Positions 1 through 64,000 of a DNA stretch of 64,000 nucleotides are shown here, one piece after another. Numbering within the stretch: the stretch's first letter is position 1; every line of letters starts with the position of its first letter. A program made the translations under genes and the position numbers. The DNA comes from Actinomadura sp. GC306 (lineage in GTDB: Bacteria > Actinomycetota > Actinomycetes > Streptosporangiales > Streptosporangiaceae). Below the pieces are notes generated by a model. The model made no database searches, was not told the DNA's origin, and was given only the letters and a program-made list of their open reading frames with translations. The stretch is taken from positions 1-64,000 of the forward strand of contig NZ_SMKM01000002.1 in the NCBI RefSeq assembly GCF_004348665.1, in the 5' to 3' direction.

Positions 1-1008
1 GGTGTGCACGGGGCCCTGGGCGGTCGGCGCCCACTCCGGGACGCGCGGCGGCCCGGAGACGTCGGGGAACGGCGGCCGCGTCTCCGAAGGGAAGCCGGAC
101 GACGCGAAACCCGACGACGACCCGGTGCCGCCGTCCCGCCGCGGAACCGGCAGCACGGCGCCGCCGCTGTGCGCGACGTCCGTGACGGGAAGGCCCAGCT
201 CGGCCTGCGCGCCTTGGAGCGCCTGCGCGAACTCCACGGCCGTCGTGTACCGCTGCTCGGGGGCCTTGGCCATCGCGCGGACGATGACCTCCTGCACGCG
301 CGGCGGCACGTCCGCGCGGGGGATCGGCGGCGGCGGGTCGTGCAGGATCCGCAGCATGAGCTGCGCGATGCCCTCGCCCGCCGGCCCCTTGAACGCGGGC
401 TGCCCAGCGAGGAGCTGGTACAGCGTCGAGCCGAGCGAGTAGATGTCGGAACCGACGCCGGGCTGCCGGCCCTCCAGGATCTCGGGCGCGGCGTGGTTGG
501 GGGTGAACGCCTGCGTGTGGGTCGCGTCGAAGGAGTCCACGAGGCGGGCGATCCCGAAGTCGGCGAGCGCGGGCTCGCCGTACCGCGACAGCAGCACGTT
601 CTGCGGCTTGACGTCGCGGTGCAGGACGTCGCTGTCGTGGGTGGCGGCGAGCGCGCCCGCCGTCTTCACCCCGATGCGCAGCACGTCCGCGACCGGCAGC
701 GGCCCCTCCCGCGCGAGCCGGTCGGTGAGCGCGCCGTGCTCGAAGTACTCCATCGCGATGTAGGGGCGCCCGGACCGGGTGGTGCCGGTGTCCAGCACGG
801 TCACGATGTTGGGGTGGCCGGACAGCCGGCCGGTGATCCTGCTCTCCCGCTGGAAGCGGCGCATCGCCGCGTCGCCGACCGAGCCGATCGACAGGACCTT
901 CAGCGCGACCATCCGGTCCAGGTGCTCCTGGTGCGCGCGGTAGACGATGCTGAAGCCGCCCTCGCCGACCTGCTCCAGCACCCGGTATCCGGGGACGTCC
1001 TCGGTCAT
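1..1008 (-). CDS. Serine/threonine protein kinase (C-terminus cut by window edge)
   Basis: The gene reads leftwards and runs off the window, so 336 codons are seen and the end is missing. A full bacterial Hanks-type kinase domain is visible. It has the glycine loop GEGGFSIVY (residues 15-23), the ATP-binding Lys in VALKVL (K37), the catalytic loop HRDVKPQNVL, the DFG motif in ADFGIARL and an APE motif in HAAPEIL. A Pro/Ser/Gly-rich stretch follows the kinase domain and resembles the juxtamembrane linker of actinobacterial Pkn proteins. No membrane helix or sensor domain is reached before the edge. It should phosphorylate Ser/Thr on partner proteins; the substrate is unknown. The ATG at 1006-1008 is the only good start at the domain edge, although its ribosome site is weak. 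Confidence 0.93.
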   Translation of the reverse strand, partial: MTEDVPGYRVLEQVGEGGFSIVYRAHQEHLDRMVALKVLSIGSVGDAAMRRFQRESRITGRLSGHPNIVTVLDTGTTRSGRPYIAMEYFEHGALTDRLAREGPLPVADVLRIGVKTAGALAATHDSDVLHRDVKPQNVLLSRYGEPALADFGIARLVDSFDATHTQAFTPNHAAPEILEGRQPGVGSDIYSLGSTLYQLLAGQPAFKGPAGEGIAQLMLRILHDPPPPIPRADVPPRVQEVIVRAMAKAPEQRYTTAVEFAQALQGAQAELGLPVTDVAHSGGAVLPVPRRDGGTGSSSGFASSGFPSETRPPFPDVSGPPRVPEWAPTAQGPVHT

Positions 1009-1308
1009 GGGAGGGGGGAGCCCTTCGTGTTCGCTCGTGGGGGTCGCGGCGGGGGCGCGGTCTTTCGGCGTCGTGCGGCCCGGGGCGGCTCCCCCGAGCG
1101 GCAACAGCGTAGTACGGGGACGAAACGGGTGCGTGCCGCTCGCGCCGAACGGTCCGGGCGCTGATCGTCCACCGCCTCGGGTGGGGAAATAGGCGGACAT
1201 TTTCAACGCCCCGATTAATCGTTGTCCCAATTTCGCTCCTGGCCCGGCCGTGTGCCGCCTAACCTCAGGGTTCGCGACGACAGAACGGCCCAGAGGGAGT
1301 GGCCCGCC
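1009..1308. promoter_or_regulatory. Divergent intergenic region between the kinase and the 1309 gene
   Basis: About 300 bases lie between two divergently read genes, so promoters for both should be here. The left two thirds is as GC-rich as coding DNA. The stretch around 1185-1235 is clearly richer in A/T and contains the 10-bp palindrome CGATTAATCG at 1212-1221. No RNA gene or convincing small ORF is seen. Confidence 0.4.
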
Positions 1309-2880
1309 GTGACGGAAGATGTCCTGACGAGAACGCGGACGGAAGCGCCGCCGCCGAGAACGACATATGGCGACCTTGTGCGAATGGCGTATTTCGTTCT
1401 TCCCGGGACCGGGAAGCGCGTCTACCGGCTGGCGGTCGCGCGGCGGATCGTGGACGCCTCCGCCCGCGGCGCCCGGGACCGCTCGCCCGCCGGGCTGGCC
1501 CGCCGCCGCACCCGCGTGCTGCGCCGGGCGATGCGCCCGTCCCGCCGGCTGCACATCGGCCTCGGCCCCTGGCTGCGCGCCCTGCCCACCCGGCTGCCCG
1601 ACCCGGCGCTCACCGCCGCGCTGGCGAGGCTCCACCCGCACGTCCGCGTCGCCTACGTGCTGCGCCACGTCGAGGGGCTGCCCCGGTACGCGGTCCACGA
1701 CCAGCTGGTCGAGCTGCGCATCCGCGACCCCTGGCAGGCGATCCGGGCGGCCGACGCCGTCCGGCCGCCCGGCGCCCGGCACGCCGAGCGCTTCGAGCCC
1801 GCGCTGCTGCGCCCCGTCCGCAACCGCTCGGTGCTGCCGCTGGTCATGGCCGCCGTCCTCACCGCCGCCCTCGTCGCCGTGCTCGTGGTGACCGAGCGCG
1901 GCGCCCCGCCCGGACCGGCGCTGCGGCTCGCCTCGGCCGACCCGGGCGCCTGGACGGGCGGCGCCCGCACCCTCGACGCCTGGCTAGCCCGCGGCGACCT
2001 CGCCCGCGACCGGACGTTCACCCGGGCCGCCGCCGCGGCCTGGGCCGCCGCGCCGGCGGACCGCCGCGCGACCGGCACCGCGCAGCTCCTCTACGCGGGC
2101 AACGTCGGCGGCACGCCGCTCGCCGTCATGCGCCAGGGCGCCCGGGTCGCCCGCTACGCCGAGGGCGGCCTGGACGTCGTCACCGCCGGGCACGACACGT
2201 CCGCCCCGATCGCCCTCGGCGGCGGCCGCTACCTCCTGGCGCCCTGGGACCCGCGGCCCGAGACCCTCTCCGGGGACGCCCTCGCGGTGACCGACGGCGT
2301 GACCGAACCCGCCCGCGCCGGCTCCGACTGCGGCCGGGGCCCGGTCTTCCACGTCGGCTCCCGGACCGTCGGCGACCTGGGCGGCCCGCGCGCCACCGTC
2401 CTCGGCTACCAGTCGCCGGCCCACCGGCCCGGCGGCCGCGACGAGTCCGAACCCGAGCACGAGCGCCTCGGCCGCGGGGCCCGCGCGTTCTGGGACCGGC
2501 TGGCCTGCGCGCCGCACCCGGCGGACGGGGCCGACCGGCCGGTGACCGAGGCCGCGGCATGGAACTTCTGGTCCGGCAGGCTGCCGCGCGGCGGCGGCTC
2601 CGCCGACTGGGTCTGCACCCGCCTGACCTTCGGAGACGGCGCCACCGCGGCCGCCGCCACGCTGCTCGCGAAGAAGGACCTGGCCACCGGCCCCTGCGAC
2701 GCCCGCCGCCCGGTCAGCGGAACCTGGTGGAAGGCCCCCACCGACCGCTGGTACTACCTGGCCGCCGCCGCGCGGGGCCTCGTGCCGCGCGCGGACGGCG
2801 TCCGCCGCTCCACCGTCCGCGCGCGGCTGCTGACGGCGACCGGGGACCGCGACGAGCCGGTGCAACTCACGGCCCGCTGA
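1309..2880 (+). CDS. Single-pass membrane protein with a sigma-region-4-like N-terminal part
   Basis: 523 residues. The reading frame is open further upstream, but the GTG at 1309 has a GAGGGAG ribosome site about nine bases before it, so I start there. Residues about 10-160 are Arg-rich and cytosolic-looking. Around residues 110-150, the stretch with AYVLRHVEGL and a following basic helix resembles the helix-turn-helix of ECF sigma factor region 4; this likeness is weak. One hydrophobic helix (VLPLVMAAVLTAALVAVLVV) lies near residues 175-196. A 320-residue extracytoplasmic part follows, with several Cys that could pair. I recognise no enzyme family. The order (DNA-binding-like, membrane helix, outer domain) would fit a membrane-tethered regulator, but this is inference. 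It is divergent from the kinase gene. Confidence 0.75.
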   Translation: MTEDVLTRTRTEAPPPRTTYGDLVRMAYFVLPGTGKRVYRLAVARRIVDASARGARDRSPAGLARRRTRVLRRAMRPSRRLHIGLGPWLRALPTRLPDPALTAALARLHPHVRVAYVLRHVEGLPRYAVHDQLVELRIRDPWQAIRAADAVRPPGARHAERFEPALLRPVRNRSVLPLVMAAVLTAALVAVLVVTERGAPPGPALRLASADPGAWTGGARTLDAWLARGDLARDRTFTRAAAAAWAAAPADRRATGTAQLLYAGNVGGTPLAVMRQGARVARYAEGGLDVVTAGHDTSAPIALGGGRYLLAPWDPRPETLSGDALAVTDGVTEPARAGSDCGRGPVFHVGSRTVGDLGGPRATVLGYQSPAHRPGGRDESEPEHERLGRGARAFWDRLACAPHPADGADRPVTEAAAWNFWSGRLPRGGGSADWVCTRLTFGDGATAAAATLLAKKDLATGPCDARRPVSGTWWKAPTDRWYYLAAAARGLVPRADGVRRSTVRARLLTATGDRDEPVQLTAR

Positions 2881-2949
2881 CGGCGCCCCGGGTCAGCGTG
2901 CGCTTACATTGATCGGGCACACTGGGGGGACCGCACGAGAAGCAGGGAG

Positions 2950-4101
2950 ATGCGCATGGGCAAGGGGCCGCTGTCCGGAGTACGGGTGATCGAGCTAGCC
3001 GGGATCGGGCCGGGGCCGTTCGCCGCGATGCTGCTGGCCGACCTCGGCGCCGACGTGATCCGCGTCGACCGCGCCTCCGCGGTCCGCGCCGGGGAGACCG
3101 CCGGCGGGACCGACTTCGCCAACCGCGGCAAGCGCTCCATCGCGATCGACCTGAAGAGCGAGCGGGGCAAGGAGGTCGTCCTCCGGCTGGTCGAGAAGTC
3201 CGACGTGCTCCTCGAAGGGTTCCGGCCCGGCGTGACCGAGCGCCTCGGCCTCGGCCCGGACGACTGCCTCGCCCGCAACCCGAAGCTCGTCTACGGGCGG
3301 ATGACCGGCTGGGGCCAGGAGGGCCCCCTCGCGCACACCGCCGGGCACGACATCGGCTACATCGCCATCACCGGCGCGCTGCACGCCATCGGCCGGGCCG
3401 GCGGCCCGCCGCAGGTCCCGCTGAACCTGCTCGGCGACTTCGCCGGCGGCAGCATGTACCTCGTCGTCGGCATCCTGTCCGCCCTCCTGGAGACCAGGAC
3501 GAGCGGGCGCGGCCAGGTCGTCGACACCGCCATCGTCGACGGCGCCGCGCACCTGTCCACCTTCATCCACGGCTTCCTGCGGGGCGGCCTGTGGGAGGAC
3601 CGCCGCGGCGTCAACATGCTCGACACCGGCGCCCCCTGGTACGACGTCTACGAGACCTCCGACGGGGGCCACATGGCCGTCGGCGCGATCGAGCCCCAGT
3701 TCTACGCCGAGTTCCTCCGCCGCCTCGGCGTCGAGGGCGAGGACCTCCCCGCGCAGCACGACCGCTCCGGCTGGCCCGCGCTCCGCGAGCGCTTCGCCGC
3801 CGTGTTCCGCACGAAGACCCGCGACGAGTGGACGGAGGTCTTCGTCCCCAGCGACGCCTGCGTGGCCCCCGTCCTGTCCATGAACGAGGCGGCCGAGCAC
3901 CCGTTCAACACGTCCCGCGGCGTGTTCCCCGAGATGGCGGGCCACCCGCAGCCCGCGCCGGCGCCGCGCTTCTCCCGCACCGCGCCGGAGACCGACGGCG
4001 TCCCCGCCCTGCCCGGCGGCCAGACCCGCGCGGTCCTGGAGGACCTCGGCTTCACCGACGCCGAGACCCTCCTGAAGGACGGCTCGGTCGCCCAGGCGTG
4101 A
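2950..4101 (+). CDS. CoA-transferase family III protein, alpha-methylacyl-CoA racemase-like
   Basis: 383 residues, the normal length for the CaiB/BaiF family. The N-terminus GVRVIELAGIGPGPFAAML and the motif LGADVIRVDR are typical. The two residues that identify the racemase branch are in place: His in AGHDIGY and Asp in LLGDFAGGSM, equivalent to the His/Asp pair of mycobacterial Mcr. It should interconvert the 2R and 2S forms of 2-methyl-branched acyl-CoA, a step before beta-oxidation of branched chains or sterol side chains; the true substrate is not shown. ATG 2950 follows GCAGGGAG; a second in-frame ATG at 2956 is possible. A weak hairpin follows the stop. No acyl-CoA gene is adjacent, although an enoyl-CoA hydratase and an acyl-CoA dehydrogenase lie 30 kb away. 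Confidence 0.9.
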   Translation: MRMGKGPLSGVRVIELAGIGPGPFAAMLLADLGADVIRVDRASAVRAGETAGGTDFANRGKRSIAIDLKSERGKEVVLRLVEKSDVLLEGFRPGVTERLGLGPDDCLARNPKLVYGRMTGWGQEGPLAHTAGHDIGYIAITGALHAIGRAGGPPQVPLNLLGDFAGGSMYLVVGILSALLETRTSGRGQVVDTAIVDGAAHLSTFIHGFLRGGLWEDRRGVNMLDTGAPWYDVYETSDGGHMAVGAIEPQFYAEFLRRLGVEGEDLPAQHDRSGWPALRERFAAVFRTKTRDEWTEVFVPSDACVAPVLSMNEAAEHPFNTSRGVFPEMAGHPQPAPAPRFSRTAPETDGVPALPGGQTRAVLEDLGFTDAETLLKDGSVAQA

Positions 4102-4119
4102 CCGTCCCGGCGTGACGGT
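4101..4119 (+). terminator. Short hairpin after the racemase-like gene
   Basis: ACCGTC and GACGGT form a six-base stem around a seven-base loop directly at the stop codon. There is no T run, as is common in actinobacteria. The stem is short, so the terminator role is tentative. Confidence 0.35.
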
Positions 4120-4172
4120 CCGGGGGATTGATTCCGCCCGCAGCGGCTGGTCGATAGCGGCCGGGCCCTCCC

Positions 4173-4194
4173 GATTGTGAATCGATTGACAATC
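4173..4194. promoter_or_regulatory. 22-bp near-perfect palindrome upstream of the lipase gene
   Basis: GATTGT and ACAATC flank a central AATCGATT, and only two of the 22 positions break the symmetry. It lies about 155 bases before the lipase start, in a locally A/T-richer stretch. The outer half-sites equal those of the GntR-type sites at 6563 and 9589, but they are ten bases apart here instead of two. It may belong to another regulator. Confidence 0.4.
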
Positions 4195-4349
4195 GTCCCG
4201 GGGTAATCGGCGGCCATTCCACAAGACCGTGCCGGAATGCGGCCGTACGTTGTGTGCACTCCACCCCCACCGATGCGGCGATGAGGGGCCGGGGCCCGCG
4301 AGTCCGGGCCCCGGCCTCTTCCCGCCGTGTCCGCATAAGGGAGATGCAC

Positions 4350-5204
4350 ATGCGTTTCTTGCGGCTCCGCAGATGGGCGGTCATCGCGGCCGCGATGACC
4401 GCCGTGCTGGGCACGACCGGCGTCACCGCGCCCGCGCAGGCCGAGATCGTCCCGGAAGGGGCGAACGACTGGAATTGCAAACCGTCGTTCTGGCATCCGC
4501 GGCCGGTCGTGCTCGTGCACGGCACGTTCGAGAACATGGCGTTCAACTGGCAGAAACTCTCCCCGGCGCTCAAGAAGGCCGGATACTGCGTCTACGCCCT
4601 CAATTACGGCGGCCCGAAGGACGGCCCCATTCAGGGGATCTACGACATTCGCACGTCGGCCGGAGAGCTGTCGGCGTTCATCGACCGGGTGCTCCAATCG
4701 ACCGGGTCCTCGAAGGTCGACATCGTCGGGCACTCGCAGGGCGGCATGATGCCGCGCTACTACATGAAGTTCCTCGGCGGGGCGGCGAAGGTGAACAAGC
4801 TCGTCGGGATCGTCCCCTCCAACCACGGGACCAACGCCTCCGGGCTGGTGGAGCTGGGCCGGCTGCTCGGCATCACCCAGGCGGTCGTGCGGGCCGCGCC
4901 GGCGGCCGGCCAGCAGATCGTCGGCTCGGAGTTCCTGGCGGAGCTCAACGCGGGCGGCGACACCGTCCCCGGACCGCAGTACATCGTGCTCGCCACCAAG
5001 TACGACGAGGTCGTCACGCCCTACACCTCGTCGTTCCTGAACGGCTCCAACGCGCACAACGTCCTGCTCCAGGACAAGTGCCCCGGCGACACCAACGCGC
5101 ACCTCGGCATCAACTTCGACCCGGTGATGATCAAGTTCGTGCTGAACTCGCTCGACATCTGGGGCCCGTACTGGCCCATCGACTGCGCCGACCCGCTCGG
5201 CTGA
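4350..5204 (+). CDS. Secreted triacylglycerol lipase (alpha/beta hydrolase)
   Basis: 284 residues from ATG 4350. An AAGGGAG site at 4337-4343 is six bases from this ATG and abuts the earlier ATG at 4344, so 4350 is preferred. The N-terminus MRFLRLRRW plus a hydrophobic run ending in PAQA is a Sec signal peptide, with cleavage near residue 31. The mature part starts the lipase fold with VVLVHGTFENM (oxyanion region) and has the nucleophile elbow GHSQGG. This layout matches the actinobacterial lipase class 2/EstB family that cuts extracellular acylglycerols. Cys pairs in the mature protein probably form disulfides outside the cell. The gene stands alone; a strong bidirectional hairpin follows it. 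Confidence 0.9.
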   Translation: MRFLRLRRWAVIAAAMTAVLGTTGVTAPAQAEIVPEGANDWNCKPSFWHPRPVVLVHGTFENMAFNWQKLSPALKKAGYCVYALNYGGPKDGPIQGIYDIRTSAGELSAFIDRVLQSTGSSKVDIVGHSQGGMMPRYYMKFLGGAAKVNKLVGIVPSNHGTNASGLVELGRLLGITQAVVRAAPAAGQQIVGSEFLAELNAGGDTVPGPQYIVLATKYDEVVTPYTSSFLNGSNAHNVLLQDKCPGDTNAHLGINFDPVMIKFVLNSLDIWGPYWPIDCADPLG

Positions 5205-5218
5205 CCCGCGCACGGAAC

Positions 5219-5256
5219 GGCGCCCGGTGGTCCCCTCTCCGCGACCACCGGGCGCC
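5219..5256. terminator. Strong bidirectional terminator hairpin
   Basis: GGCGCCCGGTGGTC (5219-5232) pairs perfectly with GACCACCGGGCGCC (5243-5256) around a ten-base loop. It sits between the converging ends of the lipase and aminotransferase genes and can stop transcription from both sides. Confidence 0.85.
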
Positions 5257-5283
5257 GGTGCCTGCCTGCGTGCTGCGCCCGGG

Positions 5284-6537
5284 TCAGCCGACCGCCTCCG
5301 CGACGGCGTCCGCCCAGAGGCCGAGGGCGTCGTCGATCTGCGCCTCGGTGACGATCAGCGGCGGGATCATCCGGACGACGTTGCCGTACGCGCCGCAGGT
5401 CAGCAGCAGCAGCCCGCGCTCGGTCGCGGCCCGGTGGGCGCGCGCCGCGGCGTCGGGGTCGGGCTCGCCGCCGGGCCCGGTGAACTCGGCGGCCTGCATC
5501 AGCCCGAGCCCGCGGACGTCGCCGATCGCCGGGTGGTCGGCGGCGACCTTCTGCAGCCCGTCGTTCAGCCGCGCGCCCTGCCGGGCCGCGTTGCCGACGA
5601 GGTCCTCGTCCTGGATGACCTGGAGCGTGGCGAGCGCCGCGGCGCAGGAGACCGCGTTGCCGCCGTAGGTGCCGCCCTGCGAGCCGGGCCGGGCCTTCTC
5701 CATCAGCGCGGTCGGCGCCGCGATCGCCGACAGCGGGAAGCCGCTGGCCAGGCCCTTGGCGGTGATGAGGACGTCGGGACGCGCGGCGGTGTGCTCGTGC
5801 CCCCAGAACCGGCCGGTCCGCCCGAACCCGGTCTGCACCTCGTCCATGATCAGCAGGATGCCGTGCCGGTCGGCGCGCTCGCGCAGCCCCTCCAGGAACC
5901 CGGGCGGGGCGGGGATGTAGCCGCCCTCGCCGAGCACCGGCTCGACGATGAACGCGGCGGTGTCGGACGCGGGGCTGGCGGTGACGAGCAGGTAGTCCAG
6001 CTCGCGCAGCGCGAACCGGGTGGCCTCCTCCTCGTCCCAGCCGTACCGGTACGCCTGCGGGAACGGCGCGATCGCGGCGCCCGGCATCAGCGGGCCGATG
6101 CCGGCGCGGAACTTCGTGCCCGCCGTGGTGAGCGCGGCGGCGCCCATGGTCCGGCCGTGGAAGGAGCCGTGGAAGACGACGATGTTCTGCCGGCCGGTGG
6201 CGTGCCGCGCCAGCCGGATGGACGCCTCGACGGCCTCGCTGCCGCTGTTGAGGAAGAACAGCGAGTCGAGCCCGGCGGGCAGCACGTCGCCGAGCGCCTC
6301 GGTCAGCCGCAGCAGCGGCTCGTGCATGACCGTCGTGTACTGGCCGTGGATCAGCGTCCCGACCTGCCGCTGCGCCGCCTCGACCACGCGCGGGTGGCAG
6401 TGCCCCGTGCCGGTGACGCCGATGCCCGCGGTGAAGTCGAGGTGCCGGCGGCCGTCGGTGTCGTACAGGTAGACGCCCTCGCCGCGCTCGGCAAGGACGG
6501 GGGTGGCCTGCTTGAGCAGGGGTGACAGCTTAGCCAT
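5284..6537 (-). CDS. Class III (omega) aminotransferase, PLP-dependent
   Basis: 417 residues. The frame opens earlier, but ATG 6537 has a GGAGG site eight bases away, so I start there. It is a fold-type I class III aminotransferase of the GabT/acetylornithine branch. Visible motifs are NSGSEAVEASIRLAR (PLP phosphate and family signature), IMDEVQTGFGRTG (PLP ring Asp) and TAKGLASGFPLSA with the Schiff-base Lys. It moves an amino group from an omega- or beta-amino compound to a keto acid; the exact donor cannot be read from sequence. It is the last gene of the leftward catabolic group, 115 bases after gntR. A perfect 16-bp palindrome at 6563-6578, just before its ribosome site, probably lets the GntR protein control it separately. 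Confidence 0.92.
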   Translation of the reverse strand: MAKLSPLLKQATPVLAERGEGVYLYDTDGRRHLDFTAGIGVTGTGHCHPRVVEAAQRQVGTLIHGQYTTVMHEPLLRLTEALGDVLPAGLDSLFFLNSGSEAVEASIRLARHATGRQNIVVFHGSFHGRTMGAAALTTAGTKFRAGIGPLMPGAAIAPFPQAYRYGWDEEEATRFALRELDYLLVTASPASDTAAFIVEPVLGEGGYIPAPPGFLEGLRERADRHGILLIMDEVQTGFGRTGRFWGHEHTAARPDVLITAKGLASGFPLSAIAAPTALMEKARPGSQGGTYGGNAVSCAAALATLQVIQDEDLVGNAARQGARLNDGLQKVAADHPAIGDVRGLGLMQAAEFTGPGGEPDPDAAARAHRAATERGLLLLTCGAYGNVVRMIPPLIVTEAQIDDALGLWADAVAEAVG

Positions 6538-6562
6538 GCGTCGTCCCTCCGATGCCCTTCGT

Positions 6563-6578
6563 AGATTGTCGACAATCT
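6563..6578. promoter_or_regulatory. GntR-type operator before the aminotransferase gene
   Basis: AGATTGTCGACAATCT is a perfect 16-bp palindrome, 26 bases before the aminotransferase start. Sites of the form TTGTnnACAA are typical of FCD-type GntR regulators. The core GATTGTCGACAATC recurs with one change at 9589-9602, and the gntR gene lies between the two sites. Confidence 0.7.
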
Positions 6579-6652
6579 GCAATGTAGGTGCCCCCGGGAC
6601 CCGTGTCCAGCGCCGCGGGGGCCTGACCGGTGCGGCGCCGCCGGAACGGCGG

Positions 6653-7312
6653 CTAGGGGACGCGGAGCCGCCGGATGGAGTCGGTCATGTGCTCCTCGAT
6701 GAGGGTCAGCAGCCGCTCCTCCTCGCCGTCGCCGATCGCGTCGACGAGCCGGCGGTGCTCCTCGACCAGCTCGGACGGCTCCGGGTAGGTGTCCTGCAGC
6801 GCGTTGAGGCACATGCGGGTCTCCACCAGGAGCGTGTGGGCCATCCGCTCCAGCCGCGGGCTGCCGGACGAGCTGACCAGCACCTCGTGGAACGCCTGGT
6901 CGGCGTCGCTCATCGCGACCCGGTCGCGCTGGTCGGCGGCGTCGATCAGCGCGTCCAGGGCGTCGGTGAGCCGGGCGACGGCCTCGCCGCGGTTCCGCTC
7001 CATGATCAGCTGGCACGCCTCCCGCTCGATCGCCAGCCGGGCGAGGTAGACGTCCTCGACGTCGCCCTCGTCCAGCGTGATGACGAACAGCCCGCGGTGC
7101 GGCTCGCTGACCAGCAGCCCCTCCTGGACGAGCCGCTGCATCGCCTCCCGCAGCGGGCCGCGGCTGATGCCGAGCCGGCCCGCCAGCTCGGCCTCGCCGA
7201 GCTGGGCGCCCGGCTCCAGCGACCCGTACATGATCGCCGAGCGCAGCTCGTCCGAGACGATCTCGACGGTCGACTTGCGGGGGACAGGTTCCAGCTCACC
7301 CAATCGGCCCAT
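6653..7312 (-). CDS. GntR family transcriptional regulator, FCD domain
   Basis: 219 residues. Residues about 12-80 form the GntR winged helix: ELRSAIMYGSLEPGAQLGEAEL, then LGISRGPLREAMQRLVQEGLL. The C-terminal part is an all-helical FCD ligand domain with the metal-binding pattern Asp (DADQAFHEVL), His and further His residues (EEHRRLV, EEHMTDSIR). FCD regulators usually repress a catabolic operon until its carboxylate ligand binds. It is the third gene of a leftward run, 18 bases after the second maleate-isomerase-like gene. The two palindromes at 6563 and 9589 are its most likely targets and would cover the aminotransferase and both divergent arms of the island. Confidence 0.93.
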   Translation of the reverse strand: MGRLGELEPVPRKSTVEIVSDELRSAIMYGSLEPGAQLGEAELAGRLGISRGPLREAMQRLVQEGLLVSEPHRGLFVITLDEGDVEDVYLARLAIEREACQLIMERNRGEAVARLTDALDALIDAADQRDRVAMSDADQAFHEVLVSSSGSPRLERMAHTLLVETRMCLNALQDTYPEPSELVEEHRRLVDAIGDGEEERLLTLIEEHMTDSIRRLRVP

Positions 7313-7330
7313 TGCCGCGAGGCCCCTTTC

Positions 7331-8116
7331 TCATAGCTGCGAGGTATCTCGTCCCCGCTCGGCGACGCCGGCCGGGACGGCGGCGGGCACGGCGAACAGC
7401 CGGCCCAGCCCGGTGCGCGGGGGGAGCCCCCCGGGGCCGGACGCGAGCCGCAGCCCCTCCCACACGCTCACCTGGTTGGCGGTCAGGACCGGCTTGCCGA
7501 CCCGTGCCTCCAGCTCGTCGAGCCAGGACACGGTGTGCAGCGCGGTGTCGGGCACCAGCACCGCCTCGGCCTCCGGATGGTCGTTGGCCGCGACGAAGGC
7601 GAGCACCTCGTCGCGCCCCAGCGTGCCGACCTCGGCGGCGGTGATGATGCCCCGGCAGGACAGCGCCACCACCTCGATGCCGGCCTCGCCGAGGAACGCG
7701 ACGAACCGCTCGGCGACGTCGGCGGGGTAGGTCGCGGCGATCGCGACCCTGGTCACGCCGAGGGCGCGCGCGGCGTTGACGAACGCGAACGACGTGCTGG
7801 ACGCGGGCACCCCCGCGGCCGCGGCGACGCCCTCGACCTGCCGCGCCGCGCCGTCCCAGCCGAACACGAAGCTCCCGCTGGTGCAGGCCCACACGGCCGA
7901 CTGGACGCCCATGTCGCGCAGGACGCGGGCGCCCTCGGACAGCACGTCCGCGCCGCCGACGTCCAGCAGCGCGTCGACGCGGTGGGCGTCCTCGCGCATC
8001 AGCGTGTGGACGACCGGCAGGCGGACCCCGCCGAGCGCGAGCTCGATGGCGGGGTAGTCGTCCTCAGCGCTGTAGCCGGGGTAGAGGAACCCGGCGGTCA
8101 ACCCGTTCTGTGGCAT
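7331..8116 (-). CDS. Maleate cis-trans isomerase/arylmalonate decarboxylase family protein, one catalytic Cys missing
   Basis: 261 residues, Asp/Glu racemase superfamily, two-domain fold. The first active-site loop ACTSGSFVFG keeps its Cys. At the place of the second active Cys the sequence reads VPDTALHTV, with Asp in place of Cys, whereas the neighbouring paralogue has SCTNVPT. Family members with two Cys are racemases or maleate isomerases; arylmalonate decarboxylases use only one, although there it is the second. This protein may therefore be a decarboxylase-like or otherwise changed enzyme. It lies 36 bases after its paralogue and 18 before gntR, all on one strand, so the two probably act on related dicarboxylates or are subunits of one enzyme. 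Confidence 0.8.
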   Translation of the reverse strand: MPQNGLTAGFLYPGYSAEDDYPAIELALGGVRLPVVHTLMREDAHRVDALLDVGGADVLSEGARVLRDMGVQSAVWACTSGSFVFGWDGAARQVEGVAAAAGVPASSTSFAFVNAARALGVTRVAIAATYPADVAERFVAFLGEAGIEVVALSCRGIITAAEVGTLGRDEVLAFVAANDHPEAEAVLVPDTALHTVSWLDELEARVGKPVLTANQVSVWEGLRLASGPGGLPPRTGLGRLFAVPAAVPAGVAERGRDTSQL

Positions 8117-8152
8117 CGAATCGTCAATCCTACCCTCGGGTGTCGTCGGTGA

Positions 8153-8914
8153 TCAGGCGGCGGTGGACGGGGCCAGCTCCACGAGCGACTGCCCGGGACC
8201 GGCCGCGGAGCGGCCCATCGAGCGCAGCGCCGTGCACATCGTGACCTGGTTGGCGGTGAGGACGGGCTTGCAGATCATCTGCTCCAGCGGGGCGATGATG
8301 TCGTAGGTCGGCACGTTCGTGCAGCTGATGAAGACGGCCTCGGCCTCGGGGCCGTCGACCGCCGACACCGCCGACACGATCTCGCCGTAGCCGACCTTCC
8401 AGATGTGGCTGAGCAGCCCCATCCCGACCGACGCCACCACCTCGATGCCGTACTCGCCGAGAAACGACACCAGCCGCTGCGTGACCGCGTCTATGTACGG
8501 GGTGACGACCGCGATCCGGCTGACGTCGAGCAGCCGCAGCGACTCCACCAGCGCGCCCGACGTGGTCGTGGTGACCGGCGCCCCGCCCAGCCGCATCGAC
8601 TCGTGCAGCCGCAGCTCGCCCGCTTTGCCGCCGATGAAGCTCCCCGACGCGCAGGCGTAGGCGACGGCGAGCGGCTCGGGGGCCAGCACGTCCCGCGTGG
8701 CCTGCCGGACGATGGACTGGTCGGACAGCGCGGACGCCATCTCGACGGTGACCGGGACCGGGACGTACGGAAGCCGCGTCATGTACAGCGACACGTCGTC
8801 GGGCGTCCACCGCCACAGCTCGCGGTCCAGGGCGAAGTCGAAGGGCGCGACCACGCCGATGCCGTGCTGGGCGAGCAGCTCGGGGCCGACGACCAGCGTG
8901 GGGTCGAATGTCAT
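8153..8914 (-). CDS. Maleate isomerase/Asp-Glu racemase-like protein with both Cys
   Basis: 253 residues from ATG 8914. A GTG at 8944 would give ten more residues and overlap the DUF3830 gene by 14 bases; I prefer the ATG because family N-termini start near TFDPTLVVG. Both loops of the two-Cys active site are intact: ACASGSFIGG in the N-terminal half and SCTNVPTYDI in the C-terminal half. This fits maleate cis-trans isomerases, which make fumarate from maleate through a covalent Cys adduct, or a cofactor-free racemase. It sits between DUF3830 and its one-Cys paralogue in a leftward operon. Confidence 0.82.
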   Translation of the reverse strand: MTFDPTLVVGPELLAQHGIGVVAPFDFALDRELWRWTPDDVSLYMTRLPYVPVPVTVEMASALSDQSIVRQATRDVLAPEPLAVAYACASGSFIGGKAGELRLHESMRLGGAPVTTTTSGALVESLRLLDVSRIAVVTPYIDAVTQRLVSFLGEYGIEVVASVGMGLLSHIWKVGYGEIVSAVSAVDGPEAEAVFISCTNVPTYDIIAPLEQMICKPVLTANQVTMCTALRSMGRSAAGPGQSLVELAPSTAA

Positions 8915-8930
8915 TTGCGCGGCCACCGCT

Positions 8931-9425
8931 CTAAGACTCGGCACGGCTGTAGACGAGGCGTTCTCCGACTCCGCCGGAGCGCCAGACGTCGTTGCACGCC
9001 TCGGCCATGCGGTCGAGACCGTCGACGATCGTCGCGTACACGTTGCCCGGGACCCAGCCGACGTCCCCGTTGAGCAGCAGGTTGTTGCGGCCGTAGAAGA
9101 TCGCGAGGTCGATCACGCCGGGCAGCGTGTGGATGTTCTTCTCCTCCTTGAAGCGGCGGTCGAGCATGCCGCCGGCGAAGGAGAAGTAGACGACGTCGCC
9201 CGGGATGGGGGTGACGGTGGGGTTCTCGAGGCCGACCTCCTCCTCGGTGAACCTCTCCACCATCGTGTAGACCTCGTTGCGCGCGTACTTGGCGTGGTAG
9301 GCGTCCCCGCCGAGCGGGAGCGAGTTCCACACCGCCTCGCAGGTGCGCGGCGCGTCCTTCTCCAGCAGTTCAGCGACGCACGAGACGCCGCGACGCTCCA
9401 GAGTGATGGTCATGAGCTTGGGCAT
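8931..9425 (-). CDS. DUF3830 family protein
   Basis: 164 residues from ATG 9425. A GGGGAGG site lies six bases upstream, so the longer open frame is not used. The sequence fits the small DUF3830 family, predicted to have a cyclophilin-like beta barrel: N-terminal beta strands (PKLMTITLERRG), GDVVYFSFAGG in the middle and FYGRNNLLLNGDVGWVPGN near the end. The biochemical role is unknown. DUF3830 genes are often beside Asp/Glu-racemase or hydantoin-type catabolic genes, as here, which suggests an accessory enzyme of the same pathway. It is the first gene of the leftward operon; the shared promoter region with the palindrome 9589-9602 is directly upstream. Confidence 0.8.
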   Translation of the reverse strand: MPKLMTITLERRGVSCVAELLEKDAPRTCEAVWNSLPLGGDAYHAKYARNEVYTMVERFTEEEVGLENPTVTPIPGDVVYFSFAGGMLDRRFKEEKNIHTLPGVIDLAIFYGRNNLLLNGDVGWVPGNVYATIVDGLDRMAEACNDVWRSGGVGERLVYSRAES

Positions 9426-9588
9426 GCCGGACCTCCCCGTGGACAGGGGTGGGCGAGAGCGTCGCCACCCGAAGGACTCTTCCGTTAGAGCGCTTTGGGA
9501 TCCGTCCTGGCCTTGCGTGGGCAGGTTGCGACGGTCTTGCAGCACACGAGACTCAGTGCGGTGACGTGGGGCCGCAGTGCACCGCGCT

Positions 9589-9602
9589 GATTGTTGACAA
9601 TC
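9589..9602. promoter_or_regulatory. GntR-type operator in the divergent promoter region
   Basis: GATTGTTGACAATC differs at one base from the core of the perfect site at 6563-6578. It lies midway between the leftward DUF3830 start (9425) and the rightward dehydrogenase start (9682), in a locally A/T-richer stretch, and so can control both arms of the island. Confidence 0.68.
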
Positions 9603-9681
9603 CTACGAACTGTTCCTAGCGTGTCAATGCCTCCCTGAGTTGCCTTCACGTAAACTCTGGTACTCGCTGAAAGTGGCGCCC

Positions 9682-10683
9682 ATGGACCCTGTTCCGCCCG
9701 CATCCGGCGGGCCGCCCGGCGTGGTGGTCCTGACCGGGGACGACCGCCCGCGGGGCATGGCCGACGCCGAGCGTCTCGCCCGCGTCCGCTACGTGCGCGA
9801 GCCGGAGCTCGCCGATGCCCTGCCCGGCGCGGACGTCCTGTTCGTGTGGGACTTCCTCTCCGACGCGGTCGCCGGCGCATGGCCCCGGTCGGGCGGGCCC
9901 GACTGGGTCCACATCGCCAGCGCGGGGGTCGACCGGCTGCTCTTCCCCGGCCTGGTCGAGGCCGGCACGGTCGTCACCAACTCGCGCGGCGTCTTCGACG
10001 AGCCGATCGCGGAATATGTGCTCGGCCTCGTCCTCACCTTCGCCAAGGACCTGCACACGACCGTCCGGCTCCAGGGGGAGCGCCGCTGGCGGCACCGCGA
10101 GACCGAGCGGATCACCGGCGCCCGCGCCCTGGTCGTCGGCACCGGGCCGATCGGCCGCGCGATCGGCCGCCGCCTGTCGGCCGCGGGCCTGGCCGTGTCC
10201 GGCGCGGGCCGCACGCCGCGCGACGCCGACCCCGACCTCGGGGTCGTCCACCCGGTGGAGCGGCTGGACGAGGCGCTCGCCGAGGCCGACTACGTCGTGC
10301 TGGCGGCGCCGCTCACCCCGCAGACCCGCCACATGATCGACGCGGCGGCGCTGCGGCGGATGCGGCCGAACGCGCGGCTCGTCAACGTGGGCCGCGGCGC
10401 CCTCGTGCACGAGCCCGACCTGGTCGAGGCGCTGCGCGCCGGCCGGATCGCGGGCGCGGCGCTCGACGTCTTCGAGGACGAGCCGCTCCCCGAGTCGTCC
10501 CCCCTGTGGGACATGCCGAACGTGCTGGTCTCCCCGCACATGTCCGGCGACGTGGTCGGCTGGCGGGACGAGCTGGTCCGGCTGTTCGCCGCCAACCTCG
10601 ACCGCTATGTCGCGGGGCGCCCGCTGCGCAACGTCGTGGACAAGCGGCTCGGCTACGTGGGTTCACCGCAGAAGGTCGGCTGA
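9682..10683 (+). CDS. D-isomer specific 2-hydroxyacid dehydrogenase
   Basis: 333 residues from ATG 9682; a TTG at 9640 and a GTG at 9673 are in frame, and none has a strong ribosome site. The Rossmann motif VVGTGPIGRAIG binds NAD(P). The catalytic trio is intact: Arg in NVGRGALVHE, Glu in DVFEDEPLPESSP and His in VSPHMSGD. It reduces a 2-keto acid to a D-2-hydroxy acid or runs in reverse; the substrate is not evident. It starts the rightward arm of the catabolic island, 23 bases before the amidase gene. The divergent leftward arm begins across the operator at 9589-9602, so both arms are probably induced together. Confidence 0.9.
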   Translation: MDPVPPASGGPPGVVVLTGDDRPRGMADAERLARVRYVREPELADALPGADVLFVWDFLSDAVAGAWPRSGGPDWVHIASAGVDRLLFPGLVEAGTVVTNSRGVFDEPIAEYVLGLVLTFAKDLHTTVRLQGERRWRHRETERITGARALVVGTGPIGRAIGRRLSAAGLAVSGAGRTPRDADPDLGVVHPVERLDEALAEADYVVLAAPLTPQTRHMIDAAALRRMRPNARLVNVGRGALVHEPDLVEALRAGRIAGAALDVFEDEPLPESSPLWDMPNVLVSPHMSGDVVGWRDELVRLFAANLDRYVAGRPLRNVVDKRLGYVGSPQKVG

Positions 10684-10706
10684 CCTGTGCACCGGAGGGG
10701 GTTGCT

Positions 10707-12110
10707 GTGACCGTGACCAAGACCGACGCGGCCGATCTGACCGCGGCCGAGCTGCTGCGCGAGTACGCGGCCGGGACGCTCTCCCCGGTCGAGGCGGCGC
10801 AGGCCGTGCTCGACCGGATCGAGCGCGACGACCCCGCGCTCAACGCGTTCTGCCTGGTCGACGCCGAGACCACGCTCGACATGGCCCGCGCGGCGGCCGA
10901 CCGGCGGGCGCGCGGCGCGACGCTCGGGCCGCTGGACGGCGTGCCCGTCTCCATCAAGGACGTCCTGCTCACCCGCGGGTGGCCGACGCTGCGCGGCTCC
11001 ACGACGATCGACCCGGCCGGCCCGTGGGACGAGGACGCCCCGTCGGTCGCCCGGCTCCGCGAGCAGGGCGCGGTCTTCGTCGGCAAGACCACCACGCCCG
11101 AGTTCGCGTGGAAGGGCGTCACCGACAACCCGCTCACCGGCGTCACCCGCAACCCGTGGGACACGTCCCGCACCCCGGGCGGGTCGAGCGGCGGCGCGGC
11201 GGCGGCCGTCGCGGCGGGCATGGCACCGCTCGCCCTCGGCACCGACGGCGGCGGCTCGGTGCGCATCCCCGCCGCGTTCACCGGCACGTTCACCATCAAG
11301 CCGACCTACGGCCGCATCCCGCACTACCCGGCGAGCCCGTTCGGGACGCTCGCGCACGTCGGCCCGATGACGAACACCGTGGCGGACGCGGCGCTGCTGC
11401 TCGACGCGATCTGCGGGCCGGACGGCCGCGACTGGTCCGCGCTCGCGCCGCCGGACGTCCCGTTCGGCGAGGCCGGCCCGGACGACCTGACCGGCCTGCG
11501 CGTCGCGTTCAGCCCCGACCTCGGCTTCGCGGAGGTCGACCCGGAGGTCGCCGCGTCCGTCGCGGCCGCCGCCGAGGTGTTCGCCGAACTCGGCGCCAAG
11601 GTCGAGCTCGCCGACCCCGGGTTCGGCGACCCCGTCGCCGAGTTCGAGGTGCTGTGGTTCGCGGGCGCCGCGAAGGTCGTCGACCACCTGCCGCCCGAGG
11701 CCCGCGCCCGGCTCGACCCGGGCCTGCGGGAGATCTGCGACCAGGGCGCGGGCTACTCGGCCCTCGAATACCTGACCGCCACGGCCTGCCGCATGGAGCT
11801 GGGCCGCATCATGGGCCTGTTCCACGAGCGCTACGATCTGCTGCTCACCCCGACGATGCCGATCGCGGCGTTCGAGGCCGGCCTGGAGGTGCCGCCGGGT
11901 TCGCCGTCACCCCGCTGGACGGGCTGGACGCCGTTCACCTACCCGTTCAACATGACGCAGCAGCCCGCCGCGAGCCTGCCGTGCGGTTTCACGGCGGCCG
12001 GCCTGCCGATCGGCCTGCAGGTCGTCGGCGCCCGCCACGCCGACGCCCTGGTGATGGCCGCCTGCCACGCCTTCGAGCAGGCGCGCCCGTGGAAGAGGTG
12101 GCGGCCGTAG
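10707..12110 (+). CDS. Amidase signature enzyme
   Basis: 467 residues. The GTG at 10707 has GGAGGGGG five bases upstream. The Ser-cisSer-Lys triad is complete: Lys in PVSIKDVL, the cis-Ser in the signature GGSSGGAAAA and the nucleophile region in GTDGGGSVRIPA. Family members hydrolyse amides to acid and ammonia. GatA itself is unlikely, because no gatC or gatB is near and the context is catabolic. With the dehydrogenase, the two maleate-isomerase-like proteins and the aminotransferase, the picture is stepwise breakdown of a nitrogenous compound to an amide, then a dicarboxylate. The starting compound is unknown. Confidence 0.92.
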   Translation: MTVTKTDAADLTAAELLREYAAGTLSPVEAAQAVLDRIERDDPALNAFCLVDAETTLDMARAAADRRARGATLGPLDGVPVSIKDVLLTRGWPTLRGSTTIDPAGPWDEDAPSVARLREQGAVFVGKTTTPEFAWKGVTDNPLTGVTRNPWDTSRTPGGSSGGAAAAVAAGMAPLALGTDGGGSVRIPAAFTGTFTIKPTYGRIPHYPASPFGTLAHVGPMTNTVADAALLLDAICGPDGRDWSALAPPDVPFGEAGPDDLTGLRVAFSPDLGFAEVDPEVAASVAAAAEVFAELGAKVELADPGFGDPVAEFEVLWFAGAAKVVDHLPPEARARLDPGLREICDQGAGYSALEYLTATACRMELGRIMGLFHERYDLLLTPTMPIAAFEAGLEVPPGSPSPRWTGWTPFTYPFNMTQQPAASLPCGFTAAGLPIGLQVVGARHADALVMAACHAFEQARPWKRWRP

Positions 12111-12133
12111 GGGAACCTCGGCGGTAGGCGGGG

Positions 12134-13147
12134 TCAGCCGAACGTGATCACCGTGCGGCCGCGGTGGGTGCCCGCGTCCATCTCGGCGAGGACGCGCGGT
12201 GCGTCGTCCAGCGGGACGGCCGTGACCTCCGGGACGATCCCGTGCGCCACCGCGAAGTCGAGGGTGTCGCGCAGGTCGTGCGGTGACCCGGACGGCATGC
12301 CCATCACCCGCAGCCGGTTCGTGACGAGGGCGGCCGGCGGCACGCTGACGTTCTCGGCGCCGAAGCCGAGGTAGAGCAGCGTCCCGTCCGGGCGCAGCCC
12401 GCCGAACGCGGCCAGCCCGGCGGCGGTGTCGGGCGCGGTGTTCATGACCACGTCCGCGCCGCCCCATGCCCGGAGGGCCTCGGCCGGGTCCTGCTCGGCG
12501 GTGGCGACGTACAGTTCGGCGCCGCCCCGCACGGCCTCCTCCTCGGCGCGGCGCGAGCGGGACACGACGGCGACCCGGGCGCCCATCGCGGCGGCGAACC
12601 GGGCGGCCATCGTCCCGACTCCGCCGGTGCCGAGAACGGCGACCCGGGATCCGGCGCCGGCGCCGGCCCGCCGCAGCCCGTTGAACGCGGTGATCCCGGC
12701 GCACATCAGCGGCGCGCCGGCGACGGGGTCGAGGCCGTCCGGGAGCGGGGTGACGAAGCCGGCGCGGCCGGTGAAGTACTCGGCGTAGCCGCCGTCGCGG
12801 TTGACGCCGGTGACGAGCCGGGGCGCCCCGGTGCACAGGATCTGGTCGCCGCGGACGCACCGGTCGCAGTGGCCGCACGACCCGTACGGCCACGCGGCGC
12901 CGACCGGCGTGCCGACGGCCGGCTGGTCGACGCCTTCGCCCAGCGCGGCGACGACGCCGCTGATCTCGTGCCCGGGGACGACGGGGAAGGTCCCGAACGG
13001 GTAGTGGCCCCGCAGGTGGTTGACCTCGGAGAAGCACATCCCGCACGCGGTGACCTCGACGAGGATCTCGCCGGGGCCCGGTTCGGGCACGTCCCGCTCG
13101 ACGATCTCCAGCGGCTTGCCGGGTGCGGACAGAAGCGCGCCGCGCAT
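12134..13147 (-). CDS. Zinc-dependent alcohol dehydrogenase (MDR family)
   Basis: 337 residues from ATG 13147, with AGGGG eight bases before it. Catalytic zinc ligands are in CGMCFSEV and PGHEISG. The structural zinc lobe has four Cys in GSCGHCDRCVRGDQILC. The Rossmann loop VLGTGGVGTMAARFA binds the nucleotide. It oxidises an alcohol or reduces an aldehyde with NAD(P). The gene is divergent from a TetR gene, with inverted and direct repeats in the 106-base gap, so local repression is likely. It converges on the amidase gene with only 23 bases between stops. Confidence 0.93.
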   Translation of the reverse strand: MRGALLSAPGKPLEIVERDVPEPGPGEILVEVTACGMCFSEVNHLRGHYPFGTFPVVPGHEISGVVAALGEGVDQPAVGTPVGAAWPYGSCGHCDRCVRGDQILCTGAPRLVTGVNRDGGYAEYFTGRAGFVTPLPDGLDPVAGAPLMCAGITAFNGLRRAGAGAGSRVAVLGTGGVGTMAARFAAAMGARVAVVSRSRRAEEEAVRGGAELYVATAEQDPAEALRAWGGADVVMNTAPDTAAGLAAFGGLRPDGTLLYLGFGAENVSVPPAALVTNRLRVMGMPSGSPHDLRDTLDFAVAHGIVPEVTAVPLDDAPRVLAEMDAGTHRGRTVITFG

Positions 13148-13192
13148 GGCAGGTCCCCTCTCGGATGTTCGTATCGTTGATACATGAATTAC

Positions 13193-13225
13193 CATAGCGG
13201 TGCTATAGCCACTTGCATAGCGGTG
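13193..13225. promoter_or_regulatory. Repeats in the adh/tetR divergent promoter
   Basis: ATAGCGGTGCTAT (13194-13206) is an inverted repeat with five-base arms, and CATAGCGGTG occurs twice (13193-13202 and 13216-13225). This is a likely operator for the neighbouring TetR protein; no binding data. Confidence 0.5.
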
Positions 13226-13253
13226 TTCGGGAAATTTCTGTAGCATTGATGTT

Positions 13254-13952
13254 GTGACTGCTCAGAAGGACCTCGACACCCGCGACCGGATCCTGCGGGC
13301 GGCCGCCCGGCTGCTGGCCGAGGGCGACGGCGAACCGGTCTCGACGCGCGCCGTCTGCACGGCCGCCGGGGTGGGGGCGCCGACGCTCTACCACCACTTC
13401 GGCGACAAGCGCGGCCTGTTCGACGCCGTCGCCGCCTACGGTTTCGGGCGGTACCTGGCGAGCAAGCGCGCCCAGGAGAGCACCGGCGACCCGGTCGAGG
13501 ACCTGCGCCGCGGGTGGGACCTGCACATCGAGTACGGCCGCACCAACCCCGCGTTCTACACGCTGATGTACGGGACGTCCCGCACGCCGCCCATCGCCGG
13601 GGAGGCGCACCGCATCCTGCTCGGCCTCCTGGACGCCGTCGCCCGCGCCGGGCGCCTCCGCGTCCCCGTCGGCACGGCCGCCCGGATGATCCACGCCGCC
13701 GGTGTCGGCGTCACGCTTGCGCTCATCGCGGGCGAAGGCGACGGCGAGGCGGACGATGAGCTGTCCGAGCGGACGAGGGAGGCGATCCTCGCCGCGGTGA
13801 CCGTCCCGGCCGACGGGCAGGACGGCGCGGGGAGCACGGCGGCGGGGGCGGGGGCGCTGCGGGCCGCCCTGGCCGCCGATCCTCCGGCGCGGCTGTCGGC
13901 GTCGGAGGCGGCCCTGCTCGGCGAATGGCTCGACCGGATCGCCGAGGGTTAG
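13254..13952 (+). CDS. TetR family regulator
   Basis: 232 residues. GTG 13254 has no clear ribosome site and may be leaderless. The N-terminal helix-turn-helix is plain: RILRAAARLLAEGDG, VSTRAVCTAAGVGAPTLYHHFGDKRGLFDAV. The C-terminal helical domain is a family-specific ligand pocket with a Gly/Ala/Asp-rich loop near residue 165. It probably represses the divergent alcohol dehydrogenase and itself through the repeats at 13193-13225. Its stop overlaps the stop of the DUF1707 gene by four bases. Confidence 0.9.
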   Translation: MTAQKDLDTRDRILRAAARLLAEGDGEPVSTRAVCTAAGVGAPTLYHHFGDKRGLFDAVAAYGFGRYLASKRAQESTGDPVEDLRRGWDLHIEYGRTNPAFYTLMYGTSRTPPIAGEAHRILLGLLDAVARAGRLRVPVGTAARMIHAAGVGVTLALIAGEGDGEADDELSERTREAILAAVTVPADGQDGAGSTAAGAGALRAALAADPPARLSASEAALLGEWLDRIAEG

Positions 13953-14608
13953 TCGTCCTCGGGGGCCTTGAGGTGCTTGTCGCGCTTCTTCTGGCGGCTC
14001 GACTTGCGGCGCTTCACCGCGACGCCGCCCCAGAAGGCCAGGCCCCTGATGACGACCGTGGGCGCGCCGGGAACCCCCGGCCCGCTCGCCCGCTGGTCGA
14101 ACCCGCCCATGATGCCGAGGCCTTTGACGTGCACGGTGATGTCGTCCGGCACGACGATGTCGACGCCGCCCATGATGGCCAGCGCCCGGATCGTCGTCTC
14201 CGGCTCCTCGAACCGCGCCTCGCGCAGGTCGATCTTCCCGCCGCCCCAGAACGCGAACGCGCGGAAGACGCGGGGGACGTTCCACACGCCCGCCCGCTGG
14301 AACCCGCTCATGATCCCGATGCCGCCGTTCCAGGACGGCGCGTCCGGCAGCGGACGCCAGGCCGCCGCGCCGGACGGCGCCGGCGGCGGGGCCGCGCCGG
14401 GCGCGGGCAGGTCGCGGGTGAGGGGCTCCAGGTCCGCGTAGGTCTTGGCCGCGTACGCCGCGTCCAGGCGCTCGTCCAGCTCCTCCAGGGTCAGCCGCCC
14501 GTCGCCGGCGGCGTCCCGCAGCACCTGCGCGACCCGGTCGCGATCGGCGTCGCCGGCCCGCATCTCCGGCGACGCGGGGCGCCCGGCGCGGTCGGGGAGG
14601 TTCGTCAT
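13949..14608 (-). CDS. DUF1707 protein with a C-terminal LiaF-like part
   Basis: 219 residues. Residues about 18-68 are a DUF1707 domain: DADRDRVAQVLRDAAGDGRL, then LDERLDAAYAAKTYADLEPL. After a Pro/Ala-rich linker, the C-terminal half has three repeats of the pattern FWGGGKID / IMGGVDIVVP / IMGGFD, then AFWGGV. These look like the repeating beta strands of LiaF/DUF2154-type proteins, linked to the response to cell-wall-active antibiotics. No membrane helix is seen. The very basic tail (KRRKSSRQKKRDKH) may contact membranes or nucleic acid. Function is unproven. Confidence 0.85.
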   Translation of the reverse strand: MTNLPDRAGRPASPEMRAGDADRDRVAQVLRDAAGDGRLTLEELDERLDAAYAAKTYADLEPLTRDLPAPGAAPPPAPSGAAAWRPLPDAPSWNGGIGIMSGFQRAGVWNVPRVFRAFAFWGGGKIDLREARFEEPETTIRALAIMGGVDIVVPDDITVHVKGLGIMGGFDQRASGPGVPGAPTVVIRGLAFWGGVAVKRRKSSRQKKRDKHLKAPEDD

Positions 14609-14617
14609 GCCCCGAGC

Positions 14618-16918
14618 CTAGACCAGGTCGCCCTTCCGGGCCGCTGACGGCTCAAGCCGGACGATCACGGACTTGGAGGTCGGGGTGTTGCTCACCTCGG
14701 CGGTGCTGTCGAGCGGGACGAGGACGTTGGTCTCCGGGAAGTACGCCGCCGCACAGCCCGCCGCGGTGGGGTAGGCGACGGTGCGGAAGGACGGGGCGCG
14801 GCGCTCCACCCCGTCCTCCCACTCGGAGACCAGGTCGACCGTCGCGCCGTCCGCCAGCCCGAGGGCGGCGAGGTCGGCCGGGTTGACGAACACGACGCGC
14901 CGCCCGGCCTTGATGCCGCGGTACCGGTCGTCCAGGCCGTAGACGGTGGTGTTGTACTGGTCGTGGCTCCGGACGGTCTGCAGCAGCAGCCGCCCCTCCG
15001 GGACCCGCAGGACCTCCAGCTCGTTCACCGTCAGGTTGGCCTTGCCGGTCGCGGTGGGGAACCTGCGCTCGTCGCGCGGCGCGTGCGGGAGCGTGAACCC
15101 GCCGGGCGCGCGGACGCGGTCGTTGAAGCCGGCGAACCCGGGCACGACGCGGGAGATGTGGTCGCGGATCACGTCGTAGTCGCGTTCCATCGCCGCCCAG
15201 CCGATGCCCGAGCCGGGCAGCGCCGCCCGCGCCAGCCGGCAGACGATCGACACCTCCGACAGCAGGTGCGGCGAGGCGGGGGCGAGCCGGCCCCGGGAGG
15301 CGTGCACCATGCCCATCGAGTCCTCGACGGTGACGAACTGCGGGCCGGACTCCTGCTCGTCCCGCTCGGTGCGGCCGAGCGCCGGCAGGATCAGCGCCAG
15401 CTCGCCGGTCTCGGCGTGCGAGCGGTTGAGCTTGGTGGACACCTGCGCGGTGAGCCGGCAGTTCCGCAGCGCCGCCTCGGTCACCGCGGAGTCGGGGGTG
15501 GCGCGGACGAAGTTGCCGCCCATGCCGAGGAACACCTTCGCGCGGCCGTCCCGCATGGCGCGGATCGCGTTCACGGTGTCCAGGCCGTGCTCGCGCGGCG
15601 GCTCGAACCCGAACTCGGCGGCGAGCGCGTCCAGGAACCCGGGCTTCGGCCGCTCCCAGATGCCCATCGTCCGGTCGCCCTGCACGTTGGAGTGGCCGCG
15701 CACCGGGCAGACGCCCGCGCCGGGACGGCCGATGTCGCCGCGCAGCAGCAGGAAGTTGACGATCTCGCGGATCGTGGGGACGGAGTTGCGGTGCTGGGTG
15801 AGGCCCATCGCCCAGCAGACGATGATCCGCTCGGCCCGCAGGACGTCGCCGAGCACGCCGCCGATCTCCGCGCGGGTCAGCCCGGTGGCCGCCAGGACGT
15901 CGGCCCAGTCCAGGCCGAGGACGTGCTTCTCGAACGCCTCGAACCCGTGCGTGTGCGCGTCGAGGAATCCGCGGTCGACGGCGTCCGGCGCGTCCGACTC
16001 CAACAGCATCCGGTTGAGGGCCTGGAACAGCGCGAGGTCGCCGTTCAGCCGGATCTGCAGGAACCGGTCGGCGAGCGCGGTGCCCCGGCCCGCGATCCCG
16101 GCCGGGCGCTGCGGGTTCTTGAACCGCATCAGCCCCGCCTCGGGCAGCGGGTTGACGGCGATGATCCGGGCGCCCGCCTTCTTCGCCCGCTCCAGCGCCG
16201 ACAGCATCCGCGGGTGGTTGGTCCCCGGGTTCTGCCCCACGACGAAGATCAGGCCGGCCCGGTCGAGGTCCTCCAGCAGCACCGAGCCCTTGCCGACGCC
16301 GAGGGTCTCGGTCAGCGCCGACCCGGACGACTCGTGGCACATGTTGCTGCAGTCCGGGAGGTTGTTCGTCCCGAACGCGCGGACGAACAGCTGGTAGGCG
16401 AACGCGGCCTCGTTGCTCGTGCGGCCCGAGGTGTAGAAGACGGCCTCGTCCGGTGAGTCCAGCGCGTTCAGCTCCGCCGCGAGCAGGGCGAACGCCTCGT
16501 CCCACGACACCGGCTCGTAGTGCTCGGACCCGGCGCGCTTCAGCATCGGCTCGGTGAGGCGCCCCTGCTGCCCGAGCCAGTGGTCGGAACGTTGCGCCAG
16601 CTCGGCGACGGTGTGGCGGGCGAAGAACTCGCGGGTGACGCGCCGCGTCGTGGCCTCCTCGGCGACGGCCTTCGCGCCGTTCTCGCAGAACTCGGCGACG
16701 TGCCGGCGGTCGCCCTCAGGCCACGCGCACCCCGGGCAGTCGAAGCCGGTCTTCTGGTTGACGCGCGCCAGCGTCAGCGCGGTGCGCCGCACCCCCATCT
16801 GCTCGTAGGAGTGCCTGAGCGCGGCGGTGACCCCGGGCACGCCCGCGGACGACGTCTTCGGCTCAGAGACCTCCAGATCCGCGTCGTCGAAGTCACCGGA
16901 AGGCGCCTTGCGGCTCAT
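14618..16918 (-). CDS. Molybdopterin oxidoreductase, FdhF/YdeP family
   Basis: 766 residues from ATG 16918; a GTG at 16957 is also in frame. It matches the formate-dehydrogenase-alpha-like (YdeP) family in length. Three Cys (61, 64 in DCPGCAWP, 78 in FCENGAK) lie where an iron-sulfur site would be. The likely molybdenum ligand is C194 in SNMCHESSG, aligning with the selenocysteine region of E. coli FdhH, so this is a Cys form. Further motifs are VGQNPGTNHPR and CPVRGHSNVQGDRT. Physiological substrates of YdeP-like proteins are uncertain. No fdhD, electron-transfer subunit or cofactor gene lies in the window, so it probably acts alone in the cytosol. Confidence 0.88.
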   Translation of the reverse strand: MSRKAPSGDFDDADLEVSEPKTSSAGVPGVTAALRHSYEQMGVRRTALTLARVNQKTGFDCPGCAWPEGDRRHVAEFCENGAKAVAEEATTRRVTREFFARHTVAELAQRSDHWLGQQGRLTEPMLKRAGSEHYEPVSWDEAFALLAAELNALDSPDEAVFYTSGRTSNEAAFAYQLFVRAFGTNNLPDCSNMCHESSGSALTETLGVGKGSVLLEDLDRAGLIFVVGQNPGTNHPRMLSALERAKKAGARIIAVNPLPEAGLMRFKNPQRPAGIAGRGTALADRFLQIRLNGDLALFQALNRMLLESDAPDAVDRGFLDAHTHGFEAFEKHVLGLDWADVLAATGLTRAEIGGVLGDVLRAERIIVCWAMGLTQHRNSVPTIREIVNFLLLRGDIGRPGAGVCPVRGHSNVQGDRTMGIWERPKPGFLDALAAEFGFEPPREHGLDTVNAIRAMRDGRAKVFLGMGGNFVRATPDSAVTEAALRNCRLTAQVSTKLNRSHAETGELALILPALGRTERDEQESGPQFVTVEDSMGMVHASRGRLAPASPHLLSEVSIVCRLARAALPGSGIGWAAMERDYDVIRDHISRVVPGFAGFNDRVRAPGGFTLPHAPRDERRFPTATGKANLTVNELEVLRVPEGRLLLQTVRSHDQYNTTVYGLDDRYRGIKAGRRVVFVNPADLAALGLADGATVDLVSEWEDGVERRAPSFRTVAYPTAAGCAAAYFPETNVLVPLDSTAEVSNTPTSKSVIVRLEPSAARKGDLV

Positions 16919-17000
16919 CGCACCCACATCCTCGTAGTCGCCCGGGGTCCCCCTCACTTTCGCACGAGGACGCGGCCCGCACCCGCGAGCCGGAGACGTG

Positions 17001-18086
17001 TCACTGGGGAGGTCCCTCGGCGAGGCGGATCGTGGCGGACACGGCGGCGCCCTGGGCGGTCGTCCACTCCAGCTGGACGATGTCGCCCGGATGGTGGGCG
17101 AGCATCAGCGTCGTCAGGGTGGTGGGCGAGTCGACGCCCCGGCCGTCGAAGGTCACGATGGCGGCCCCGACGGGGATGCGCGCGGCCTCGGCGGGGGAGC
17201 CGGGGACGACCTCGGCGACGACGGCGCCCCGCGAGTTGCGGTTGGAGCGGACCTTGACGCCGAGCATGGCGGTCGGCCCGATGTGCACGGTGACGGACGC
17301 CTCGCCGCGCTGGATCTGCCGCGCGACGTCCAGGGCGCGGTCGGACGGGATCGCGTACCCGCGGTGGTTCTTGTTCTCGTCCGCGCCGCGCGAGGGCCCG
17401 GCGGAGGCGGCGGTGTTGATGCCGATCACCTTGCCGTCGGTGTTCAGCAGCGGCCCGCCCGAGTCGCCCGGCTTGATCGGCGCGTCGGTCTCGAGCAGGC
17501 CGCTGAGCTGCTCGGTGGTGCCGCTGCTGTCGTCGCGGGCGGTCACGGACTGCTCCAGGGCGGTGACCTCGCCGGTGACGACCCGGGGCTTGCCGCCCTC
17601 GCCGCCCGCGTTGCCGACGGCGGTGACCGGGTCGCCGACCCGCACGCCGGACGCGGACGCGAACGCGGCGGCCTTGAGCCGGGTCGCGCCCTCCAGCCGG
17701 ATCACCGCGATGTCGCCCGCGCGGTCGTAGCCGACGACCTGCGCGGTGTAGGTGCGGCGGTTGTCGGTGTCGGTGCCCTTGATCTTGGTGGCGCCCCTGA
17801 TCACGTGGTTGTTGGTGAGCACGAGCCCGGCGGCGGTGAGCACGACGCCCGTCCCGGCGGCGCGGGTGCCGCGCAGGTCCTGCTCGGTCTCGATGTTGAC
17901 GACGCCGGGGCGCCGGCCGCTGGGCTTGGCGTTCTTCTTCTGGGGCGACGCGGTGACCGGCGGGGGGACGTCCTCGGCGGTCCCGCCGCCGGCGATCCGG
18001 CAGCCGGGGACGACCAGGGCCAGCAGAGTCACCAGGAACAGCACCGTCACGGCCCGGGGGCCGCGACGCCGCGTGTCTTCGCTCAC
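17001..18086 (-). CDS. HtrA/DegP-like trypsin-type serine protease with PDZ domain
   Basis: 361 residues. GTG 18086 has GAGGGAGG five bases upstream and is preferred over ATG 18113. The N-terminus has a hydrophobic helix (VTVLFLVTLLALVVPGC). The PGC end could be a lipoprotein box, although Pro at -2 is unusual. The protease triad is His in TNNHVI, Asp in AGDIAVI and Ser in KPGDSGGPL. The last 90 residues form a PDZ domain (MLGVKVRS, VVAEVVPGSPAEAA). Such proteases cleave misfolded or specific proteins outside the membrane. The gene follows the phosphotriesterase-family gene on the same strand after about 100 bases. Confidence 0.92.
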   Translation of the reverse strand: MSEDTRRRGPRAVTVLFLVTLLALVVPGCRIAGGGTAEDVPPPVTASPQKKNAKPSGRRPGVVNIETEQDLRGTRAAGTGVVLTAAGLVLTNNHVIRGATKIKGTDTDNRRTYTAQVVGYDRAGDIAVIRLEGATRLKAAAFASASGVRVGDPVTAVGNAGGEGGKPRVVTGEVTALEQSVTARDDSSGTTEQLSGLLETDAPIKPGDSGGPLLNTDGKVIGINTAASAGPSRGADENKNHRGYAIPSDRALDVARQIQRGEASVTVHIGPTAMLGVKVRSNRNSRGAVVAEVVPGSPAEAARIPVGAAIVTFDGRGVDSPTTLTTLMLAHHPGDIVQLEWTTAQGAAVSATIRLAEGPPQ

Positions 18087-18190
18087 CGGCGCCTCCCTCG
18101 CAGTCCTCCCCATGATTTCCCGAATTGCGATGATTAGTCGCTTATGTAGGTTGATCGTGACCGGGTGGTCGCCGGGGGCGGCCGGACCGG

Positions 18191-19171
18191 TCAGCGGGTG
18201 AAGTAGCGCCGCGGGTTGCCGGCGAGCATCTGCTCGATCCGGTCGTCCCCGACGCCGGCCGCGCGCAGTGCGGGCAGCACGTCGTCGGTGACGTGCCCGT
18301 AGTGCCAGTTCGGCTGCATCGCGGGGACCGTCGCCGGGTCGGGGCCGAACCAGTCGATGAAGCAGCTCGCGTCGTGGCTGAGCACCATCCGGTCGGCGTA
18401 GCCGCGCTCGCACAGGGCCGCGATCGTGGCCACCCGGTTCTCGGTCGGGTTGATGATGTCGAGGCCGAAGCGGTCCATGCCGAGGATCGCGCCGGAGTCG
18501 GCGAGCTCCATCAGGTAGTCGAGGTCGTTGCTGTCGCCCGCGTGCCCGATCACGACCTTGGTGAGGTCCACGCCCTCCTTGCCGAGCAGGTCGACGACCG
18601 GCCGGCCGGCGTGCCGGGAGCTCTCGGTGTGCACGGTGACCGGCGCGCCCGTCTCGCGGTGGGCCCCGGCGACGGCCCGCAGCACCCGCTCGACCCCGGG
18701 GGTGAGGCCGGGGGCGTCCACGGCGCACTTGAGGAACGCCGCCTTGACGCCGGTGCCGCCGATGCCCTCGGTCAGGTCGCGGACGAAGTCGGCGATCATC
18801 GGGTCGGGGCCCACGTCCAGCATCGTGCCGGGGCCGCGGTGGTGGAACTGGAACGGCACGTCGTTGTAGGTGTAGATCCCCGTCGCCACGATGATGTTGA
18901 GCTCCGGCACCTGCTCGTTGATCCGCCGGATCCGCGGGATGTAGCGGCCGAGGCCCCACACGGTCGGGTCCGCGATCGTGGTGATGCCGCGGCCCGGCAG
19001 CTCGCGCAGCTTCGCCACCGCGTCGGCGACCTTCTCCTCCTCGTCCCACCAGTCGCCCGCGCCGTAGTTCTGCACGTTCTCGGCGCCGAGGACGAAGACG
19101 TGCTCGTGCATGAGCGTGCGTCCCAGGTCGCCGGTGTCGACGGGGCCGCGGACGGTCTCCACTGCGGGCAT
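18191..19171 (-). CDS. Phosphotriesterase-family metal hydrolase
   Basis: 326 residues from ATG 19171, with AGAGGAG just upstream. All ligands of the two-metal centre are present: HEH near the start (LMHEHVF), the Lys that is carbamylated in AAFLKCA, His in VTVHTES, His in VIGHAGD and Asp in LSHDASC. Members are lactonases, esterases or paraoxonase-like enzymes; the natural substrate cannot be read here. The gene is divergent from a TetR gene across the palindrome at 19203-19216, which points to substrate-induced control. Confidence 0.9.
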   Translation of the reverse strand: MPAVETVRGPVDTGDLGRTLMHEHVFVLGAENVQNYGAGDWWDEEEKVADAVAKLRELPGRGITTIADPTVWGLGRYIPRIRRINEQVPELNIIVATGIYTYNDVPFQFHHRGPGTMLDVGPDPMIADFVRDLTEGIGGTGVKAAFLKCAVDAPGLTPGVERVLRAVAGAHRETGAPVTVHTESSRHAGRPVVDLLGKEGVDLTKVVIGHAGDSNDLDYLMELADSGAILGMDRFGLDIINPTENRVATIAALCERGYADRMVLSHDASCFIDWFGPDPATVPAMQPNWHYGHVTDDVLPALRAAGVGDDRIEQMLAGNPRRYFTR

Positions 19172-19202
19172 GGGCTCTCCTCTGTACGGGCGCGCGGCGC
19201 AT

Positions 19203-19216
19203 ACCGACCGGTCGGT
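19203..19216. promoter_or_regulatory. TetR-type operator, 14-bp perfect palindrome
   Basis: ACCGACCGGTCGGT lies between the phosphotriesterase-family start (19171) and the TetR start (19280). Palindromes of this GACCGGTC type are common TetR sites and would block the leftward promoter. Confidence 0.7.
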
Positions 19217-19279
19217 TTTCTGGCAAGCTATGGCGTGGGACACATCGGAGTCAATGCCCCGCTGATGGGAGGTGCCCAG

Positions 19280-19918
19280 GTGAGGGACACCGCAGGGCCC
19301 GGGTCGGCGGACCCCCGGTCGGCGGCGCCCGTCCGGTCGAGCGCGGTCGAGCGGCGGATCCTGGCCGCCGCGCTCCGGCTGTTCGCCGAGCGCGGGTTCG
19401 ACGGGACGTCGGTGCAGAACATCGTGGCGGCCGCCGAGGTCACCAAGGGCGCCCTCTACCACTACTTCGACTCCAAGGACGATCTCCTCTACGAGATCTA
19501 CCACTCGCTGATCGCCCGGCAGCTCGCCGACCTCGGCGGCGTCCTGGCGCGCGGGCTGCCGCCCCGCGAGGCCGTCCGCGCCGTGCTGGCCGGGCTGATC
19601 CGCAGCACGGCGGAGCACATCGACGAGGCGAAGGTGTTCTCCCGCGAGATGCACCGGCTGGACGGCGTCCGGATGCGCTCGGTCCGCGCCGACCGCCGCC
19701 GCTACCACGTGACGTTCCGCGGCCTCGTCGAGAAGGGGCAGCGGGAGGGGGTGTTCAGCTCCGCCACGCCCGCCGAGACCGTCACGATCGTCGCGCTCGG
19801 CATGGTGAACCAGATGCCGTCCTGGTACCGGGCGGACGGCCCGAAACCGGCCGCGCGGCTCGCCGACGAGGTCGCGGAGTTCATCCTGGCCGCCCTCGAC
19901 GGCGGCTCAGCCCGCTGA
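19280..19918 (+). CDS. TetR family regulator
   Basis: 212 residues from GTG 19280, which has GGGAGG seven bases before it; the upstream ATG at 19265 lacks a site. The helix-turn-helix domain is clear: RILAAALRLFAERGFDGTSVQNIVAAAEVTKGALYHYFDSKDDLLYEI, close to the AcrR/FadR-like branch that often responds to acyl-CoA or lipophilic ligands. The C-terminal dimer and ligand domain has SREMHRLDGVRM. It probably represses the divergent phosphotriesterase-family gene through the palindrome at 19203. It overlaps the efflux gene tail to tail by 12 bases. Confidence 0.9.
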   Translation: MRDTAGPGSADPRSAAPVRSSAVERRILAAALRLFAERGFDGTSVQNIVAAAEVTKGALYHYFDSKDDLLYEIYHSLIARQLADLGGVLARGLPPREAVRAVLAGLIRSTAEHIDEAKVFSREMHRLDGVRMRSVRADRRRYHVTFRGLVEKGQREGVFSSATPAETVTIVALGMVNQMPSWYRADGPKPAARLADEVAEFILAALDGGSAR

Positions 19919-21205
19919 CGGCGGCGCCGCCCCGCTGCCGGGCCCTGCGCCGGGCCCTGTGCCGGGCGCGGCCTTCGTCTCGCGGTCGCGGGTGGTCGTC
20001 GCGGTGACGACGCACGCCAGCACCGCCAGCGCGGCGATCGACACGGCCATCGGGACGGCGGTGTCCGGCCCGGCGATCCCGGCGAGCGGCGCGGCGGCCC
20101 CGCCGAGCGTGAACTGGGTGACGCCGAGCAGCGCCGATGCGCTCCCGGCGACCCGGGACGCGCGGCCCGACGACAGCGCCAGCGCCGTCGCGTTCGGCAG
20201 GATGAGGCCCTGCCCGGAGGTGACGAGGAACAGCGCGGGGAGCACCCCGTACAGCCCGGCGCCGGTGAGGACGGCGAGGACCAGCCCCGCGCCGCCCGCC
20301 GTCAGCAGGCCGAGCCCGGTGGCCAGCAGCCGCCGCAGCCGCACCCGCCCGGCGAGCCGGCCGCCGATCTGCGAGGCGCCCACGATGCCGAGGGCGTTGA
20401 CGCCGAAGGCGATGCCGTAGGTCTGCGGCGACATCCCGTAGATGTCCTGGAGGACGAACGGGGACCCCGAGATGTAGGTGAACATCGCACCGAACGCGAG
20501 GCCGATCGTCAGCGCGTAGCCGGCGAACATCCGGTCGGTCGCCAGCTCCCGGAACGTGGCGGCGGTCGCGCGCAGCCCGCCGGTCGCGCGGCGCTCCGGC
20601 GGCAGCGTCTCCCTCAGCCCGAGCAGCGCGGCGAGGAACAGTGCCACCCCCGTCCCGGACAGGACGGCGAACAGGCCCGGCCACGGCAGGACGCGCAGCA
20701 GCTGCCCGCCGACCACGGGCGCGAGGATCGGGGCGAGCCCGGTGACCAGCATCAGCATCGAGAAGAACCGGGCGACGGCGACGCCCTGGTAGAGGTCCCG
20801 GACGATCGCCCGCGCGATCACGATCCCGGCGGCCCCGGCGGCGCCCTGCACCATCCGCATCGCGATCAGCGTCTCCACGGTGGGGGAGGCCGCGCACAGC
20901 AGCGAGGCGACGGCGTAGGCCGCCAGCCCGACCAGCAGCGGGCGGCGCCGCCCCAGCGAGTCGCTGAGCGGCCCCGCCACCGCCTGCCCCAGGGCGAGCC
21001 CGGCGACGCACGCGGTGAGCGTGAGCTGCGTCTGCATCGCGCCCGTCGACAGGTCGTCGGCGAGCGCGGGCAGCGCGGGCAGGTACAGGTCGATCGACAG
21101 CGGCCCGATGGCCGTCAGCGACCCGAGGACGATGATCAGCCAGAGCCGCCGGTCGGCCGCACCGCCGCGCGCCTCGCCGGTGGACGGGTCGGCCGTCTGC
21201 GTCAT
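19907..21205 (-). CDS. Bcr/CflA-type multidrug efflux transporter (MFS)
   Basis: 432 residues from ATG 21205. Twelve hydrophobic segments are visible. The N-terminal half has SIDLYLPALPAL and the loop motif GPLSDSLGRRRPLL of the drug:proton antiporter family. RMVQGAAGAAGIVIARAIVRDLY is the typical Bcr/CflA signature in helices 4-5. It should export small amphipathic molecules with proton uptake. The C-terminal tail is rich in Gly, Pro and Ala. The TetR gene runs into it from the other side. Whether that regulator also controls it is not shown. Confidence 0.92.
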   Translation of the reverse strand: MTQTADPSTGEARGGAADRRLWLIIVLGSLTAIGPLSIDLYLPALPALADDLSTGAMQTQLTLTACVAGLALGQAVAGPLSDSLGRRRPLLVGLAAYAVASLLCAASPTVETLIAMRMVQGAAGAAGIVIARAIVRDLYQGVAVARFFSMLMLVTGLAPILAPVVGGQLLRVLPWPGLFAVLSGTGVALFLAALLGLRETLPPERRATGGLRATAATFRELATDRMFAGYALTIGLAFGAMFTYISGSPFVLQDIYGMSPQTYGIAFGVNALGIVGASQIGGRLAGRVRLRRLLATGLGLLTAGGAGLVLAVLTGAGLYGVLPALFLVTSGQGLILPNATALALSSGRASRVAGSASALLGVTQFTLGGAAAPLAGIAGPDTAVPMAVSIAALAVLACVVTATTTRDRETKAAPGTGPGAGPGSGAAPPSAG

Positions 21206-21349
21206 GGTGGCCTTTCGGTCGGAAGGGAACCGCGGGGTCAACGGCTCCGAAACCCTTCAACACCGGATCATGGCCCTTAACCTTCCTCCTCATAAGAGTG
21301 CGTTCGGTCACATGGCAGGCGTCGCGGGACGCCGATGGCCGCCGGAGAG

Positions 21350-23086
21350 TCAGTAGGGGAAGCGTTCCGCGGCGGCGACGACCGCGCCGGTGACGGTCGC
21401 CACCGTGACGGCCGACACCCCCGCGAGGACGGCCCACCGCCCCGCCTGGTACCCGATCGGGACGCGGCTCGGGCCGCGGCCCCGCACCGGCCACGGGGCG
21501 CGCAGCGGGGCCGTCCCGGGAAGCTCCTGGGCGGCGTCGTCGGGCGGCCGGACGCCGTTCGCCGCGCCCGCGGGCGCCAGGCCGGTCACCCAGCCGAGCA
21601 GGTCGGCGACGTCCGCGGGCTCCGTCGCCAGGCCGGACGCGAAGTAGCGCACCTGCCCCGCGAGCTGGTCGAGGGTCCGGACGGTGTTGCCGAGCCCGAT
21701 GTCGCCGAGCCACTCGCGCAGCCCGGCCTCGTCGTGCGGCCCGGCGTCGCCGAGGCCCCGGCCGATCTCGGTCCGGGCGAGGAGGTCGGTCTTGGTGACG
21801 ACGACCGCGACCCGCTTCTGGTGCCCCTGGTCGGGACGGGACCGCAGCTCGTTCAGCACCCGCTGCAGCGTGTCGGCCGGGTCCTCCTCCGACGACGCGG
21901 CGGCCCGGTCGACGAACTCCCGCTCGTCCCCGGTCAGCGAGCCGCGCAGCTGGGGGAGGGCGAACGGGTCCACGACGAACAGCAGCGCCTCGCTGTGCTC
22001 CAGGTAGCGCAGCGACTCGACCTCCGTGGCGCCCGTGTAGTGCTCGCCGGCCGGGTCGAACAGGTAGAGGATCCGCCGCGCCCGGCCCGGGAGCTCCACG
22101 TCCACCATGGTCGCGAGCGGCAGTTCCGGCCCGGTCTTGGCGAGCCGCCCGCCGCGGCTGAACTCGCGGATCGCGCCCGCGTACGCCTGCGCGTGCCGCT
22201 GCTCCACGAACGCGAGCCGCCCGTGGACGGCGCGTGCCCGCGCGTGCAGGGCGCGGATCCCGAGGACCATGAACGTGGTCTTCCCGGCGGCCGGGCCGCC
22301 GACGAACGGCAGCGGCTCCACCCGCACCCGCCCGATCCGCTCGGGCAGCCGCCCGCCGCAGTGCGGGCAGTACGCGGCGAGCCGGAAGCGCCCGAGCGGG
22401 ACGGTCGTGGGCAGCCGCGCCCCGCACCGGCACACGTGCCGGAACGCCCCGCCCGACCCCGGGGTGAGGCGGGGGTGGCGCGCCCCGCACCCGGGGCACT
22501 CGTACTCGGGCAGGCCGATGCGCTCGTAGCAGAAGGGGTGCGGGCAGGTCTGCAGGATCCTGCCGTACATCATGAAGAGCCGCTCCAGCGCGGCCAGGGC
22601 GAGCGCGCACACGAGCCACACCGCGAGCCCCGCCGCGGCCACCAGCCCGTACAGGACGGTCAGCGCGAGCACGAACACGGCGGCGGGGACGGCGGCGGCC
22701 ACGATGCCCGCGCACAGCGCCAGCCACACGGGGAAGACGAAGAACCCCCAGAACCCGCCGAGCAGCAGCCGGGTCAGGCGGACCAGGACCGACCGGGCGG
22801 TCCGGTACACCTGCGGCACGACCGTGCGGCTGATCGTCCACCAGTCGCGCCACACCTGGCCGAGCAGGTAGTGCCGGTAGGCGATCTTCGGCTCGGGGAC
22901 CGGCGACGGCCCCTCCAGGGAGGACGGCGCGAGCGTCCGGCAGGCGTGCAGGTAGTACAGGCCCAGCGCGGCGGCCCCGGCGACGACGAGCGTCGCGGCG
23001 AACAGCACCGGGAACACGTACATGAACCCCAGCCACATCGCCGCGCCCCACACGGCGATCAGCAGCAGCACGAGAACGGGATGCAC
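21350..23086 (-). CDS. Membrane-bound TRAFAC GTPase of the DO-GTPase2 type with zinc ribbons
   Basis: 578 residues. Hydrophobic segments fill residues 4-47 and about 108-165. A Cys-rich zinc part follows with paired Cys at 181-186, 197-200, 219-221 and 240-243. The GTPase part has P-loop GGPAAGKT (263-270), the G3-like DPAGE and the G4 motif TKTD. A last hydrophobic helix is near 553-574. This layout matches the Double-GTPase 2 family predicted to work with GTPase-associated protein 1. It probably sits in the membrane with the GTPase in the cytosol. Last gene of the six-gene operon, three bases after the GAP1 gene. Confidence 0.85.
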   Translation of the reverse strand: MHPVLVLLLIAVWGAAMWLGFMYVFPVLFAATLVVAGAAALGLYYLHACRTLAPSSLEGPSPVPEPKIAYRHYLLGQVWRDWWTISRTVVPQVYRTARSVLVRLTRLLLGGFWGFFVFPVWLALCAGIVAAAVPAAVFVLALTVLYGLVAAAGLAVWLVCALALAALERLFMMYGRILQTCPHPFCYERIGLPEYECPGCGARHPRLTPGSGGAFRHVCRCGARLPTTVPLGRFRLAAYCPHCGGRLPERIGRVRVEPLPFVGGPAAGKTTFMVLGIRALHARARAVHGRLAFVEQRHAQAYAGAIREFSRGGRLAKTGPELPLATMVDVELPGRARRILYLFDPAGEHYTGATEVESLRYLEHSEALLFVVDPFALPQLRGSLTGDEREFVDRAAASSEEDPADTLQRVLNELRSRPDQGHQKRVAVVVTKTDLLARTEIGRGLGDAGPHDEAGLREWLGDIGLGNTVRTLDQLAGQVRYFASGLATEPADVADLLGWVTGLAPAGAANGVRPPDDAAQELPGTAPLRAPWPVRGRGPSRVPIGYQAGRWAVLAGVSAVTVATVTGAVVAAAERFPY

Positions 23087-23089
23087 GGC

Positions 23090-25327
23090 TCACCTCCCCC
23101 CGCGCGGGGAGTCGCCGCCGGCGAGGAGGTCGCGCAGCGCGGCCCGCAGCCGGGGGCTGCGCTCCAGCCGCACGTCGAGCTGCCGGCCCGCCAGCCACCG
23201 GCCCGCCGCCGCCCGCGCCCACGCCTCCAGCGCCGGGTCGGCGGCGCCGCGGGTCCGCATCCGCAGCACGACCTCGACCAGGTCGTTGCGCTGCTCGGCC
23301 TCGCCGCCGCGCAGCGGGGCGCGGCCCGAGCGGGCGCGGCCGGGCAGCTCCGCGGTCCACCGCTCGCCGAGCCGGGCGCGGACCGGCGCGGGCAGCGCGG
23401 CCAGCAGCTCCGCCCGGAACGCCGGCGGGCGGCGGGCCAGCCGCCGCGCCGCCCCGACGAACGCCTCGCCCGCGAGCTGCGGCGTCGTGCCGCCGGAACC
23501 GGCGATCTCCGCCAGCGCCCGCGCCGCCCGCGCCGCGCCGGCGGTGATCGCGGTTCCGTACGCCTGGACGAGGGCGGCGTCGCGGCCCGCGCGCCCGCCG
23601 GGCAGGACCTCCCGGACCCGCTCGGCCAGTCGCAGCACGGCCGGCTCCGCGAGCCCGTCGCCGCCGGGGAACGCCAGGCGGGTGAACGCGCGGGACGGCA
23701 GCCCGGCCAGCGGGGCGCGGGCGGCCATCGCGTCCCCGTGGGCGTCCAGCAGGGCGGCGCACTCACCGGCGGACGGCGGCACCCGCCAGACCTCCTCCAG
23801 CGCCGCGTCCACGTCGCCGGCCAGCCGGAGCAGCTCCCCGGTGACCTGGATCCGGCGCTCCGGATGCCGCCGCCCGACCGACGCCAGCACCGCGCCCGCG
23901 ACGGCGGGCACGGCGCGGAGCCGCTCGGGATGCTCCTGCAGCAGGTCGCAGTTGGCGGGCGTGAGCGCCGCCGCGCGCTCCCGCTCGCCGGCGTCGGCGA
24001 GCCCGGTGAGCACGCCGTCGAGGAGGGCGTCGCGCAGCCCGGCGGGGCAGCCGGCGAGCGCCGCGCCGAGACCGGCGTCGCCGAGCCGGGCGCACCGTGC
24101 CGCCGCCGCCGCGACCGCCGCCGGATCGAGTCGCACCCCTGCCCGCTCCGCCACGCCCGCTGCCGCCGCGACCTCGGGCAGGCCGGACGCCGCGGCCAGT
24201 GCCTCCGCCACCCGTTCGCCGACGCGGAGCGAGCACTGCCGGGCGACGTCGGCCGCGCCCGCCGCCAGCGCCCGCTCGTGCAGGGCGAGCGCGAGGTCCA
24301 GCCCCATCGACGGGACACCGGGGACGAGGTCGCGCCACACCCGTTCGGGGATCGCGGACCCCCGCCGCGACAGCAGCTCCGCCGCCGCGCCCTCCTCGGC
24401 GGCGGTGACGGTCGTGTCGCCCCGGCAGAGCGCCAGCAGCGCCGCGGCCCCCTCCTGCGCGGGGTCGTTCAGCGGCGCCAGCTCGCCGAGGGCGTCGAGG
24501 CCGGCGAAGTCGGGGCCGCGCCAGCAGCCGGCGACGGTCCGCGCGAAGCGGCTCGTCCCGCCGGCCGGGGCGCCCTCGCGCAGGTCGAAGACGTGGGCGT
24601 GCGAGGCGCGGTGCCGGGCGGCGGCCCACACCGCGGGCGTGGTGCCGACGAGGCGCTGCGCGGCGCCGTCCGGGTCGGCTGTGTAGGTGACGAACGACAG
24701 CCGCGCCGCCGCCGCGACCGGCAGCGAGTACGACACGACCGCGATCCAGCGGGCGATCAGCTCGACGTCGTCGGCGACGAGGACGACCCGCCCGTGGCCC
24801 TGCCCGAGGACGCCCGCGACGGCGTCCACCAGGTGCGCGAGCAGCGCGTAGGGGTCGCCCTTCGCGGCCCCGGGGAGCCACCCGGCGAGCGACTCCGGGT
24901 CGAGCGCCGCGCCCGGGGCCAGCTCGTCCAGGGGCTCCAGGGCCGCCGTCCCCGGGTCCGGGACGTGCGCCCAGTGCGGTGCGGACCACAGCTCGGCGGG
25001 GCGCAGGCCCTCCAGCTCGTCCGGTTCGGCGACGACCGCGTGCGCGAAGAAGTTGCCGTAGCGGCCCGAGTAGTCGCGGCCGAGGTAGCGGCACCGCAGC
25101 AGCAGCGGGCGCCCGTCCACCCGGTCGTACAGCAGCGAGACGGGGAACAGCGCGAGCTCCGCGTCGCCGGGCGACGGCGGCGCGTCGGGCGGCGGCCGGT
25201 ACGACAGGTACGGGGTCACGCCCGCCCGGACCCCGTCGGGCAGGCCCGGCGTCTCGGCGACGAACTGGAACCCGGCCCGGCCGGTCGGCCCGCTCCGGGC
25301 GGAGGTGTAGTGCAGCTGCCACGCCAC
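23090..25327 (-). CDS. GTPase-associated protein 1 (GAP1)
   Basis: 745 residues. GTG 25327 has GGAGGGG seven bases upstream and begins AWQLHYTSARSGPTGRAGFQ, the typical start of the GAP1 N-terminal domain (type 2). Motifs YLSYRPPPDAP and CRYLGRDYSGRYGNFFAHA follow. Residues from about 330 on are Ala/Leu/Arg-rich helices like the GAP1 middle and C-terminal parts. No enzyme motif is seen. In published computational work GAP1 proteins accompany double GTPases and are thought to be scaffold or effector partners. The gene lies between two GTPase genes with gaps of two and three bases, so the proteins probably form one complex. Confidence 0.8.
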   Translation of the reverse strand: MAWQLHYTSARSGPTGRAGFQFVAETPGLPDGVRAGVTPYLSYRPPPDAPPSPGDAELALFPVSLLYDRVDGRPLLLRCRYLGRDYSGRYGNFFAHAVVAEPDELEGLRPAELWSAPHWAHVPDPGTAALEPLDELAPGAALDPESLAGWLPGAAKGDPYALLAHLVDAVAGVLGQGHGRVVLVADDVELIARWIAVVSYSLPVAAAARLSFVTYTADPDGAAQRLVGTTPAVWAAARHRASHAHVFDLREGAPAGGTSRFARTVAGCWRGPDFAGLDALGELAPLNDPAQEGAAALLALCRGDTTVTAAEEGAAAELLSRRGSAIPERVWRDLVPGVPSMGLDLALALHERALAAGAADVARQCSLRVGERVAEALAAASGLPEVAAAAGVAERAGVRLDPAAVAAAAARCARLGDAGLGAALAGCPAGLRDALLDGVLTGLADAGERERAAALTPANCDLLQEHPERLRAVPAVAGAVLASVGRRHPERRIQVTGELLRLAGDVDAALEEVWRVPPSAGECAALLDAHGDAMAARAPLAGLPSRAFTRLAFPGGDGLAEPAVLRLAERVREVLPGGRAGRDAALVQAYGTAITAGAARAARALAEIAGSGGTTPQLAGEAFVGAARRLARRPPAFRAELLAALPAPVRARLGERWTAELPGRARSGRAPLRGGEAEQRNDLVEVVLRMRTRGAADPALEAWARAAAGRWLAGRQLDVRLERSPRLRAALRDLLAGGDSPRGGR

Positions 25328-25329
25328 GG

Positions 25330-26598
25330 CTACGCCCCTCCGGGACGGACGCCGTCGAGCATCCCGAACCGGTGCAGCAGCCAGAGCAGCGGGTCCTCGG
25401 CCCGGTACGGCCGGACGCCGCCCGCGCCGACCCGCCCGCCCTCCGGCGCCGCGCCGAGCGCCGACAGGCCGAACAGCGCGTGGTCGGCGAACTGCTGCCC
25501 GAGGTAGGTGTCGAGCTGGCCCGCCCGCCACTCGTGCAGCAGCGCCCGGACCTGCTCGTCCACCGCGTCCCGGTCGTCGAGGTCCAGCACGCCCTGGCCG
25601 GACCGGGACCGGTGCAGCGCCGACTGCTCCAGCAGCCCCGGCCGCAGCACGTCGATCTTGGTGAGGGCGACCGCGACCGGCACGGGCAGCGGCCGGCCGG
25701 GGCGGGTGCCGTGCCGCTGCCGGAGCGTCTCGGTGACGCGGGCGATGACGTTCAGCGGCTCGCCGTCCGGGTCGGCCGCGGGCGGCCCGGCGGGCGTCCC
25801 GGGGACGCCGTCGCGCACCCCGGAGCGGGCGCCGGGCAGCTCCAGCGGGTCGACGAGGAAGATGATCGCGTCGGCCGCCTCCAGGTACCGCAGGTGCAGG
25901 TCGGTGGCCTCGCGGCTGCGCAGGTCCTCGCCGGCGGTGTCGAACAGCACGAGCGCGAGCGAGTCGTTGCGCGGGCGGGACAGGCGCCCCTTCCGCGTCC
26001 GGGTGAGCAGGTACACCAGCGGCTCGCGGGGGCCGGTCGCGGCGCTCGCCGTCGTCGGCAGCAGCCGCCGCTCCTCCAGCAGCGGGCGGGCGAAGTCGCG
26101 CTTGTACCGCTCGATCGTCCGGTCGTCGCACGCCACCAGCGACGCGTCCAGCTCCGTCCCGACCCGGTTCATCAGCTCGTGCAGCAGCACGGCGATGTAG
26201 GTGCTCTTGCCGGCGTTCTTCGCCCCGACGAGCGCGACGATCCGGCCGGGGGAGTCGCAGTACGCGGACGGGAGCGGGTTGTGGCACTCGGGGCAGGCGC
26301 GGTTGCCGGTCGGGAGCCCGCAGTCCGGGCAGTCCGCGCGGCCCGCCCGTCCCGGCGCGGCGAACACCGGCGGCAGCGACGCGCCCGCCGTCGACCCGGT
26401 GTAGGCGGCGAGCTCCTCGTCCAGGACGGGCGCGCAGCCCCGCCGCCGCCCCGACTGCCCTCGGCAGCGGAACAGGATCCGCTGCGGCGCGACCGACGCG
26501 AAGCAGTACGGGCACGTGACGCCCTTGCGGGACGCGCGCGGCCGGGCCGGGCGCTGCAGCGCCCCCGCGCCGGCGATGCGGGCGAGCGGCCCGGTCAC
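25330..26598 (-). CDS. TRAFAC GTPase of the DO-GTPase1 type with zinc ribbons
   Basis: 422 residues. The GTG start at 26598 overlaps the stop of the upstream gene by four bases (GTGA), which suggests coupled translation. Zinc-ribbon Cys pairs are at 29/32 and 90/93 with 102/105. The GTPase has P-loop GAKNAGKS (125-132), DTAGE as G3 and TKID as G4. No membrane helix is present, unlike its partner at 21350. It probably acts as a soluble regulatory switch of the cassette. The Cys-rich start may bind a nucleic acid or a protein partner; this is inference. Confidence 0.85.
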   Translation of the reverse strand: MTGPLARIAGAGALQRPARPRASRKGVTCPYCFASVAPQRILFRCRGQSGRRRGCAPVLDEELAAYTGSTAGASLPPVFAAPGRAGRADCPDCGLPTGNRACPECHNPLPSAYCDSPGRIVALVGAKNAGKSTYIAVLLHELMNRVGTELDASLVACDDRTIERYKRDFARPLLEERRLLPTTASAATGPREPLVYLLTRTRKGRLSRPRNDSLALVLFDTAGEDLRSREATDLHLRYLEAADAIIFLVDPLELPGARSGVRDGVPGTPAGPPAADPDGEPLNVIARVTETLRQRHGTRPGRPLPVPVAVALTKIDVLRPGLLEQSALHRSRSGQGVLDLDDRDAVDEQVRALLHEWRAGQLDTYLGQQFADHALFGLSALGAAPEGGRVGAGGVRPYRAEDPLLWLLHRFGMLDGVRPGGA

Positions 26599-29237
26599 CG
26601 CTGCACCCGGAGCCGGCGGACGGGGGGATCGCTCAGCGCGACGGCCGCGTCGTCGGCGAAGCAGCGCAGCCAGTACGGCGCGGCGGCGGCCGGCGCGTCC
26701 AGCGACAGCTCGCCCGGCACGGGCACCTGCTCCCACCGGCCGAGCGTCTCCCCGTCGGCGGCCCGGTGCGGCATGACCCGCCCGGTGCGCAGCACCAGCG
26801 CGAGCCGTGCCAGCCGCAGCGGGCGCGGCGAGGTGAGCCGGACGGTCAGCGTCCGCCGCCACGGCGGCCCGGACCGCAGCACGTCGTAGCGGACGATCGT
26901 GCGGGCCGCGACCTCGGCGGTCACCGGCGGCCCGGTCACCCGGGAGCCGCCCACCGTCCCGGCCGCCGCGACCGACAGCTCGACGGGCTCGTCCGCGGGG
27001 ACGGGCAGCCTGATCCCGCCCTGGGCGTCGTACGCGGCGCGGGTGACGACCGCCCCGGACGCGGCGGCGGGCCGCGGCGCCTCGGCGCCGATCCGGTACG
27101 CGAGCTCGACCTCGGTGACGTCCGGCGGCCAGTCGAACCCGACGTGCACATGGTCGCCGCGCCGCTCGGCGACGAGCCGGCGCGGCGGCGGCAGGTTCAC
27201 GTGCCGGTGGTAGGCGCCGATCGCGGCGGTGCCCTCGGCGACGGTCACCGCGAGCAGCCACCCGCTGGAGCCGGGCCGCACCGCGAGCCCGCCGGGGACG
27301 GGGGCGCACGCCAGCCGCCGCGTCTCGCGCCGCACCTCCTCCAGCGGGACGAGCGCGCTGCGCGGCCACGGCGGCGGCCCCTCGGCCAGCACCAGCTCGG
27401 CCGTCCCGCTGCCGGGCGGGCCGAACGCGACCCGGACCAGGCCCGGGTCGGCCGGGTCGGTCTCGGCGGACAGCTCGTACACCGGCTCGGGCGGCGCGCT
27501 CGGCGTGGCCGACGCGCGCACCCCGTCCGTCACGACCTCCCGGCCGGCGGAGTCGAGGTACACCGCGCAGATCCGGTAGTGGTGCGTCCGGCCGTTGGGG
27601 ACGCGCTCGCGGAACCCGTCGCGGCCCGCCGGGACGGCCCGCCCGTCGCGGACGACGACGACCCGCGCCGCCTCCGCCGGGCACCGCCACCGCCCCGTGA
27701 CCTGGCCGTCCCCGGCCAGCAGCTCGACCTCGGCCGGGTCGGGCCGCACCAGCAGCGGCCCCGCCACGGCCGGCGCGGCGGCGGCGTCGCCGCGCACCGC
27801 GACGACGCCGTAGTACAGCGGCACGTTGACGGGCGGCCGCTCGTCCAGCGGGCCGGTCAGGGCCTCGCCGTCCCGGGCGTCGCGCGGCGCCCGGCCGGTC
27901 CGCCGCACGACCTGGTGCAGGATTTCGCCCGCCGTGGAGGGCGACGCCTCCCACGACAGGCGGACGGCGGCGCCGTCCACGTCGGCGCGCACCGCCGGGA
28001 CGGGGCGCGGCGGCAGCCGGCGCTGGTGGGCGGCGGCGCCGGGCAGGTCGCGGACGAGGCGGAGCGCGTCGGCCAGCAGCCGGTGGGCGCGGTCCGGGTC
28101 GCGCTCGGCCGCCGCGGTCTCGCGCAGGCGCAGCGCGGTGTCGAGGCGGTGCCGGGCCTCCGCGGCGAGGACCGCCTCCTCCGGCGCCCCGGCGTCGCCG
28201 GGGGCGCGGGGGAGGCCCGCCGCGTCGGCCAGCTCGGCCGCCGCGAACACCTCGCCCGCGTCCAGCAGCGCGCGCAGCCGCCCGGCGAGCCCGCCGCCCG
28301 GCGCGGTCTCGCGGACGACGGCGAACACCATGCGGCGCGCGTCGCCCTGGTCGATGCCGAGGTCCTCGGCCGCGTACCGCAGCAGCGCCCGCTCCGACGC
28401 CCGCTGCCGCAGCCGCTCGCGCAGCCGGTCGGCCACGTCGTAGCGGAGCAGCTCGGGCAGGTCGGCGCCCGACCGCAGCGCCGCGAGGACCGTGTCGGCG
28501 TGGGTGGTGCTCGTGTCGCGGCCGCGGCGCGCCCACCGCGCGCCGGCCGCGGCGACGGCGTCCGCGTCGAGCCGCAGGTCGCCGCCGGGCACGGCGAACC
28601 CGTCCAGCACGCGGACCGGTCCGGTCAGCCGGGACCCGAACAGGAAGTCGGCCAAATGGCGCATGCCGAGGATGTCCAGCGACTCCTGGACCTTCCGGAA
28701 CGCCGGGTAGGGCGCGGCGGTCGGCAGCGGGTCGGGCTCGCGGACCTCGATCCGGTCGTCGGCGGCGAGCCGCTCCAGCTCGGCGCGGGCCACCCCGCCG
28801 GTCCGCGCGATGCCCTCGATCTCGGCGGGCGCCACCATCTTCAGCACCCCCGCCGCGTCGGTGAGCCGCGCGCGGGCCCGGCTCCGGCGCCGCTCGCCGC
28901 GCTCGTGCCCGCTGCGCAGCCGCGCGGCAAGCGGGCGCAGGTCGCCGCGCTCGGCGGCGGTGAACAGCGGGGCCAGCTCGCGGTGCTCGGCCTCCAGCCG
29001 GTCGATCAGCTTGCGGTACTTCAGCTGCCCGCGGGCCCGCCGCCAGCACTGCCGCACCTCTTTCACGCGCGCCGTGACGTCCGGGCCGGTGAGTCCGTCG
29101 AGAGGATCTCGTCCCTTGGGGCCGGAGGACGGTGGTACGGGGAGCGCGTACCTGGCGCGCAGATCCTCGGGAGGCTGGTCGCCCGCCGCCCGCGCGGGCT
29201 CCAGTACCTCCCGCCGGTAGTCGTCGTCGAACGTCAC
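26595..29237 (-). CDS. Large protein with helical N-terminus and beta-sandwich (Fn3-like) repeats
   Basis: 880 residues. GTG 29237 has GGAGG about six bases upstream. Residues 1-400 are helical and rich in Arg, Ala and Glu. From about 420 on, several units of 80-100 residues look like fibronectin-III/Ig folds, with strand patterns such as AVRLSWEASPS, VPLYYGVVAVRG, THHYRICAVYLDSAG and VHVGFDWPPDVTEVELAYRI. No signal peptide is seen, so the repeats are probably cytosolic binding surfaces. It lies between the Hsp70 gene and GTPase 1. The likely role is a scaffold or sensor of the cassette; no family name is certain. Confidence 0.75.
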   Translation of the reverse strand: MTFDDDYRREVLEPARAAGDQPPEDLRARYALPVPPSSGPKGRDPLDGLTGPDVTARVKEVRQCWRRARGQLKYRKLIDRLEAEHRELAPLFTAAERGDLRPLAARLRSGHERGERRRSRARARLTDAAGVLKMVAPAEIEGIARTGGVARAELERLAADDRIEVREPDPLPTAAPYPAFRKVQESLDILGMRHLADFLFGSRLTGPVRVLDGFAVPGGDLRLDADAVAAAGARWARRGRDTSTTHADTVLAALRSGADLPELLRYDVADRLRERLRQRASERALLRYAAEDLGIDQGDARRMVFAVVRETAPGGGLAGRLRALLDAGEVFAAAELADAAGLPRAPGDAGAPEEAVLAAEARHRLDTALRLRETAAAERDPDRAHRLLADALRLVRDLPGAAAHQRRLPPRPVPAVRADVDGAAVRLSWEASPSTAGEILHQVVRRTGRAPRDARDGEALTGPLDERPPVNVPLYYGVVAVRGDAAAAPAVAGPLLVRPDPAEVELLAGDGQVTGRWRCPAEAARVVVVRDGRAVPAGRDGFRERVPNGRTHHYRICAVYLDSAGREVVTDGVRASATPSAPPEPVYELSAETDPADPGLVRVAFGPPGSGTAELVLAEGPPPWPRSALVPLEEVRRETRRLACAPVPGGLAVRPGSSGWLLAVTVAEGTAAIGAYHRHVNLPPPRRLVAERRGDHVHVGFDWPPDVTEVELAYRIGAEAPRPAAASGAVVTRAAYDAQGGIRLPVPADEPVELSVAAAGTVGGSRVTGPPVTAEVAARTIVRYDVLRSGPPWRRTLTVRLTSPRPLRLARLALVLRTGRVMPHRAADGETLGRWEQVPVPGELSLDAPAAAAPYWLRCFADDAAVALSDPPVRRLRVQR

Positions 29238-29262
29238 GGGCGCCTCCAGGGGCCGGGGGCGA

Positions 29263-30846
29263 TCAGCTGACCTGGACCTTCGACAGGGCCTTGCGGGAGC
29301 GTTCGACCTCCTCCTCGGACATGCCGCCGACGTCGACCTTCAGCTCCAGCCGCTCGCCGGTCTCCTTCTCCACGGCGGTGACGTTCAGCAGCCCGGACGA
29401 GTCGAGCGCGAACGTGACGCCGATCGGCCAGCCCGCCTTCTTGCCCGGCGGGACGCGGATCTCCCCGGTCGCGATCTCGGTGTTGTCGATCAGGTCGGCC
29501 GACTCCACGGCCCCGGCCTGCTCCATCACCCGGATGTCGGCGGACCGCTGGTCGTCGTAGACGGTGAAGAAGTCCTCGGTCTTCGCCGCGGGCAGGTCGT
29601 CGTTGGCGTGCACGAGGTGCGCGACGTTCTCGGCGCCGGTCTCCCGGTCGACGACCACGATCCCGAACGCGTGCGACGCGACGGTCTTGATCAGCCGCCC
29701 GGCGATCTGCTTCTGCTGCTCGGCCGACAGGCCCGCCCGGCTCGCCATCTCCTCGGCGCGCTCGGCGGCGCCCTCGCGGACGAGCCGCCGGTAGGTCTCC
29801 TCGAACGCGTACAGGGCCGCGCCCTTGGCGACCGCGAGGTCGGGGTCCTGCAGCCGGGGGGTGAGGCCCAGCTCGGTCTCCAGCCGCGCCGCGACGACCG
29901 GCATCTTCGTGGACCCGCCGACCAGGACGAGGTCGTCGTAGTCCTCGACGTTCTTGTCGGCGGCGGTCGACAGGGTCCGGCCGGTGATCTCGATGGTGCG
30001 GTCCAGGAGGTCCTTGGTGAGCTCCTCCAGCTTCTCCCGCGTCACCTCGACCGCCGCGACCCGCCCGCCGTGCATGACCCGCACGGTGTGCGCGGTGCGG
30101 GTGGTGAGGGCCTTCTTGGCGTCCTCGGCGTCGCGGCGGAGCTGCTGCTCGGTCTGCTTGTCGTCGAGGGGGTCGCCGGCGTCGGGGTGCTCGGCGCGGA
30201 ACCGCTCGGCGAGGTGCTCCACCAGCCGCGCGTCCCAGTCGGCGCCGCCGAGCTCGTGGTCGCCGTCGGTGCAGACGACCTCGATGTGCCCGCCGCGCAG
30301 CGTGATGACGGTGGTGTCGAAGGTCCCGCCGCCGAGGTCGTACACCAGGATCGTGCGGTCCTGGTCGGGGTTCAGCACGCCGTAGGTGATCGCGGCGGCG
30401 ATCGGCTCGGACACGATGTCGATGACGTTCAGCCCCGCGATCCGGCCCGCCTTGCGGGTCGCGTCGCGCTCGGCCGCGCCGAAGTAGGCGGGGACGGTGA
30501 CGACCACGTCGCGGGCCTCCTCGCCCGTGGTGGTGCGCGCGTCCGTCGCGAGCTTCAGCAGGATGAACGCCGACAGCTCCTCGGGGGTGAAGTCGATCCC
30601 GTGGATGGGGCGGGTGACGTCCCGGCCCATGTCGCGTTTGATCAGGCTGACGACGTTGTCGGGCTCCAGGACCGCGGTGTCCTTCGCGGTGGCGCCGACG
30701 ATGACGTTCTCGCCGCTCTCGAAGTAGACGACGGACGGGGTGGTGTCGGTGCCCTCCAGGTTGCGCAGCACCGCCGGCCGCCCGACGTCGTCGATGGAGG
30801 CAATGCAGGAGTACGTGGTTCCGAGGTCGATCCCGTAGACAGCCAT
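29263..30846 (-). CDS. Hsp70 family ATPase lacking the C-terminal lid
   Basis: 527 residues from ATG 30846, with GAGAGGGAC before it. The ATPase domain is complete: GIDLGTTYSCIA, TVPAYFGAAERDATRKAG, YDLGGGTFDTTV and VLVGGSTKMPVV. The beta-type substrate part follows (EIRVPPGKKAGWPIGVTF). The protein ends soon after VDVGGMSEEEVERSRKAL, about 85-110 residues shorter than DnaK, so the helical lid is absent. The usual DVTPLSLG linker region is also changed (IKTVASHAFGIVV). It is therefore not the housekeeping DnaK. It may bind folded partners of this operon and use the adjacent GrpE for nucleotide exchange. Confidence 0.9.
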   Translation of the reverse strand: MAVYGIDLGTTYSCIASIDDVGRPAVLRNLEGTDTTPSVVYFESGENVIVGATAKDTAVLEPDNVVSLIKRDMGRDVTRPIHGIDFTPEELSAFILLKLATDARTTTGEEARDVVVTVPAYFGAAERDATRKAGRIAGLNVIDIVSEPIAAAITYGVLNPDQDRTILVYDLGGGTFDTTVITLRGGHIEVVCTDGDHELGGADWDARLVEHLAERFRAEHPDAGDPLDDKQTEQQLRRDAEDAKKALTTRTAHTVRVMHGGRVAAVEVTREKLEELTKDLLDRTIEITGRTLSTAADKNVEDYDDLVLVGGSTKMPVVAARLETELGLTPRLQDPDLAVAKGAALYAFEETYRRLVREGAAERAEEMASRAGLSAEQQKQIAGRLIKTVASHAFGIVVVDRETGAENVAHLVHANDDLPAAKTEDFFTVYDDQRSADIRVMEQAGAVESADLIDNTEIATGEIRVPPGKKAGWPIGVTFALDSSGLLNVTAVEKETGERLELKVDVGGMSEEEVERSRKALSKVQVS

Positions 30847-30853
30847 GTCCCTC

Positions 30854-31600
30854 TCACCTGTCGGTACCGAGTGCGCCGTTCGTCGTCCGGCCGCTGGTCA
30901 TCGTCTCGCCGCGCCCGGTGCCGCGCGGGCGGTGCGAGCCGCCCGCGGCCGGGTCGCCGGCCCCGTTCGGGCCGGTCGCGGGGTCGTCGTCCGCCTCGTC
31001 CGCGGCGCCGGTGAGCCTGCCGACGCCGACCGCCGCCTTGCGCAGCACCTTGCCGCCCTGCGCGAACCCGTCGGACTGGACGGTCGTGACGGTGCCGTCC
31101 CGCATCGGGTCGTCGACCGGCGTCACCGCGACCGGCCGGTGCCGGGACGCGTCGTAGGGGGCGCCCGGCTCGACGGTGAACCGCTCCACGCCGAGCCGCG
31201 CCAGCGCGTCGGCGACGTCGTCGGCCACCGCCGCCAGCAGCAGGGCGGTCTGCTTCGGGTCGGGCGGGTCGGGCAGGTCCGGGCCGGCGAGCCGGTCCGA
31301 CTCGCGGCGCGCCTGGTCGTGCAGCCGGTACAGCGCCGCGCGGACCGGCTCCAGCATCGACTGGAGCTCGCCGCGGCGCAGCCGCTGGTTCTCCTCGTGC
31401 AGCCGGTCGATCACGGCCTCCCGGTGCGCGGCGCGCTCGTGCTCGCGGTCGAGCCGCGCGGCCAGCCCCGCCAGCGCGTCCCTGACCTCGGCGTGGAGCG
31501 CGGCCTCCGGGGGCTCGGCGGCGCCGGGCGATGCGGCGGCGCCGGGTTCCGGTTCGGCACCGGACTCGGTCTTGACTGGGGGATCCCCGTCCCTCGACAC
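30854..31600 (-). CDS. GrpE-like nucleotide exchange factor
   Basis: 248 residues from GTG 31600, with AAGGTGA upstream. The N-terminal 40 residues are acidic and Pro-rich. A long helix follows (RLDREHERAAHREAVIDRLHE, NQRLRRGELQSML), as in the GrpE dimer stalk. The beta domain is seen in VERFTVEPGAPYDASRHRPV and GTVTTVQSDGFAQGGKVLRKA. The tail is low-complexity. It should exchange nucleotide on the lidless Hsp70, seven bases downstream. It is the first gene of the operon, and no HAIR or CIRCE heat-shock site is seen before it. Confidence 0.82.
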   Translation of the reverse strand: MSRDGDPPVKTESGAEPEPGAAASPGAAEPPEAALHAEVRDALAGLAARLDREHERAAHREAVIDRLHEENQRLRRGELQSMLEPVRAALYRLHDQARRESDRLAGPDLPDPPDPKQTALLLAAVADDVADALARLGVERFTVEPGAPYDASRHRPVAVTPVDDPMRDGTVTTVQSDGFAQGGKVLRKAAVGVGRLTGAADEADDDPATGPNGAGDPAAGGSHRPRGTGRGETMTSGRTTNGALGTDR

Positions 31601-31789
31601 GTAGCGTCACCTTAATGCTGGGCGGCGTGAGGCGATAGGCCGACTGATGACCTCCACCGGACTCTAGTTTGACCGGTACCCGCCATTCCAGCACCGGCAA
31701 CACGACCGTTTTCGCGTGGCGACACCTTTGGGTAACACCAGGGAAACGGGGTTCGGCGAAGGTGGTGGCCGGAAAGAGGGGAGGTGGCC

Positions 31790-32434
31790 ATGTTGCTGCG
31801 GATACGTGTCCGGCTGCCGGACCGTCCGGGGTCGCTGGGGCGGGTCGCCCGGACGCTGGGGGCCGCGGGGGCCGATGTCGTCCAGATGGCGGTCCTGGAG
31901 CGCGGCAACGGCCGCGCGATGGACGACTTCACGGTCGCCTGGCCCGCCGGGGCGGGCACCGAGCGGCTGGCGGCGGGGATCGGCTCGGTGCCGGGCGTGG
32001 AGGTCGCCGGGATCTGGCCGACCGCGGAGCCGCAGGGCGGCTGCCCGGACGCCGCAGTGATCGGGCAGGTCGCGGCCGTCCCCGAGCGCGGCCCGGAGAT
32101 CGTCGCGGACGCCGTCCCCGCCATCCTGAGCGCCGACTGGGCGTGCCTGGCCGAGGTCGGGGCCGGCGGCCGGGCGGTGCCGGTGCACGCGAGCGTGGGC
32201 GGCGCGTCCGGCGCGGAGCTGCCGGACCTCCTGCCGCTGCGCCCGCGGGCCTTCACCGCGGCGGACGGCACCCAGTACGCGGTCTGCCCGCTGGCCAGGG
32301 GCGCCCTCGCGCTGGTCGTGGCCCGGACGGGCGCGCCGCCGTTCCACCGGACGGAGGTGGCCCGCCTGGAGCAGCTCGCCGCCGCCGCGGACGCCGTCCT
32401 GGCCGTCGAGCGCGCCGGGCGGTCGGCCGTCTGA
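31790..32434 (+). CDS. ACT domain protein
   Basis: 214 residues. ATG 31790 has GAGGGGAGG five bases away. Residues 1-75 form an ACT domain (LRIRVRLPDRPGSLGRVARTLGAAGADVVQM), the small-molecule-binding fold of amino-acid metabolism. The rest has no clear family, although Cys, Glu and hydrophobic strands suggest a GAF-like second domain (LPLRPRAFTAADGTQYAVCPL). It probably senses an amino acid or similar ligand. It is divergent from the grpE operon and converges on the PfkB gene. Confidence 0.82.
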   Translation: MLLRIRVRLPDRPGSLGRVARTLGAAGADVVQMAVLERGNGRAMDDFTVAWPAGAGTERLAAGIGSVPGVEVAGIWPTAEPQGGCPDAAVIGQVAAVPERGPEIVADAVPAILSADWACLAEVGAGGRAVPVHASVGGASGAELPDLLPLRPRAFTAADGTQYAVCPLARGALALVVARTGAPPFHRTEVARLEQLAAAADAVLAVERAGRSAV

Positions 32435-32456
32435 CCCGGGGCGGCGCTCGCCCGGC

Positions 32457-33374
32457 TCAGTCCAGCAGGGCGAGCGCCGTCTCCAGGTCGGTGAGGCAGG
32501 CGTCGGACCCGAGGCCCTGCGCGACGGTCGCGGCCGTCGCGGTGCCCCAGCGCGCCGCCTCGAACACGTCCAGGCCCCGCGCGAGCCCGGTGATGAACCC
32601 GGCGCAGTAGGCGTCGCCGCACCCGGTGGTGTCGACGACCTCGACCGGGAGGGCGGGCAGCCGCCGCACGCCCTCGGCGGTCGCGACGAGGCTGCCGGCG
32701 CCGCCGAGCGTGACGACCACCGTCCGCGGCCCCCTGGCGAGCAGCGCGCGGGCGGCCTTCTCCGGGTCGTCGTGCCCGGTGATCTCGGCGGCCTGCTCCT
32801 CGTTGGGCAGGAAGTGGTCGATGTGCGGCAGGAACGACGCCGCGCCGGTGAGCAGGTCGGGCATGGCGGACAGCAGGTCCATCGTCACGACGGTGCCGGT
32901 CGCGCGGGCGTGGGCGAGCATGTCGAAGAACGCGGGGTCGTTGAGGCCGAACGTGACGTCCGGGCCGCCGAGGTGGACGAAGTCCGCCGCGGCGAGCAGG
33001 CCGGGCCCGACCGCGCCGGCGGTGAGGGTCAGATTGGCGCCGGGCACGTGGAAGCTGGGCCGCCCGCCGTCCGGCCGGATCGGCAGGATCGACGCGCTGG
33101 TCTGGTCGGCGGTCCGCCGGACGAGCCCGCGCACGTCCACGCCGTTGCGCTCCATGATCTTCACCAGCAGGTCGCCGAGGTCGTCGTCGCCGATCGCGCC
33201 GACCGATATGACGTCGTTGCCGAGCCGGGCGAGGGCGACCGCGGTGCCCGCGGCGGCGCCCGCGGCGGTGACCCTGATCTCGTCCACGACGACGGTGCCC
33301 TGCCCCTCCGGGATGCCCTCGACGGGCCGCGCGAGCACGTCGAGGATGTGCGCGCCCAGTGTTACAACCGTCAT
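32457..33374 (-). CDS. PfkB family sugar kinase
   Basis: 305 residues from ATG 33374, with AAGGGG upstream. The family signatures are present: GAAAGTAVALARLG near residue 40 and the anion hole/catalytic base motif DTTGCGDAYCAGF near 250. It phosphorylates a sugar or nucleoside with ATP, as ribokinase-like enzymes do. The gene is divergent from a class II aldolase gene only 71 bases away, so kinase and aldolase may form a pathway in which a ketose is phosphorylated and then cleaved. The substrate is unknown. Confidence 0.92.
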   Translation of the reverse strand: MTVVTLGAHILDVLARPVEGIPEGQGTVVVDEIRVTAAGAAAGTAVALARLGNDVISVGAIGDDDLGDLLVKIMERNGVDVRGLVRRTADQTSASILPIRPDGGRPSFHVPGANLTLTAGAVGPGLLAAADFVHLGGPDVTFGLNDPAFFDMLAHARATGTVVTMDLLSAMPDLLTGAASFLPHIDHFLPNEEQAAEITGHDDPEKAARALLARGPRTVVVTLGGAGSLVATAEGVRRLPALPVEVVDTTGCGDAYCAGFITGLARGLDVFEAARWGTATAATVAQGLGSDACLTDLETALALLD

Positions 33375-33445
33375 GACCAGACCCCTTAAAGATCGTCAGG
33401 GCCGTAGCGTACGCGGTGCAGACCCGGGACGTGAGAGGTGTTCGC

Positions 33446-34090
33446 ATGTTGCTGAGGGACGAGCGGGACGAGTTGTGCGCGGTCGGCCGGCGCCTCGCCG
33501 CGACCGGCCTGGTCACCGGGGCGGCGGGGAACGTGAGCGTCCGGTCGGGCGATCTGGTCGCGGTCACGCCCGGCGGGGTGATGCTCGACCGGATGGAGCC
33601 CGCCGACTGCCCGGTCGTGGACCTGGCGGCGCGGCTGGTCGAGGGGGAGCGGGCGCCGTCGTCGGAGACCCCGATGCACCTCGCGCTGTACGAGGCGACC
33701 CCGGCGGCGGCGATCGTGCACACCCACTCGACGTACGGCGCCGTCGTGGCGACGACCATGGCCGAGCTGCCGCCGATCCACTACAACACCCTCCTGCTGG
33801 GCGGCGTGGTCAAGGTCGCCGAGTACGCCACGTACGGAACGCCCGAGCTGGCGGACAACGTCCGGGAGGCGATGGCCGGGGGCAAGCGCGCCGCGCTGAT
33901 GGCCAACCACGGCGGTGTCGCCATCGGCCGCGATCTGGACGAGGCGTTCGAGAACGCCCGCCTCCTGGAGTGGCTCTGCGGCGTGTACGTGCGGGCCAAG
34001 ATGATCGGCGAGCCCCGGATTCTTACGGAGGACGAGCTGGCGATGGTGGTGGAGCGCGGCCTGGCGCCCCCGGAGTTCCCGCGCGTGTAA
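33446..34090 (+). CDS. Class II aldolase/adducin family protein
   Basis: 214 residues. GAGAGGTG at 33433-33440 favours ATG 33446; GTG at 33416 and 33431 are also in frame. Zinc ligands of the fuculose-phosphate-aldolase family are visible: HTHS (residues about 93-95) and the third His in ANHGGVAIG. The catalytic Glu is in SSETPMH. The protein has the family's normal length. It cleaves a sugar phosphate to a dihydroxyacetone-phosphate-type product and an aldehyde, or acts as an epimerase of the same fold. The divergent PfkB kinase may make its substrate. Confidence 0.9.
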   Translation: MLLRDERDELCAVGRRLAATGLVTGAAGNVSVRSGDLVAVTPGGVMLDRMEPADCPVVDLAARLVEGERAPSSETPMHLALYEATPAAAIVHTHSTYGAVVATTMAELPPIHYNTLLLGGVVKVAEYATYGTPELADNVREAMAGGKRAALMANHGGVAIGRDLDEAFENARLLEWLCGVYVRAKMIGEPRILTEDELAMVVERGLAPPEFPRV

Positions 34091-34107
34091 CCTAACGCTT
34101 GCTAGGT
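34090..34107. promoter_or_regulatory. Inverted repeat before the enoyl-CoA hydratase gene
   Basis: ACCTAACGCTTGCTAGGT, with five-base arms (ACCTA/TAGGT), lies 19 bases before the hydratase start and overlaps the aldolase stop codon. Similar CTAxCnnGCTTG sites occur before actinobacterial acyl-CoA genes under TetR control. The repressor is not in view. Confidence 0.45.
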
Positions 34108-34125
34108 AGCCGTGGGAGGTCCGCT

Positions 34126-34929
34126 TTGCCCTTCGTCCTGATCGACCGGCCGCGCCCGCACGTCGCCCTCATCACCCTCAACCGCCCCGAGCGGATGAAC
34201 GCGATGGCGTTCGACGTGATGATCCCGTTCCGCGAGGCGCTGGAGGAGGTGAGCCGCGACAACGGGACCCGCGTCGTCGTCATCACCGGGGCGGGCCGCG
34301 GCTTCTGCTCCGGGGCCGACCTGGAGAACCCGGGCGACATCCCCGGCATCGACGGGCTCACCCTGCCCACCATCGCGCTGCGGTCGATGGAGCTGCTGGA
34401 CGACGTGGTCCGCGCGCTGCGCCGCGTCCACCAGCCGGTCATCGCGGCCGTCAACGGCCCCGCGATCGGCGGCGGGCTCTGCCTGGCGCTGGCGGCCGAC
34501 ATCAGGCTCGGCGCCGACACCGCCCTGTTCCGCGCGGCCGGGATCAACAACGGCCTCACGGCGAGCGAGCTCGGCCTCAGCTACCTGCTGCCGCGCGCCA
34601 TCGGCTCCTCCCGCGCCTTCGAGCTGATGCTGTCGGGCCGGGACGTGGACGCCGCCGAGGCCGAGCGCATCGGCCTGGTGTCGCGCGTCGTCCCCGGCGA
34701 CAAGCTCCTGGACGCCTGCTACGAGCTCGCCGAGCGGATCGCCGGGTTCAGCCGTCCCGGGACCGAGCTGACGAAGCGGATGCTGTGGTCCAGCCTGGAC
34801 GCGGCCAGCCTGGACGCCCACATGGGCCAGGAGGGCCTCGCGCAGCTCTACGTCCGGCTCACCACCCACAACTTCGAAGAGGCGATCAAGGCCCGCCGGG
34901 AGAACCGCCCGCCCGACTTCCAGGACTGA
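34126..34929 (+). CDS. Enoyl-CoA hydratase/isomerase family protein
   Basis: 267 residues. The TTG at 34126 has GGGAGG six bases upstream. It is a crotonase-fold protein: TLNRPERMNAM, GAGRGFCSGADL (first oxyanion loop), VNGPAIGGGLCLALAADI (second loop). The second catalytic position gives NNGLTASELGLSYLLPRAIG with Glu, as in hydratases. It would hydrate or shift a double bond in an acyl-CoA. The start lies just past the inverted repeat at 34090. No other beta-oxidation gene is adjacent. Confidence 0.92.
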   Translation: MPFVLIDRPRPHVALITLNRPERMNAMAFDVMIPFREALEEVSRDNGTRVVVITGAGRGFCSGADLENPGDIPGIDGLTLPTIALRSMELLDDVVRALRRVHQPVIAAVNGPAIGGGLCLALAADIRLGADTALFRAAGINNGLTASELGLSYLLPRAIGSSRAFELMLSGRDVDAAEAERIGLVSRVVPGDKLLDACYELAERIAGFSRPGTELTKRMLWSSLDAASLDAHMGQEGLAQLYVRLTTHNFEEAIKARRENRPPDFQD

Positions 34930-34962
34930 CGGGCGGCACTGACGGGCGGGTCTGACGGGCGG
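34925..34962. repeat. Three tandem 13-bp repeats at the hydratase stop
   Basis: ACTGACGGGCGG (34925-34936) is repeated at 34938-34949 and, with one changed base, at 34951-34962. The first copy holds the TGA stop codon. Probably slippage; no function seen. Confidence 0.7.
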
Positions 34963-34987
34963 GGCGGCGGCGTGGCACGCTGAAGGG

Positions 34988-35407
34988 GTGCCCAGGCTGT
35001 CCCCGGACGAGGCGCGCCGCCGGCTGGCGGCGGTCCCCGTCGTGCGCCTGGCGACGGTCGGGGAGGACGCGCGGCCGCACCTCGTCCCGGTGACGTTCGC
35101 CGTCCACCGGGGGAGCGTCTACACGGCCGTCGACCACAAGCCGAAGAGCACGCGGGAGCTGCGCCGGCTGGCCGACATCCGCGCCAACCCGCGCGTGGCG
35201 CTGCTGGCCGACCACTACGAGGACGACTGGGACCGGCTCTGGTGGGTCCGCGTGGACGGCCACGCGAAGATCGTGACCGATCCCGCGCGGATGGCCGAGC
35301 CCGTGCGCCTCCTCGCCGGCCGCTACGCGCAGTACCGCGACCGCCCGCCGGAGGGGCCGGTCATCGACATCACGATCGAGGGCTGGACGGGCTGGGCCGC
35401 GTCCTAG
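34988..35407 (+). CDS. PPOX-class F420-type flavin/deazaflavin-binding protein (Rv0121 subgroup)
   Basis: 139 residues, a single split beta barrel. Typical segments are VVRLATVGEDARPHLVPVTF, the cofactor-contact stretch VDHKPKSTRELRRL and ALLADHYEDDWDRLWWVRV, matching the small actinobacterial PPOX subgroup related to Rv0121. Members are thought to use coenzyme F420 or FMN; no reaction is proven. The GTG at 34988 has GAAGGG touching it, so translation may be leaderless. It overlaps the ADP-ribosylglycohydrolase gene tail to tail by four bases. Confidence 0.87.
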   Translation: MPRLSPDEARRRLAAVPVVRLATVGEDARPHLVPVTFAVHRGSVYTAVDHKPKSTRELRRLADIRANPRVALLADHYEDDWDRLWWVRVDGHAKIVTDPARMAEPVRLLAGRYAQYRDRPPEGPVIDITIEGWTGWAAS

Positions 35408-36411
35408 TCCCAGGCTTCGCCGATGCGCGCGAGGTCGGCCGCGTACTCGATGCGGGCCGCCCACGCGTCCGGCCAGGCGCCCATGCCGAGATGCGCGCCC
35501 GCGAACGCCCCGGCCAGGCAGGCGATCGAGTCGGAGTCGCCGGAGCTGGCGGCGCCGCGGCGGATCGCCTCGACCGGCTCGTCCGGGTAGAGCAGGAAGC
35601 ACAGCAGCCCGGTGGCGAGGGCCTCCTCCGCGACCCAGCCCGCGCCCGTGGTCGCGCACGGGTCGGACTCCCGGTCACCGGCGGCAACGGCCTCGTCCAG
35701 CCGGTCGAGGATGGCGAGGCACTCGTCCCAGCCGCGGGCGATGAACGTCTCGGGCGCGTCCATGCCGGGCCGCTGCCACAGCTCGCCGAGCCAGTCGCCG
35801 TGGTAGACGGTGTGCTGGTCGTGGCAGCGGGCGCGGAGCGCGCCCGGCAGGTCGGCGGGGTCCGTCCCGTCCGCGAGCCAGCGGACGGCGAACGCCGTGA
35901 GCTCGCTGGCAGCCAGACCGGTCGGGTGGCCGTGCGTGAGCGCCGCCTGGAGCTGGGACGCGCCCGCCCTCGTTTCGTCCGGCAGGCCGGGGGCGAGCCC
36001 GACCGGCGCGACGCGCATGTTCGCGCCGCACCCCTTGGAGCCCGCCACGGTCGCCTCCACCCAGGGCTTGCCGGCGGCGAGACCGCGGCACGCCTCCAGG
36101 CAGGTGTTGCCGGGAGCTCTGTCGTTGTCGGGGCTGTCGAGCCAGTCGACGAACCGCCGCCGCCACATCGGCGTGATCAGGCCGGGGGTGAGGGGAGGGT
36201 TCTCCAGGGCGTCCAGGAGCGCCAGCCCGACCGCGATGACCATCTGCGTGTCGTCGGTGACCAGCGCCGGGTCGCCGGCGAGGTCCGCCGGGCCGCGCGC
36301 ACCGAACCGCCGCCCGATCTGCTCCATGGTGAGGAACTCGGTCGGCGCGCCGAGGGCGTCCCCGTATGCCAGCCCGAACATCGTCCCGCTCGCCCGTCTC
36401 ATGGCGGGCAT
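35404..36411 (-). CDS. ADP-ribosylglycohydrolase family protein
   Basis: 335 residues from ATG 36411; ATG 36402 is also possible. The family's metal motifs are intact: GLAYGDALGAPTEF, VTDDTQM and SSGDSDSIACLAGAF, giving the Asp residues that hold two Mg ions in DraG/ARH proteins. It should remove ADP-ribose from a protein, a nucleic acid or a small molecule. The target is unknown, and no ADP-ribosyltransferase gene lies in the window. It follows the AraC gene by six bases on the same strand, so it is probably part of the AraC-controlled unit. Confidence 0.9.
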   Translation of the reverse strand: MPAMRRASGTMFGLAYGDALGAPTEFLTMEQIGRRFGARGPADLAGDPALVTDDTQMVIAVGLALLDALENPPLTPGLITPMWRRRFVDWLDSPDNDRAPGNTCLEACRGLAAGKPWVEATVAGSKGCGANMRVAPVGLAPGLPDETRAGASQLQAALTHGHPTGLAASELTAFAVRWLADGTDPADLPGALRARCHDQHTVYHGDWLGELWQRPGMDAPETFIARGWDECLAILDRLDEAVAAGDRESDPCATTGAGWVAEEALATGLLCFLLYPDEPVEAIRRGAASSGDSDSIACLAGAFAGAHLGMGAWPDAWAARIEYAADLARIGEAWD

Positions 36412-36417
36412 TCTTCC

Positions 36418-37236
36418 CTAACCGGCGTTCTGGTAGCGGCCCGGCGTCATGCCGTAGCAGCGGACGAACCAGCGCGTCAGGTGGCTCTGGTCGGCGAACC
36501 CCGTCGCCGCCGCCACCTCGCCGATCGCGTCGCCGCGCGCCAGCCGCCGCCGGGCCGCGCGCAGCCGGAGCTGGCGCTGGTAGTCGCTCGGCGCCATCCC
36601 GTACGCGCGCCGGAACCCCCGGTACAGCGCGAACCGGCTGCATCCGGCGGCCGCGGCCAGCTCGTCCGCGCCCACGTCGTCCAGGAACGCCTCCTCGATC
36701 AGCCGCCGGGCCCGCTCGGCGGGGCCCGCGGCGGACGCCGCGTCGGCGCGCCGCGTCGCGGCCCGGTTCACCATCGCCCCGACCGCCGCGGTCAGCAGCT
36801 CGTCCCGCCGCAGCGCCGTCGCCCCGTCCAGCAGCGCCGCGTGGAGGCCGCGCAGGCTCCGCGCCAGGACGGGATCGGGCACCACCGGAGACGCGAACAG
36901 CGGCAGCCCGGCCGGGCGGCCGGTGATGTCGGCCAGCACGTCCGCCACCAGCGCGGGGCCGATGTGGACCATGCGGTACGTGAAGCCCAGCTCGTCGGCC
37001 GCGTGCCCGTCGTGCGGGTCGTCCGGGTTGAACGCGATGACCATCCCGGCCGCGCTCGTGTGGGCGCCGCCCCGGCACCGGAACGCCTGGTGGCCGTCCT
37101 CGGTGACGCCGAACGAGTACGTCTCGTGGCTGTGCCGGTGGTAGACGTGCCGCTCGAAGTGCGCGTGCATCGCCTCAAGGGGGCGGTCGGGGGACCGCCA
37201 GTACCGGCTCCACTCCACCCCTCCAGTGTGGCGCAC
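36418..37236 (-). CDS. AraC family regulator with N-terminal cupin
   Basis: 272 residues from GTG 37236; GTG 37218, directly after GGAGGG, is an alternative. The N-terminal part is an AraC-type cupin (HVYHRHSHETYSFGVTEDG). The last 100 residues have two helix-turn-helix units ending in GFADQSHLTRWFVRCYGMTPGRY. It is divergent from a DUF2000 gene across 44 bases. It probably controls that gene and its own operon with the ADP-ribosylglycohydrolase. Confidence 0.92.
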   Translation of the reverse strand: MRHTGGVEWSRYWRSPDRPLEAMHAHFERHVYHRHSHETYSFGVTEDGHQAFRCRGGAHTSAAGMVIAFNPDDPHDGHAADELGFTYRMVHIGPALVADVLADITGRPAGLPLFASPVVPDPVLARSLRGLHAALLDGATALRRDELLTAAVGAMVNRAATRRADAASAAGPAERARRLIEEAFLDDVGADELAAAAGCSRFALYRGFRRAYGMAPSDYQRQLRLRAARRRLARGDAIGEVAAATGFADQSHLTRWFVRCYGMTPGRYQNAG

Positions 37237-37280
37237 CAGCGTTCAAGACGGCCCGGCTCCGCGGCGGCATCCTGGCCGGC

Positions 37281-37691
37281 ATGCGTTTCGACACCAAGAT
37301 CGGCATCGTGGTCCGCGACGACCTGGCGGCCTGGCAGCGGCTCAACGTCACCGCGTTCCTCGCCAGCGCCGTCGCGGCCCGCTTCCCGGACGTCATCGGC
37401 GAGCCGTACGAGGACGCGTCCGGCAATACCTACATGGCGATGTTCCGGCAGCCCGTCCTCGTCTACGAGGGGGACGCCGAGGCGATCGGCAGGGCGCACG
37501 CGCGGGCCGCCGGCCGCGCCATGGACACCGCCGTCTACATCGAGGACATGTTCAAGACCGGCCACGACGAGGCCAACCGCGCGACGGTCCGCGCGGTCAC
37601 CGCCGAGGAGATGCCGCTCGTGGGGTTCGCCATCCACGGCCCGAAGAACGGCGTGGACAAGGTCCTCAAGGGGCTGCGGCTGCACCCGTGA
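37281..37691 (+). CDS. DUF2000 family protein
   Basis: 136 residues. The start MRFDTKIGIVVRDDLAAWQRLNV and the motifs EPYEDASGNTYMAMFRQPVLVY and GFAIHGPKNGVDKVLKGL fit DUF2000, which has a peptidyl-tRNA-hydrolase-like fold and no known role. It is divergent from an AraC gene. Its end overlaps the acyl-CoA dehydrogenase gene by 26 bases, tail to tail. Confidence 0.82.
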   Translation: MRFDTKIGIVVRDDLAAWQRLNVTAFLASAVAARFPDVIGEPYEDASGNTYMAMFRQPVLVYEGDAEAIGRAHARAAGRAMDTAVYIEDMFKTGHDEANRATVRAVTAEEMPLVGFAIHGPKNGVDKVLKGLRLHP

Positions 37692-38763
37692 GCCCGGCGG
37701 CCTCGGCCAGCCGCCCGCGGTGGTGGTCGGGCGTCCCGAACAGCTGCCGGGACGCCTGCGCACGCTTGAAGTACAGGTGCGCGTCGTGCTCCCAGGTGAA
37801 CCCGATGCCGCCGTGCAGCTGGATCGCCTCGCCCGCCGTGTGCAGGTAGGCGTCCGAGCAGTACGCCTTAGCGAGCGCCGCCGCCGCGGGCAGCTCCCGC
37901 GGGTTCTCGTCCGCGGTGGCCGCCGCGTTCAGCACCGCCGACCGCGCCGACTCCACCAGGACGAACATGTCCGCGCACCGGTGCTTGATCGCCTGGAACG
38001 AGCCGATCGGGCGCCCGAACTGGTGCCGGACCTTCGCGTACTCCACCGTCATGTCGAGGGTCCGCTGCGCGCCGCCGAGCGCCTCGGCCGCCAGCGCCAC
38101 GGCCGCGACGTCGAGGGCCCGCCGCAGCGCGTCCGCGCCGCCCACCTTGCGCGCCGGGACGCCGTCGAGCGCGATCCGCGCCAGCTTCCGCGTCTGGTCG
38201 AGGGTGGTCAGGGCCGTCCGGACGAGGGCGGCCCCGTCCTGCACGGCGTAGACCCCGACGCCGTCCGCGTCTCGCGCCGCCACGAGCACGAGGTCGGCGA
38301 TATGCCCGTCAAGGACGAACTCCTTGGTACCTCGCAGCACCCCGTCTCCGAACGTCGCCGAGACCGAGGCGGGGTCCCAGCTCCCGCCCTCCTCGGCGAC
38401 CGCGAGCGTGGCGACGGTGGTGCCGTCCGCGATACCCGGCAGCAGGTCATGACCGCCTTCACCGGCCTCCAGCGCGGCCGCGGCGGTGATCGTGGCGAGG
38501 AACGGCGCGCACAGCACGGCCCGGCCCATCTCCTCGAACACGACGGCCAGCTCGCGCATCCCGTACCCGGCGCCGCCGTGCTCCTCGCCGATCGCGAGGC
38601 CCTGCAGCCCGAGCTGCTCGGCCATCAGCGTCCACGTCCCGGGGGCGTAACCCTCGGCGGTCTCCATCAGCCGCCGCACCTCGGCGGAGGGGGAGCGGTC
38701 GGCGAAGAAGCGCCGCAGCGCGTCCCTCAGCTCCCGCTGTTCCTCGGTGACGACGAGCTGCAT
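37666..38763 (-). CDS. Acyl-CoA dehydrogenase
   Basis: 365 residues from ATG 38763, with GGGAGG eight bases upstream. The N-terminal helices (TEEQRELRDALRRFFADR), beta middle part and C-terminal FAD part (VRHQFGRPIGSFQAIKHRCADM, QLHGGIGFTWEHDAHLYFKR) are all present. Short actinobacterial dehydrogenases with GFTWEHDAHLY often work as hetero-oligomers in sterol or branched-chain breakdown. No partner dehydrogenase gene is beside it, so this is only a family observation. It should form the trans-2 double bond of an acyl-CoA. Confidence 0.9.
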   Translation of the reverse strand: MQLVVTEEQRELRDALRRFFADRSPSAEVRRLMETAEGYAPGTWTLMAEQLGLQGLAIGEEHGGAGYGMRELAVVFEEMGRAVLCAPFLATITAAAALEAGEGGHDLLPGIADGTTVATLAVAEEGGSWDPASVSATFGDGVLRGTKEFVLDGHIADLVLVAARDADGVGVYAVQDGAALVRTALTTLDQTRKLARIALDGVPARKVGGADALRRALDVAAVALAAEALGGAQRTLDMTVEYAKVRHQFGRPIGSFQAIKHRCADMFVLVESARSAVLNAAATADENPRELPAAAALAKAYCSDAYLHTAGEAIQLHGGIGFTWEHDAHLYFKRAQASRQLFGTPDHHRGRLAEAAGLTGAAAAP

Positions 38764-38856
38764 CCGGCCGGCCTCCCACGCGTGGACTGCAGTGCCCGGC
38801 CATCATGGCGCAGCCCCGCGCACCCCGCCGGGGTCCGCTCCCGCCCAGCGGGACGG

Positions 38857-39099
38857 TCAGGGCGCCCAGTCGTGCGGGCCGAGCTGGTAGCCCTTGCTCG
38901 TCGAATGCAGGTGGTTGATCGACACCAGGTGCCCGAGGGCGGCCCAGAGGTCCTCCTCGGGGGCGCCGATGAGCCGCTCGATCGTGTCGAAGTCGGCCGC
39001 GCCGCCGTCCTTGTCGATCGTCGCGACGGTCTCGTACACGGTCAGCTCGAAGTCCGTCAGCTCCTGGACGTCTCCGCGTCTGAACTCTCGCTCGTCCAT
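38857..39099 (-). CDS. Small winged-helix-like protein, unknown function
   Basis: 80 residues from ATG 39099. Composition and codon use fit real coding. The order of helices (ELTDFELTVYETVATI, DFDTIERLIGAPEEDLWAALGHLV) followed by a strand pair (INHLHSTSKGYQLGP) resembles a winged helix. It is divergent from helR, with the RAE between them. Not a family I recognise. Confidence 0.55.
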   Translation of the reverse strand: MDEREFRRGDVQELTDFELTVYETVATIDKDGGAADFDTIERLIGAPEEDLWAALGHLVSINHLHSTSKGYQLGPHDWAP

Positions 39100-39217
39100 G
39101 GCGAGAGCGTGCCCAGTACCGGCGGGTTCTATCTGTCCGGGCGACACGGACTCGCAGACCGGTGCGCGCGGGGGAGGAACGAACACTCCCCTCCACTCTC
39201 AACCTATAGCGCACCGG

Positions 39218-39236
39218 GGGGCTTGCGGCAAGACCC
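39218..39236. promoter_or_regulatory. Rifamycin-associated element (RAE) before helR
   Basis: GGGGCTTGCGGCAAGACCC is a 19-bp imperfect inverted repeat that fits the known RAE pattern (GGGGCTTGCGGCAAG core). RAEs precede rifamycin-inducible genes in actinobacteria, including helR. It ends 68 bases before the chosen helR start. Confidence 0.88.
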
Positions 39237-39304
39237 GGGTCGTGCCGCACAATCGTGCAGCCAACGGCCGCAACCTGCGGAAACGCCAGATCGGAGTTGA
39301 TCAT

Positions 39305-41476
39305 TTGGAGCCGCTGACCACCGGCGCCTTCGACCTTCCCCGCACGCTCGCCCACAAGGCCGACCCGGCGCTGATCGCCGGCGACGAGCGGCACTTCGCG
39401 GCCGTCGCGGCGAGCCTGGAGCACTCGATCGCCGACCTGTCCGAGCGCCTGGACGCCGCGCGGACGGCCCCCGGCGGCATCGGCCGGCAGGCGCTGGACC
39501 GGGACATGGAGATCCACCGGCTGAGCGGGCGGCTGCGGCTGCTGCGCCGCTTCGGGCTGGACCTGTGCCTGGGGCACTTCGTCCGGGCGGACGACCCGGA
39601 GCCCGTGTACGTCGGGCGGCTCGGCCTCAAGGACGCCTCCGGCCGCCGCCTCCTGGTCGACTGGCGCTCCCCGGCGGCGGAGCCGTTCTTCGGGGCGACC
39701 CACGCCGACCCGATGGGGCTGGTGAGCCGCCGCCGGTACCGCTGGACCCGGGGCCGGATCAGCGACTACTGGGACGAGGTGTTCACCCCCGACGGCTTCG
39801 AGGGGCACGCCGCGCTGGACGACCAGTCCGCGTTCATCGCCAGCCTGGGCGGGCACCGGTCGGCACGGATGCGGGACGTGCTCGCCACCATCCAGGCCGA
39901 CCAGGACGCGATCATCCGCGCGGGCTCACAGGGCGCCCTCGTCGTGGACGGCGGCCCAGGAACCGGCAAGACCGTCGTGGCCCTGCACCGCTCCGCCTAC
40001 CTCCTCTACTCCGACCCCCGCCTCGGCCAGAACCGGGGCGGAGTCCTCTTCGTCGGCCCGCACCAGCCCTATCTCGCCTACGTCGCCGACGTCCTGCCCA
40101 GCCTCGGAGAAGAAGGCGTCCAGACCTGCACGCTGCGGGACCTCCTTCCAGAGGGAGCGGACGCGGGGCCCGAGGCCGATCCGGAGGTCGCGCGGCTGAA
40201 GTCGTCTGCGGACATGGTGAAGGCGATCGAGCCGGCCGTCCGGTTCTACGAGAACCCGCCCGCCGAGGGGATGACGGTCACCACCCACTGGTCGGACGTG
40301 TGGCTGGGCCCACACGATTGGGCCGAGGCGTTCGCGGCCACCGAGCCCGGTACCCCGCACAACGAGGCGCGCGACCAGATCTGGGCGGAACTCGTCGCGA
40401 TCATTCTGGACAAGCTGGGCGAGGAGGACGTCTCGCCGGGCCTTCTCCGCAGGTCGCTGCGCCAGGACGGGGAACTGCTCACGGCCTTCAACCGCGCGTG
40501 GCCCGTCATCGACCCGGCCGACCTCGTCGGCGACCTGTGGTCGGTGCCCGCCTACCTGCGCCTCTGCGCTCCCTGGCTCAGCCCGGACGAGATCCGGAAA
40601 CTGCAGCGCAAGGACGCCCACGCCTGGACGGTGTCCGACCTGCCGCTCCTGGACGCGGCGCGCCAGCGGCTCGGAGACCCGGAGGCGTCCATCCGCAAGC
40701 GCCGCCAGGACGAAGCCCTCGCCGCCCAGCGCGAGCACATGGCGCAGGTGGTCGACAACCTGATCGACGCGGCGGCGGCCTCGGGCGCCGACGGCGACGA
40801 CGGCGAAGGTCTCGTGGTGATGCTGCGCGGGCAGGACGCCCAGGTCAGCCTCGTCGACGAGAGCGCACTCCCCGGCACCGACCCCGACCGCCTCGCCGGC
40901 CCGTTCGCGCACATCGTCGTGGACGAGGCCCAGGAGCTCACCGACGCCGAATGGCAGATGCTGCTGGCCCGCTGCCCGTCCCGCAGCTTCACCATCGTCG
41001 GGGACCGCGCCCAGGCCAGGCGCGGCTTCACCGAGTCGTGGCAGGAACGGCTCAAGCGGGTCGGGCTCGACCGGATCGAGCTGGCGTCCCTGACCGTCAA
41101 CTACCGCACCCCGGAGCCGATCATGGCGGAGGCCGAGCCGGTCATCCGGGCCGTCCTCCCGGACGCGAACGTCCCGGCCTCCATCCGCACCGGCGACGCC
41201 CCGGTGATCCACGGCTCGACCGCGGACCTGCACGCCATCCTGGAAACCTGGCTAGCCGAACACACCGAGGGCACCGCCTGCGTCATAGGCGCCCCGGCGT
41301 TCGAGCCGACCCCCCGCGTCCGCTCCCTGACCCCGGAACTGGCGAAGGGCCTGGAGTTCGACCTGGTCGTCCTCATAAACCCGGAGAGCTTCGGCGAGGG
41401 CATCGAAGGAGCGGTCGACCACTACGTCGCCATGACCCGCGCAACCCGCCAACTGGCCATCCTTAACACCACATGA
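39305..41476 (+). CDS. helR: RNA polymerase recycling motor HelR
   Basis: 723 residues from TTG 39305, with a GGAG site eight bases upstream; an in-frame GTG at 39242 lies too close to the RAE. It is a superfamily 1 (UvrD-like) helicase fold: Walker A GGPGTGKT near residue 216, Walker B VVDEAQELTDAEW, GDRAQARRG, NYRTPEPIM and the final motif AMTRATRQL. The N-terminal coiled-coil-like helices (SLEHSIADLSERLDAAR) fit the RNA-polymerase-inserting arm of HelD-like proteins. HelR removes rifamycin-bound or stalled RNA polymerase from DNA and gives rifamycin tolerance in Streptomyces and mycobacteria. Length, motifs and the RAE make this assignment firm. Confidence 0.9.
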   Translation: MEPLTTGAFDLPRTLAHKADPALIAGDERHFAAVAASLEHSIADLSERLDAARTAPGGIGRQALDRDMEIHRLSGRLRLLRRFGLDLCLGHFVRADDPEPVYVGRLGLKDASGRRLLVDWRSPAAEPFFGATHADPMGLVSRRRYRWTRGRISDYWDEVFTPDGFEGHAALDDQSAFIASLGGHRSARMRDVLATIQADQDAIIRAGSQGALVVDGGPGTGKTVVALHRSAYLLYSDPRLGQNRGGVLFVGPHQPYLAYVADVLPSLGEEGVQTCTLRDLLPEGADAGPEADPEVARLKSSADMVKAIEPAVRFYENPPAEGMTVTTHWSDVWLGPHDWAEAFAATEPGTPHNEARDQIWAELVAIILDKLGEEDVSPGLLRRSLRQDGELLTAFNRAWPVIDPADLVGDLWSVPAYLRLCAPWLSPDEIRKLQRKDAHAWTVSDLPLLDAARQRLGDPEASIRKRRQDEALAAQREHMAQVVDNLIDAAAASGADGDDGEGLVVMLRGQDAQVSLVDESALPGTDPDRLAGPFAHIVVDEAQELTDAEWQMLLARCPSRSFTIVGDRAQARRGFTESWQERLKRVGLDRIELASLTVNYRTPEPIMAEAEPVIRAVLPDANVPASIRTGDAPVIHGSTADLHAILETWLAEHTEGTACVIGAPAFEPTPRVRSLTPELAKGLEFDLVVLINPESFGEGIEGAVDHYVAMTRATRQLAILNTT

Positions 41477-41480
41477 CGCA

Positions 41481-41505
41481 CCCCGGGACCGTCCGACCCC
41501 CGGGG
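41481..41505 (+). terminator. Terminator hairpin after helR
   Basis: CCCCGGG (41481-41487) pairs with CCCGGGG (41499-41505) around an 11-base loop, four bases after the helR stop. There is no T run. Confidence 0.6.
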
Positions 41506-41611
41506 CGGCTTCACGGACCGTACGCTAGGTGCGTCAGGCTCGGTTGCTACGATCTGTATGCGAAAGGTGGCGCTCCGCTCATACGCTCGCGTGCGAGGAA
41601 AGGAGCAGGGC

Positions 41612-42196
41612 ATGACTGTCATGGTTGATGAGCCTCTGTCGCAGGAAGAAGACGACGCTCTCCTGGAAGGTTTCCTCGCTCTCGATACCCCCGAGGGCTT
41701 CCGAGCCGAACTGATCGACGGAGAGATCGTCGTGACACCACCCCCCGGTAGCGGACACGAGCGAAACATCGGAAAGATCATCAAGCAGGTCCTCCGGGAG
41801 AGGGCGGCTGACTTCGACTTTCTCCCGAACAAGGGACTGGTCGTTCCGGCCGCCGACGCGGAGCGGACCGAGCGCGTGATCCCGGACGGGACCTTCGTGC
41901 CGGTGGAGCCGGACGTCTTCGATGACGACGAGGCTTGGAGCCGTCCGGACGGGGTCGCGCTGGTGGTCGAGGTGACGTCCACCCGGCCGGAGCGGGACCG
42001 GGTGGCGAAGCGGCGCGGGTATGCGCGGGCGGGCATCCCGCTCTACCTGCTCGTGGACCGGGAGGAGGAGAGGGTGAGCCTCTTCAGCGGGCCGGACGAG
42101 GGCGACTACGGGCACACCGACCAGGTGCCGTTCGGCAAGCCGCTGCCGCTGCCGGAGCCGTTCGGGTTCGAGTTGGACACGTCCGAGTTCCGCTGA
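41612..42196 (+). CDS. Uma2 family endonuclease-like protein
   Basis: 194 residues from ATG 41612, with an AAAGGAG site. The PD-(D/E)XK core of Uma2 (DUF820) proteins is seen: ELIDGEIVVTPPPGSGHE, then VIPDGTFVPVEPDVF with Asp, and ALVVEVTSTRPERDR with Glu, followed by YARAGIPLYLLVDREEE. These proteins are multi-copy in actinobacteria and cyanobacteria and rarely have a known role. The gene stands alone between helR and the Dap genes and is somewhat less GC-rich at its start than its neighbours. Confidence 0.88.
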   Translation: MTVMVDEPLSQEEDDALLEGFLALDTPEGFRAELIDGEIVVTPPPGSGHERNIGKIIKQVLRERAADFDFLPNKGLVVPAADAERTERVIPDGTFVPVEPDVFDDDEAWSRPDGVALVVEVTSTRPERDRVAKRRGYARAGIPLYLLVDREEERVSLFSGPDEGDYGHTDQVPFGKPLPLPEPFGFELDTSEFR

Positions 42197-42248
42197 GGCG
42201 GGGCGGGCTCCCGGCGGGTGTCGGGGCCCGCTGTCGGCTGTGGGCGGG

Positions 42249-43274
42249 TCAGCCGTAGCGGCTGAGGTCGTGGAAGAAGCCCGGGACGGTGTGCAGGGCG
42301 CCGGAGGCGGCTACCTCGTCGTAGACGTAGCGGGCCACGGCGAGGTCGAGGACGCCCAGGCCGAAGGGGGAGAAGACGACCGGTCTGTCGGCGGGCGGGG
42401 TGGTCTTGCCGGTGAGGACGTCGTACAGGGTGCCGTCGACGAAGTCGCGGTGGCCGACCTGCTGCTCGGCCAGGTGTGGTGATGTGTTGGCCTTCATGCA
42501 GTGCTCGACGTCGTCCACGATGTTGCAGGACGCCAGGATGATCTCGGGGGACAGGTCCCGCAGCGAGATGTGCAGCACGAGCGGGTTGTGCGCGAACCAG
42601 GCCGGGTCGGTGACGTGCGGCTCGCCGGCGACGGTGGCGAAGACGACCAGGTCGGACGAGCGGATCAGCGACTCGGCCGAGTCGTGGATCGTGATGTCGC
42701 CCTTCTCCGAGCGCTCCAGGTAGCCCTTGAAGCCCTCGGCGTGCTCGGCGGACAGGTCGTGGATGCCGAGGGAGTCGAAGGTGAACCCGTTGCCCGCCAG
42801 GTAGGTGTGGATGTAGCGGGCGATGAGGCCGACGCCGACGAAGCCGACCGTGCGGGGGCGGTCGCCGCGGGCGTCGGCGAGGGTCGCGGCGGCGAGCGCG
42901 GCGGACGCCGCGGTGCGGGCCGCGCTGATGATGGAGCTCTCCAGGCACGCGAACGGGTAGCCGGTCTCGGCGTCGTTGAGGATCAGCACGGCGGACGCGC
43001 GGGGGATCCCGTTCGCGACGTTGCCGGGGAAGCTGGAGATCCACTTGATGCCGTGCACGCCGACGTCGCCCTCGACGGAGGCGGGCAGCGCGATGATCCG
43101 GTCGGCCGGGCGGTCGGGGAACCGCAGGAAGTAGGAGTCGGGGTTGACGGTCCGCCCCTCGCCGTGCAGCCGGTAGGCGGCCTCGACCATCCGGGTGACC
43201 CGCTCCTCCTGCCCGGCGACCGCGTCGTGGACCTGGGCGCCGGAGATCACGGCGAATGCGGGGGCCTGCGTCAT
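42249..43274 (-). CDS. sbnB: SbnB-like dehydrogenase for L-2,3-diaminopropionate synthesis
   Basis: 341 residues, ornithine-cyclodeaminase/mu-crystallin fold. ATG 43274 has CGGAG eight bases away. The N-terminal substrate part has HGIKWISSFPGNVANGIPRASAV. The Rossmann motif GFVGVGLIARYIHTYL binds NAD. SbnB oxidises N-(2-amino-2-carboxyethyl)-L-glutamate to L-Dap and 2-oxoglutarate, the second step after SbnA. It follows the sbnA homologue by 31 bases on the same strand, so they form one operon. Together they feed the NRPS with Dap. Confidence 0.92.
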   Translation of the reverse strand: MTQAPAFAVISGAQVHDAVAGQEERVTRMVEAAYRLHGEGRTVNPDSYFLRFPDRPADRIIALPASVEGDVGVHGIKWISSFPGNVANGIPRASAVLILNDAETGYPFACLESSIISAARTAASAALAAATLADARGDRPRTVGFVGVGLIARYIHTYLAGNGFTFDSLGIHDLSAEHAEGFKGYLERSEKGDITIHDSAESLIRSSDLVVFATVAGEPHVTDPAWFAHNPLVLHISLRDLSPEIILASCNIVDDVEHCMKANTSPHLAEQQVGHRDFVDGTLYDVLTGKTTPPADRPVVFSPFGLGVLDLAVARYVYDEVAASGALHTVPGFFHDLSRYG

Positions 43275-43305
43275 GAAAGTGCTCCGTGTTTCCGAACCGG
43301 GGTGA

Positions 43306-44274
43306 TCAGGTGCCGAGGATATCGGGCGGCAGATCGCCGAAGTGCTCCCGTACCCAGCTCTCCTCGTAGATGGAGTCCAGGTACCGCTCGCCGAGGTCGG
43401 GGGCGATGGCCACCGCGACCGGGTCCTCGCCGGGGTACTTGGCCTCCAGCCAGCGGCACGCCCCGGACACGACGGTGCCGGTCGAGCCGCCGAACAGGAA
43501 CCCCCGCGACGACAGGGCGCGGACGGTCCGGATCGTGTCGGGCTCGGCGACGTGCACCACGTCGTCGACGAGCGACTCGTCCACCAGTTCGGGCCTGCTG
43601 CTGGTGCCGAGGCCCGGGACCATGCGGCGCTCGGGGATGCCGCCGAACGTGACCGAGCCGACCGCGTCCACCGCGACGATCGTGACGGGGCGGTCGTGCT
43701 CCCGGAAGTAGCGGGCGCAGCCCATCAGGGTGCCGGTGGTGCCCGCGCCGACGAAGAGAACCTCCAGGTCGGGGAACTCCCGGTCGATCGATGGAGCGGT
43801 CCCGCGGTAGTGCGCCAGCCAGTTGTTCCGGTTGGCGTACTGGTTCAGCCACACGTACCCGCGGCCGGACTCGCACAGCTCCCGGACGTGCGCGATGCGG
43901 CCGCCGAGGTAGCCGCCGTTGTCGTCCTTGTCGGACACGACGCGGACCTCCGCGCCGAGCGCCCGCATGACCCGCATGGACGCCGGGTTGCAGCGCGGGT
44001 CGGTGACGCAGACGAACTTCAGCCCCCGGCTCGCCGCGATCAGGCTGAGCGCGATGCCGAGGTTCCCGGACGAGGACTCCACGATGACCGAGTCCGGGGT
44101 GAGCGCGCCCTCGGCCTCGGCCGCGTCCACCATCGCGGCGGCGGCCTTCAGTTTCACCGAACCCGCGAAATTGAAGCCCTCGCATTTGAGGTACAGCGGA
44201 CGGTCGATGACGTGCCGCAGATCGACGTAAAGGTCGTCGACATTGAATTCCTGCGGCGAGGTTATTATGGGCAC
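43306..44274 (-). CDS. sbnA: SbnA-like PLP enzyme for L-2,3-diaminopropionate synthesis
   Basis: 322 residues from GTG 44274, with GAGGGTG upstream; the frame is open further but lacks a site. It is a cysteine-synthase-like fold: the PLP Lys lies in GSVKLKAAAAM, the Asn contact in ESSSGNLGIAL and the phosphate loop in GAGTTGTLMG. SbnA joins O-phospho-L-serine and L-glutamate to N-(2-amino-2-carboxyethyl)-L-glutamate, which SbnB turns into L-Dap. The stand-alone adenylation gene is divergent from it across 234 bases, where promoters for both must lie. Confidence 0.92.
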   Translation of the reverse strand: MPIITSPQEFNVDDLYVDLRHVIDRPLYLKCEGFNFAGSVKLKAAAAMVDAAEAEGALTPDSVIVESSSGNLGIALSLIAASRGLKFVCVTDPRCNPASMRVMRALGAEVRVVSDKDDNGGYLGGRIAHVRELCESGRGYVWLNQYANRNNWLAHYRGTAPSIDREFPDLEVLFVGAGTTGTLMGCARYFREHDRPVTIVAVDAVGSVTFGGIPERRMVPGLGTSSRPELVDESLVDDVVHVAEPDTIRTVRALSSRGFLFGGSTGTVVSGACRWLEAKYPGEDPVAVAIAPDLGERYLDSIYEESWVREHFGDLPPDILGT

Positions 44275-44508
44275 GCTGTCACCCTCAAATGAAGAAGCAA
44301 TTCCCTCATCTTCCCCCGGAGTTCGCCGCGGGCACGCCTGGCCATGGCGGTTCATCACGTTACCTGCGCGCATCTTCCCGCCGCAACCCCCTACTTACCG
44401 ACGGGTAGCGACGAATGGGAGAGGCTTCTGTCAGGACGCGGATAAGCTATGCCCCCCGCTTGTTTTGGGTGATGACAGCGGAGAAGTCCTACCTCACGGA
44501 GAGTAATG

Positions 44509-46014
44509 ATGAGTGCTCGCGGACCCGCCGTGGACCGGCTGCTCCCCCTGGCCGGGCTGCCCGCCCTGGACGTGCCCGCGGCGGAGCTGGAGCGGGCCCG
44601 GGAGCTGGCCGTGCGGCACGGGATGACGCGCGAGGCGGATGTGGACCTCGCCGACCCCGTCATCGCGCGGGTGGAGCGGTTCGCCGCCGAGGGCGACCGG
44701 CCCGCCGTCAGCGACGGCGACGGCGTGCTCTCCTACGCCGGCCTCGCCGAGCGGGCGCGCCGGCTGGCGGCGCTGCTGCGGGAGGAGGGCGTCGAGCCCG
44801 GCACGGTCGTCGGTGTCGGCGGCCCCCGCTCGGCCTCCGTCATCGCCGCGTTCCTCGCGATCGAACTGGTCGGCGCGCTCTACGTGCCCGCCGACGAGAC
44901 GTGGCCGGCCGGGCGCGTCCGCGACGTCCTCGGGCAGGCCGGCGCGTCGGTGCTGCTCCTGGACGGCGCCGGCGCCGACGTGGCCGCGCTGCGGGAGGGC
45001 GCGGCCGAGGCCGGCTGCCGGGTCGTGTCCGCCACCGCGGCGGACGGCCTGGCCCCGTGGCCCGGCGAGCCCCGCCTGGACGGCCTCGACCAGCCCCGCT
45101 ACGTCCTGTTCACCTCGGGCTCGACGGGCCGCCCGAAGGGCGCGGTGGTCGAGCACCAGGGCATGGTCAACCACCTCTGGGCCAAGATCGTCGACCTGGA
45201 GCTGACCGGCGCGGACGTCGTGGCGTTCACCGCCCCGCTCGGCTTCGACATCTCGATCTGGCAGATGCTCTGCCCGCTGCTGCTCGGCGGCCGGGTGGAC
45301 GTCGTCGACGACGAGACCGGGCACGATCCCGTCGCGTTCGCGCGGGCCGTGGACGAGCGCGGCATCACCATCGTCGAGCTCGTCCCGACCATGGTCAGGC
45401 ACCTGCTCGACGACCTGGCCCCGGGCAGCCTGCCCGGCATGCGGTGGATGATCGCGACCGGCGAGGAGCTCCCCGCGGAGCTGTCGCGGCGCTGGCTGGA
45501 CGCGATGCCGCACGCCCGCCTCCTGAACGCCTACGGCCCCACCGAGTGCTCCGACGACGTCACCCACCACACGGTGACCGCCGGCGACCTGCGGCTGCTG
45601 CGCCTCCCGATCGGGACGCCGGTCGTCAACGCCCGCCTGTACGTGCTGCGGGAGGAGGACGACGGGACGTGGGCGGCGTGCGACGCGGGCGAGACCGGGG
45701 AGCTGTTCGTCGGCGGCGTGGTCGTCGGGCGCGGCTACCTGGGCAACGACGAGCGGACGCGCGAGGCGTTCTACCGCGACCCGTTCGGCGACTCCCCGAC
45801 GGGCCGCCTCTACCGGACGGGCGACGCGGTGCGGCTGCTCGGCCCGGGGGAGGGCGGCGAGGACCGTCCCACCCTGCAGTACCTCGGCCGCGTCGACCGG
45901 CAGGTCAAGATCGCCGGGGTGCGGATGGAGCTGGGGGAGATCGAGGCGGTGCTGCAGCGGCACCCCTCGGTGGGGGCCGCCGCCGTCGTCGTGCACGAGT
46001 ACCCCGCCGGGTGA
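44509..46014 (+). CDS. Stand-alone NRPS adenylation core, ends between motifs A8 and A9
   Basis: 501 residues; ATG 44509 has CGGAGAG five bases upstream. Adenylation motifs A2-A8 are intact: [56 protein letters not shown] and GRVDRQVKIAGVRMELGEIE. The protein then ends after AAVVVHEYPAG. Motif A9 (LPxxMVP) and the A10 Lys needed for catalysis are missing. The 450 bases after it hold no such motif in any frame. NRPS module 3 has exactly the missing piece (54220-54405) and no core, so the two may act as one split domain. The pocket code reads D-I-W-E-I-T-A-D-D. Three acidic residues fit a cationic substrate such as Dap. Confidence 0.88.
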   Translation: MSARGPAVDRLLPLAGLPALDVPAAELERARELAVRHGMTREADVDLADPVIARVERFAAEGDRPAVSDGDGVLSYAGLAERARRLAALLREEGVEPGTVVGVGGPRSASVIAAFLAIELVGALYVPADETWPAGRVRDVLGQAGASVLLLDGAGADVAALREGAAEAGCRVVSATAADGLAPWPGEPRLDGLDQPRYVLFTSGSTGRPKGAVVEHQGMVNHLWAKIVDLELTGADVVAFTAPLGFDISIWQMLCPLLLGGRVDVVDDETGHDPVAFARAVDERGITIVELVPTMVRHLLDDLAPGSLPGMRWMIATGEELPAELSRRWLDAMPHARLLNAYGPTECSDDVTHHTVTAGDLRLLRLPIGTPVVNARLYVLREEDDGTWAACDAGETGELFVGGVVVGRGYLGNDERTREAFYRDPFGDSPTGRLYRTGDAVRLLGPGEGGEDRPTLQYLGRVDRQVKIAGVRMELGEIEAVLQRHPSVGAAAVVVHEYPAG

Positions 46015-46082
46015 ATCGTCACGCTGTGTAAGCACATTGGGTGGAACGGGTTGTGAACCTTTGTCACCCGGCGAGCGTCGTG

Positions 46083-46102
46083 GCGCCCCGCACCTGGGGC
46101 GC
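46083..46102 (+). terminator. Hairpin after the adenylation-core gene
   Basis: GCGCCCC and GGGGCGC form a perfect seven-base stem with a six-base loop, 68 bases after the adenylation-core stop. It probably ends that transcript, so the NRPS gene would have its own promoter. Confidence 0.55.
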
Positions 46103-46202
46103 TCACCGGCCGTTTTGTCACTCCTGTTAGCAATGGGGCAGGTCAAGTTCTGCTTTTGAGGGGATTGCGAGGCATGTGGCGGACTGGTTGACTGTGGCTC
46201 CG

Positions 46203-46216
46203 CTACTCCTGAGTAG
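46203..46216. promoter_or_regulatory. 14-bp palindrome in the NRPS upstream region
   Basis: CTACTC-CT-GAGTAG has perfect six-base arms and lies about 250 bases before the NRPS start. A looser CTAC...GTAG element (44391-44408) is in the sbnA/adenylation-core promoter gap. A shared regulator is possible but unproven. Confidence 0.35.
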
Positions 46217-46464
46217 AGCATGGGGCCAGAGCGGCCCCGGTCGTGGGGCGGAAAGCGGCGGCGCTCTGTATTGGCGGGAGCACAGGGCGTCCGATCCCGG
46301 GTTCACGCGGGCCGATCGCGTTCCCGGAAAGGCTCGGGGTGAAAGGGGACGGGGAACAGCCCGATTTGTGTGGTCATTCTCTTTAGTTTTCTGCCCGCCG
46401 GCGCCGGGCCGGTGCCGGCCGCGGGCGTGAAGCCAACCCCCTTCGACCGGGAAAGTGCCGCTTG

Positions 46465-49400
46465 ATGTCCACCGAGTACGTTCCTCTTTCGGCCGCTCAG
46501 CGGAGCGTCTGGTACGCGCAGCAACTGGCGCCCGAAACGCCGATCGACATTGCGCAGTACATCGAGATCGAGGGGCCGGTCGACCACGCGCTGTTCGACC
46601 GGGTGGCGCGTATAGCGGCGCACGAGTCGCTCGCGATGAACGCGCGCCTCGTCGAGGTGGACGGGATCCCGCACCAGATCCTCGACCCGGACGCGACGGC
46701 GACGATCCCCCTCGTGGACCTGTCCGGCGAGCCCGACCCGGACGCCGCCGCGCGGGCGTGGATCGCGGCGCGGATGGCCGAGCCGCTGCCGCCGGACGGC
46801 GAGCGGCTGTACCGCACCGCGCTGCTGCGGCTGTCCCCGGAGCTGCACCGCTGGTTCCTGCGCGCCCACCACGCGGCGCTGGACGCCTACAGCGGCCTGA
46901 TGATCAGCCGCCGCGCCGCCGAGATCTACACGCTGCTCGCGAACGGCGGCGAGTACGACCCCGGGGAGCTCGGCGACTTCCGCGCCGTCCTCGCCGAGGA
47001 GGACGCCTACCGGGCGTCGGAGAAGTTCGAGCGCGACCGCGCCTACTGGCTGGAGCGGTTCGCCGACCGCCCGGTCGCGGTGTCGCTCGCGGACTGCATG
47101 GCCGAGCCGACCGCCGGCTACCTGAGCCGCAGCACCGTCGTCCCGCCGGACGAGACGGCGGCGCTCGCGGCCGGCGCCCGCCGGCTGCGCACCGCCGCGC
47201 CGGGCCTGGCGATCGCCGCGACCGCCGCCTACGTGGCGCGGATGACCGGGACCGAGGACGTCGTCCTCGGCCTCGCGGTCAGCGGGCGGGTGTCCGCCGC
47301 GTCGCGCGAGACGCCCGCGATGCTGTCCACGGTGCTGCCGCTGCGGGTGAGCGTCCGGCCCGGGATGACCGTGGAGGAGCTGGTCCGGACGGCGACCCGG
47401 GCGACCGCGCGGGTGCTGCGCCACCAGCGGTACCGCCGCGAGGACCTGCTGCGCGACCTGCGGCTGCTCGGCGAGCGCCGCCGCCTGCACGGGCCGGTCA
47501 TCAACGTCATGGCCTTCGACTACCGGCTCGACTTCGCGGGCCTGCCGGCGCGGACGCACGCCATCACGACCGGCCCGGTCGACGACCTGTCGATCAACAT
47601 CTACGACAACTTCGACGGGACGGGCATGCGCGTCGACTTCGACGCCCACCCCGACCTGTACGGCGAGGACCAGGTCTCGGCGCACCTGGAGCGCTACGTC
47701 CGGTTCCTGCGGACCCTCGGCGACGCCGACCCGGCCACGCCGCTCCGCGAGATCGGGCTGCTGGACGACGCCGAGCGCGCCCGCGTCCTGGACGAGTGGA
47801 ACGACACGGCGCTGCACGTCGAGCCCGGCGTCGTCCCCGGCCTGTTCGAGGCCCAGGCCGCCCGCACCCCGGCCGCGCCCGCCGTGACGCACGGCGACAC
47901 CACGCTGACCTACCGGGAGCTGGACGAGCGCGCCAACCGCCTCGCCCACCACCTGATCGGCCGCGGGATCGGCGCCGAGGACTTCGTCGCGCTCGCCCTG
48001 CCCCGGAACACGGACCTGGTCGTCGCGGCGCTCGCGGTGCTGAAGGCGGGCGCCGCCTACCAGCCGGTCGACCCGGCGTACCCGGCCGGCCGCATCGCGT
48101 ACATGCTGGAGGACGCCGCCCCCGCCTGCGTCATCACGACCTCCGGCGCGGACCTGCCCGGCACCACCCCGCGCGTCCTGCTGGACGACCTCGACCTCGG
48201 CGCCCACCCGGCGACGGCGCCCACCGACGCCGACCGCGTCCGGCCCCTGCGCCCCGGCAACGCGGCCTACGTCATCTACACGTCCGGTTCGACGGGCCGG
48301 CCGAAGGGCGTCGTCGTCTCGCACGCCAACGCCGTCGACCTGTGCGCCTGGGCGAACCGGGACTTCGGCCCCGAGCGCCTCGCCCGCGTGCTGTTCTCCA
48401 CGTCGCTGAACTTCGACGTGTCGGTGTTCGAGTGGCTGGCCCCGCTCACGGCCGGCGGGCACATCGAGGTCGTCCGCGACCTGCTCGACGTGGCGGAGCG
48501 CGGCGGCTGGAAGGGGACGCTGATCAGCGGCGTCCCGTCCGCGATGTCGGCGCTGCTCGCGACCGGCTCGCTCCGTTCGGAGGCTGTTGCCGGGGGGTCT
48601 GGGGGGTCGTCCCCCCAGATCCAGCTTGAGGCGGGCGACATCGTGCTCGCCGGGGAGGCGCTGCCCGCGAGGCTCGTCCACGACCTGCGCGCACTCGCCC
48701 CGGACGCCCGCATCTCCAACATCTACGGCCCGACCGAGGCGACCGTCTACGCCACCGCCTGGTACGACGACGGCAACGCCGGGGGGCACGCGCCGATCGG
48801 CGCGCCGATCGCCAACACCCGGGCCTACGTCCTGGACGCGGCGCTCGAACCCGTCCCGGCCGGGGTGCCCGGGGAGCTGTACCTGGCGGGGGACGGGCTG
48901 GCGCGCGGCTACCTGAACCGCCCGGAGCTGAGCGCAGACCGGTTCGTGGCGTGCCCGTTCGGGAAACCCGGCGAGCGCATGTACCGGACGGGTGACCTGG
49001 TCCGCTGGCGTCAAAGCAGTTCCCGGGGGGCGTGGGGGGTCGCCCCCTCGCAGGGACACGGCGCCGGGCAGATCGAGTACCTCGGCCGGCTCGACCACCA
49101 GGTGAAGGTCCGGGGCTTCCGGATCGAGCTCGGCGAGATCGAGACGGCGCTGTCCGCGCACCCGGCGGTGACGCAGAGCGTCGTCGTCGCCCGCGAGGAC
49201 GCCGCCGGCGACACCGTCCTCGTCGGGTACGCGGTGGCGGACGGCGCCGGCCCCGCCGAGCTGAAGCGGTCCCTGGCGGCGGTGCTGCCCGAGTACATGG
49301 TGCCGTCCGCGGTCGTCGTGCTGGACGCGATGCCGCTGAACCCGAACGGCAAGCTCGACCGCGCGGCGCTGCCCGAGCCCGACCTGGCCCCGGCCGCCGA

Positions 49401-52400
49401 GGGCCGCGCCCCGCGCGACGCCCGCGAGGAGGTCCTGTGCGCGGCGTTCGCCGAGGTCCTCGGCGTGGAGCGGGTCGGCATCGACGACAACTTCTTCGAC
49501 CTCGGCGGCGACTCCCTCAAGGCCACCCGCGTCGTGTCCCGGGCCCGCTCGGCGCTGAAGGCGGACCTCGGCGTCCGCGCCCTGTTCGAGGCGCCGACCG
49601 TCGCCGCCCTCGCGGAACTGCTCGCGGGGACCGGCGCGGACGCCCGGCCCGAACTCGTCCCGGTCGAGCGGGACGGGCTCGTCCCGGTCTCGTACGCGCA
49701 GCGGCGGCTGTGGTTCATCCACGACCTCGAAGGCCCCTCCGCGACCTACCACATCCCGATCCCGCTGCGGCTGACGGGCGACTTCGACCTCGCCGCCGTG
49801 CGCGCCGCGATGCGCGACGTCATGGCGCGGCACGAGGCGCTGCGCACCGTGTTCACCGAGGTCGAGGGGGAGCCCTACCAGCGCGTCCTCGGGCCGGACG
49901 AGATCACCCTCGAACCCGAGATCGCCGACTGCGACCCGGCCGGGCTGGAGGCGGCCGTGTTCGCGGCGGCGACCCGCGGGTTCGACCTGGCCGCCGAGCC
50001 GCCGGTCCGCGCGCACGTCTTCCGGATCGCGGACGGCGAGCACCTGCTCCTGCTGGTGCTGCACCACATCGCCGGCGACGGCTGGTCGATGGAGCCGCTC
50101 GCCGCCGACCTCATCACGGCCTACGCGGCCCGCGCCGCCGGCGCGGAGCCGGCGTGGGCGCCGCTGCCGGTGCAGTACGCCGACTACTCCGTCTGGCAGC
50201 GCGACCTCCTCGGTGACGAGAACGACCCGGGCAGCCTCGCCGCGCGGCAGTTCGCGTACTGGCGGGAGGCCCTCGCCGGACTCCCCGAGGAGCTGGGCCT
50301 GCCCGCCGACCGGCCCCGCCCGGCGCGCGCCACCTACCGGGGCGCCCAGCACGCGTTCGCCCTGCCGCCCGAGCTGCACGCCGAGCTGGCCGCGCTCGGC
50401 CGCGAGCACCGCGCCAGCATGTTCATGGTGCTGCAGGCCGCGCTCGCCGGGCTGTTCACCAGGCTCGGCGCCGGGACCGACGTCCCGATCGGCTCCCCGG
50501 TCGCGGGCCGCCAGGACGAGGCCCTGAACGACCTGGTCGGCGTGTTCGTCAACATGCTGGTGCTGCGGACCGACACCTCCGGCGACCCGTCGTTCGCGGA
50601 GCTGCTCGGCCGCGTCCGCGACACCGACCTGGCAGCGTTCGCCCACCAGGACGTGCCGTTCGAGCGGCTCGTCGAGGTGCTGAACCCGGCGCGGTCGATG
50701 TCGCGGCACCCGCTGTTCCAGGTGATGATCTCGATGCAGAACGACCCGTCCGCGCGGGTCGAGCTGCCGGGCCTCACCGTCGCGCTGGAGCCCGTCGACC
50801 CGGGCGTGTCCCGCTTCGACCTCGCCCTCCTCGTCGACGAGCGGCACGACGCCGCCGGCGCCCCGGCCGGGATCGAATGCCGGCTGGAGTACGCGCTCGA
50901 CCTGTTCGACCCGGAGACCGCCGCGTCGATGGCGGCCGGGCTGGAGCGGCTCCTCGCGCAGGTCGCCGCCGACCCGTCGCTGCCGCTCGGCGACGTCGAC
51001 ATCCTCGACGACGCCGAACGCGGCCTGCTCCTGGAGACCTGGAACGACACGCGGCTGGACATCGCGCCCGGGCTCGTCACCGACCTGTTCGAGGCGCAGG
51101 CCGCCCGCACCCCGGACGCCACCGCGGTCATCGCGGGCGAGACCCGGCTGAGCTACGCCGAGCTGAACGACCGCGCGAACCGGCTGGCCCGGCGCCTCAT
51201 CGAGCACGGCGTCGGCCCGGAGGACTTCGTCGCCCTCGCCCTGCCCCGCGACGCCGACCTGGTGGCCGCGGCGCTGGCCGTCCTGAAGGCGGGCGCCGGG
51301 TACCAGCCGATCGACCCGGCGTACCCGGCCGACCGGATCGCCTACATGCTGGAGGACGCGGCCCCCGCCTGCGTCATCACGACCCGTTCGGTGGACCTGC
51401 CCGGCGGGACGCCCCGCATCGAACTCGACGCGCTGTCCCTCGACGGGTACTCGGGGGAGGACGTCACCGACGCCGACCGCGTCCGGCCCCTGCTGCCCGG
51501 CAACCCGGCGTACGTCATCTACACGTCCGGTTCGACGGGCCGCCCCAAGGGCGTCGTGATCTCCCACGCGAGCGTCGTGGACTTCTGCGCGGAGTCGATG
51601 GAGGGCTACGGCCCCGACCGGATGCGCCGGGTGCTGTTCTCCACGTCCCTCAACTTCGACGTGTCGGTGTTCGAGTGGCTGGTGCCGCTCACGATCGGCG
51701 GCGAGATCGAGGTCGTCCGCGACCTGCTGGAGATCGCCGAGCGCGGCGGCTGGTCCGGGACGCTGATCAGCGGCGTGCCGTCCGCGGTGTCGGTGCTGCT
51801 GTCGCGCGGCGGGCCGGACGGCGGGGTCCGGCTGGACATCGGCGACATGGCGCTCGGCGGCGAGGCGCTGCCGCCGCAGCTCGTCCGGGACGTGCGGGCG
51901 CTGCTGCCGGACGCGCGGGTCTCCAACATCTACGGCCCGACCGAGGCGACGGTCTACGTCACGGGCTGGTACGACGACGGCAACGCCGAGGGCCACGCCC
52001 CGATCGGCCGCCCGATGGTCAACACCCGCGTGTACGTGCTGGACGAGCGGCTGCGCCCCGTCCCGGTCGGCGTGCCCGGGGAGCTGTACCTGGCCGGGGA
52101 CGGGCTGGCGCGCGGCTACCTGAACCGCCCCGGCCTGACCGCCGACCGCTTCGTCGCGTGCCCGTTCGGCGGGCCGGGCGAGCGGATGTACCGCACCGGC
52201 GACCTCGTCCGGTGGAACCGCGGCGGGCACATCGAGTACCTCGGCCGCCTCGACCACCAGGTGAAGGTCCGCGGGTTCCGGATCGAGCTCGGCGAGATCG
52301 AGACGGCGCTGACGGACCACCCGGCGGTCGCGCAGAGCGTCGTCGTCGCCCGCCGCGACGCCGTCGGCGACGACGTCCTCGCCGGATACGTCGTCGGGAA

Positions 52401-55400
52401 CCCGGGCGCCCGCGTCGACCCCGCCGAGCTGCGCGCGTCCGTCGCGAAGTCGCTGCCGGACTACATGGTGCCGGCCGCGGTCGTCGTGCTGGACGCGATG
52501 CCGCTGAGCCCGAACGGCAAGCTCGACCGGGCCGCGCTGCCGGAGCCGGACTTCTCCGCGTCGACGACCTCCCGCGCCCCGCGCGACGCCCGCGAGGAGA
52601 TCCTCTGCGGGATCTTCGCCGACGTCCTCGGCCTGGAGCGGGTCGGGCCCGGCGACGGGTTCTTCGACCTCGGCGGCGACTCGCTGAAGGCGACCCGCGT
52701 CGTCGCCCGCGCCCGCGCCGCGCTCGGCGTGGAGCTGCCGGTCCGCGCGCTGTTCGAGGCGCCGACCGTCGCGGGCCTCGCCGGGCACCTCGCGGAGGCG
52801 GCGGCCGCCGCGCGCCCGGCGCTGCTGCCCGCCGAGCGCCCCGACCCGCTGCCGGTGTCGTTCGCGCAGGAGCGGCTCTGGTTCCTGAACCGCCTCGAAG
52901 GGCTCACCGCCACCTACAACATGCCGATCCCGCTGCGGCTGACCGGCGAGATCGACCCCGGCGCGATGCGGGCGGCGCTGCGGGACGTCGTCGCCCGGCA
53001 CGAGTCGCTGCGGACGCTGTTCGGCGAGGCCGACGGCGAGCCGCACCAGATCGTGCTGCCGCCCGGCGAGGCCGAGCCGGTGCTGACGGTGGGGGAGACC
53101 GACGACGTCCGGGGCGCCCTCTTCACCGACGCCACCCGCGGCTTCGACCTGGCGAGCGAGCTGCCGATCCGCGCCCACCTGTACCGGCTCGGCGCGGACG
53201 AGCACCTCCTGCTGATCGTCATGCACCACATCGCGGGCGACGGCTGGTCGATGGCGCCGCTGGCCCGCGACGTGATCACCGCCTACCTGGCCCGCCGCGA
53301 CGGCGAGGCCCCCGACTGGGCGCCGCTGCCCGTCCAGTACGCCGACTACGCCCTCTGGCAGCGCGAGCTCCTCGGCGCCGAGGACGACCCCGCGAGCCTC
53401 GCCGCGCGGCAGATCGCCTACTGGAAGGACGCCCTCGCCGGGCTGCCCGACCAGATCCGGCTGCCGGCCGACCGGCCGCGGCCCGACCGCGCGTCCTACC
53501 GGGGTTCGCAGGTCGCGTTCGAGATCCCCGCCGAGCTGGCGGACGGGCTGCGGGCGCTCGCCCGCGACCACCAGGTCAGCGTGTTCATGGTGCTGCGGGC
53601 CGCGCTCGCCGCGCTGCTGACCCGGCTCGGCGCCGGCACGGACGTGCCGATCGGGTCGCCGATCGCGGGCCGCACCGACGAGGCCCTGGACGACCTCGTG
53701 GGCGTGTTCGTCAACACGCTGGTGCTGCGGACCGACACCTCCGGCGACCCGTCGTTCGCGGAGCTGCTCGCCCGCGTCCGCGACACCGACCTCGCCGCCC
53801 ACGCGCACCAGGACGTCCCGTTCGAGCGGCTCGTCGAGGTGCTGAACCCGGTGCGGTCGCTGGCCCGGCACCCGCTGTTCCAGGTGATGCTGACCCTGCA
53901 GAACAACCCCGAGGCGTCCGTCGAGCTGCCCGGCCTGACCGTCGCCGTCGAGCCGGTGGACGCCGGGGTCGCCAAGTTCGACCTGGAGTTCATGCTGGAG
54001 GACGCCCGCGACGGCGGCGGCTTCGCGGGGACCCTCGAATACGCCCTCGACCTGTTCGACCGGGACACCGCCGAGCGCCTCGCCGGCTGGTTCCGGCGGA
54101 CCCTGGAGGCCGCCGTCGCCTCCGGCGCCGCCGTCACCGTCGCGGAGCTCGACCTCCCGGGCGCCGCCGCCCCCGCCGAGGAGTTGGTGATCGAGGGACC
54201 GGTGGCCGAGGGACCGGTGGAGAAGCGGCTCGTCGCCTACGTGGTCGCCGCGCCGGGCGAGGCGCCCGACCCGGAGGAGCTGCGCGCGCACATCCGGGAG
54301 AGCCTGCCGGAGTCGATGGTGCCCGCGGCCGTCGTCGTCCTGGACGAGATGCCGCTCACCCCGAACGGCAAGGTCGACGTCAAGGCCCTGCCGAAGCCGG
54401 CGCTCGCGGCCGTCCCGGCGACCGCGTACCGCGCCCCGTCCGGGGCGACGGAGGAGGCCGTCGCCGCGGTCTTCGCCGACCTCCTCGGCGTCGAGCGGGT
54501 CGGCGCCGACGACGACTTCTTCGCGCTCGGCGGCAACTCGCTGATCGCGATGCGGGTCGTGAGCCGCGTCCGCCGCGTCCTCGACACCGAGCTTCCCGTC
54601 CGCGCGCTGTTCGAGGCGCCGACCGTCGCGGGCCTCGCCGCGCTGCTCGGGCACGGCGCGCGGCAGGAGCCCGGACGCCCGGCGCTGGAGCCGCGCGAGC
54701 GGCCGGCATCGGTGCCGCCGTCGTACGCGCAGCAGCGGCTCTGGTTCCTCAACCGGTTCGAGGGGCCGTCGGCCACCTACAACATGCCGACCGCGCTGCG
54801 CATCCGCGGCCGGCTGGACGTGGCCGCGCTCCGCGCCGCGATCGGCGACGTCGTCGAGCGGCACGAGACGCTCCGCACGGTCCTGCCCGACAGCGGAGGA
54901 GTGCCGCGCCAGCTCGTCCTGGACCCGGCCGCGGCCCGCCCCGAGCTGGAGGTCGCCGACACGACCGAGGCGGAGCTGCCGACGCGGCTCGCCATGGCCG
55001 CCGGGTACGCGTTCGACATCTCCGCCGAGCCGCCGCTGCGCACCCACCTGTTCCGCCTCGGGCCGGACGAGCACGTCGCGCTGCTGCTCATGCACCACAT
55101 CGCGGGCGACGGCTGGTCGATGGCGCCGCTGGCCCGCGACGTCATCACCGCGTACGCGGCCCGCGCCGCCGGGGAAGAGCCGCGGTGGACGCCGCTGCCC
55201 GTCCAGTACGCCGACTACACGCTCTGGCAGCAGGACCTCTTCGGCTCCGAGGACGACCCGGACAGCCTGATCTCCCGGCAGATCGCCTACTGGAAGGACG
55301 CCCTGGCCGGGCTGCCGGAGGAGCTGCCGCTCCCCGCCGACCGGCCGCGCCCCGCGCAGGCGTCCTACCGGGGCGGCACGGCCCGCTTCCGGCTCGGCCC

Positions 55401-58400
55401 CGACGTCCACGGGCCGCTGCTCGCGCTCGCCCGGGAGACCGGCGCCAGCCCGTTCATGGTCGCCCAGGCCGCGTTCGCCGGTCTGCTGACCAGGCTCGGC
55501 GCGGGCACGGACGTGCCGATCGGGTCGCCGATCGCGGGCCGCGCGGACGAGGCCCTGGACGACCTCGTCGGCATGTTCGTCAACATGCTCGTCTTCCGCA
55601 CCGACACCTCCGGGGACCCGTCGTTCCGCGAGCTGGTCGGCCGCGTGCGGGAGACCGACCTCGCCGCGTACGCGCACCAGGACGTGCCGTTCGAGCGGCT
55701 CGTCGAGGTGCTCAACCCGCCGCGCCACCTGTCCCGGCACCCGCTGTTCCAGGTGGGGCTCACGTTCCAGAACAACCCCGAGGCGCGGCTGGAGATGCCG
55801 GGGTTCAGCGCCGAGGTGGAGCCGCTGACCGCGGGCGCCGCCCGCTTCGACCTGCTGATGATCCTCACCGAGCGCGAGGGCGGGCTCGACGGCGAGCTGG
55901 AGTTCGCGCTCGACCTGTACGACCCGGCCACGGCGCGGCGGCTCGTCGAGCGATTCGAGCGGTACCTGGCGGCGCTGCTCGCCGACCCGGACGCGCCGAT
56001 CGGCGCCGCCGGGGTGCTGTCCGCGGACGAGCGCGCCGCGATCCTCGGCGACTGGGCCGGGGGACACGCCCCCGTGGCGGAGCGGAGCACGATCCCGGCG
56101 CTGTTCGAGGCGCAGGCGGCGGCGCGGCCGGACGCGCCGGCGGTGACGTTCGAGGGCGTGTCGTGGACGTACGGCGAGGTGAACGCGAAGGCCAACCGCC
56201 TCGCACGCCGCCTGGCCGAGCGGGGCGCCGGCCCGGAACGCTTCGTGGCGCTGTCGCTGCCGCGGTCGGCGGACCTCGTCGTGGCGATCCTGGCGGTTCT
56301 GAAGACGGGCGCGGCGTACGTGCCGATGGACCCCGACTACCCGGCGGACCGCATCGCGTACATGGTCGAGGACGCGCGGCCGGTGCTGACCATCGGCCCG
56401 GACGACCTCGACGCCACGGGCTATGACGACACCGACCTCGGTGTGGCCATCGACCCGGAGAACCCGGCGTACGTCATCTACACGTCCGGTTCGACGGGTC
56501 GGCCCAAGGGTGTCGTGGTTCCGCATCAGAACGTGGTGCGGCTGCTGCGTTCGACCGAGCAGTGGTTCGACTTCGGCCCGGACGACGTGTGGACGCTGTT
56601 CCACTCCTACGCCTTCGACTTCACGGTGTGGGAGCTGTGGGGTTCGCTCCTGTACGGCGGGCGTCTCGTCGTCGTCCCGTACATGACCTCGCGTTCGCCG
56701 CAAGACTTCCTGAAGCTGCTGGTGGACGAGCGCGTCACCGTCCTGAACCAGACCCCGTCCGCCTTCTACCAGCTGATGGCGGCCGACAGGGACGCCCCGG
56801 GCTCCGAGCTGGCGCTGCGCTACATCGTCTTCGGCGGTGAGGCCCTCGAACTGGGGCGCCTCGAAGACTGGTACTCGCGGCACGCCGAGGACGCGCCGGT
56901 GCTGGTCAACATGTACGGGATCACCGAGACCACGGTGCACGTCTCGTACCTCGCGCTCGACCGCGCGTACGCGGCGACCGCGCCGGGCAGCGTCATCGGC
57001 GTCGGCATCCCGGACCTGAAGGTGTACGTCCTGGACGACCGCCTCCGGCCCGTCCCGCCCGGTGTCGTCGGCGAGCTGTACGTGGCGGGCGCGGGCCTGG
57101 CCCGCGGCTACCTCGACCGGCCGGGTCTGTCGGCCGAGCGGTTCGTCGCCGACCCGTTCGGCGCGTCCGGCACCCGCATGTACCGGACGGGCGACATCGG
57201 CCGGTGGCTGACCGACGGCCGCCTCGAATACCTGGGCCGCAGCGACCAGCAGGTGCAGCTGCGCGGCTTCCGGATCGAGCCGGGCGAGATCGAGGCGGTG
57301 CTGGCCCGGCACGACGCGGTGTCCGACGTCGCCGTGCTCGTCCGCGACGACCGCCTGGTCGCCTACGTGGCCGGGAGCGGCGTCGACTCCGCCGAGCTGC
57401 GCCGCTTCGCCGCCCGCGACCTGCCCGACCACATGATCCCGGCCGTGGTCGTCGAGCTGGACGCGCTCCCGCTCACCGTCAACGGCAAGCTCGACCGCGC
57501 GGCGCTGCCCGCCCCCGGCACCGCCGCGAAGGTCTCCTCGCGCGCACCCCGCACGCCGGAGGAGGAGACGCTCTCGCGCCTGTTCGCCGAGGTGCTCGGG
57601 CTGGAGCGGGTCGGGATCGACGACGGGTTCTTCGACCTCGGCGGCGACTCCATCATCGCGATCCAGCTCGTCTCCCGCGCCCGGCAGTCGGGCCTGGTCG
57701 TCACCCCCCGCGACGTGTTCCAGCACCAGACCGTCGAGGAACTGGCGGCGGTCGCGCGGCCGGCCGGCGAAGGCGAGGAGATCGAGGCCGAGGCCCCCGG
57801 CGCCGGGACCGGCCCGGTCCCGGTCACCCCGATCGTCGCGTGGCTGCGCGACCGGGTGGGCGGCGACGCCGAGCTGATCAGCGGCTTCCACCAGGCGATG
57901 CTGCTGCGCACGCCGCCGGACCTCGGCGCGGACCGGCTGGCGGACGCCCTCCGGACGCTCATGGACCACCACGACGTCCTCCGGCTGCGGCTGGACGTCG
58001 ACGGTGACCGCTGGCAGCCGGTCGTCCGGCAGGCCGGCTCCTGCGACACCGCCGGCCTCGTCACCCGCGTCGACGCGGCGGGGCTGGACGCCGACAAGCT
58101 GCAGGCCGTCATCACCGAGCAGGCCACGGCCGCCCGCGACCGGCTCGACCCGCGGGACGGGACGGTCGCGCAGCTCGTCTGGTTCGACGCGGGCGCCGAC
58201 CAGGGCCGCCTCTTGGTCGTCCTGCACCACCTCGTCGTGGACGGCGTGTCCTGGCGGATCCTTCTGCCCGACCTCGTCACGGCCTGGGCCGGGGGAGAGC
58301 TGCAGCCGGTCGGGACGTCGTTCCGCCGCTGGGCGCAGAAGCTCACCGCCGCCGAGCCGGACGAGGACGAGCTGGAGGACTGGCTCGACATCGTCGACGG

Positions 58401-59232
58401 CCCGCCGCAGAAGCTCGCGGAACGCGCGCTCGACGCCCGCGCGGACATCGCGGCGCGCGCCGACTCGCTGACCGTCGAGCTGCCCGCCGACGTCACCGGG
58501 CCGCTGCTCACCGACGTGCCCGCCGCGTTCCACGGCCGCGCCAACGACGTTCTCCTCACCGGCCTCGCCCTCGCCGTCGCGCAGTGGCGGCGGCACCGCG
58601 GCGGCCGCGGCACCGGCGTCCTGGTCGACCTGGAGGGCCACGGCCGCTCGGACGCCGTGCCGGGCGTCGACGTCTCCCGCACCGCCGGGTGGTTCACCTC
58701 GATCCACCCGGTGCTGCTGGACGCGGGCAACGCGGCCGGCGGCGCGGCCATCAAGAAGGTGAAGGAGCAGCTCAGGGCCGTCCCCGGCGACGGCATCGGC
58801 TACGGCCTGCTCCGCTACGGCGGCGGCGAGGCCGCCGAGGAGCTGGCCGAGGCGCCGCCCGCGCAGCTCGCGTTCAACTACCTCGGCCGCGTGGACGGCG
58901 GGGCCGAGGGCGGCGACTGGACGCTCGCCGCCGAGGAGCTGCCCCCGGGCGAGGACCCCCGGATGCCGCTCGCGCACGTCCTGGAGGTCAACGCCGTCAC
59001 CCGCGACCTGCCCGGCGGCCCCGTGCTGTCCGCGACGTGGACGTGGCCGGGCGGCCTGCTGGACGGCGCCGGCGTCCGCGAGCTGGCCGAGGGCTGGTGC
59101 ACCGCGCTGCGCGGCCTCGTCGCCGCGGTCGCGGCCGGCGAGACGGGCGGCTTCACCCCGTCGGACCTGCTCGTCGAACTGGACCAGGCCGAGATCGACA
59201 AGCTACAGAGCGCATGGAGGCGGCAGCATTGA
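46465..59232 (+). CDS. Four-module nonribosomal peptide synthetase, module 3 without adenylation core
   Basis: 4255 residues from ATG 46465. Order: C1 (1-430, EntF-like, motif HHAALDA at 135), A1 (445-977), PCP1 (Ser1017), C2 (1066-1510, HHIAGDG at 1200), A2 (1522-2032), PCP2 (Ser2073), C3 (2126-2567), an adenylation-lid fragment (2586-2648 with A10 Lys2636), PCP3 (LGGNS, Ser2692), C4 (2747-3190), A4 (3206-3689), PCP4 (Ser3729), E (3784-4222, HHLVVDG at 3921). Pocket codes: A1 D-V-F-S-V-A-I-V-Y, A2 D-V-F-S-A-G-I-V-Y (substrates not assigned), A4 D-F-W-N-V-G-M-V-H, the threonine code. Module 4 should give a D-residue. C1 resembles the first domain of enterobactin synthase, so an acyl starter is likely. 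There is no thioesterase; the chain passes to the next protein, whose gene overlaps this stop. Confidence 0.95.
48587..48630 (+). repeat. In-frame palindromic insertion 1 inside adenylation domain 1
   Basis: TCTGGGGGG (48598-48606) and CCCCCCAGA (48611-48619) form a perfect nine-base stem with a four-base loop. The encoded stretch ([18 protein letters not shown]) is about ten residues longer than the same place in A2 and looks like the GC-rich intergenic hairpins of actinobacteria. Confidence 0.65.
49012..49060 (+). repeat. In-frame palindromic insertion 2 inside adenylation domain 1
   Basis: CGTGGGGG and CCCCCTCG (49031-49050) form a stem with one mismatch, flanked by TTCCCGGGGGG and CAGGGAC. 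The encoded [19 protein letters not shown] adds about 16 residues before the A8 motif compared with A2. It shares the CCGGGGGG...TGGGGGGTCG pattern with insertion 1. Confidence 0.65.
54193..54222 (+). repeat. Tandem 15-bp repeat at the C3/adenylation-lid joint
   Basis: GAGGGACCGGTGG occurs at 54193-54205 and again at 54208-54220, encoding [10 protein letters not shown]. It lies exactly between the end of C3 and the lone adenylation lid of module 3, like a linker or a scar of a rearrangement. Confidence 0.75.
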
Positions 59233-62200
59233 ACCGGGGGGACCTAGAGGACATCCTGCCGCTGTCGCCGTTGCAGCAGGGGTTCTTCTTCCACGCCCTA
59301 TTCGACGCCGGCGACTCCGACGTGTACACGGCCCAGTTCGTCCTCGACCTCGAAGGGCCGCTGGACGTCCCCGCGCTGCGCACCGCCGCCGAGACCCTGC
59401 TGCGGCGGCACCCGAACCTGCGGGCCGCGTTCTGGCACGAGGACCTGTCGCGCCCCGTCCAGGTGATCCCCCGGACGGTCGAGCTGCCGTGGGAGGAGGT
59501 GGCCGCGTCCGAGGCCGAGGCCGACGCCCTCGTGGTGCGCGAGCGGGCGCGCGGCTTCGACATGACCGCGCCGCCGCTGCTGCGGTTCGTCCTCGTCCGG
59601 ATGGGTCCCGAGCGGCACCGGCTGGTCTTCACCAACCACCACATCCTGCTGGACGGCTGGTCCACGCCGATCATGGCGACCGAGCTGTTCATGCTCTACG
59701 TGCAGGGCGGCCACGACACCGGGATGCCGCGCGTCACGCCGTACAAGAACTACCTGGCGTGGCTCGCCGGGCAGGACCGCGCCGCCGCCGAGGACGCGTG
59801 GCGCCGCGCCCTCGACGGCGTGGCCGGGCCCAGCCTCGTCGCGCCCGGGGCCGCCGGGCGGGCACCGCGGCCGCCGGAGCGGACGATCACCGAGCTGGAC
59901 GAGCGCACCACCCGCCGCCTCACCCGCGCGGCCCGCCGCCACGGCGTCACGCTGAGCACCGTCCTGCAGGGCGCGTGGGGGCTGGTCCTCGGCCGGCTGC
60001 TCGGCTCGAACGACGTGGTGTTCGGCGCGACCGTCTCGGGACGGCCGCCGGAGCTGCCGGGCATCGAGCAGATGATCGGGCTGTTCATCAACACGCTGCC
60101 GATCCGCGTCCGGTACCGGATGGACGAGCCGCTCGGCACCCTCCTGGAACGCCTTCAGGACGAGCAGACCGAACTCCTCGCGCACCACCACCTCGGCCTC
60201 ACCGACATCCAGCGGGTGGCGGGCCACGGCGGCGCGCTGTTCGACACGATGACGGTCCTGGAGAACTACCCGTTCGACCCCGCGTCGATGGACGGCTCCC
60301 TCAACGGCGTCCGCATCGCCGCTGCCGACTCCTACGACGCCACGCACTTCCCGCTGTCGTTCGTCGCCGCCCCCGGCGACCGGCTGTCGCTGCGCCTGCA
60401 CTACCGGCCCGACGTGTACGAGCGGCCCGTCGTCGAGGCGCTGCTCGCCCGCGTCCGCCGCTTCCTGGAGGCGTTCGCCGAGGACTCCGGGCAGCCGGCC
60501 GGCGCCGTGGAACTCCCGTCGGACGCCGAGCGCGCGGCCCTCGCCGCGTGGAACGACACGGGCGCCGGCGTCCCGGCCGGGACGCTCCCGGCCCTGTTCG
60601 AGCGGCAGGCCGCCCGCACCCCGGACGAGACCGCCCTCGTCTGCGGCGGCGAACGGCTGAGCTACGCGGAGCTGAACGAGCGCGCGAACCGGCTCGCGCA
60701 CGAGCTCATCGCGCGGGGGATCGGCGCCGAGGACCGCGTCGCGCTCGTCCTGCCGCGCACCCCCGAGATCGTCGTGGCGATCCTCGGCGTGCTGAAGGCG
60801 GGCGCGGCCTACGTCCCGGTCGATCCCGAGTACCCGCGCGCCCGCATCGCCCACATGCTCGACGACTGCGGCCCCGCCCTCACCATCCGGGCCGGCGGGT
60901 TCCCGGACACGTCCGGGCGGCCGGCGCACGACCCCGCGGACGCCGACCGGGTGCGGCCGCTGCGCACCGGTAACGCCGCGTACGTCATCTACACGTCGGG
61001 TTCGACCGGGCTCCCCAAAGGCGTGACCGTGCCGCACACCGGCGTGCTGAACTACTTCGAGGCGCACCGGGAGACCTTCTTCGACCCCGCGGTGGAGGCC
61101 GCCGGGGGCCGCCGGATGCGGTTCGCGCACCTCGCGTCGTTCTCGTTCGACACGTCGTGGATGGGCCTGCTGTGGATGATGTACGGCCACGAGCTGCACC
61201 TCATCGACGACGACACCCGCCGCGACGTGGCGGCGTACGCCGCGTACGTGGCGGACGCGCGGATCGACCTGGTGAACACGACCCCGTCGCACTTCCTCTC
61301 CCTGCGCGAGGCGGGCCTGCTGGACGACGACGGGCGGCACCGCCCCGCGCAGCTCCTCCTCGGCGGCGAGGCCGTCGGCGAGGCCCTGTGGGCGGACCTG
61401 CGCGACGTCCCCGGCCTCACCGCGCGCAACTTCTACGGGCCGACCGAGGCCACGGTCGACACGCTGAACCAGGTCGTGGCGGACGCCGAGCGCCCCTCCA
61501 TCGGCGGGCCGTACCGGGGCACCCGCGCCTACGTGCTGGACGCGGCGCTGCAGCCCGTCCCGGCCGGCGTCCCCGGTGAGCTGTACCTCGCGGGCGCGCA
61601 GCTCGCCCGCGGCTACCTCGGCCGCCCCGGGCTGACCGCCGAGCGGTTCACCGCCGATCCGTTCGGCGCGCCCGGCGACCGCATGTACCGCACCGGCGAC
61701 CTCGCCCGGTGGCTGCCGGACGGGACGGTCGAGTACCTCGGCCGCGCCGACGACCAGGTCAAGATCCGCGGCTTCCGGGTCGAGCCCGGCGAGATCGAGA
61801 ACGTGCTGTGCGGCTGCGAGGGCGTCGCGCAGGCCGCCGTCGTCGTCCGCGAGGACCGGCCCGGCGACCGGCGGCTCGCCGGCTACCTCGTCGGCGCGGA
61901 CCTCGACGTCGCGGCGGTGCGGCGGTTCGCGGCCGAGCGGCTGCCCGACTACATGATCCCCTCGTTCACCGTGCTGGACGCGCTGCCGCTCACCGTGAAC
62001 GGCAAGCTGGACCGCGCCGCGCTGCCGGCCCCGGCCGCGGCCGCGACGACCGGGCGCGCCCCGCGCTCCCCGCAGGAGGAGATCCTGTGCGGGCTGTTCG
62101 CCGAGGTCCTCGGCGTGCCGAAGGCGGGCGTGGAGGACGGGTTCTTCGACCTCGGCGGCGACTCGCTCACCGCGACCCGCCTGGTCAGCCGGGTCCGCTC

Positions 62201-64000
62201 CGCACTCGGCGTGGAGCTGCCCGTCCGCGCGCTGTTCGAGGCGCCGACGCCCGCGCGCCTCGCCGAGCGGCTCGCGGACGCGGCCGGGGACGTCCGCCCG
62301 CCGCTGGTGCGGGCCGAGCGTCCCGAAGTGGTGCCGCTGTCGTACGCGCAGCAGCGGCTGTGGTTCCTGAACCGGCTCGAAGGCACCGCGTCGGGCGGCG
62401 GCGGGGCGACGTTCAACATGCCGATCGCGCTGCGGCTCGACGGGGCGCTCGACCTCGGCGCGCTGCGCGAGGCGCTCGGCGACGTGGTGGCCCGGCACGA
62501 GTCGCTCCGCACGATCTTCCCGGACGGCTCGGGCACCCCCCGCCAGCTCGTCCTCGACCCGGCCGCCGCCCGCCCCCGGCTCGACGTCGCCGAGACCGGC
62601 GAGGCCGCGCTGCCCGCGGCGCTCGCCGCCGCCGCCGGGCAGGGCTTCGACCTGTCGGTGGAGCCGCCGCTGCGGGCGCGGCTGTTCGCGCTCGGCGGGG
62701 ACACGCACGTCCTGATGCTCGTCCTGCACCACATCGCGGCGGACGGCTGGTCGATGGCGCCGCTGGCCCGCGACGTGATCACCGCGTACGCGGCCCGCGC
62801 CGCCGGGGAGGCGCCGGGGTGGGCGCCGCTGCCCGTGCAGTACGCCGACTACACGCTCTGGCAGCGCGAGCTGTTCGGTTCCGAGGACGACCCGGGCAGC
62901 CTGATCTCCCGGCAGATCGCCTACTGGACGGACGCCCTGGCCGGGCTGCCGGAGGAGCTGCGGCTCCCCGCCGACCGGCCGCGCCCGCCGGAGGCGACGT
63001 ACCGGGGCGCCACGCACGCGTTCGAGCTGGACGCCGACGTCCACGCGGGCCTGCTGACCCTCGCCCGGGAGAGCGGCGCGAGCCTGTTCATGGTGGTGCA
63101 GGCCGCGTACGCCGCGCTGCTGACCCGGCTCGGCGCCGGGACCGACGTGCCGATCGGGTCGCCGATCGCGGGCCGCACCGACGAGGCCCTGGACGACCTC
63201 GTCGGCATGTTCGTCAACATGCTCGTCCTGCGCACCGACACGTCCGGCGACCCGTCGTTCCGCGAGCTGGTCGACCGGGTGAAGGAGGCCGACCTGGCCG
63301 CCTACGGGCACCAGGACCTCCCGTTCGAGCGGCTCGTCGAGGTGCTCAACCCGGCCCGCTCGATGGCGCGGCACCCGCTGTTCCAGGTGGTGCTGTCGTT
63401 CCAGAACAACCCCGAGGCCCGCCTTGAGCTGGACGGCCTGACCGGCGGCGCCGAACCGCTGGGGTCGGGCATCGCCAAGTACGACCTGTCGCTCTACCTG
63501 GCGGAGCGGCACGGCGAGGACGGCGCGCCCGCCGGGATCGAGGCCGGGCTGGAATACGCCCTCGACCTCTTCGACCCCGACACCGCCCGGTCGGTCGCGG
63601 ACCGCTTCGAGCGGCTCGTCGGCGAGCTGGTCGCCGACCCGGACGCGCCCATCGGCGCCGCCGAGATCCTCGACCGGAGCGAGCGCCGGACGATCCTGCG
63701 CAAGTGGGCGGGCGGCAAGGGCGGCACCACCGAGCGGACGACGATCCCGGCGCTGTTCGAGGCGCAGGCGGCGGCGCGTCCGGACGCGCCGGCGGTGACG
63801 TTCGAGGGCGTGACGTGGACCTACGGCGAGGTGAACGCGAAGGCCAACCGCCTCGCGCACCGCCTCATCGAGCAGGGCGTCGGCCCCGAGCAGTTCGTGG
63901 CGCTGTCGCTGCCGCGGTCGGCGGACCTCGTCGTGGCGATTCTGGCGGTCCTGAAGGCGGGCGCGGCCTATGTGCCGATGGACCCCGACTACCCGGCGGA
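59229..64000 (+). CDS. Nonribosomal peptide synthetase, C-A-PCP-C-A..., 3' end beyond the window
   Basis: About 1590 residues seen. The TTG at 59229 overlaps the previous stop by four bases and has GGAGG eight bases upstream; ATG 59214 is in frame but lacks a site. Order: C5 (1-430, [22 protein letters not shown] at 137), the type that accepts a D-residue and so fits the E domain just before it; A5 (454-931); PCP5 (LGGDS, Ser979); C6 (1031-1484, HHIAADG); then A6, cut by the window edge. The A5 code reads D-T-M-N-L-G-F-V-D, not assigned. The start of A6 is almost the same in DNA as A4 of the previous protein. Further modules and a release domain should lie beyond the edge. Confidence 0.95.

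Follow-up and report, generated by a model that had tools for sequence, protein, structure and literature searches.

A free adenylation protein and an A9-A10 half-lid inside an Actinomadura NRPS as candidate parts of one adenylation domain

The window analysed here is the 64,000-nucleotide stretch at the start of contig NZ_SMKM01000002.1 (76,685 bases) from Actinomadura sp. GC306, and it holds a gene for a stand-alone adenylation protein followed on the same strand by a large nonribosomal peptide synthetase (NRPS) gene. The first of these (plus strand, 44506 or 44509 to 46014) encodes 502 amino acids ending in ...AAAVVVHEYPAG*. Its N-terminal domain (residues 1-463, plus strand, 44506-45894) carries the motifs up to A7 and is recognized by Pfam AMP-binding with an E value of 3.5e-73; scores against other profiles are 355 bits for TIGR01733 (positions 1-409; cut-off 317) and 247 bits for PF00501. 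The remaining tail (residues 464-502, plus strand, 45895-46011) contains the hinge Asp464, motif A8 and the first half of the C-terminal subdomain, and stops at VVVHEYPAG, just as an earlier note on this DNA had described. AMP-binding is the only Pfam domain in the protein, which thus has the full N-terminal domain and conserved motifs of the NRPS adenylation family and lacks a complete C-terminal subdomain and the A10 lysine on the same chain. Two other features of the window lie outside this system: a HelD/HelR-type helicase-like gene upstream of the cluster (38894-41476, plus strand; recognized by reading only), and a tRNA-Cys with anticodon aca called by ARAGORN at 26344-26431 on the minus strand, inside long open reading frames and probably spurious.

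The NRPS (plus strand, 46465-59232) has the order C1-A1-T1-C2-A2-T2-C3-halflid-T3-C4-A4-T4-E by Pfam and HMM scan. Pfam marks five Condensation/E, three AMP-binding, four AMP-binding_C and four PP-binding stretches in it, so exactly one AMP-binding_C stretch is an orphan, and it lies in module 3. That module consists of a condensation domain (C3, about 52807-54144, limits approximate, from Pfam and our own HMM scan), a variable Ala/Pro-rich linker at the place where an adenylation core would be (54145-54222), a half-lid (residues 2587-2645, 54223-54399) and a carrier domain (PCP3, about 54439-54639, limits approximate, Pfam PP-binding, with the phosphopantetheine serine in LGGNS), all on the plus strand. 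The half-lid begins with KRLVAYVV at residue 2587 (nucleotide 54223), matches positions 27-76 of AMP-binding_C (PF13193, E 6e-11) and includes A9 (LPESMVP) and A10 (NGKVD) with the catalytic lysine at residue 2636 (54370-54372, plus strand); the domain matches and residue positions agree with the earlier account of this piece. It is internal to the NRPS, between C3 and PCP3, and lies about 8.2 kb downstream of the gene for the stand-alone protein. The specificity code of A4, read by hand, is DFWNIGMVH, a Thr code.

The two proteins hold complementary parts of one domain. PF13193 has 76 positions, of which the tail of the stand-alone protein covers 1-18 (a weak match when the tail is scanned alone) and the NRPS piece 27-76, and the claim that the pieces rebuild a single domain with almost nothing lost or repeated thus holds. 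These limits place the cut in the A8-A9 loop, as had been proposed, but inside the C-terminal subdomain and not at the boundary between core and lid, since the stand-alone protein runs on through the hinge and A8 and includes the first half of that subdomain. "Core" and "half-lid", which we use below for the two pieces, are therefore loose names. Translation of the three frames after 46014 shows no hidden continuation of the adenylation domain, and orthologues end at the same site, so a sequencing error or frameshift, which the earlier note had named as a way in which its reading could fail, is ruled out.

AlphaFold returns a mean pLDDT of 89.7 for the core protein, with most of the N-terminal domain above 90; over the last 40 residues block means fall from 68 to 39, and residues 492-502 are below 50. 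In a model of the piece from the end of C3 through PCP3, the half-lid is a beta-alpha-beta unit with pLDDT 83-95, preceded by a disordered linker at about 40-60. These predictions fit the idea that the core tail becomes ordered once the half-lid completes it, although low pLDDT of the tail alone is no proof of this.

The pairing suggested by the window recurs in other genomes. The earlier note had proposed a search for the same gene pair in related genomes, and a scan of one genome per species yielded 56 loci with lid-less cores in Actinomadura, Thermomonospora, Actinocorallia, Nonomuraea and Streptomyces, nearly all of them ending within a few residues of the same site (...AAVVVHEYPAx). At 42 of the 56 a half-lid module is present in an NRPS of the same locus (in one of these, L083, the reading frame is broken), nine more have half-lid modules elsewhere in the genome, and the other five are cut by contig ends; thus, all 51 loci whose contigs allow the check are accompanied by a half-lid module in the same genome. 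Its position is not fixed, being second in some species and third in others. Among 251 genomes of the family, 29 have a core at at least 70% identity, and one more has a distant full-length relative. A query of C3-halflid-PCP3 (E 1e-60) matches 26 of the 251, and the core is present in 26 of these 26, a count that ignores kinship and in which the two genes are neighbours in most genomes. Three core genomes have no match to the query: one (G150) has a half-lid module by inspection, and two have broken contigs (L018, L032). No half-lid module without a core was found in the 251 family genomes. Of 23 genomes sampled from the window's genus, 22 have the core, so the peptide is nearly universal there. 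In some loci (L015/L045) a double "C" precedes the half-lid; as read from the translation, the first is probably the E domain of module 1 and the second a C domain. Relatives L065-L077 had been considered as candidates for a methyltransferase insertion, but those scanned are full adenylation domains in which the lid is ordinary and the A8-A9 loop longer.

Both halves show purifying selection. The A10 lysine is present in 43 of 43 orphan half-lids and in 58 of 58 in a wider set. Pairwise dN is 0.015-0.17 for the half-lid, comparable to or below that of intact cis lids, and far higher (0.16-0.40) for the linker; the core tail, at 0-0.048, is the slowest-evolving part of its protein. These values bear on the idea that module 3 once had its own adenylation domain in cis and keeps the half-lid as a structural remnant, with PCP3 loaded by a complete adenylation domain of the same line and the core either serving another role or dead. 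There are precedents for such loading. Some fungal NRPSs keep inactive adenylation remnants and are loaded by a complete adenylation domain (PMC10192304); like module 3, SidD/Nps6 retains a truncated adenylation domain within a module, but that remnant is inactive, with about 290 residues missing from its N-terminus, the carrier is loaded by A1 of the same protein, and no free core is described. In capreomycin synthesis, CmnA-A1 loads CmnI in a trans-iterative manner (PMC12400406). CmnI resembles module 3 in having no adenylation core, and its carrier is loaded in trans with Dap; however, it is described as having neither adenylation domain nor lid, and its donor is an adenylation domain within another module, whereas here the candidate donor lacks A9-A10 and the acceptor keeps a half-lid. 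An A6-A7 scar in some half-lid modules (see below) also speaks for decay. In a mere remnant, however, nothing would require the A10 lysine to persist in every species, the rate of evolution to stay as low as in working lids, or the A9 signature to be that of the core's family (next paragraph). The core retains its motifs and code, and what it has lost is precisely what the module retains. We therefore regard the remnant explanation as unlikely.

The A9 motif distinguishes half-lids from the lids around them. The aromatic residue of LPxYMVP is present in 160 of 162 ordinary cis lids and in none of 65 half-lids, and it is likewise absent from all 17 complete relatives of the core, so that at this site half-lids look like lids from the core's own family, unlike those of their neighbours. 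A lid tree places 58 of 59 half-lids in a single clade (support 0.85), separate from the cis lids of the same clusters, and no supported sister group was found for that clade (support 0.185). The outlier, in the last module of the 7402-15276 open reading frame at A. litoris locus L110, groups with ordinary cis lids; it has Ser at the aromatic site (LPDSMVP), which may have arisen by convergence once its core was lost. The signature also argues against the idea that the core borrows a lid in trans from a complete adenylation domain. Cis lids are abundant and chemically similar, but they have the aromatic A9 residue, unlike the core's family, and intact lids would have to leave their own cores; retention of the half-lid would also be left unexplained. 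We give this idea almost no credence.

The reading that we favour, at a probability of roughly 0.85, is that the free core and the module 3 half-lid assemble in trans into one working adenylation domain. It was already put forward in the earlier note and gains support from the sequence comparisons above, as it would explain at once the complementarity of the pieces, their co-occurrence, the invariant A10 lysine, the purifying selection and the shared A9 signature. The pocket for amino acid and ATP, the hinge, A8 and one half of the C-terminal subdomain would come from the core; the second half, which includes the A10 lysine and is tethered next to PCP3, would come from the NRPS. That the arrangement is kept across dozens of species suggests that a free part docks onto marked stations and loads them. 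One could instead suppose that the core makes the aminoacyl adenylate without the half-lid, which would only dock the core or not be needed, and the complete, confidently predicted N-terminal domain lends this some plausibility. The A10 lysine is, however, required for normal adenylation in this superfamily. In addition, the split adenylation domain reported for corallorazine in 2024, and called the first there, was inactive alone and active once both proteins were mixed: Crz1.2, which lacks A9-A10, had no activity by itself and was active with Crz2 (PMC11342130). A core that works without its half-lid is thus very improbable.

The corallorazine system is also a described case, where the earlier note knew of none. 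As in the pair studied here, two proteins share one adenylation domain in Crz1/Crz2, the cut lies between A8 and A9, and the A9-A10 piece precedes a T domain. The Crz split, however, is a border between genes that falls inside a single module. Its core follows C2 at the end of Crz1 and has an N-methyltransferase embedded after A8; its lid forms the N-terminus of Crz2, the next open reading frame (T-TD), and is colinear with the core. The core studied here stands alone as a protein that has AMP-binding only, ends shortly after VVV and carries no C, methyltransferase or T domain, and its half-lid sits in the interior of the NRPS, flanked by C and PCP. The arrangement is not colinear, and a single genome can contain several half-lids. 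In the open-licence literature on split, truncated and stand-alone adenylation domains, the relevant cases are Crz, CmnI and SidD, and other reports may exist. A functional split adenylation domain is thus already known, and a free core with internal half-lids appears to be new. If the favoured reading is true, a tag of 60 residues can address NRPS loading, in that a C-tag-PCP module would take the amino acid of the free core; it would offer engineers a small graft point, account for A-less modules that retain a lid, and make the interaction of adenylation-domain halves directly testable. Annotating such modules as "A-less" and the core as an ordinary stand-alone adenylation domain would then overlook the link between them.

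The likely substrate is a short diamino acid. Aligned over 47 homologues, the pocket residues of the core are D248, I249, W252, E291, I316, T318, A342, D350 and D351 (DIWEITADD), which is the code of PvdL A3 but for one I/L difference and is near that of sulfazecin A3. We take PvdL A3 to be a Dab-activating domain, and sulfazecin A3 is a Dap domain according to its PDB title. The same two are the closest solved structures to the core (VIA-align Z 47.6 for PvdL A3 and 47.5 for sulfazecin A3; 9up2, 9n1u) and match its pocket residues (E, A, D, D) fully or almost so, but each is a cis domain of an NRPS module. Divergent from the core gene lies an sbnA-type 2,3-diaminopropionate synthase gene (minus strand, 43306-44373; NCBIfam TIGR03945, 382.8 bits, cut-off 350), and beyond it an sbnB-type 2,3-diaminopropionate synthesis gene (minus strand, 42249-43274; TIGR03944, 423 bits, cut-off 327). 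Nearly all loci have sbnA next to the core, and most have sbnB. A diamino-acid pocket beside Dap synthesis genes is what is expected of a Dap-activating domain, so the substrate is probably 2,3-diaminopropionate; from pocket and neighbourhood, Dap is most likely and Dab possible. We infer the following order of steps: core and half-lid would bind, the completed domain would adenylate the diamino acid, most likely L-2,3-diaminopropionate supplied by the adjacent sbnA/sbnB pair, and would then load it onto PCP3, the half-lid also serving as an address tag by which the free core is directed to its carrier. The passages of a genus review consulted here describe no product that matches the cluster. 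A GNAT acetyltransferase gene and a thioesterase-like open reading frame come after the NRPS genes, and an MbtH-like gene of the same cluster lies outside the window (contig C222, 70882-71040).

The halves need not derive from one split gene. Lid-less cores form one clade (0.83), and its sister group (1.0) consists of complete stand-alone adenylation proteins. Half-lid modules of A. litoris and Nonomuraea keep a decayed A6-A7 stretch and have no A8, the part that the free core supplies. Complete sister proteins together with these scars make it probable that the pair arose by loss on both sides and not by a single gene fission. Cores and half-lids are not always equal in number. A. litoris has three modules with both scar and half-lid but one close core, and three Actinocorallia genomes (L124, L126, L129) have a second NRPS with a half-lid module, for which no core and no sbnA/sbnB were found in the stretches fetched around the second cluster; in the one of these genomes that is on a single contig, this second half-lid is about 850 kb from the only close core. 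Several half-lids per close core, even across clusters, point to a shared, diffusible core, although the second-cluster modules could instead be loaded otherwise or be dead. We put at about even odds the broader proposal that one diffusible core serves several half-lid modules, even in different clusters, the half-lid being a plug-in address tag that both completes the enzyme and selects the carrier. One case weighs against trans assembly: at A. litoris locus L110 (G001:C18), a protein encoded on the minus strand at 14712-19859 has a module around residues 830-940 with an A6-A7 scar and no lid before the PCP, so some A-less modules in that species are loaded another way or are dead.
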